Shown: piece after piece, positions 1-28,083 of the stretch
How positions within the stretch are numbered: the stretch's first letter is position 1
How the letters are laid out: each line of letters begins with the position of its first letter
Assembly (NCBI GenBank): GCA_017964325.1
Contig: JAGCSE010000213.1
Location: 1-28,083, forward strand
Direction of reading: 5' to 3'
Source: Victivallales bacterium
Lineage (GTDB): Bacteria; Verrucomicrobiota; Lentisphaeria; Oligosphaerales; Oligosphaeraceae
DNA: 28,083 nt
The notes under the pieces: model-generated
Databases searched by the model: none
What the model saw: the letters and a program-made list of their open reading frames with translations, nothing else
What the model was told of the DNA's origin: nothing
Made by a program: the position numbers and the translations under genes

Positions 1-1294
1 GTACAAGGAAGGTCTGGAAGGCGTGTGAGCGCGCTTTGATGATCTGGCCGTAATGCAGATACAATTCGAACGGATTCGTGGAGATGGCGCAGTCGCCGAC
101 GCGGACGGTGTGCAGCGTGAACGTGAAGTTCGGCGCCGCATCCTGCGTCTCATAGCGTTCGATGACCGCCTTGCGGTTCTGCATCTGGACGAAATCCTGC
201 TCCTTGTCGTCATACGGGCCGGGCCGTCCGGGAATCTTCTCGTTGGCATGGATGGTATCCACAAACTCTTGGAACGCTTCACGTTCCGTCTTCTTCTTGA
301 AGAGCTCTTCGAGCTCCTGCTTCGCCTGGCGGTAGGCAGTGTAGGTGGCGCGGCGCTTCGGCAGCGACACGGTATCGACCGTATGTTTGAAGACAGGATC
401 ATAGTCGATTTCCGAATGGCTTTCATAGCCCATCATCGCGGCGTCGAACATGCGTTTCGCATGGATGGGAACACCATCCTCATGCCAGAAGTCCGGCTCG
501 GTTGTGAAATGGCGCACGAGATCGCGGGGCGACTGGCAGCCGGCGGCGGAAACTTGGCACAACGTGTGGAAATCCGCGCCAAACTGTTGTTTCAAGAGTT
601 CGCGGCCCGCGCCCATGTAATCGCTGGAGATTTTGTATGTCGCTTCCATGACCTGCGACGGGCAGGGGATGTTGACGATTGCGCCCGTGGGCTTTCCGCT
701 CTTGTCAAACGTGAACAGCAGCTCGACGCCGCTGTCTTCACCGGCTTCGAGGCCGACAAAATCCGCGCGAGTCGCGTCGCCGTACATCTGCGCCACGCCA
801 GTGGCGAAGGCGGGGCGGCGGCAATGGCCGATGCGGGCGATACCGAAGCCGTGCGCGACACCGCCCGGCTGGAGGCCTTGCCACGCCTGGCGGATGGCCT
901 CGCCGACAGTCTTGATCAAGAACGGGTTGTATTCTTCAGGCGTCAATCCGTCCGGATCAAGGGGGCACCATTCGCGGAAGAGCGCCTTGGCGTTGGTGTA
1001 AGGCGCGTTGTGTGTGTGGATTGCGCTTAGGAAAACGTTTTCCGCGCGGAGGCCCGGATTGGCGGCGGCCGCCGCTTCCGCGATGTCTTTCTGCAATGAC
1101 GCAGGCATGCCGACGACGTCCAACGTGACTTCAACGGACTGCTGATCGCCTTTCTTCATGGCGAGCGCGACGCATTTGATGCGGGAATGGATTCCGGTAG
1201 CGACGCGCTGGTAGTACTGTCCCGCCAGTTCGACTTTCGGATTCGATGGGGTGATATCCGCTTCGCCCCAGCCGATCAAGAATTGTTCGCTCAT
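1..1294 (-). CDS. Neutral/alkaline ceramidase-like metallohydrolase, C-terminus cut by window edge
   Basis: The reading frame is open from an ATG at 1294 to the left edge, about 431 residues, with no stop inside the window. AAAGGAG sits just upstream of the ATG. The N-terminus has the GWGEADITP segment typical of the neutral/alkaline non-lysosomal ceramidase N-terminal domain family. An AIHTHNAPYT segment (His93 and His95) matches the family's zinc-binding HTH motif. Further in, a CQVSAAGCQSPRD segment resembles the family's conserved core. No signal peptide is seen, so a cytoplasmic enzyme is likely. Many such proteins in PVC and Bacteroidetes genomes are of unknown substrate; lipid amide hydrolysis is not proven. 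It starts 17 bases after the YjbQ-family stop and is probably the last visible gene of a leftward operon with the TIM-barrel and YjbQ genes. Family assignment is fairly sure; substrate is unknown. Confidence 0.8.
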   Translation of the reverse strand, partial: MSEQFLIGWGEADITPSNPKVELAGQYYQRVATGIHSRIKCVALAMKKGDQQSVEVTLDVVGMPASLQKDIAEAAAAANPGLRAENVFLSAIHTHNAPYTNAKALFREWCPLDPDGLTPEEYNPFLIKTVGEAIRQAWQGLQPGGVAHGFGIARIGHCRRPAFATGVAQMYGDATRADFVGLEAGEDSGVELLFTFDKSGKPTGAIVNIPCPSQVMEATYKISSDYMGAGRELLKQQFGADFHTLCQVSAAGCQSPRDLVRHFTTEPDFWHEDGVPIHAKRMFDAAMMGYESHSEIDYDPVFKHTVDTVSLPKRRATYTAYRQAKQELEELFKKKTEREAFQEFVDTIHANEKIPGRPGPYDDKEQDFVQMQNRKAVIERYETQDAAPNFTFTLHTVRVGDCAISTNPFELYLHYGQIIKARSHAFQTFLV

Positions 1295-1311
1295 CGTTTA
1301 GCTCCTTTTAC

Positions 1312-1935
1312 TTAGCGTTTCTGCTGGAGGGTGTAGTGGATGTCGTCGGCCTTTTCTTCGGGCGTGAACTTGTGGAGTGTGTCGATGACCTTGCCGTCGT
1401 TCCACTTACGGTCTTCCTGCAGGTCTTCCGTCGTACCCATGACGGTGACGTTCAGCTGGCGGCGGCGCGCACGGACATGGTCCCAGTCAACGAAATAGAT
1501 GTGGGCGAATTCACCGCCGTCGAGGACGCCGTCCTTGATGGTCATCGTTTCGCTGCGGCCGAAGAAGACGGAGCGGAGATGGCCGTCCGTGTTCATGCTG
1601 GTGAAGTCGCCAGGCTCGTTGACATAGCGGCCGAACTGGAGATGGATCGGGCCGGGATGGCGGTATTGATGCTCTTCTGCGAAGTCCGGAATCATTTTGC
1701 GCATAATGTCGAGCAGGTCATGCTGGAGGTATTCGATGTCGAAAGAGTCGATGTCATGGGAGCATTCCTGGATCATGACGGAGCAGGTGGTATGGTGGGA
1801 GGCGATGCAGACGGTGCCGTTCTTGACGCCGCTGGCCTTCACGATTTCGATGACTTCCTTCGAGACGTCATGGAAGGTGGGGATCCAGCCACGGGACTGC
1901 AGTTCGAGCTCTTTCTGAAAAACTTTGAATTCCAT
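1312..1935 (-). CDS. YjbQ/UPF0047 family protein (secondary thiamine-phosphate synthase-like)
   Basis: This 207-residue protein belongs to the YjbQ/UPF0047 family, small beta-rich proteins with weak thiamine-phosphate synthase activity in Escherichia coli; their true role is unsettled. The segment VCIASHHTTCSVMIQE and the later HIYFVDWDHVRARRR carry the family's conserved His, Thr and Arg positions, and the FGRSETMTIKDGVLD stretch resembles the usual active-site loop. The ATG at 1935 is preferred because AAAGGA lies just upstream. An in-frame extension to 2007 would add a Lys/Ser-rich tail, lacks homology and overlaps the preceding stop. The length is greater than the common ~135-140 residues: an insert of about 40 residues around 75-120 and a C-terminal tail account for it. 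It lies between the TIM-barrel gene (52 bases upstream) and the ceramidase-like gene (17 bases downstream), so it is probably cotranscribed with both. Confidence 0.82.
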   Translation of the reverse strand: MEFKVFQKELELQSRGWIPTFHDVSKEVIEIVKASGVKNGTVCIASHHTTCSVMIQECSHDIDSFDIEYLQHDLLDIMRKMIPDFAEEHQYRHPGPIHLQFGRYVNEPGDFTSMNTDGHLRSVFFGRSETMTIKDGVLDGGEFAHIYFVDWDHVRARRRQLNVTVMGTTEDLQEDRKWNDGKVIDTLHKFTPEEKADDIHYTLQQKR

Positions 1936-1987
1936 TGTCGTTCCTTTTTGTTTCTTTGATGATATTGTTCTAGGAAAAAAATGATAG

Positions 1988-2692
1988 TTACTTCGCTTTT
2001 CGTTCATTCCAAGCGCGGCGAACGGCGGAAATCATCTCATCGACCATCGCCGCGCGGTCTTTCGCTTTCGCGACGCCGGAGGATGACCCCGTGGCGTCCG
2101 CCCCCGCGATAATCGTGTTATAGACGTCATTGCCGTTCGCGATGCCCGCTGCCGTCAGCACAAGTATCTCCGGATCAATGTCTTTGACGGCTTTCGTGGC
2201 GGCTTCCACATACTGCGGCCCGACGCTGACGCCCGTGCCGATTAGTTCCGACGGCTCCGCGACGATGATGTTCGGCTTCAGCATGGCGATCATGCTCGCT
2301 TCCGCCAGCGAATCCGCGCAGACGATTGTCGCAAGGCCGACTTCATCCGCCCGTTTGATGGTTTCGCGCAAGACGGCTAGCGTCAACGGCTTCTCGCAGT
2401 GGTTCAGCATGACGCCTTCTGCTCCGGCGGCGACGAGCGATTCCGGCAGGATGTCCGCCAAGCCGCGGCCCGGACGGAGTGGATCCATATGCGGTGCAAA
2501 AACATGGATGCGGGACGTCGCCGCCTTCACGCGGGTGATTTCGACGATCGGCGTCGTGAAGATGATATCGACGTCGTATTTTTTCGACGCCTCGTCCGCC
2601 GCAATGGCGAGGTCGATGACGTCCTGTCCGAACAGATAGGATTTTGGGCCGATTTCGAAGAACGGCGCCTTGATGGAACAGCCTTGCTTCAT
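1988..2692 (-). CDS. Archaeal-type triosephosphate-isomerase-like TIM-barrel isomerase
   Basis: The 234-residue protein has the layout of archaeal-type triosephosphate isomerases. Catalytic His lies in VMLNHCEKPL, catalytic Glu in AEPSELIGTG, and the phosphate-binding loops in LTAAGIANGNDVY and GSSSGVAKAKD. It departs from true TPI at the N-terminal motif: where family members have Asn-x-Lys (for example NFKTY), this one reads GPKSY, so the Asn is missing while the Lys stays. This suggests a related aldose/ketose phosphate isomerase (for example tetrulose-phosphate type) rather than the glycolytic enzyme, but that is inference. The ATG at 2692 is chosen over an upstream TTG at 2734 because homology begins there; only a weak AAGAG is seen upstream. 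It heads a leftward operon and is divergent from a SIS-domain sugar isomerase, which supports a carbohydrate-phosphate role. Confidence 0.8.
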   Translation of the reverse strand: MKQGCSIKAPFFEIGPKSYLFGQDVIDLAIAADEASKKYDVDIIFTTPIVEITRVKAATSRIHVFAPHMDPLRPGRGLADILPESLVAAGAEGVMLNHCEKPLTLAVLRETIKRADEVGLATIVCADSLAEASMIAMLKPNIIVAEPSELIGTGVSVGPQYVEAATKAVKDIDPEILVLTAAGIANGNDVYNTIIAGADATGSSSGVAKAKDRAAMVDEMISAVRRAWNERKAK

Positions 2693-2746
2693 GGGATGCG
2701 CTCTTTTGTTGTGGGATGGAGATTGAAAAATCAATTCAGAATCTAT

Positions 2747-2774
2747 ATTATAATTGAAAGGTTGACAATTACAA
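2747..2774 (-). promoter_or_regulatory. Putative sigma70-type promoter for the leftward TIM-barrel operon
   Basis: On the minus strand TTGTAA (2774-2769) is followed after 16 bases by a perfect TATAAT (2752-2747). The predicted start, near 2740, would leave a leader of about 48 bases before the ATG at 2692. It overlaps the rightward promoter of the SIS gene, so the two would compete or be coregulated. Assigned by eye from consensus only. Confidence 0.45.
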
Positions 2775-2783
2775 TATTATAAT
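2754..2783 (+). promoter_or_regulatory. Putative sigma70-type promoter for the SIS-domain gene
   Basis: TTGAAA (2754-2759) and TATAAT (2778-2783) are separated by 18 bases, with the start codon at 2812 and GGAGG at 2800-2804. A TTGACA at 2762-2767 is also present but lies only 10 bases from the TATAAT, too close to pair with it. The stretch 2735-2790 is strongly A/T-rich and holds overlapping signals for both strands. Confidence 0.45.
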
Positions 2784-2811
2784 GATGTTTTCATGCAATG
2801 GAGGAACATAT

Positions 2812-3411
2812 ATGTTGACTGCCGAAGCGATGGCCGCCGCAAAGGCGGCATACGACATTGAAATCGCGTGTCTTACTGAAATGAAGGATTATTTTGACGA
2901 TGTAGCTTTTGGTAAGGCCGTTGAACTTTTGGCGATGGCGCCGCGCATAGGGGCGAGCGGCTGCGGCCATTCGGGCATCATCTGCCAGCACTTTGCGCAT
3001 CTGATGTGCTGCATCGAACGACCTGCACGCTTCATTTCGCCAGCGGAGGCCGTCCACGGCGCGACAGGATTTTTGCAAAAAGGCGACGTGATGGTCTTTG
3101 CGTCGCGTGGCGGCAAAACGAAGGAACTGCTGCCCATCGTTGACATCTGCAAAGCAAAGGGCGTAAGCATCATCACAGTGACGGAGAATCTGGAGTCGCC
3201 GCTGGCGACGGCGGCAGACGTCGTGCTGAAGCAGCATGTCAATCGCGAAACGGACAAATGGAACGCGCAGGGCACGACGAGCACGACGGCGCTCTGCATG
3301 ATTTTCCACGCTTTGCAGGCCGCGCTCATCGAACAGACAGGCTACAAGGCAGAGCAGTTCGCGCTCATCCATCCCGGCGGCGCCGTCGGCGAACGGCTGC
3401 GGCGACAATAA
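2812..3411 (+). CDS. SIS-domain sugar-phosphate isomerase, KpsF/GutQ-like
   Basis: This 199-residue protein is a single SIS (sugar isomerase) domain of the KpsF/GutQ type. Visible landmarks are the phosphosugar loop GASGCGHSG, the second loop MVFASRGGKTKEL (family S-x-S-G-x-T-x-E), the TTSTTALCMIFHAL helix, and the signature FALIHPGGAVGERL, which closely matches the FxLxHPGGxLGxRL end of the SIS domain in arabinose-5-phosphate isomerases. The two C-terminal CBS domains of full-length KdsD/KpsF are absent: the gene stops right after the SIS domain. Start ATG 2812 has GGAGG seven bases upstream; an in-frame ATG at 2782 lacks one. Arabinose-5-phosphate isomerase, hexulose-phosphate isomerase or another aldose/ketose phosphate isomerase are all possible. 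Divergent pairing with a TPI-like enzyme suggests a shared pathway. Confidence 0.83.
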   Translation: MLTAEAMAAAKAAYDIEIACLTEMKDYFDDVAFGKAVELLAMAPRIGASGCGHSGIICQHFAHLMCCIERPARFISPAEAVHGATGFLQKGDVMVFASRGGKTKELLPIVDICKAKGVSIITVTENLESPLATAADVVLKQHVNRETDKWNAQGTTSTTALCMIFHALQAALIEQTGYKAEQFALIHPGGAVGERLRRQ

Positions 3412-3559
3412 AGCCGAATGCCGAATGCAAGGACATACAGAAATAATCGTTGTGATTTGCAACTTTGAATGCAAGCCTTTATTTTATAAGATTTGTCTTT
3501 ATTCAGCAGACATTTGCCATTAACTTAAATACGGAAGATAAAAAGAATCGGAAGAAACC

Positions 3560-4456
3560 ATGGATAAGCAGGAAATCTTGTCAACCTTGTCAAGCAGTGA
3601 GTCCGAGCTGTTGTGCCAGGCTGTGAATGCGGCTTGCGAGACTTTGAAGGAAGAACCGTTCGGTGAGCTTGCGAACGATTTGCGCGGCATTGTCACACAT
3701 GCGGCATCCCATCCCGAAGAGCTTGAAGGAAAGGAGGATGAAATCCGCAAGGTGAAAGCGGCGCTGCTCTGCCTCGCATTTAATCGCGACAAATCATCGT
3801 TCGGCGACGTGTTCCGCCTGGCCCGCTGCGAGGCGTTTTTGAAATTGCTGCCTGAAGGCGACTGGTTCCTGCGGGATTTCCATCGTCTCATCGGCTCGAT
3901 GAGCGTGGAAGACGACCTGCCGATGATAGGCGACATGATTCTGGACGGACACTTGATGATGCCTATCCGTGAACAGGCATTGCTGTCGTTCCATTTCCTC
4001 CTGTTGGAGGAAGTCGTTCCTGAAAAGGCGCTAATCGACGAATACCGCCGTCTGCTGGAGCGCGGCCTGCCGCCTGAAGACGACTGGAAACTGTGGATGG
4101 CGTTGGTCGTAAATGCCTCTGTCATAGGTGGTTCAAAATTGAAACCAGCCGTCATGGACATTCTGGACAAAGGATGCCTTGGCGACCAGACGTCGTTTGT
4201 GCGCAAAGCCGTGACGGGCTTGTTCGGCGGCGGCAGTCAGCGTTTCCGCGAAATGTTGAAGCGCGAACACAAGAGTCTTTATAAGAACGTAAAGGAAGAG
4301 GTTGAAGCACTGCTTGCGCCACCGCAGAAGGAGACGGGTGAAATGCCCGAACGCGGCAAGCCGATCGTGCGCGAAGAACCAAAGATCGGCCGCAACGATC
4401 CATGCCCATGCGGCAGCGGCAAGAAATACAAAAAGTGCTGCGGTAAGAATCTGTAA
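3560..4456 (+). CDS. DUF1186-like helical protein with C-terminal SEC-C zinc motif
   Basis: The 298-residue protein ends in a clear SEC-C motif: [18 protein letters not shown] at about residues 276-294, the Cys-rich zinc-binding tail first seen in SecA and found on many accessory proteins. The preceding ~250 residues are almost wholly helical and rich in Leu, Glu and Asp; the pattern (for example [18 protein letters not shown] and [19 protein letters not shown]) resembles the HEAT-like DUF1186 family that commonly carries SEC-C. No signal peptide or membrane segment is present. Function is unknown; SEC-C tails usually bind zinc and contact ribosomes or partner proteins. The ATG at 3560 follows a GGAAGAAA purine run. 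It is separated from the SIS gene by 148 A/T-rich bases and from dapL by a repeat and a hairpin, so it is probably transcribed alone. Confidence 0.8.
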
Positions 4457-4462
4457 AAGCAG

Positions 4463-4484
4463 GGAGGGCGCACTCTGTGCGACC
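4463..4484. repeat. Short intergenic repeat (element B, copy 1)
   Basis: The 22-base stretch GGAGGG...CTCTGTGCGACC lies seven bases after a stop codon. A related 24-base version sits at 28043-28066, also just past a stop. It contains a small hairpin, CGCAC-TCT-GTGCG. No T-run follows, so it is not a classical intrinsic terminator. It looks like a dispersed post-gene repeat. Confidence 0.5.
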
Positions 4485-4504
4485 GTTTGCGCAAATGCGC
4501 AAAC
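4485..4504. promoter_or_regulatory. Perfect 8-bp inverted repeat upstream of dapL (operator or hairpin)
   Basis: Arms GTTTGCGC and GCGCAAAC pair perfectly around an AAAT loop. No T-tract follows. A TATAAT at 4514-4519 lies ten bases downstream, with no convincing -35. The repeat could be a Rho-type or weak terminator for the SEC-C gene, or a protein-binding operator that overlaps the dapL promoter. The position upstream of the TATAAT favours neither clearly. Confidence 0.45.
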
Positions 4505-4554
4505 AATAAAGTATATAATTCCCTAAAATATCCAGCAAATAATAAGGAAACACA

Positions 4555-5790
4555 ATGGCAGACAGCTGCTTACAGAAATTGTTCGCGGACCGCATCGGCG
4601 GTGAGAAGTTCGGAAAGGATACGACGATCTATAAGTTCGAGAAGATCAAGCGGGCGAAACGCGCCGCGAAGGCCGCCCATCCAGACGTCGAATTGATCGA
4701 CATGGGCGTCGGCGAACCTGACGACATGGCGTTTCCGGAAGTCGTTGCTGCGTTGGCGGAAGAGGCCGGTAAGCTTGAAAACCGTTTCTATTCGGACAAC
4801 GGTTGCATGGAGTTCAGAATCGCCGTCCAGAAATACATGAAAGAACTGTATGGCGTCGAACTGGATCCAGAGACGGAAATCGTGCACAGCATCGGCAGCA
4901 AATCCGCCTTGACGCTACTGCCGTCCTGTTTCATCAATCCAGGCGACATTACGCTGATGACAGTTCCAGGCTACCCCGTGCTCGGCACGTGGACGAAATA
5001 TCTCGGCGGCGAAGTCGTGAATATGCCGCTGCTGAAGGAAAACGGCTTTCTGCCGCAGCTCGACAAGCTGACGGACGACCAGAAGAAACGCGCTAAATTG
5101 TTGTATCTGAACTATCCAAACAATCCGACGGGTGCCTCCGCGACGCCGGAATTCTACGACAAAGCGATTGCGTTCGCGAAGGCGAACAACGTGCTGCTCG
5201 TCGTCGATGCGGCGTATGCGCCGCTGAATTTCACAGGCAAACCGTTGAGCATCCTGTCGCGGCCAGGCGGAAAGGAAGTCGCTGTAGAGTTGCACAGCAT
5301 GTCGAAAGGCTTTAACATGACCGGTTGGCGTCTCGGCTGGGTCTGTGGTTGCGCGGCGGCAGTGAAGGCATTCGCGACGGTGAAGGACAACGCGGATAGC
5401 GGACAGTTTTTGGCCATCCAGAAGGCTGCAGCGAAGGCGTTGGAGAACCAGAAGACGATTACGCCGAAAATCTGTGAGAAATACAGCCGTCGTCTGCACG
5501 CTCTCGTTGATATGCTGAAAGAGCTTGGCTTTGACGCGAAGATGCCGGAAGGCTCGTTCTATCTGTATGTTGAGATTCCGAAAGGCGTGAAGGGCGGAAT
5601 CCGCTTCGATAGCGGGGAGGCGTTCAGCCAATGGATGATTACGGAGAAATTGATCAGCACGGTGCCATGGGATGATGTCGGACACTTTGTACGCTTTGGC
5701 GCGACGTTTGTCGCACCTGGCCTCGCGGAGGAAAAACGCGTTCTGGACGAAGTGAAACGCCGTCTCTCCGACTCTGTGTTCGAATTTTGA
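4555..5790 (+). CDS. dapL: LL-diaminopimelate aminotransferase
   Basis: This 411-residue fold-type I PLP enzyme converts tetrahydrodipicolinate directly to LL-diaminopimelate with glutamate as amino donor, for lysine and peptidoglycan synthesis. It matches the DapL family by its length and by FGKDTTIYKFEKIKRAK near the N-terminus, IDMGVGEPDDMAFP, FYSDNGCMEFR, NYPNNPTGA (Asn190), the VVDAAYAPL stretch (Asp218, Tyr221) and the PLP lysine in SMSKGFNMTGWR (Lys251). FVRFGATF near the end supplies the substrate-carboxylate Arg. The sequence is closer to the bacterial DapL2 type than to the plant/chlamydial type, which is a judgement by eye. AAGGAA lies upstream of the ATG. The next gene starts in the TGA stop (TGATG), so the two are translationally coupled. 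DapL is common in PVC bacteria. Confidence 0.9.
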   Translation: MADSCLQKLFADRIGGEKFGKDTTIYKFEKIKRAKRAAKAAHPDVELIDMGVGEPDDMAFPEVVAALAEEAGKLENRFYSDNGCMEFRIAVQKYMKELYGVELDPETEIVHSIGSKSALTLLPSCFINPGDITLMTVPGYPVLGTWTKYLGGEVVNMPLLKENGFLPQLDKLTDDQKKRAKLLYLNYPNNPTGASATPEFYDKAIAFAKANNVLLVVDAAYAPLNFTGKPLSILSRPGGKEVAVELHSMSKGFNMTGWRLGWVCGCAAAVKAFATVKDNADSGQFLAIQKAAAKALENQKTITPKICEKYSRRLHALVDMLKELGFDAKMPEGSFYLYVEIPKGVKGGIRFDSGEAFSQWMITEKLISTVPWDDVGHFVRFGATFVAPGLAEEKRVLDEVKRRLSDSVFEF

Positions 5791-6494
5791 TGGGTAGCAT
5801 GAAGACGGAGCCATGGGACTATTGGCTTGATGGGGCGCACGATCCTGCGTTCAATATGGCGGCGGACGAAGCTCTGATGCTGCGCGCACCGTTGCGCAAT
5901 CGTCCGCTGCTCCGCTTTTACGAATGGGACCGCAAGGCGGTTTCCATCGGCTATGTGCAGACAATCGCCGCCGCGCCCGAAGGATATGCGGCGGTGAGGC
6001 GGCCGACGGGCGGCGGAGTTGTCTATCACGACTACGATTTCACTTTTACGGCGATGTTTCCCACAGGGCATTGGCTGTGTGGCGTCGATCGCGTCGCGAG
6101 CTATGACTGGATCAACCGTTCCATTCAGAACGGGCTGGAACGGCTGAATCTGCACGCGACATTGTCATCGGCGGAAATTCCGCACGAGGTCGATCGCCTG
6201 ACGATGGTATGCTTCGTGAATCCAACGCGGTATGACATCATGCTGGATGGTCGCAAGGTCGGCGGCGGCGCACAGCGTCGTGTGCGGGAGGGAATTCTGC
6301 ACCAAGGCAGTTTGCATTTCGGCGGACCGCTGCCCGTGGAACGTTCTGTCATGCAGGCGGCGATTCTGGCGGGTTTCCGCGACGTTATGGGCATGGAGCC
6401 TGTGCGATTCACGCCCGACGCTGCGTTTTTGGGACTGGTGCTCTCGTTACGTAGCGAACGTTACAACAATTTGGAATGGAATAGAAAACGATAA
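5790..6494 (+). CDS. Lipoate/octanoate-protein ligase family protein (LplA/LipM-like)
   Basis: This ~234-residue protein has the biotin/lipoate ligase catalytic fold. It shows RRPTGGGVVYH (about residues 70-80), which binds the acyl-adenylate, and the invariant lysine in DGRKVGGGAQRR. The following ILHQGSL matches the family's LQHGS segment. A Cys in MVCF, just before the DGRK motif, lies where LipM-type octanoyltransferases carry a conserved Cys, so octanoyl transfer is as likely as ATP-dependent lipoate ligation. The C-terminal accessory domain of E. coli LplA is absent. The ATG at 5790 is chosen because it overlaps the dapL stop; an ATG at 5799 is possible. No functional link between DapL and lipoylation is known; co-occurrence may be only an operon arrangement. 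A small helical protein gene follows 17 bases later. Confidence 0.8.
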   Translation: MGSMKTEPWDYWLDGAHDPAFNMAADEALMLRAPLRNRPLLRFYEWDRKAVSIGYVQTIAAAPEGYAAVRRPTGGGVVYHDYDFTFTAMFPTGHWLCGVDRVASYDWINRSIQNGLERLNLHATLSSAEIPHEVDRLTMVCFVNPTRYDIMLDGRKVGGGAQRRVREGILHQGSLHFGGPLPVERSVMQAAILAGFRDVMGMEPVRFTPDAAFLGLVLSLRSERYNNLEWNRKR

Positions 6495-6511
6495 ACAAGG
6501 AGTGGATTGAA

Positions 6512-6748
6512 ATGGCGGACAACGAACGTGAACTGGGCGAACAGCCGATTGAACAGCTCATGCAGGAGCTAGGGCTGGAGAACAATGATTTGGTCGTGGC
6601 GTCAACGGAGCAATTGACGCACAAGATGGTTTCGAAGGCGCGGAAAGGCCGCTTTCTGACGATGAACGTGCGTCTGAAGGTGCTGCACGCCCTATGCAAG
6701 GCCAGCGGCAACGAATATAAGCTGGAAGATCTTTTTAATTATAGATAA
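6512..6748 (+). CDS. Small conserved helix-turn-helix-like protein
   Basis: A 78-residue acidic-then-basic protein with a strong AAGGAG (6497-6502) nine bases before its ATG. Residues ~32-60 (EQLTHKMVSKARKGRFLTMNVRLKVLHAL) read like a Cro/XRE-type helix-turn-helix: a short helix, a turn with Lys/Arg, and a second amphipathic helix, ending in YKLEDLFNY. No domain beyond this is recognised and no DNA target can be deduced. It is probably the third gene of the dapL operon and may act as a small regulator, but this is inference. A hairpin follows its stop. Confidence 0.7.
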   Translation: MADNERELGEQPIEQLMQELGLENNDLVVASTEQLTHKMVSKARKGRFLTMNVRLKVLHALCKASGNEYKLEDLFNYR

Positions 6749-6759
6749 ATTTCGAGATG

Positions 6760-6776
6760 GTCGCGCTTTGCGCGAC
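6760..6776 (+). terminator. Hairpin after the dapL operon
   Basis: GTCGCGC-TTT-GCGCGAC is a perfect 7-bp stem with a three-base loop, 11 bases past the stop of the small helix-turn-helix-like gene. It lacks a T-tract, so Rho-independent termination is doubtful; it may stabilise the 3' end or be part of a dispersed repeat. Confidence 0.4.
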
Positions 6777-6807
6777 TGAAGGTCCCATTGATGTCCTGCC
6801 GTTTGAA

Positions 6808-6864
6808 GCGCAGGCGGGACGCCGCGCGCCACCCCCCCGGCGCAGGCGGGACGCCGCGCGCCAC
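6808..6864. repeat. Two direct 25-bp GC-rich copies (element A family)
   Basis: Identical 25-base copies run from 6808 to 6832 and from 6840 to 6864, joined by a 7-base spacer (period 32). Each has the core CAGGCGGGACGCCGCGCG, related to the GGCGGGACACC core at 19985, 21618 and 23107. The stretch 6749-6871 has no convincing gene. Confidence 0.75.
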
Positions 6865-6871
6865 ATCAAAA

Positions 6872-7162
6872 TCATCGTTCCACAACTGCAATGACTACTT
6901 CTTCCTGCAATTTGGAATTCGTGTATATTCGTAGCATGGCTTCTTGTGAAAATTTTCCCGAAAGGCAACCGCATGAATAGCGCACAAGACGCAATCGTAC
7001 AGGGCGGTCGCCACCATTGACCAGCTTCAGCTTTCCCTTACTGCTTCCGTAGGCATCACACGGCGGTAGCAGAAGCCGCCGATGGTAGGCGTCTTCCGCC
7101 GCCAGTGTAGTAAGAGAGATAATAATAAATAACTGAATAATCCGTATCACTTGTCCATCCAC
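6872..7162 (-). CDS. Possible short secreted DUF1573-like protein, perhaps degenerate
   Basis: A 96-residue frame starting at GTG 7162. Residues 5-22 (VIRIIQLFIIISLTTLAA) look like a signal peptide. The rest, KLKLVNGGDRPVRLRLVRYSC then GCLSGKF and RIYTN, resembles the DUF1573 beta-sandwich, whose hallmarks are N-x-G, SCGC and a later G-x-F plus TN. The usual linker with a Pro-Gly-Glu between CGC and G-x-F is absent, so the domain appears internally shortened. No ribosome-binding site is visible. It may be a decayed gene or a small real one; the resemblance is by eye. It lies 66 bases downstream of the giant gene's stop, on the same strand. Confidence 0.4.
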   Translation of the reverse strand: MDGQVIRIIQLFIIISLTTLAAEDAYHRRLLLPPCDAYGSSKGKLKLVNGGDRPVRLRLVRYSCGCLSGKFSQEAMLRIYTNSKLQEEVVIAVVER

Positions 7163-7228
7163 TCAAAAATACAAGATAAATTCTCTCATACAAGACACCA
7201 AATCACGACACACTATCATAAGGAAGAC

Positions 7229-10200
7229 TCACCGACCTGAAGACTGACAGAAAATGCGGAACCCATAGTGGTGGTAGCAATCTGAAGGAGTGAGGAAACT
7301 ACGGCTCGCTGAACGGCAGAGCTCCGCGCCGCGAGCCCAGTCGCCGCCGCGCTGCACGCGGATCCAGCCCGTATTCGGGCCGACTGGATCCGACACAGCC
7401 GCCACTGACGATGTACTCGCCCCATACCAGTCCAAACACAGTTCATATACATTTCCATGCATGTCGTAAAGCCCCCAGGCGTTCTGACGGTAGCTGCCGA
7501 CCTTTGCGTGCCCGTCCGAATAGCCGCCTTTGCCATCCAAATGATTGTAAGCGTATCGCCCGACTTCAGCCATGTTGGCATCCTGCCCAGTCGAAGTCAA
7601 ATTCTTCCCGGAATTCAAGGCAGTCGTCGTGCCCGCCCGGCAGGCGTACTCCCATTGAGCCTCCGTCGGCAAATCGAATACCAGCCCCGTCTTCGCCTGG
7701 AGTTTGCCCATGAACGACGTGGCATCAACGGAATGGCCATACTCCGGCCAGCCTGCCCCACCTTGTTCCCCTGTTCCACGAATCATCTCGTATGAAACAC
7801 ATTCCACGGGGCGGCTATTGCCGTTTATAGAAGACGGGTTGCTCCCCATGACCAGCTCCCATTGTTTCTGCGTGCATTCGAACACGCCGATGTAGTAGTC
7901 CTGCGTCAGTGTCACCTCATGCTGGGCCATATCACTGTCGCGTCGCCCCACTTCATCCTCAGGCGAGCCCATGATGAATGTCCCCGCCGGAATCTTCCGC
8001 AGCCACAACTCTGTTGTGCGGCAGGCGTCGTCTTCCAGATTCGGAGCCTGATCCGTATATCGTACAGGATAGTTCGCCGCATCCGGTCCAGCGGACAAAT
8101 CGACGACTATATACAGGTCATCGTCCTCCAGCAGTCCGGTCAGTTTGACCATCGGCATGTGTTCCCGCATCCAGTCATGAACATAACGGCTTCCGCTTTC
8201 AACCGTCGTCAATGCCGTGCAACCGTCAAAGGCATCCTCGCCTATTGACACAATGCTGTCAGGAAGCTTGAGAGAAGTCAAGGATGATGCTCCCGCAAAG
8301 CAATGGTCTCCAATGCCCGTCACGACCGCACCGTCGATTTTATCGGGAATGGCCACTTCCGTCATGTTTCCGACTGTGTATCGCGTGATGGTCGCCTTTC
8401 CATCCTGAATTGAATAAGTGTATGGCAGTTTTGTATAATTTGCACGGAAATCATCGCGAACGAGTCTATTGTTCACATAAGCCGCCACACGGATCGTCGC
8501 CGTGGATGTCAGCCAAATGCCATTTGCAACATCATAACGCTTGCTTCGGTCAGTCGGCTTCGAACCATCCAACGTATAATAGAACGTCACGATGTCATGG
8601 GCGAGATTGCTTCTCAGGAAGACTTGAAGCCCTTCTCCGCTGAACTTCGTCCCTGACGGGGGCCTGAACTCCAAGTTGACCGCATTAGGAAATTCCCCAT
8701 CGTCCATTATATAAATCCAGTAGCCGACGCCGGCCTTCAGCGTGTAACCGCCTTCGGCGTCTTCTTCAAGATACACAAATCGTCCATCCTGCCAATACCA
8801 TATTGTATAGCCGGAATCCAAATGGCGTTCCGTGTCCGTTGGGCCGACCATGTTCCAGCCGGCTTTCAACGGAATCTCCTCCGCCGTACGCGTCTGCGAC
8901 GGGAAGATGTCCAGATAACGCTTTGTATTGTCATGCTGGAAGAGCCAGTAGGCTTTGCCGCCTTCCAGCGAACTGGTTCTCGTATAACTGTTGTTCTCGA
9001 TTCCGAACAGGTTTTGCCCCAGCAGGATGCGTTCCGTATAATTCTCCGGTCTGAACGGCAGGGAGAACAAATTCCAGCCAGGCTTCAGCTCCAATGTGCA
9101 ACGACCGCCCAAATCAAATCCCCACACGGGACTCTCCGTAACCGTGCCATCCGCCGTCGTCGTCGTCACCTGCCAGTAATAATCCACATCGTTCAGCAGA
9201 ATCGACGGCAACCGCCAACGATTCATCGTCAGTGAATCAGAAGTCGTGACGAGTTCTGCGGCATCGCTGTTCTTATCCGCATCGCCTTTCCAAATGGTCA
9301 CATCGTAGGTAGCGTCATCCTGCGCATCCCACGTCATGACACCTGTTTCCGTCGTTGCCGTCGCGCCGTCGTAAATCCAGTTGAACCATGCGGGCGATGT
9401 CGTGATGGGCTGGTTGCGATCGAACGTAATCGTCGCCGAACAGTCGATGCGACGGCCTATCGGCGCGTCATCCCGCACTTTCACGCGGAAACTGACATAC
9501 CCTTCGCCAGAATGGTTGTCATCATTCGGCGGTAGGAAGCCAGCCGTCACGACGGCGGGCCAGTAACCGCCTTCGGCGTTGGCGGGATCATAGCTTCGCA
9601 GATACCACTGCACGGCTCCGTTGTCTTTGTCACATGTCACCTTGCCGCGAACCTGCCATGGCGTCCCGTCCTGCGTCACCGTGAACTTGCCTGTCGCCTT
9701 GCCGTTCAACGTATTCACCAGCTGGTTGCCAAACGAAATAGCTCCCAGCTGGAAGGTCGAGACATCCACCAATTTTTCATCCAAATCAAGATCCACCCAG
9801 ATTTCCTGTGCGGCGGCATCCGCTGTCGATTTATTCTCAAAATAAACCGTATAATCTAACCATTCGCCACGTTCCACGAGCCGCTGCGTCGCAGGATCCC
9901 CCGCCCCACGCGGCCCGACGATTTCGTTGGGATCGCAGGACTGCAAGATGGGTGGCAAGCAGTCATCATCTGGAAATTCATAATATCCATGGCAATGGCA
10001 GGTACAAGTAGTGCTGTATGAACCAAAAATATGTCCACAAATAGGACATTTTCGTTTTTCTCCACTTGGAACAACTAAACTTGTAAACTTTACCCCCTTC
10101 ATAAAAAAACGTTTTGGCAAAAGTGAGACCCTATGTGATGATTTACCTTCATATACATATGAGAAGCTGTCAGGTGAGCCACCAGAATGTATTTCGCTTT

Positions 10201-13200
10201 TTCCATCACCAAAATCCCATTCACGAGAATCAATATTGTCAGCCGGATGATACACTATCTCATATCGGCCTAACATAAGTGGTCGTTTGGAAACCACTTG
10301 CGTTTCCTGTTCTGGTCCTAAGGTATTGAAGTTAACCGAATAAGAATTTAACGAATAATCGTATGGCATCGCATTCCAAGAAAAACGCTCCATTGGCACA
10401 CCCCATTTCCAAGTTTTCCCCCAAAGTATCCCCGAATAAAGTGGAATAGTAAATACAGAAAGATCAACTTCGGGTAATATCCCCTCTTCTTTCTTAAAGT
10501 TGAAAAGTTTAATTACAGCACTAAGCTTTAAACCAGCAGAAACCGAAAGTTTTTTAGGTGATGCCTCAAAAGATATGCCGATGCCAACCTTTCCAGTCAA
10601 ATCTGCAACTGAGGCTTCGAATTTGTCTTTTATAGATTTACCGCAAACTAATAATTTTAGTTTGATTCCCATTTCCACACCGCCATTAAGTTTTGCATTG
10701 AAAGATGCTGAATCGATATTTGAGGTACAATTTAATTTAGGCAATAAACCAGCCTCTTGGATTTCCCATTCTCCATTTTCTAATCGTTTTTTACTACTTA
10801 CCCAAGTTAGTTCCTGTTTAAATGTCTTTTCGAACGCAAGTTCCGCTTCAAAAGATAAGCTACCATTAAAATACGATTTTATTATAAATTCATTGGGGAT
10901 GATGATGGGCCCAGTGGGAGTCAGAACAGTTACATCTAATGGAATCTTAAAAATTTCTTCTTCTATTTTATCTTGGAGTTTTAGCATTTTTTGCTTTATT
11001 TTATCTGGTAGTAAATCTACGCTTAAACTACCATTCCAACTAAATGTTTCTTCAATTTTATATCCGTCTTCATATTCAAACGATTTTATTTCTTCATTTT
11101 CATCATACTCAATTTTTAAATCGTAAGGCAATTTTTCAAACGTAATATCCAATGTGAATCCTTCACTTCCTGCTATTCTTTTTTTTATTGCTTCCCATTT
11201 ATTTTCACCACGAGTACCCATTATTCCATCATCTTTTACTCGAATAGAAAAACTTTTAAACAAATCAGTTAAAACAGCATCGTCAACAGTTAAGTAATAG
11301 TAATCACCTACCTTCCGACTAGCCAAAATCTTCACCGCAATTACATCCCCATCAGGATACTTAAATAGCATTTTGGCATCTTTTACAAGTTTAACTGGAT
11401 ATTCCCCTACTTCACGCATCACAAGTATCGTCCCATCCCAGGAGACAAACTCATAGGGTGGATTCTCTGTTTCATGAAGCAAAATTACATCATCTCGCAA
11501 AACATTCTCAATAGGTTTTATGACATTGACGATTTGCTGTTCCTGTATGGTGTTACCTTCTGGTGTTGTCAAAGTCAAATCAATCCGATGCTCACCCAAC
11601 ACACTATAAATCCACTGTGGCTCAGGCTCTTCACTGTCAGTAACACCATCACCATCAAAATCCCAAGCAAATGCATATCCGTCTGTTGATTTGTCGAAAC
11701 TGAAATAACACGTCACCTCAAGTGGCCCCGATCCTTGACTTGGGAATGGCATAAAAACTTTTTTATGGACGATTAGCAACTCCACATTCTCCTGCCATTC
11801 TCCTTCATCTAATTCCACTAAAGTGAATTCCTCAGATTGCCATTTTTCGCCAAATACTTCAAGACTGTACTTTCCAGCTGGCAACTCAGTAAACTGCCAA
11901 GAACCATCTTCATTAACTTTGGTTTCATATCTTTCTTCTTGACAATATGCAGTAACAGTAAGACCCTCGCAGTCGGTCATCTCTCCATTTTTTGTTGTTA
12001 TTATACCTTCCAAACAGCCTGGTTGAGATATATAAAGTAATGCACTATGATGGTTATTATTAACATCGACGCTAATAGGTCCTGACTTATGTATAATAGC
12101 CATATCGACATTAGAAACTTTCAAGTAATAGGTATTTTCGCTAAGGTTATGAAATTCAAACTTTCCATTCTCAGAAACATCGACAATGGAAAGTGCCTGA
12201 ACACCATCCTCCATCCACAATTCCACCGAATAGTTTTCTGTTATAGGCTGTCCATTTTTCATGCAGACATAGCCGTCGATGCTTCCCAGCGGAATACACA
12301 ACAACTCCACGCCATTGACATCCTGTCCGGCAACCGTTGAAATTTTACATTCACCGACCGTCTCTGCAAAAGCCAACGTCAACAGATATTCTGTTTCCCC
12401 TGTCAATGTATCAAAACAAAAATACCCATTTTCATCCGTCTCCACCGTGATTTCCGTTGCATTTTCATCAACTGTAGTGGCGCGTATTGTGGCTTTTGGA
12501 ATCGCCGCGAGAGATTTTGCATGATAAACATAACCAGAAATTGCTGAGAATGAAGATACGGCGGTGCATTCCGCAAAATTCTGCAATACTTTGAAGTCCA
12601 TCTCTTCTTTACCACGCGCGGCTAATCTCAACGCAGCCTTATGCACAGCCTTTTCCAGTTCCTTCCATGTTGTAAAAGTCTTACTAACAGGATATTCCTC
12701 CTCTGGGAATTTCATCGTATCGAATTTCAACCTGCAACTTCCCGTAAAACTGAAATAGAATGGGACTTTGCACTCTTCGCCCGCCTTCAAAACATTGACA
12801 GGACTGGAGCCCGCGCCATAAAGCAACAGCACATCACTTTCTTCGTCGGATATTTTGACTTTCAATTGAGTTCCATTTTCACCGATGACACGGAACACTG
12901 GAGCATTCATATCCGCATTTCCTGTATTCTTGTAGCGAATATATCCAATGTACTGCCGACCCTCTCGAACACTGTCCGGAACATCCAGCCAGGCTTCAAG
13001 ATTCGCCCGCCTGACTGCCTCCACAATCGTCACAGCTTTATTTGCAATATAAACATTCTCATTGGAAGTTGTCACTTTTAAATCATAATCATTCGCTTCC
13101 TTGTCTGATAAATTAAACGATGCAACAGTCCGCCCCTCATCATCTGTTGAAATGCCAACAGCTTGTATCTTCTCATTAGCATTTTTCAAACAGACGCTCT

Positions 13201-16200
13201 TCACAGAGGCAGCATCCAGCAAGACAAAACTGATGGTAACAATTTCCGAATTGGACACGACATTCGGTGTCACATCGCAGACTGCCTCTGCCACGTTAAT
13301 GCTATTAATGCTGAACGATGCTCCCGTCAAGCTGTCATTTGCTATCCTGATATACGCCGTCTTGTCCGCCGCAGATGGCATCACCATGATGACGCGTCCA
13401 TCGTTCAATGACCGTCCTGTCGCATCGGAATGGGTCTCCGTCGGGATGAAACCGACGCCACACTGCCAATCCAATACGTCCTTAAACTGACTTACGAGCT
13501 CCAGAAACTCATGGTCTCCCGCCTTCAACGCAATATTTTCTCCACTGCCCAATGCGTATATCTTCTTGTTTTTCCATTCTTCTACTTGGACCTCTATGAC
13601 ATCCTCTCCTTCAATACGATTATTCTGGAACATCCTCTCATAAATATCCAAATTGCTGTTCACCGTGACCGCCAGCCGCCATTTTCCAGGCATGATGGCA
13701 GGAATCCGGCACTGCCTGATGATCGTTTTCTTTTCACCGACAGCCAAATGTTCATATCCTGCAATGTCTCCAAGCTCCACAGTCTGCTGCCCAAGCTCTT
13801 CGTCCGCCGAACAAAGTGAAATACTATCCTGCCAATAGCCTTGGAAGCTCACGGAACCTACATTTTCAATCTGATAGGAAACTGTGATGGTCTCGCCGCT
13901 GATGCCAATAGACGAACCGCTCACCCAATTCACCTTCAAGTCAGGCACTTCGCCGCCGCCTGTTCCAGGATATTCATAGATGCCGATGTCGGGCACACAG
14001 CCGTTTTCAGACGCAATGCCCGTATCGTTGATTTTCGTGCAGTTCATGCGCGGCTTGCCCCAATAGTCCAATTCTGGCGCGACAGTACCATCGCCTGCAT
14101 CAATGCAAGGACTGTTCGGTTTCAAAGTGAAATCGCCGTTTTCCGCGTCATTGAACAACGGGTTATCCGTAATATTGCCATCTCCATTCAAGATTCCTGC
14201 ATTCCAAAAACAAGAATAGTTGCTACTATAGCCATTTGATGATGCAGTTTCATACAAAATACTGTTATTCAACAATCCATCGCCATCAAGAGTATAGTCA
14301 GAACAAAAGGCAAGCACGGAATTTGTTATTCTGGCATTTCCTTGCACCCCAAATCTCGCTTGTTGCAAAATCGAATTGTCGATTTCAACATTACCTGCGG
14401 CATAAATCAAACGCAACAATGAATTTTGGACAATGCAACCATTCAAATTCAAATACCCAGAATTGCACCGCAAGATAGCATCTCTCTGATTACTGTACTG
14501 CCCCCAACCTCCCCATTGCAAAATGGCATTATTAAATACTGCATCTCCGCCATTGACGGTAATGCCAATCCAATCTCCTTCTTCTGGAACGGTTCCATTT
14601 CCATCCTGATTCGTGTCACCACCATGTTCGTCATCTTTAATCGATGTAAACACAATCGGTTGCGCACGGGTTCCAATGGCCTCCAATGTCGCGCCGGAAT
14701 TGACGGTGATGCCTTGTCCTGAACTGAATTTCAGAACCGCACCGGGTTCAATGGTCAGTGTGACACCATTGGCGATTGTCAGATTGCCCGTCGCCTTATA
14801 GACCAGATTGCCGCTCAAAGTTGTATTCTTTGTCAAGTTGCCTGAAGGCAGCGTGGCGGATTTACAATACAGCTTGCAAGCAGAATCCATGCGGACAGCG
14901 CCATCGCCGCCAAGCGTATAGGCATCGTAGCTCGGCATGGATGCAAAGCCATCCAGATTCGTGTCGCCGCCGATGGAATCATCGGCAATATGCGTGAACG
15001 TAACACCATTGCATTCCACGACAGAGCCCAGTTTGGCGATGATGCCGCATCCGCTCTGGAATTTCACAATCGCCCCGTCGCTGATGGTCAACATCACGCC
15101 GGCGGGGACAATCACATTGCCACGGACGACATGGATGGCGGAATCGTCCCATGTCTCGTCACCTGTCAGACGTCCATCATGGATGATGACTTCACGGTTG
15201 ATGAAAAAAGTCGTCTCCAGACGGTCCAGCAGGCCACCTCGATTGTCAAGCGTCTCGTGCGCAAGCAGATAGCGGCCAGTCCCAAGGTTGTAGGTCTCCC
15301 ATTTCGCCGTGCCGTCCGTATCGCCGTCGGTTGTGGCATGGATAGTCTGCGGCACTTCATTGTCTTCATCTAATTGCACAGAAATACGCACGGACGTAGC
15401 GGTGGCCTTTCCCGCCCATGCGGTGGAAAAACACAGCGTTTCCACATCCCGTGCCAGTCGGCTGAACAAATCCGTCCGTTCATCGACTTCCGCACCTTCC
15501 TCCGTCTCAACAGTTGTGCAGGCGTATTCCGCATCCGCCGGAAGCGTCGCTGCAGACTCGAAGATGCTGACCGTGCTCTCCGCCACATCGATGTTTGTTC
15601 CAGACGATGCCGTCAAAACGACGGTGAAATCTTCCAGCTCTTCCACGATTGCATCCGAAACAATCGGAATCTCAATGTAGCGCGTCCCATTGTCCGTGGT
15701 GGTCCATGAAAGCCTGCCAGACGACAATGTGTAGTCGCTGTTCAATTTCGCGGTGCCGTCCGTCGCCTGCCAATCGACGGAAAACGTCGCCTTGCGCGTA
15801 CCGCTGACCGTCACGGGAATCGCGACAAAACCTTGATGCTCAATGACACGGGAATTGTGGATGGACACCGTCGGCAACGTGCTGAACGTCACCTGCCGCA
15901 CATTCATAAATCCATTGTCCGTCCAGCCGGTACTGGTATTATAGCAGTAAATGAGCCAATCCGACGGCGCATCCATAGTCCCATCGCGCATGTCGGTGTC
16001 TCCACCGAACGCGTCATCCGTCGCCAAGGCAAACAAGACAGGCGATTCCGACGTGCCCTGCACGGACACCTTGCCACCATGCTCCACGATGATGCGCGTA
16101 TCTTCCGTGAACTTCACGACCGCGCCGCTTGTCATCGTAAGCGTCACACCGTTCGGTACATAGACATCGTTGCGGATCAGATGGACCACTGTACTGTCCC

Positions 16201-18412
16201 ACGTCGTGTTCTCTGTAAGACGGCCTTCCTCCAATGCCACGCCATTGTCGTTCAATACACAGATTTCCGCCGTCTGGCTATTTTGGGACAGTTCATGCCA
16301 GCCGTCTTCAGAAGCCGTTGAATTCCAAGAAGCAGGCAGTTCCTTTCCGTCCAGCGAAACCTTTTCTTCCGTCGTGGATAAATCAATGGTTCCGCGCACG
16401 ATGCGGCCGCCGAAGCCGTCTCGCAAATCCAATCGTGCCGCATTGGAGACGACGGTTGCATGGACAAGCTCTTTCATTCCCGTATCCGCCATCTTGCAAA
16501 TCGTGACCGTCACGTCGTTTGTCACGATATTCGCCCCGCCAGAAGCGACGAGATGCACCGTGAAGGTCTCTTCGTCCGCCGCCAAATTGCCCCCCATAAT
16601 CGGAATGGCGATGTACTTCGTGCCGTTGTTCGTAGAGCTCCATGTCAGCTTGCCGGCGGCTAGGCCATAGTCCTCTTTAAACGTCGCCGTGCCGTCCGTC
16701 GCCGTCCATTCCGCATAAAAAGTTGAATTCCGCGAACCAGACACCGTCACTGGCAGATACGCCGTCCCGCAGTCTTCATAGACCGCCGTCCCATGCAACG
16801 TCAGCGATGGATAAGTACTGGAAATGACCAGTCCGCGTGACGCAACATAACCGTTGTCCGCCACCGTGCCGCTGGAATAGTTGAAGATCAACGCATTGGC
16901 GGGGAAGACGACCTCCGCCTCCCGCATGTCCGTATCACCCGCATAGCCGTCGTCTGTCGCCATTGAGAACTGCACGAAGGCGTCTTCCAAGCCGTTTATC
17001 TGCAGTTTGCCGCCGTTTTCGACGATGATGCGCGTATCCTCCGTGAACTTCACGGTCGTCCCTTCCGTGATGATCAGCGTCACACCGTTCGGAATATAGA
17101 CGTCGTTGCGGATCAGACGGACGGCGGAATTATCCCATGTCGTGTTCTCCGTCAATCGCCCTTCCTCGCAATGGACATCATCTGTGTTCAGAACCGCCAC
17201 ATCCCGTGTCTCACCACCTTGTGACAGTTCCAACCAGCCATCCTCCAACGTGGTCGTATCCCATGACTCGCCAATGACCTTTCCGTTCAGCGTCACATCG
17301 CCGTCGGTGTCGGACATCGCCATCACGCCCTGCGCGATGCATCCGCCGAAATCATCGCGCAAATCCAACCGGACGGGCTGTGATGTGGCCGTGGCGGCCG
17401 TCAGATGGTCGAACTCGCTATCCGCATTATTGTAAATGGTGACGAGCGCCTCCGCCGTCTGGATGTTCGCTCCGTATGACCGTACAAGGCGGATTGTGAA
17501 CGTCACGTCTTCATCCGTCTGCGATTCCGTCACAAGCGGAATTTCAATATACCGTACACCAGCAGACGTGGATGTCCAGCTGACACGGCCGCTGTTTTCC
17601 GTAAAATCGACTCCGTATTTCGCCGTGCCATCGACGGTTTGCCAATCGACTGCAAACGACGTACTGCGCGAGCCTGACACCATGACGGGAATGCGCACGG
17701 AACCGCTCTGTCGCATCGCCCGCACAGGCTGCACGGCAAGATATGGTAATGCGCCAATGACAATATGATTGACGGCGAACCAACTGTTATCCGTCCATCC
17801 CTCATCTTCATAACATTTAATCCGTGGCTCTGTCTCATTCACCACTTCTGCATCCTGCCAATCCGTGTTGCCACCGACGGAATCATCCGCCACCTGTGCA
17901 AACTCTATAGGCAAATTTTCACCGCCGTTGACGGCGATTTTGCCACCATGCTCGACGATGATGCGGCTGTCCTCCGCGAACTTCACAATCGCCCCTTCGG
18001 AAATCGACAGCGTCACGCCGTTCGGCACATACACGTCGTTGCGGACGACATGGACGACTTCATTATCCCACGTGCTCCGGTCCATGATGCGCCCTTCCTC
18101 CAGCCGGATGGATGCGTCATTGCGAACACATACCCGCTCCGTCTTCCCATTGCAGGACAACGTATGCCAGCCATCCACCAAAGCGGTTGTATTCCAAGAA
18201 GATGAAATGGCTTTGCCATCGCATTTCACCGTGCCTTCCGCTGCAGAAAGCGCCACCACGCCCTGCACGACGCGCCCGCCGAAGCCGTCGCGCAAGTCCA
18301 GCCGCGCCACGGCTGATTCAGCCGTGGCGACCGTCAGCCCTTCAAACTGCGCATAAACAGCTATGGTGGAGACAAGAAACGTGGCAATAATGAAATGAAT
18401 GGTATGCTTCAT
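7229..18412 (-). CDS. Giant secreted modular protein: Calx-beta repeats, beta-helix, CARDB, PKD, CHB_HEX, SUMF1 domain
   Basis: A 3727-residue exported protein. Residues 1-21 form a signal peptide, probably cut after VYA. Three homologous modules of about 311 residues (23-333, 334-645, 646-955) each combine a short beta domain, a beta-solenoid unit (NDVYVPNGVTL...AIVKF) and a Calx-beta domain (DGTAK...). More solenoid units with GGDTNxDG and a parallel beta-helix follow to ~1450. Then come a CARDB domain (~1488-1600), three carboxypeptidase-regulatory-like beta domains (~1955-2200), a PKD domain with WDFDGDG (~2220-2297), a helical/beta region coded by A/T-rich DNA, a second PKD-like unit (REWDFGDG, ~2711-2770) and a Cys cluster (C2789-H2808). 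The tail has a DUF11-like beta domain, a fibronectin-III-like unit, GWN repeats, a chitobiase-type CHB_HEX unit, BspA-like LRRs and a C-terminal SUMF1 domain (~3428-3727). Likely a cell-surface adhesin or polysaccharide-binding protein. AAAAGA is the only SD-like signal upstream. Confidence 0.88.
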   Translation of the reverse strand: MKHTIHFIIATFLVSTIAVYAQFEGLTVATAESAVARLDLRDGFGGRVVQGVVALSAAEGTVKCDGKAISSSWNTTALVDGWHTLSCNGKTERVCVRNDASIRLEEGRIMDRSTWDNEVVHVVRNDVYVPNGVTLSISEGAIVKFAEDSRIIVEHGGKIAVNGGENLPIEFAQVADDSVGGNTDWQDAEVVNETEPRIKCYEDEGWTDNSWFAVNHIVIGALPYLAVQPVRAMRQSGSVRIPVMVSGSRSTSFAVDWQTVDGTAKYGVDFTENSGRVSWTSTSAGVRYIEIPLVTESQTDEDVTFTIRLVRSYGANIQTAEALVTIYNNADSEFDHLTAATATSQPVRLDLRDDFGGCIAQGVMAMSDTDGDVTLNGKVIGESWDTTTLEDGWLELSQGGETRDVAVLNTDDVHCEEGRLTENTTWDNSAVRLIRNDVYIPNGVTLIITEGTTVKFTEDTRIIVENGGKLQINGLEDAFVQFSMATDDGYAGDTDMREAEVVFPANALIFNYSSGTVADNGYVASRGLVISSTYPSLTLHGTAVYEDCGTAYLPVTVSGSRNSTFYAEWTATDGTATFKEDYGLAAGKLTWSSTNNGTKYIAIPIMGGNLAADEETFTVHLVASGGANIVTNDVTVTICKMADTGMKELVHATVVSNAARLDLRDGFGGRIVRGTIDLSTTEEKVSLDGKELPASWNSTASEDGWHELSQNSQTAEICVLNDNGVALEEGRLTENTTWDSTVVHLIRNDVYVPNGVTLTMTSGAVVKFTEDTRIIVEHGGKVSVQGTSESPVLFALATDDAFGGDTDMRDGTMDAPSDWLIYCYNTSTGWTDNGFMNVRQVTFSTLPTVSIHNSRVIEHQGFVAIPVTVSGTRKATFSVDWQATDGTAKLNSDYTLSSGRLSWTTTDNGTRYIEIPIVSDAIVEELEDFTVVLTASSGTNIDVAESTVSIFESAATLPADAEYACTTVETEEGAEVDERTDLFSRLARDVETLCFSTAWAGKATATSVRISVQLDEDNEVPQTIHATTDGDTDGTAKWETYNLGTGRYLLAHETLDNRGGLLDRLETTFFINREVIIHDGRLTGDETWDDSAIHVVRGNVIVPAGVMLTISDGAIVKFQSGCGIIAKLGSVVECNGVTFTHIADDSIGGDTNLDGFASMPSYDAYTLGGDGAVRMDSACKLYCKSATLPSGNLTKNTTLSGNLVYKATGNLTIANGVTLTIEPGAVLKFSSGQGITVNSGATLEAIGTRAQPIVFTSIKDDEHGGDTNQDGNGTVPEEGDWIGITVNGGDAVFNNAILQWGGWGQYSNQRDAILRCNSGYLNLNGCIVQNSLLRLIYAAGNVEIDNSILQQARFGVQGNARITNSVLAFCSDYTLDGDGLLNNSILYETASSNGYSSNYSCFWNAGILNGDGNITDNPLFNDAENGDFTLKPNSPCIDAGDGTVAPELDYWGKPRMNCTKINDTGIASENGCVPDIGIYEYPGTGGGEVPDLKVNWVSGSSIGISGETITVSYQIENVGSVSFQGYWQDSISLCSADEELGQQTVELGDIAGYEHLAVGEKKTIIRQCRIPAIMPGKWRLAVTVNSNLDIYERMFQNNRIEGEDVIEVQVEEWKNKKIYALGSGENIALKAGDHEFLELVSQFKDVLDWQCGVGFIPTETHSDATGRSLNDGRVIMVMPSAADKTAYIRIANDSLTGASFSINSINVAEAVCDVTPNVVSNSEIVTISFVLLDAASVKSVCLKNANEKIQAVGISTDDEGRTVASFNLSDKEANDYDLKVTTSNENVYIANKAVTIVEAVRRANLEAWLDVPDSVREGRQYIGYIRYKNTGNADMNAPVFRVIGENGTQLKVKISDEESDVLLLYGAGSSPVNVLKAGEECKVPFYFSFTGSCRLKFDTMKFPEEEYPVSKTFTTWKELEKAVHKAALRLAARGKEEMDFKVLQNFAECTAVSSFSAISGYVYHAKSLAAIPKATIRATTVDENATEITVETDENGYFCFDTLTGETEYLLTLAFAETVGECKISTVAGQDVNGVELLCIPLGSIDGYVCMKNGQPITENYSVELWMEDGVQALSIVDVSENGKFEFHNLSENTYYLKVSNVDMAIIHKSGPISVDVNNNHHSALLYISQPGCLEGIITTKNGEMTDCEGLTVTAYCQEERYETKVNEDGSWQFTELPAGKYSLEVFGEKWQSEEFTLVELDEGEWQENVELLIVHKKVFMPFPSQGSGPLEVTCYFSFDKSTDGYAFAWDFDGDGVTDSEEPEPQWIYSVLGEHRIDLTLTTPEGNTIQEQQIVNVIKPIENVLRDDVILLHETENPPYEFVSWDGTILVMREVGEYPVKLVKDAKMLFKYPDGDVIAVKILASRKVGDYYYLTVDDAVLTDLFKSFSIRVKDDGIMGTRGENKWEAIKKRIAGSEGFTLDITFEKLPYDLKIEYDENEEIKSFEYEDGYKIEETFSWNGSLSVDLLPDKIKQKMLKLQDKIEEEIFKIPLDVTVLTPTGPIIIPNEFIIKSYFNGSLSFEAELAFEKTFKQELTWVSSKKRLENGEWEIQEAGLLPKLNCTSNIDSASFNAKLNGGVEMGIKLKLLVCGKSIKDKFEASVADLTGKVGIGISFEASPKKLSVSAGLKLSAVIKLFNFKKEEGILPEVDLSVFTIPLYSGILWGKTWKWGVPMERFSWNAMPYDYSLNSYSVNFNTLGPEQETQVVSKRPLMLGRYEIVYHPADNIDSREWDFGDGKSEIHSGGSPDSFSYVYEGKSSHRVSLLPKRFFMKGVKFTSLVVPSGEKRKCPICGHIFGSYSTTCTCHCHGYYEFPDDDCLPPILQSCDPNEIVGPRGAGDPATQRLVERGEWLDYTVYFENKSTADAAAQEIWVDLDLDEKLVDVSTFQLGAISFGNQLVNTLNGKATGKFTVTQDGTPWQVRGKVTCDKDNGAVQWYLRSYDPANAEGGYWPAVVTAGFLPPNDDNHSGEGYVSFRVKVRDDAPIGRRIDCSATITFDRNQPITTSPAWFNWIYDGATATTETGVMTWDAQDDATYDVTIWKGDADKNSDAAELVTTSDSLTMNRWRLPSILLNDVDYYWQVTTTTADGTVTESPVWGFDLGGRCTLELKPGWNLFSLPFRPENYTERILLGQNLFGIENNSYTRTSSLEGGKAYWLFQHDNTKRYLDIFPSQTRTAEEIPLKAGWNMVGPTDTERHLDSGYTIWYWQDGRFVYLEEDAEGGYTLKAGVGYWIYIMDDGEFPNAVNLEFRPPSGTKFSGEGLQVFLRSNLAHDIVTFYYTLDGSKPTDRSKRYDVANGIWLTSTATIRVAAYVNNRLVRDDFRANYTKLPYTYSIQDGKATITRYTVGNMTEVAIPDKIDGAVVTGIGDHCFAGASSLTSLKLPDSIVSIGEDAFDGCTALTTVESGSRYVHDWMREHMPMVKLTGLLEDDDLYIVVDLSAGPDAANYPVRYTDQAPNLEDDACRTTELWLRKIPAGTFIMGSPEDEVGRRDSDMAQHEVTLTQDYYIGVFECTQKQWELVMGSNPSSINGNSRPVECVSYEMIRGTGEQGGAGWPEYGHSVDATSFMGKLQAKTGLVFDLPTEAQWEYACRAGTTTALNSGKNLTSTGQDANMAEVGRYAYNHLDGKGGYSDGHAKVGSYRQNAWGLYDMHGNVYELCLDWYGASTSSVAAVSDPVGPNTGWIRVQRGGDWARGAELCRSASRSFLTPSDCYHHYGFRIFCQSSGR
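10010..11500. other. A/T-rich segment inside the giant gene
   Basis: Within the giant gene this stretch is markedly richer in A/T than the flanking exon-like portions (7.3-9.9 kb and 14-18.4 kb), and codons shift to A/T-ending forms. It encodes residues ~2300-2800: the region after the first PKD domain, rich in Lys, Glu and Ile, plus the second PKD unit and the Cys cluster. Intermediate composition continues to about 13.7 kb. This suggests that the gene was assembled from parts of different origin. Confidence 0.55.
15545..18346 (-). repeat. Three tandem ~311-residue coding modules
   Basis: Modules begin at F23, F334 and M646 (DNA starts 18346, 17413 and 16477). Each opens with a segment ending RLDLRDxFGG, continues with EEGRL..TTWDN...LIRNDVYVPNGVTL and ends with a Calx-beta unit of the form DGTAxxxxDYxxxxGxLxWxxxxxGxxYIxIPI. 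Matching order and length show in-gene triplication. A fourth, incomplete solenoid part follows at ~15200. Confidence 0.8.
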
Positions 18413-18454
18413 AATCTTTTATGGAGGTTATCTTGTGATGTAAGTAGCTTCCGC

Positions 18455-18544
18455 TAGCGGCTCTAGCGGCTCTAGCGGTTCTAGAGATTCTAGAGATTCT
18501 AGTGCTTCTAGCGGTTCTAGAGATGCTAGCAGTTCTAGAGAAGC
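18455..18544. repeat. Tandem array of ten 9-bp units with CTAG core
   Basis: Ten 9-base units of the form TAGCGGTTC/TAGAGATTC run without gap. Nearly every unit boundary gives CTAG, a tetranucleotide usually rare in bacterial DNA. On the minus strand the units read CTAGAACCG, CTAGAATCT and similar. The array fills the 169-base gap between the two SUMF1-domain genes. No spacers are present, so it is not a CRISPR; coding use is unlikely, although the frame after the upstream stop stays open. Confidence 0.9.
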
Positions 18545-18581
18545 AAACGGCGTTATACGAGGTTGTTAAGCAAATACATCC

Positions 18582-19823
18582 TTATTGGACTGCGGGCAAG
18601 CAGGCTAGGCGGAAGCCAAAATAATTGTAGATGCTATTGGAATGGAAGTAGTTGCCGGCTAAACGACATGCCGAACGGCAGCTCTGCGCGAAGCCGTTGC
18701 CGTAGAAGTAGAAGCTTTCCCCGCAGCCGCCGCGCAATATGCGGCAAGAGCCTGAACCGGTGCCCTTAGGATCCGTCGCATCGTTTGACGACAATCCTCC
18801 ATACCAGTCCAGGCACCATTCCCAAACGTTTCCATGCATGTCATAAAGCCCCCAGGCGTTCGGAAGATAGGAGCCAACTTTTGTATGCTCCGAATATCCT
18901 CCTTTGCCATCGTTTCTGTTATTTTTGTATCGTCCTACTTCCGCCATGTTTGAACATGATTCCGTCCCCGTCAGATTTTTACCTGAATTGAGGGCTGTGC
19001 TCGTTCCCGCGCGGCAGGCGTATTCCCACTGGGCTTCCGTGGGCAAATCGAAAAGCAAGGATGTCTTGGCGCGCAGGACATGGAAGAAGGAGTCTTCATC
19101 CACCTGGTTGCTGACAGGCCAACTCGCCCCGTTCACCGTTCCGCGAAGCATATCGTAGCTGACATAATCCACTGGGCGCGTATCGCCTTTGTAAGGAGAC
19201 GGATTCGTCCCCATGACCAATTGGTACTGTTTCTGCGTGACTTCGAAGACACCGATGTAGTAGGGCTTCGTCAGCGTGACCTTGTGGAGCGTCTCGTCCG
19301 AATAGCGTCCCAATTCCTCCGCTGGCGACCCCATCATGAATGTGCCGGGGAAGATGAGACGGAGCCACAATTCCGTCGTACGGCAGGTGTCCTGTGTGAT
19401 ATCAGGCGGCGTCGCGCTGTAACGGACAGGATATTTCGCGACATCCACGCCGCCGGACAAATCGACGACCATATATGGATACGCCCCCGTAAACGCCTGA
19501 ATCGTAACGGTGAAGTCGCCCGTATGCAGGTTCGGTTCATCGACGGACATGTCCCATGTCACGCGATGCATTCCCGCCTTCACGGGGTCCTTCGCGCCGT
19601 CGCCCTCCAGCGTTTTCAGCGGGAAGGAGCGGTTCTCCGCGCCATCCTTGCCGATGAAGCCGACATAGATATCCGCGTTCTTGTCGTCATACGTGACGGT
19701 GTAGTCGATATCGACCTTTCCGTTCCACGGCCACCGCTGCTGCACCTTCTGCACGGAGACCGACACCTCGCCGGCCGTTAGCACGGCCGCCATCATCAAC
19801 ATCAACAGCATCCATTTCTTCAT
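18582..19823 (-). CDS. Secreted SUMF1/FGE-fold (C-type lectin-like) protein
   Basis: A 413-residue exported protein: signal peptide (residues 1-18, cut near LTAGE), a beta-sandwich domain of about 95 residues (KVQQRWPWNGKVDIDYTV to GDFTVTIQAF), then a SUMF1 domain from ~150. The SUMF1 landmarks are GTFMMGSP, YYIGVFEVTQKQY, FDLPTEAQWEYACRAG, WGLYDMHGNVWEWCLDWYG and the ending FGFRLACLP. It is homologous to the C-terminal ~300 residues of the giant protein, including the VDLSGGVDVAKYPVRY linker. Of the two cysteines of true formylglycine-generating enzyme, the first (RGGSYMC) is replaced, so it is not a sulfatase activator. The last ~55 codons are rich in NNC/NNT codons (AGC TTC TAC TTC TAC GGC AAC), as in DGR variable regions. 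AAGGAA precedes the ATG. Probably surface-exposed; ligand unknown. Confidence 0.87.
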   Translation of the reverse strand: MKKWMLLMLMMAAVLTAGEVSVSVQKVQQRWPWNGKVDIDYTVTYDDKNADIYVGFIGKDGAENRSFPLKTLEGDGAKDPVKAGMHRVTWDMSVDEPNLHTGDFTVTIQAFTGAYPYMVVDLSGGVDVAKYPVRYSATPPDITQDTCRTTELWLRLIFPGTFMMGSPAEELGRYSDETLHKVTLTKPYYIGVFEVTQKQYQLVMGTNPSPYKGDTRPVDYVSYDMLRGTVNGASWPVSNQVDEDSFFHVLRAKTSLLFDLPTEAQWEYACRAGTSTALNSGKNLTGTESCSNMAEVGRYKNNRNDGKGGYSEHTKVGSYLPNAWGLYDMHGNVWEWCLDWYGGLSSNDATDPKGTGSGSCRILRGGCGESFYFYGNGFAQSCRSACRLAGNYFHSNSIYNYFGFRLACLPAVQ

Positions 19824-19984
19824 CGTCGTGTTCCTTCAAGAGTGAGGGGGGTATATATTTTTTTGAATAATTATTGCGTCATAAGTTACATTCTTTGTTT
19901 AAAAATAATTTATTCATAATTCTCTTTATGTCAAGAGAGAAGATTAAAAAATGATGAAGACGGTACCATGCGGGCGTCCCGCCT

Positions 19985-20014
19985 GCGGGCAACGGCGGGG
20001 ACACCGTCGCTACT
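19985..20014. repeat. Element A copy (GC-rich, GGCGGGGACACCGTCG)
   Basis: The stretch CAACGGCGGGGACACCGTCG with flanks matches 21618-21645 and, in part, 23107-23125. Next to it, GCGGGCG-TCC-CGCCTGC at 19970-19986 can form a hairpin. It sits in the 394-base gap upstream of the 413-residue gene and of the Rpn gene, which otherwise holds only A/T-rich DNA and the 10-bp array. Confidence 0.6.
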
Positions 20015-20020
20015 CCCCCT

Positions 20021-20110
20021 TCCTTTTATGATTTCTTATGATTCTTTATGACTTTTGTTTATTTTTTATGATTTACAATGAGTTATCATGCTTTATTATG
20101 ATTATTAATG
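20021..20110. repeat. 10-bp-periodic A/T-rich array, units ending in ATG
   Basis: Nine consecutive 10-base blocks, of the form ATTnTTTATG, run from 20021 to 20110, and eight of the nine end in ATG (ATG at 20028, 20038, 20048, 20068, 20078, 20088, 20098 and 20108). The unit at 20051-20060 has decayed. The period is close to one DNA helical turn, so the T-tracts are phased and the DNA may be bent. It lies about 110 bases upstream of the Rpn-family start. Confidence 0.75.
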
Positions 20111-20217
20111 ATAATAACAGAATTTTAAAGATATAATTTGCATTTCACTGTCCAGATGCTATTGTATGATTTGTCACAATTGGACTTGCTGTATTTTGAA
20201 ATGGAGATATATTAAAA

Positions 20218-21243
20218 ATGAGAAATAACATGAAGGATATGGATGCGGCTGGCAAGCTCTTCATGGCGCTGGACAGGCCGTTCGCGGACCTTGTGGATTT
20301 CTTCCTGAGGGAGGAGGGCTACAGGGTCGTCCGCGAATCCATGCGGGAGCGGGATCCAGAGGCGATCGGCCGTCCGCCGGGTGGACGCCACAGGAGGGTC
20401 GTGCACGACGTCGTGAAGGAGATGGACGTCCGGAGGCTTCGCGGGAGGCCGCGCCGCCTGACGGTGGCGTGGGCGAACCAGTCGTACGTGAGCCGCGTCA
20501 TGCCGGGGCGCGAGCTGATGTCGTCCGCGCTCCACTGGGACCGCTGGCGCGGCGGCATCAGGTCGGAGCACGAGAGGAACGGCGAGCTGAAGACTCCGGA
20601 GCAGTGGCTGGACGGCATCCTCCCCGGCGACCGGATGCCGCCCGTCCTGACGCTGACGCCCTATTTCGGGCAGAAGCCGTGGAGGGGGGCGAACCGCTTC
20701 GTCGCGGACATGCTGGACTGCCCGCCGGGGCTGGAGAAGGCCATGGCGGACTGCCCCGCCAACGTCGTCTCCTTCCGCGACATGACGGCGAGGCAGCTGT
20801 CGGCGTTCGACGCGGGCCCGATGCGGGCGGTCGCCAAGTGCATCCGTTACGCGCGCAACCACAGGCAATTAAGGCATGAGATGCGCACGGATCCGTCGTT
20901 CCTCGACATGCCGGCGGAGGCGTACGGGATCATCAACATTGCAACAGGAATGAATTTGAAACCAAGGCAAAAGGAGCACAACGACATGGCAAGGGATGTA
21001 TCGTCATACGACCAGTACCTGCTCGACATGGGCGAGAGAAGAGGCGAAAAGAAGGGCGAAAAGAGAGGCGAAAAGAAAGGTGAAAAGAAAGGAATCGCAG
21101 CCGCAATCATGAGATTCATCCAAAGCAGAAGAAGTCGCCATTTCTCCGAAACGCAGATACAAGAGGACCTGCAACTTGATTTCGGCCTGGATGAAGCCCA
21201 GGCAAGCCAGTACATGGCAAATTCCTTGACAGCAAAAGTTTGA
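20218..21243 (+). CDS. Rpn-family PD-(D/E)XK protein (recombination-promoting nuclease/transposase-like)
   Basis: A 341-residue protein of the Rpn/PD-(D/E)XK putative transposase family. Residues ~8-110 match the nuclease core: AGKLFMALDRPFADLVDFFL, VVHDVVKE (Asp64) and WANQSYVSRVMPGRELM. The family's central motif is usually ENQ; here residues 86-88 read ANQ, so the catalytic Glu seems replaced. Next, LTPYFGQKPWRG matches the conserved YxGxxPW segment. The C-terminal part (257-341) has a charged RGEKKGEKRGEKKGEKKG linker and a small helical domain. The DNA for residues 15-220 is strikingly GC-rich compared with its neighbours. GGAG is 11 bases before the ATG. An internal AAGGAG/ATG at 20971/20986 would allow separate translation of the C-terminal domain, and a copy of that domain follows as its own gene. 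In known rpn genes the short product inhibits the full-length nuclease. Confidence 0.75.
   Translation: MRNNMKDMDAAGKLFMALDRPFADLVDFFLREEGYRVVRESMRERDPEAIGRPPGGRHRRVVHDVVKEMDVRRLRGRPRRLTVAWANQSYVSRVMPGRELMSSALHWDRWRGGIRSEHERNGELKTPEQWLDGILPGDRMPPVLTLTPYFGQKPWRGANRFVADMLDCPPGLEKAMADCPANVVSFRDMTARQLSAFDAGPMRAVAKCIRYARNHRQLRHEMRTDPSFLDMPAEAYGIINIATGMNLKPRQKEHNDMARDVSSYDQYLLDMGERRGEKKGEKRGEKKGEKKGIAAAIMRFIQSRRSRHFSETQIQEDLQLDFGLDEAQASQYMANSLTAKV
20986..21243 (+). CDS. Internal in-frame start: putative short C-terminal Rpn product (RpnS-like)
   Basis: In frame with the Rpn gene at residue 257, ATG 20986 has AAGGAG at 20971-20976, nine bases upstream, inside the coding sequence. It would give an 85-residue protein: MARDVSSYDQYLLDMG, a charged linker with four RGEKKG-type units and a helical end, RHFSETQIQEDLQLDFG. 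Known E. coli rpn genes make such a short C-terminal protein from an internal start, and it blocks the full-length nuclease. That it is translated here is inferred; conservation of both the SD and the ATG in the downstream duplicate supports it. Confidence 0.55.
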   Translation: MARDVSSYDQYLLDMGERRGEKKGEKRGEKKGEKKGIAAAIMRFIQSRRSRHFSETQIQEDLQLDFGLDEAQASQYMANSLTAKV

Positions 21244-21268
21244 ACGAAATAATCCGGAGCACAACTAC

Positions 21269-21538
21269 ATGGCAAGGGATGTATCGTCATACGACCAGTA
21301 TCTGCTCGACATGGGCGAGAGAAGAGGTGAAAAGAAGGGGGAGAAGAAAGGCGAGAAGAAAGGAAGAATGGAAGGGCAGGCAGAAGGCATCGCCACCGCA
21401 ATCATGGGATTCATCCGAAGCAGAAGAAAGCGGCATTTCTCCGACACTCAAATACAAGAAGACCTGCGGCTTGATTTCGGACTGGACGAGGAGAAGGCAA
21501 GCCAGTACATGGCGGCGGCCTTGACAGCCAAGACGTGA
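21269..21538 (+). CDS. Stand-alone duplicate of the Rpn C-terminal domain (antitoxin-like)
   Basis: This 89-residue protein is a near copy of the Rpn C-terminal domain: the first 26 residues, MARDVSSYDQYLLDMGERRG plus EKKGEK, are identical, and the end QIQEDLRLDFGLDEEKASQYM matches with few changes. The charged linker differs in length (it adds RMEGQAEG). GGAG at 21256-21259 lies nine bases before ATG 21269, as in copy one, so the duplication includes the ribosome-binding site. It begins 25 bases after the Rpn stop. A domain copy with its own signals and no nuclease part is best read as a free antitoxin or inhibitor. It could also be a decayed second rpn gene that lost its 5' part. Confidence 0.72.
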   Translation: MARDVSSYDQYLLDMGERRGEKKGEKKGEKKGRMEGQAEGIATAIMGFIRSRRKRHFSDTQIQEDLRLDFGLDEEKASQYMAAALTAKT

Positions 21539-21617
21539 ATGATTTTTCTCGTCAAGAAACAGATGTACTTCTGTCCAGTACCGGCGGCGGAAGTCCTCGG
21601 GCGCAGGCGGGCTAAAG

Positions 21618-21645
21618 CATGCAACGGCGAGACACCGTCGTTACT
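21618..21645. repeat. Element A copy overlapping the end of the GH28-like gene
   Basis: CAACGGCGAGACACCGTCGTTACT matches the copy at 19985-20014 with few differences. Its last bases include the stop codon (TTA on the plus strand, 21641-21643) of the leftward GH28-like gene. The region 21539-21617 holds no gene. Confidence 0.6.
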
Positions 21646-23053
21646 TGAACACAATCTCGCTCGCGAATTCCCGCACCATGACGCAGGGTGATTCGCGGGT
21701 GATTTTTTCGCCGAAATACGTCACGTTCTCCAACGTGATGCCGCGGATCGTCTCCTTCTCGTTGCGGCCCTGGAAATTCATGACCCCCTTGAAGTTATCC
21801 TTCACGCCGTCGATGCTGATGTTCTTGAATGTCACGTCACGCAGGCTGCCTGCGTTCTCGTATTTCGTGCCACCGACACCACAGCATTGCGCTTTCGCCT
21901 GCACAATCACCGTATCCAGACCGCAGGTCTTCACACGGATATCCTCGAAATGCAGGTCGTACATCTCCATGCCGCCGCTGGGCTGCAGCCAGAAAATAAC
22001 GTTCGCCCAAAATTCGTCTGGGCCGCGCACATTCTTACTGTAGTACAGAACATCGATATTTCGCGCGCGAATATTGCGCATGGCTTCGGCCGCGCATTCA
22101 TAGCCGATACGGAACGTGTTCGCGCAATCCGTCCAGAATTCGCAATCCTCTACAAGAATGTTCTCGCAGGCTGCGCGGCCTTTTTGATCCATCCCCTTGA
22201 TGGCGATGTTGTCGTCCTGACAGCGCAGGAAGCAGTTGCGGACAATCGCGTCCGACGTATTGCACAAATCCACCGCATCGTCGTTGATCATGTTCGAGCA
22301 GACAACTTTCACATTGTCAATCAACACGTTGCGACAATTGTTCGTCACCAGCGTCCAACTCCATGAGTTGCGGATTGTGACTCCTTCAATCGTCACATTC
22401 TTCCCGTTCACAGTATGAATAGGAAACGCGCATGGCCCCTTGAAGCGCGGATATTCACTGCCATCGACGATGCCACGACCGCGAATCGTGATATTGTCGC
22501 CATCCGCCTCGATGCCGCCGGACAGCACGGCGCCGCCCGCCAGATAGACGGTCTGCCCCGTCTTCACGTCCAGCCTGCCGACTTTGTGAAGCCCCGGCCC
22601 GAAATACAACACATTCGCATCCCCTTGCTTCGGAACATTTTTCTCAATCGGATTCCCGAACAGCAAAAGCGGCTTCACACGCCCTTCACGTTCAATGGAA
22701 ATACGGAACGGCTTGTCGGCCTTAAACACAATCGTGTCGTCGGACACCTTTACAGGCCGTATGCCGAAACGCGCAGGCTGGATTTCCACATTCGCCAGCG
22801 ATTTTGGCGATGTCACCATCACCGTCACCTCGCCTTCGAAATCAAAGGAGCCGAAATAGTATTTTCCATCCCAAAACTGCACATTGCAAGGATATATGTC
22901 AACAGGCTTTCCGTCAACCGTCACCTGGTATTCACTTGAATCCGACAATCCAGCGGGCGCAGGATACGTCACGACCTTTCCCTGCGGCAACGTCGCGCAA
23001 CCAACCGCCAGCAGCATTTGCGCCGTCAATGTAAACAACATCGTTTTACTCAT
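21641..23053 (-). CDS. GH28-like right-handed beta-helix lipoprotein (polygalacturonase-like)
   Basis: A 470-residue exported protein with a signal ending in a lipobox-like LLAVGC (Cys19), so probably a lipoprotein. It has an N-terminal beta domain and then a parallel beta-helix. The solenoid turns read IRGRGIVDGSEYPRFKG, VTIEGVTIRNSWSWTL and NVLIDNVKVVCSN, followed by the acidic cluster MINDDAVDL and RCQDDNIAIKG. The two Asp-containing motifs correspond to NTD/DGID and GDD in GH28 polygalacturonases; the GHG motif is not clearly present, so it may be a divergent glycosidase or lyase of the pectin-lyase fold. The ATG at 23053 is chosen because AAAGGAG precedes it; the upstream ATG at 23080 adds a Lys-rich tail. 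It is 82 bases after the HD hydrolase gene on the same strand, separated by an element A remnant. Likely outer-membrane or periplasmic, in polysaccharide degradation. Confidence 0.8.
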   Translation of the reverse strand: MSKTMLFTLTAQMLLAVGCATLPQGKVVTYPAPAGLSDSSEYQVTVDGKPVDIYPCNVQFWDGKYYFGSFDFEGEVTVMVTSPKSLANVEIQPARFGIRPVKVSDDTIVFKADKPFRISIEREGRVKPLLLFGNPIEKNVPKQGDANVLYFGPGLHKVGRLDVKTGQTVYLAGGAVLSGGIEADGDNITIRGRGIVDGSEYPRFKGPCAFPIHTVNGKNVTIEGVTIRNSWSWTLVTNNCRNVLIDNVKVVCSNMINDDAVDLCNTSDAIVRNCFLRCQDDNIAIKGMDQKGRAACENILVEDCEFWTDCANTFRIGYECAAEAMRNIRARNIDVLYYSKNVRGPDEFWANVIFWLQPSGGMEMYDLHFEDIRVKTCGLDTVIVQAKAQCCGVGGTKYENAGSLRDVTFKNISIDGVKDNFKGVMNFQGRNEKETIRGITLENVTYFGEKITRESPCVMVREFASEIVFK

Positions 23054-23106
23054 GGTCTTCTCCTTTTTTATGTGGCACAATCACTATACTTTTTTATTGC
23101 AATTCG

Positions 23107-23125
23107 CCCAACGGCGGGACACCAA
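23107..23125. repeat. Element A remnant
   Basis: CCCAACGGCGGGACACCAA shares the CAACGGCGGGACACC core with the copies at 19985 and 21618 but lacks the CGTCG end. It lies between the GH28-like and HD hydrolase genes. Confidence 0.5.
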
Positions 23126-23135
23126 TATAACCCAC

Positions 23136-23741
23136 TTATTTGCAAGCCGCTGTGAAAACTTTTTCCACCAGAGCGGCAAACTCCTCGTAGGCCTCCATGC
23201 CTTTCAGTTCCGCCATCGCCTCCACCAATGCGCGGAAACGCCACGCATGGCTCCGCGGATCCTTCGCGTGGAACTGCTGCCAAAAATCGTCGCCATAACG
23301 CACATAATCGCGGGCAATCGCACGCATATTGGACAGCTTGTCGCCCAACGCTACGATTTTCACATCACGTCCTGCATGTTTAAGTTCTTCCAGCGCCGCA
23401 TTTTTCCGATCATACCAGCTTTCTTCACGGCTGCGCGAATGGTCATGCTTTTCTGTCTCGGCATCCACCAAATCAGCGACGCGGTCTCCGAATTCCCTGC
23501 GGATGTCCTCCACCGTACATGGCGTATCCTCCACGACATCGTGCAGCACGGCTGCGGCAAGAAGTTCAGGTTCCGACGTCATCGTCGCGACAATCGTCAA
23601 CGCCTCCAGCGGATGCACGATATATGGAAAATCGCGTCCACGCCGTGGCACGCCTTTGTGCGCATTCACGGCATAAATGATCGCCTTATCGACCAGACTT
23701 GTGTCAATCTGCTTCGTCTTGTGCTTTTCCATAATTGTCAA
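23136..23741 (-). CDS. Small alarmone hydrolase (HD domain, MESH1/SpoT-like)
   Basis: A 201-residue HD-domain protein with the full (p)ppGpp-3'-pyrophosphohydrolase signature: PYIVHPLEAL (His43), VLHDVVEDT (His67, Asp68, Glu71, Asp72) and GDKLSNMRAI (Asp134, Asn138). It lacks the synthetase, TGS and ACT domains of long Rel/SpoT enzymes, so it belongs to the small alarmone hydrolase (MESH1-like) group. These remove the 3'-pyrophosphate from (p)ppGpp; some act as antitoxins that degrade ppApp or ppGpp made by partner toxSAS enzymes. The ATG at 23741 overlaps the stop of the synthetase-domain gene by four bases (ATGA), so the two are cotranslated. An internal ATG at 23732 is possible. The pairing implies control of the upstream protein's product. 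Confidence 0.85.
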   Translation of the reverse strand: MTIMEKHKTKQIDTSLVDKAIIYAVNAHKGVPRRGRDFPYIVHPLEALTIVATMTSEPELLAAAVLHDVVEDTPCTVEDIRREFGDRVADLVDAETEKHDHSRSREESWYDRKNAALEELKHAGRDVKIVALGDKLSNMRAIARDYVRYGDDFWQQFHAKDPRSHAWRFRALVEAMAELKGMEAYEEFAALVEKVFTAACK

Positions 23742-24805
23742 TGAAGTATTTTTTGAATCCGTTCATACATACGATGCGCCATGGATGCGTTTCGCGGGCG
23801 CACCCCATGCAAACGGTCGTAGAAATCCTTCAGCCCCGCTTCGCCATGACCGCTTTTAACGATATGAATCAGACAGAGATTCTGAAGCGCCAGCGTTGAG
23901 GAAATGATGTCCAAGTCCGTGCCGCTCATCTGGCTGAGCGCCAAACGATAGGCGTCGTCTGAACAGCTTTTTCGCATGGCCTCCACTTCCGACAGCATCT
24001 TCAGCCCCATCTGCTTCAGAATCGGTAGGTAGATCATTCCGCTGCCCTCCTGAATCTCCGCGTTATTGGCGGAAGCGATTTTTTCCGTGAGCAGCCTGAA
24101 TGGATCCAAGTCCAGATAATGGCGGAATGATTCACCGTCCAATTCCAAGTCCTTGTATTTACCGTCTTTAAGCATAGTCCGCACTTTGCGGCGGTAATTT
24201 TCAAGACTCGTGCGGATGCTACGGAACTCTTCGTCCGCAATTTCCAAAACAACCGCCATGCGCGTCAACGGGCGGATGTATTCGCGTGGCATTTCGATGT
24301 CGGACTTGTAGCCCGTGTCATGGTATATCGTCGCCCACACATGTTGCAGCGCCGTCCGCATTTGCAACTCGAAGCGAAATTCATTCAAGCGAGGCAACGA
24401 CGGATCGCTGAACAACGACGGCGGAATCTTACAGATGTAATGCAGCGACATATAACCGAAATGGTCCACATCGTGCATCTTCCGCTTGTCAATCGAATTC
24501 TTCCAGTCAATATCAAACACCTTTTCCACCAGCGATGCAATCTTATCGACTTCATCACTGTAATATGTAATGATACGGACACCGACCAAATCCGTCACAT
24601 CGCTGATTTCACGATACTTGTCTCCCTTAAGCTCCAGCTTGCCAGCCAAACTTTTCTCGGTCTTCACGCGACCTTCCACGCCGACATTTATGTTATTGTC
24701 CACCATCATCGACTTCAAATAGTCCATGGCGAAAGTCAGCATTCTTTCAAATGTAGGCTTGTTTTCCTGGAACTGCATCATCAGTTCACTGCAATGACTG
24801 TTCAT
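23738..24805 (-). CDS. RelA/SpoT-domain alarmone synthetase with C-terminal helical extension
   Basis: A 355-residue protein with a RelA/SpoT synthetase domain (about 40-170): VEGRVKTEKSLAGKLE (Arg46, Lys48), DVTDLVGVRI (Asp72), HFGYMSLHYI, then FELQMRTALQHVWATIYH with Glu147 and Arg150, the usual catalytic and substrate-binding points. No HD, TGS or ACT domain. The ~170-residue C-terminal part is helical and unrecognised. It could be a (p)ppGpp synthetase of the small type or a toxic alarmone synthetase (toxSAS); the following hydrolase gene overlaps by four bases, a layout seen in toxin-antitoxin pairs such as FaRel with a hydrolase antitoxin. A purine-rich but weak SD precedes the ATG. A TTGAAG-N17-TAGATT promoter lies about 45 bases upstream. 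Which of the two roles holds cannot be told from sequence. Confidence 0.83.
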   Translation of the reverse strand: MNSHCSELMMQFQENKPTFERMLTFAMDYLKSMMVDNNINVGVEGRVKTEKSLAGKLELKGDKYREISDVTDLVGVRIITYYSDEVDKIASLVEKVFDIDWKNSIDKRKMHDVDHFGYMSLHYICKIPPSLFSDPSLPRLNEFRFELQMRTALQHVWATIYHDTGYKSDIEMPREYIRPLTRMAVVLEIADEEFRSIRTSLENYRRKVRTMLKDGKYKDLELDGESFRHYLDLDPFRLLTEKIASANNAEIQEGSGMIYLPILKQMGLKMLSEVEAMRKSCSDDAYRLALSQMSGTDLDIISSTLALQNLCLIHIVKSGHGEAGLKDFYDRLHGVRPRNASMAHRMYERIQKILH

Positions 24806-24849
24806 ATTCTTTCACATTATCCTTTTTATATGCATTTCATCCGTCCTTT

Positions 24850-24878
24850 AATCTAATGCCGCATTTTGCTTTCTTCAA
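24850..24878 (-). promoter_or_regulatory. Putative promoter of the synthetase-hydrolase pair
   Basis: On the minus strand TTGAAG (24878-24873) and TAGATT (24855-24850) are exactly 17 bases apart. A start near 24843 gives a leader of about 38 bases. The adjacent plus-strand region up to the MFS gene is T-rich with no clear promoter. Confidence 0.45.
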
Positions 24879-24968
24879 CTATTTGCCCTCTCCGCTTTGC
24901 TCTGTATATTTATTGGCTGTTTTCTTCTTGAATCCATCCAAAAAATACCCATTCTCCAGCAGTCCGCC

Positions 24969-26216
24969 ATGTCCACCGACAACATCCCATCAAAATCAGC
25001 CTGGAAACTCAATCTAGCCATGCTGTGGTTCTCACAGCTTCTCGTCATGGCAGGTTTCAGCGCCATGATCCCTTTCATCCCGCTATTCCTTAAGGACGAA
25101 CTACTTGTGACGGACAAGCATGATCTGGCCCTCTACATCACTCTTTTCAATTTCTTCGGCACCATGGCCTATTCGATTTTCGTGCCCATCTGGGGCTTCC
25201 TCTCCGACCGTTTCGGTGTCAAGCCCATGCTTCTGCGCGGCACATTCGTGACGGCTTTCATCTACCCGTGCATGGGATACGTCTCCACGCCGGCCATGCT
25301 GGTTTTCCTTCGCTTCGCCACAGCCGCCTGCGCGGGAACGACTTCCGCTTCACAAACGATGATTGCACGAACGACGCCGGACAACCGCCAAGGCTTCGCT
25401 CTCGGACTTCTCTCGACGGCCATCTGGGGCGGTTCCATGCTCGGCAACGTCGTCGGCGGTCTCATCATCCATTACTATAATTATCTGTACGCCTTCTGGC
25501 TCTGCGGAATCCTCTATTTCATCGCAGGATTCGCCATTCTCTTCACGAAGGACGACGGAGCACGTATCCCACTCCATTCCAATCCTGTAGCGGAAACACA
25601 GCATGTCCGCCTCGCCCCTAAATGGTTGCCCGATTTCGGGAAAGCCATCTGGATGATGGTCTTCCTGTTCTTCATCATGGGCATCATCCGCAACATTGAA
25701 AGTCCCTATATCGCACTTCGCATCGAAAACATCGTGGGCAAAGGAAAAGCCGACTATTGGACAGGCATCGTCTCCGCCGTCGTCTGCTGCGGTGCAATTC
25801 TGTCAGGCGCCTTCATGGGCTTTCTCGCGGACAAAATCCCATTACGCTACCTGCTCATTCCCATCAGTTTAGGCTCCGCCATCGCACTTGCCCTGCATGG
25901 AATCGGCAACAATCTCATACTGCTGGCCACAGCACGCACAATGCTCTTCCTCTTTGCAGGTGGCTTGCAACCTGTCATCCAGAAATGCCTTTCCGGCATC
26001 ACGCCGAAGCGCAAGCGTGGCTCGGCTTTCGGCAGTACGGCCTGCGCAAGCTGCATCGGTGGCATGATTGCCGCCTGGCTCGGCGGCGTATGCGTCATGT
26101 TCTTCCCGCTCAACGGCGTGTTCTTCTTCAGCGCGATCCTCTATCTTCTCACCCTCCCCTTCTTCCTCTATGTCATCGCCCGCATCACCTCCTCCCGCTT
26201 CTACCACAGCGTATGA
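24969..26216 (+). CDS. Major facilitator superfamily transporter (efflux type)
   Basis: A 415-residue protein with about 12 hydrophobic helices. The loop between helices 2 and 3 holds GFLSDRFGVKPML, the MFS motif A, and the second half has the related GFLADKIPLRYL. The alternation of long hydrophobic runs (for example LWFSQLLVMAGFSAMIPFIPLFL and MMVFLFFIMGII) and short loops with few charges fits the drug:H+ antiporter DHA1 type. The substrate cannot be told. The ATG at 24969 is the likely start because the MFS N-terminal pattern begins there; no SD is visible, and an in-frame TTG start at 24897 is possible. It is divergent from the synthetase gene. Confidence 0.85.
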   Translation: MSTDNIPSKSAWKLNLAMLWFSQLLVMAGFSAMIPFIPLFLKDELLVTDKHDLALYITLFNFFGTMAYSIFVPIWGFLSDRFGVKPMLLRGTFVTAFIYPCMGYVSTPAMLVFLRFATAACAGTTSASQTMIARTTPDNRQGFALGLLSTAIWGGSMLGNVVGGLIIHYYNYLYAFWLCGILYFIAGFAILFTKDDGARIPLHSNPVAETQHVRLAPKWLPDFGKAIWMMVFLFFIMGIIRNIESPYIALRIENIVGKGKADYWTGIVSAVVCCGAILSGAFMGFLADKIPLRYLLIPISLGSAIALALHGIGNNLILLATARTMLFLFAGGLQPVIQKCLSGITPKRKRGSAFGSTACASCIGGMIAAWLGGVCVMFFPLNGVFFFSAILYLLTLPFFLYVIARITSSRFYHSV

Positions 26217-26298
26217 AATCGCTTTTTCTGTGAAGATATCATCTTTTTTACAAGAAAATAATGTGAAATGCCATGAAGATGGTATATTAATAAATATT

Positions 26299-26324
26299 TT
26301 TGTCTTACTTTGTCAAGATTTGTC
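26299..26324 (+). promoter_or_regulatory. Three TTTGTC direct repeats at 10-bp spacing before the Na/Pi gene
   Basis: TTTGTC occurs at 26299, 26309 and 26319, so each copy is one helical turn from the next; the last ends four bases before the ATG at 26328. No SD lies there. They could be operator half-sites on one DNA face, or chance. A TATATTAATAAAT stretch lies at 26283. Confidence 0.35.
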
Positions 26325-26327
26325 ATT

Positions 26328-28037
26328 ATGAAATCATTTTTTACAGTTTTTGGCGGTCTGGCCATATTCATTTATTCCATGCAACTGATGGGCGAAGGGC
26401 TCCGCGGCGTCGCCGGGCAACGCCTCCGCTCCATCCTCCATCTGTTCGCGAAAAACCGTTTCGTCGCCATTCTGACGGGAACCATCGTCACATCCCTCAT
26501 CCAATCGTCGGGAGCGACCACCGTCATGGTCGTCGGCTTCGTCAACGCAGGCCTGCTGACGCTGAAACAGTCCATCGGCATCATTCTCGGCTCGCACATC
26601 GGCACGACCGTCACCGGCCAGATCGTCGCCTTCAAAATCAGCGGCATCAGCATGCCCGCCATCATCATCGGCGTCGTCATGTCCTTCTTCAAACAACGAG
26701 TCATGAAAAAATGGGGCATGACCATCATGGGCTTCGGATTCCTCTTCTTCAGCATGGAGCTCATGAGCGACGAACTCCACAAGCTTTCAGACAATCCGGC
26801 CGTCCACAGAATCTTCCAAACCTTCCAATGCACCCCTGTGGACGGCGTCATGCCCATCGGCGCGACATTCGGAGCACTGCTCATCGGCATCATCGCCACC
26901 ATCATCGTCCAAAGCAGCTCCGCCAGCACAGGTATCGCCATCGTCCTCGCGGGCAATGGCTTAATGGACTACTACACCGCCTCCATCATCGCCCTCGGAG
27001 CCAACATCGGCACGACCAGCACGGCCATCGTCGCCGCCTTCGCGTCAAACCGCGTCGCCAAACAGGCCGCGCTCGTCCACTTTCTCACGGCAACTCTTGG
27101 CGTCCTGCTCGTCATCGCGACATTCTGGTTCAATGTCGGCGGTGAACCGATCTTCTTCCATTTCGTCCGCCAATGCTCCAAAGGCGCCTCCACAGGCCGT
27201 CTCATCGCCAACTCCAACACGATTTTCAATCTTGTCACAACCATCCTTTTCATCCCGCTCATTACTGTTCTTGTGAAAATCTGCGAAAAGTTAATTCCCG
27301 TAGAATCCGAGAAAGTACATTTCCAATATCTTGAGCCGCACTTGCTTGCGACACCATCCATCGCCCTCGCCCAAACGACCGCCGCCCTCCAGATCATGCT
27401 CGCAAAGGCCTGGACCATGGTCGATTGCGCCCTCAGCCTCTATTGCGAAAACGACGAGAAGAACCAACGCATCTTCAACCAGCTGGAAAAGCGCGAAGAG
27501 GACGTGGACGCACGCCAGCAGGAAATCGCCGACTACTTGTCACGCCTCATGCAACGCCAACTGACGGATGAACAGACGCTCCTGATCCCGATGCTTCTCC
27601 ATTGCAACAACGATGCCGAACGCATCGGCGACCTTACATTCAGTATCTGCAATATCATGGATAGGTTGCAAGGTTCAGGCCATCGCTTCAGTCCAGAAGC
27701 GGAGGCCGAATACGTCTCCCTGCATAAAGAACTGAGCGAAATGACGGAGACGGTCATCGGACTACTCTACCAGAACACGCCGGACACCATCAAGCTCGCC
27801 AAACGCCAGAGGCAGCATCTCTCCGACCGTCTCGCCCAATATGAAAACGACCATATCCAGCGGATTTCCAAAGGCCTCTGCATTCCAGACATCGGCCTGA
27901 TGTATCTGGAGCTCCTGGAGGAAATCCGCAAGATTTCACGCCATCTCACGAACATCACAGACCGCGCGGGCAAATTCTACAAATCCATCGGAAAGACATA
28001 CGTCGAAAGCGGCATCACGCTGGATATCAACACATAA
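26328..28037 (+). CDS. Na/Pi cotransporter with PhoU-like C-terminal domain
   Basis: A 569-residue protein of the Na/Pi cotransporter (NptA/YjbB) family, taking up or exporting phosphate with sodium. Two inverted-repeat halves each carry the family motif: LIQSSGATTVMVVG (Gln59) and IIVQSSSASTGIAIVL, followed by GSHIGTTVTG and GANIGTTSTA. About eight membrane helices fill the first ~310 residues. The last ~220 residues are helical, with LEKREEDVDARQQEIADYLSR, HCNNDAERIGDLT and ITDRAGKFYKS, as in PhoU domains that bind metal and regulate phosphate transport. The ATG at 26328 is preferred over a TTG at 26310, because the hydrophobic N-terminus starts there. No SD is seen. Preceded by three TTTGTC repeats. 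Confidence 0.88.
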   Translation: MKSFFTVFGGLAIFIYSMQLMGEGLRGVAGQRLRSILHLFAKNRFVAILTGTIVTSLIQSSGATTVMVVGFVNAGLLTLKQSIGIILGSHIGTTVTGQIVAFKISGISMPAIIIGVVMSFFKQRVMKKWGMTIMGFGFLFFSMELMSDELHKLSDNPAVHRIFQTFQCTPVDGVMPIGATFGALLIGIIATIIVQSSSASTGIAIVLAGNGLMDYYTASIIALGANIGTTSTAIVAAFASNRVAKQAALVHFLTATLGVLLVIATFWFNVGGEPIFFHFVRQCSKGASTGRLIANSNTIFNLVTTILFIPLITVLVKICEKLIPVESEKVHFQYLEPHLLATPSIALAQTTAALQIMLAKAWTMVDCALSLYCENDEKNQRIFNQLEKREEDVDARQQEIADYLSRLMQRQLTDEQTLLIPMLLHCNNDAERIGDLTFSICNIMDRLQGSGHRFSPEAEAEYVSLHKELSEMTETVIGLLYQNTPDTIKLAKRQRQHLSDRLAQYENDHIQRISKGLCIPDIGLMYLELLEEIRKISRHLTNITDRAGKFYKSIGKTYVESGITLDINT

Positions 28038-28042
28038 ATACT

Positions 28043-28066
28043 GGAGGGACACGCTCCTGCGCGACC
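28043..28066. repeat. Short intergenic repeat (element B, copy 2)
   Basis: GGAGGGACACGCTCC then TGCGCGACC lies five bases past the stop of the Na/Pi gene. It resembles 4463-4484, also placed just after a stop. GGAG and CTCC can pair. An A-run follows on this strand. Confidence 0.5.
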
Positions 28067-28083
28067 ACAAAAAAGGCAGGCCA

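What the first reader, a model, noticed from the sequence alone, without database searches (positions are those of the whole stretch)
20218..21538. Rpn gene with intragenic C-terminal start plus tandem stand-alone copy of that domain
The Rpn-family gene holds an in-frame AAGGAG (20971) and ATG (20986) that would give an 85-residue C-terminal protein. Directly after its stop, an 89-residue ORF (21269-21538) repeats that C-terminal protein with the same SD-to-ATG spacing (nine bases). Established knowledge: E. coli rpn genes make a full-length DNA endonuclease (RpnL) and a short C-terminal product (RpnS) from an internal start that inhibits it, giving anti-phage defence. Here the antitoxin part seems to have been freed as a separate second gene as well. 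This would be a defence-type system with two inhibitor sources; the stand-alone version is unusual.
Basis: partly seen in the sequence, partly recalled or inferred. Interest (0 to 1): 0.85.

Follow-up and report, generated by a model that had tools for sequence, protein, structure and literature searches.

The report
Dead Rpn nuclease with detached antitoxin
A bacterial gene related to the Rpn phage-defence nucleases has lost a residue that such enzymes need to cut DNA and is followed by a separate, conserved copy of its own tail, a layout already known from E. coli; the copy differs from its neighbour in repeat length, so it would likely guard against other Rpn proteins rather than restrain its neighbour.

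Summary
The gene at 20218-21243 has an internal SD and ATG (20971, 20986), and ORF 21269-21538 repeats that C-terminal part (70 of 85 aligned residues). Both starts look real: 37 of 37 relatives readable at the internal site keep Met plus GGAG, and stand-alone copies show purifying selection (omega 0.12-0.14).

The layout is not new: Zhong et al. 2023 report stand-alone RpnS genes after E. coli rpnE and rpnC. It recurs in diverged Rpn subfamilies here.

Two missed facts change the reading. (1) The window's long protein is the only one of 33 genes without the catalytic Glu; RpnA-E82A is inactive. (2) RpnS blocks only an RpnL with the same repeat number (tested for RpnC), yet stand-alone copies differ from their neighbour in 9 of 11 pairs of this lineage and in 23 of 23 E. 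coli pairs read. 'Two inhibitors of one toxin' is therefore unlikely; an antitoxin-only locus aimed at other Rpn alleles fits better, but is inferred.

The parts
20036..21611 (+). Whole unit that is homologous (83%) to L001 3053-4649, with different genes beyond it; about 180 bases upstream of the first ATG and about 70 downstream of the last stop are included
20218..21243 (+). Full-length Rpn-like gene (RpnL), 341 aa; predicted nuclease-dead
20473..20475 (+). Codon for Ala at the position of RpnA Glu82 (Glu in the other 32 of 33 genes)
20971..20976 (+). Internal Shine-Dalgarno AAGGAG
20986..21243 (+). Intragenic RpnS, 85 aa, from the conserved internal ATG
21031..21093 (+). Four-residue repeat stretch of the tail (helix-1 length 40 residues from Met to core)
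21226..21253 (+). Promoter-like site TTGACA-16-AATAAT, 11 of 12 matches, at the end of the long gene; a start from it would begin at or after the second SD, so its role is doubtful
21244..21268 (+). 25-nt linker with GGAG (21256-21259), same length and similar sequence in L001 and L003
21269..21538 (+). Stand-alone copy of the tail (RpnS'), 89 aa
21314..21388 (+). Four-residue repeat stretch of the stand-alone copy (helix-1 length 44 residues, one unit more than the tail)

Best explanation
This divergent Rpn locus, whose long protein lacks the catalytic glutamate and so is predicted not to cut DNA, carries a conserved internal start and a separate, selected copy of its tail, and it likely works as an antitoxin-only locus that would neutralise other Rpn nucleases rather than its own. 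Shown here: the tandem copy, both SD-ATG sites and the conservation of the internal one, purifying selection on stand-alone copies, the Glu-to-Ala difference, and the repeat-number mismatch in this and nearly all other pairs read. Inferred: that both short proteins are made (as in E. coli), that they pair through the repeat helix and bind only an RpnL of equal repeat number (published for RpnC only), and that the copy is therefore aimed at other Rpn alleles, resident or incoming. The copy probably arose by tandem duplication of the gene's 3' end, after which changes in the 12-nt units and, in this lineage, tail exchange altered its specificity.
For: Internal Met invariant in 28 of 28 proteins; Met plus GGAG in 37 of 37 genes readable there. 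Stand-alone copies: omega 0.135, 0.144, 0.120 between window, L001 and L003; Fisher p 3e-7 for window versus L001. Window tail versus its own copy dS 0.59, omega 0.18, so the low omega is not recent copying. Window is the only one of 33 genes without Glu at the RpnA-82 position; RpnA-E82A inactive. N-domain omega on the window branch 0.54 versus 0.14 for L001, larger in 98.9% of bootstraps. Repeat number differs from the neighbour in 9 of 11 pairs of this lineage, 14 of 14 rpnE/ypaA loci (13, L148) and 9 of 9 rpnC loci; mismatch abolishes inhibition for RpnC. L003's copy is nearest, with equal helix length, to the tail of another rpn gene (L002) of the same genome. Parallel in K-12: RpnE inactive in assays, YpaA one repeat longer and detected as protein.
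Against: No target was shown. Among the four best tails listed for each of 12 stand-alone copies, a helix-length match at another locus was found for only 2 (C15 to C113, C130 to C42), in incomplete MAGs. In 7 of the 10 pairs of that list where the neighbour could be ranked, the neighbour is the best core match. The data exclude 'kept matched' but not chance mismatch: random pairing would give only 0.56 matches in 9 rpnE haplotypes. The repeat rule was tested for RpnC alone. K-12 RpnE keeps its catalytic residues, so its inactivity has another cause. The window's N-domain omega is still below 1 (95% 0.26-2.90), exceeds that of tail plus copy in only 86.6% of bootstraps, and 9 of 23 window-only changes are K to R. 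All other long genes checked keep Glu (32 of 33), so a dead nuclease is not general for tandem loci. Zhong et al. find E. coli downstream copies clustering with their own upstream RpnS.
Confidence: 0.42

Rival explanations
1. The stand-alone copy is a second, dosage-boosting inhibitor of its own neighbour RpnL; repeat mismatch is tolerated in this subfamily.
For: Tandem, same strand, 12- or 25-nt linkers suggest co-expression. In 7 of 10 pairs the neighbour has the most similar core in the genome among tails compared. L001 and L003 keep all catalytic residues checked.
Against: Repeat number differs in 9 of 11 and 23 of 23 pairs; one added repeat abolished inhibition for RpnC. The window's long protein is predicted dead.
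Confidence: 0.15
2. The stand-alone copy is mainly a product of tail turnover: tandem duplication and recombination make and remove spare tails, which serve as donors for switching the tail of RpnL.
For: L002 corresponds to L003 without the first tail and linker, with the same flank after the last stop. Tails and stand-alone copies intermix in the tree as much as shuffled labels (8 changes versus 8.5). Zhong et al. describe loss of the copy by deletion or fusion in E. coli; in the sampled rows several strains have rpnE without it (L152-L154).
Against: Purifying selection on the copies with dS 0.43-1.18 and a conserved SD and linker; in E. coli the tail cores and ypaA cores form separate sets. 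YpaA is made.
Confidence: 0.2
3. The stand-alone copy is a helix-turn-helix DNA-binding regulator of the locus; repeat number only tunes its dimerisation.
Against: No operator searched or found; low Z; highly charged repeats and the published antitoxin role favour protein binding.
Confidence: 0.12
4. The Ala codon is an assembly or strain-level peculiarity and the population carries an active nuclease, so the locus is an ordinary Rpn system with a detached RpnS'.
For: One contig; the protein cluster of P0001 has 5 member sequences that I could not read one by one. Two neighbouring residues differ at once, Leu-Glu to Trp-Ala.
Against: The frame is intact and the N-domain has other window-only changes and a raised omega.
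Confidence: 0.08

Closest known systems
E. coli rpnE-ypaA (rpnES') and rpnC-rpnCS' (Zhong et al. 2023, PMC10327210)
   Same: Full-length rpn gene with internal start, followed by a separate gene for the same tail with its own SD; four-residue repeats of varying number; in K-12 the long protein is inactive in assays and the copy is one repeat longer, as in the window
   Different: Remote homologue in another phylum; linker 25 nt instead of 12; catalytic Glu lost in the window but kept in RpnE
E. coli RpnA L/S, gene-within-gene toxin-antitoxin
   Same: PD-(D/E)XK residues D11, D63, Q84, R94 align; SD plus internal ATG; charged repeat helix and three-helix end
   Different: RpnA has the catalytic Glu and no stand-alone copy in the K-12 annotation
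RpnA-E82A laboratory mutant (Kingston et al. 2017, PMC5350276, passages seen)
   Same: Ala at the catalytic Glu position
   Different: Made in the laboratory; the window's form is natural, in a remote homologue

Membership tests
Rpn family (PF04754 / TIGR01784 / COG5464) | curated profile score above cut-off | tested here: not met
   Pfam no hit; TIGR01784 13 bits, cut-off 52.1. Linked only through homologues, some with PF04754, e.g. P0010 at 44% identity
Rpn family (PF04754 / TIGR01784 / COG5464) | catalytic residues D11, D63, E82, Q84 of RpnA | tested here: not met
   D11, D63, Q84 present, E82 is Ala; hence filed as a homologue that is predicted dead, not as an active Rpn nuclease
Rpn family (PF04754 / TIGR01784 / COG5464) | PD-(D/E)XK nuclease fold | tested here: inconclusive
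RpnL/RpnS gene-within-gene toxin-antitoxin | conserved internal SD and start codon | tested here: met
   28 of 28 Met; 37 of 37 GGAG
RpnL/RpnS gene-within-gene toxin-antitoxin | four-residue repeats near the start of RpnS, varying in number | tested here: met
   differences between copies in this lineage are multiples of four
RpnL/RpnS gene-within-gene toxin-antitoxin | RpnL toxic nuclease, RpnS binds and inhibits it, phage defence | not testable with these tools
   needs expression and phage assays
stand-alone downstream RpnS' (rpnES', rpnCS') | separate gene directly after rpn coding the tail, with its own SD | tested here: met
stand-alone downstream RpnS' (rpnES', rpnCS') | made as protein | not testable with these tools
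   shown for K-12 RpnES' by tagging; for the window only selection and SD

The most novel reading that the evidence does not exclude
Detached RpnS genes form a separate layer of cellular immunity: kept out of register with the neighbouring toxin, they give trans-immunity against other Rpn alleles, those of phages, plasmids or rival lineages. The window shows the end point: an rpn locus whose nuclease is silenced at its catalytic Glu and which survives as an antitoxin bank with two specificities.
Probability: 0.2. Interest if true: 0.8.

Novelty: new member of a known kind. Interest (0 to 1): 0.5.

Why it matters
Stand-alone RpnS genes have been seen but not explained. If they are usually out of repeat register with their neighbour, they are not simply spare antitoxin, and the question of what detached antitoxins are for becomes a small co-expression matrix with natural alleles. 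A natural counterpart of the E82A null that keeps both short forms would separate the antitoxin's role from the toxin's. The E. coli haplotypes read here (10 for rpnE, 9 for rpnC) make the test easy in laboratory strains.

Tried and rejected
Plain decay of the stand-alone ORF: rejected by omega 0.12-0.14 and by the kept SD and linker. Carriage on mobile elements: no relative confirmed in viral contigs or in plasmids by tblastn; the 'phages' collection was not searched. Direct family filing of the long protein: no Pfam, PADLOC or PHROG match, only weak NCBIfam matches. FliH, HEC-01A and phrog_4785 matches of the short proteins look like charged-repeat matches to me and were dropped. No PDB relative by sequence. 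Structure of the stand-alone copy: pLDDT 66.5, no match at E 0.001. The RpnAS entry 7TH0 named in the paper is not among the rows shown; that says nothing. Wider survey with TIGR01784 in the phylum: 16 of 288 genomes; in its 30 loci my scan for a downstream tail copy flagged three loci, one a tandem of two full-length genes (L125) and two that I judge spurious (L126, L132), no stand-alone copy. Own promoter of the copy: a promoter-like site exists, but a start from it would begin at or after the SD; left open.

Rows dropped before counts: A1 keeps 24 of 27 proteins (P0047, P0067, P0068 left out) plus the two window copies. A2 uses 28 of 41 proteins (fragments P0022, P0023, P0027 and distant P0032-P0041 left out). 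The 11 pairs leave out L076 (stand-alone copy frameshifted), L078 (tail frameshifted, contig end) and tails without a visible partner (L079-L082); in four of the 11 (L070, L073, L074, L075) the upstream gene is cut by the contig end, and in L075 it is unclear which copy is the gene's tail (labels it the other way round). In one search, 2 of 39 rows lack the region. Searches parsed fewer rpnE pairs than because of a strict start pattern; L148 was read by eye, making 14. One search lost five rows for want of a recognised start or anchor. The 40 regions were picked by me to include tail-only matches, so '12 of 40' is enriched. E. coli loci were picked by hand from 60 spread rows of each search: 16 hits plus K-12 for rpnE, 14 of these 17 with a pair; 9 hits for rpnC, chosen because a second feature was annotated, 9 with a pair. 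One rpnC copy (L156) is annotated as incomplete.

Full report
OBSERVATION. The two ORFs, the internal SD and ATG and the nine-base spacing are as described. The copies match at 82.6% over 276 DNA columns and at 70 of 85 aligned residues; the stand-alone copy has one extra four-residue unit and a weaker SD, CCGGAG.

INTERNAL START. The internal Met is invariant in 28 of 28 aligned proteins. In 37 of 37 genes whose DNA covers the site, GGAG lies in an SD-like stretch ending 5-9 nt before it, although the encoded residues differ (KE, QE, EE, ME and others). AAG and GAG shares elsewhere in these genes are 0.62 and 0.57, so codon habit alone does not explain it. The genes are related, so these are not independent trials.

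STAND-ALONE COPY. A protein search with it found 27 clusters, 24 of them 71-101 aa and three named as hypothetical proteins of Victivallales. In L001 and L003 a copy follows the full-length gene after a 25-nt linker. L002, from the same MAG as L003, has none. Of 98 related genomes, 5 hold matches to the tail profile. In the 40 regions I fetched, 12 show a second tail beside another (the list was chosen to include such cases), in several subfamilies and with different linkers, which suggests several origins. Stand-alone copies compared with each other give omega 0.135, 0.144 and 0.120. For window against L001, 19 of 28 differences are at third codon positions, and the excess of silent change is significant (Fisher p 3e-7). 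The window's tail and stand-alone copy are dS 0.59 apart with omega 0.18, so recent copying from the tail does not explain the low omega.

ALREADY KNOWN. Zhong et al. 2023 (PMC10327210; whole held main text read in four parts; supplement not read) report RpnS encoded inside rpn or as a separate gene, ypaA after rpnE and a second rpnCS after rpnC, the former detected by tagging, and loss or fusion of the separate copy among strains. The arrangement itself is not new.

NEW POINT 1: THE NUCLEASE DOMAIN. The position of RpnA Glu82 is Ala in the window and Glu in the other 30 of 31 rows and 32 of 33 fetched genes. RpnA-E82A lost all three phenotypes (Kingston et al. 2017, PMC5350276, passages seen). 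On the window branch omega of the N-terminal domain is 0.54 (95% 0.26-2.90) against 0.14 for L001, larger in 98.9% of bootstraps; tail plus stand-alone copy give 0.22, and the N-domain exceeds them in 86.6% of bootstraps. Nine of the 23 window-only changes are K to R and GC3 of the domain is 0.89 against 0.80 in L001, so part of the rise may be base-composition drift.

NEW POINT 2: REPEAT NUMBER. For RpnC, only RpnS with the same number of four-residue repeats blocks RpnL. Counting residues from the start to the core, the stand-alone copy differs from its neighbour in 9 of 11 pairs of this lineage, always by a multiple of four; the two equal pairs (L073, L104) have diverged cores, 35/43 and 16/42 identical. 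In E. coli it differs in 14 of 14 rpnE/ypaA loci (13, L148; 10 distinct haplotypes) and in 9 of 9 rpnC loci (9 distinct; there the difference is not a multiple of four in 4 of 9). For 9 rpnE haplotypes random pairing would give 0.56 matches and none was seen. So the data reject 'kept matched' but do not show 'kept mismatched'. In the 19 distinct E. coli haplotypes the stand-alone copy is the shorter in 17. I did not find this mismatch stated in the held text of Zhong et al., nor another paper on it in the listings.

TAIL EXCHANGE. In a tree of 33 short proteins, tails and stand-alone copies intermix as much as shuffled labels (8 changes against 8.5; bootstrap not settled), and L003's own tail and copy lie in opposite major groups, split at 100/99. 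L003's copy is nearest, with equal helix length, to the tail of L002 in the same genome; for 12 copies looked at, only one other (C130 to C42) has a helix-length match elsewhere among the tails listed. L002 corresponds to L003 without the first tail and linker and shares the flank after the last stop. In E. coli rpnE/ypaA, by contrast, tail cores and ypaA cores are two separate sets, and Zhong et al. find downstream copies clustering with their own upstream RpnS.

MECHANISM. I take the locus to be antitoxin-only: a long protein that would not cut, a predicted intragenic RpnS, and a selected RpnS' with another repeat number. The repeat helix would set which RpnL each can bind, so RpnS' would guard against Rpn proteins other than its neighbour. 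K-12 rpnE/ypaA is a partial parallel: RpnE is annotated and assayed as inactive though its catalytic residues are present, YpaA is one repeat longer, and YpaA is made. The step from 'selected and mismatched' to 'guards against other alleles' is inference.

VERDICT. Real and selected, but a new member of a published arrangement. Its interest lies in the predicted dead nuclease and the repeat mismatch, which make the role of detached antitoxins directly testable.

Noticed in passing
L003 1602-2239: Two small ORFs (1602-1832 and 1832-2239) downstream of the L003 tandem read like a VapBC-type toxin-antitoxin pair (AbrB-like and PIN-like; recalled, not searched).
   Followed up: no
window 21226-21253: Promoter-like site TTGACA-16-AATAAT (11 of 12) spans the end of the long gene and the linker; 7 sites found in 19900-21700 against 1.2 in shuffles. 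L003 has the same two hexamers, L001 AATAGT.
   Followed up: partly
window 7229-18412 (-) and 18582-19823 (-): A 3727-residue ORF with Calx-beta, carboxypeptidase-regulatory-like and leucine-rich parts ends in an FGE-sulfatase domain; the next gene (413 aa) carries the same domain.
   Followed up: partly
window 23136-24805 (-): An HD_4 protein and a RelA_SpoT-region protein sit side by side, as if a (p)ppGpp synthetase and a hydrolase were split in two genes; this reading is recalled.
   Followed up: no
L001 4637-4664 and L003 1361-1486: A 26-28 nt GC-rich sequence after the L001 copy recurs four times after the L003 copy: a short dispersed repeat near rpn units.
   Followed up: no
window 20218-21243: The N-terminal domain is GC-rich (GC3 0.89) and the tail is not (0.55); the same step is seen in L001, L002 and L003, as if the two parts had different histories.
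   Followed up: partly
L078 (G001:C115): An rpn gene with a long repeat run whose tail core lies in another frame, followed by a further tail start at the contig end.
   Followed up: no
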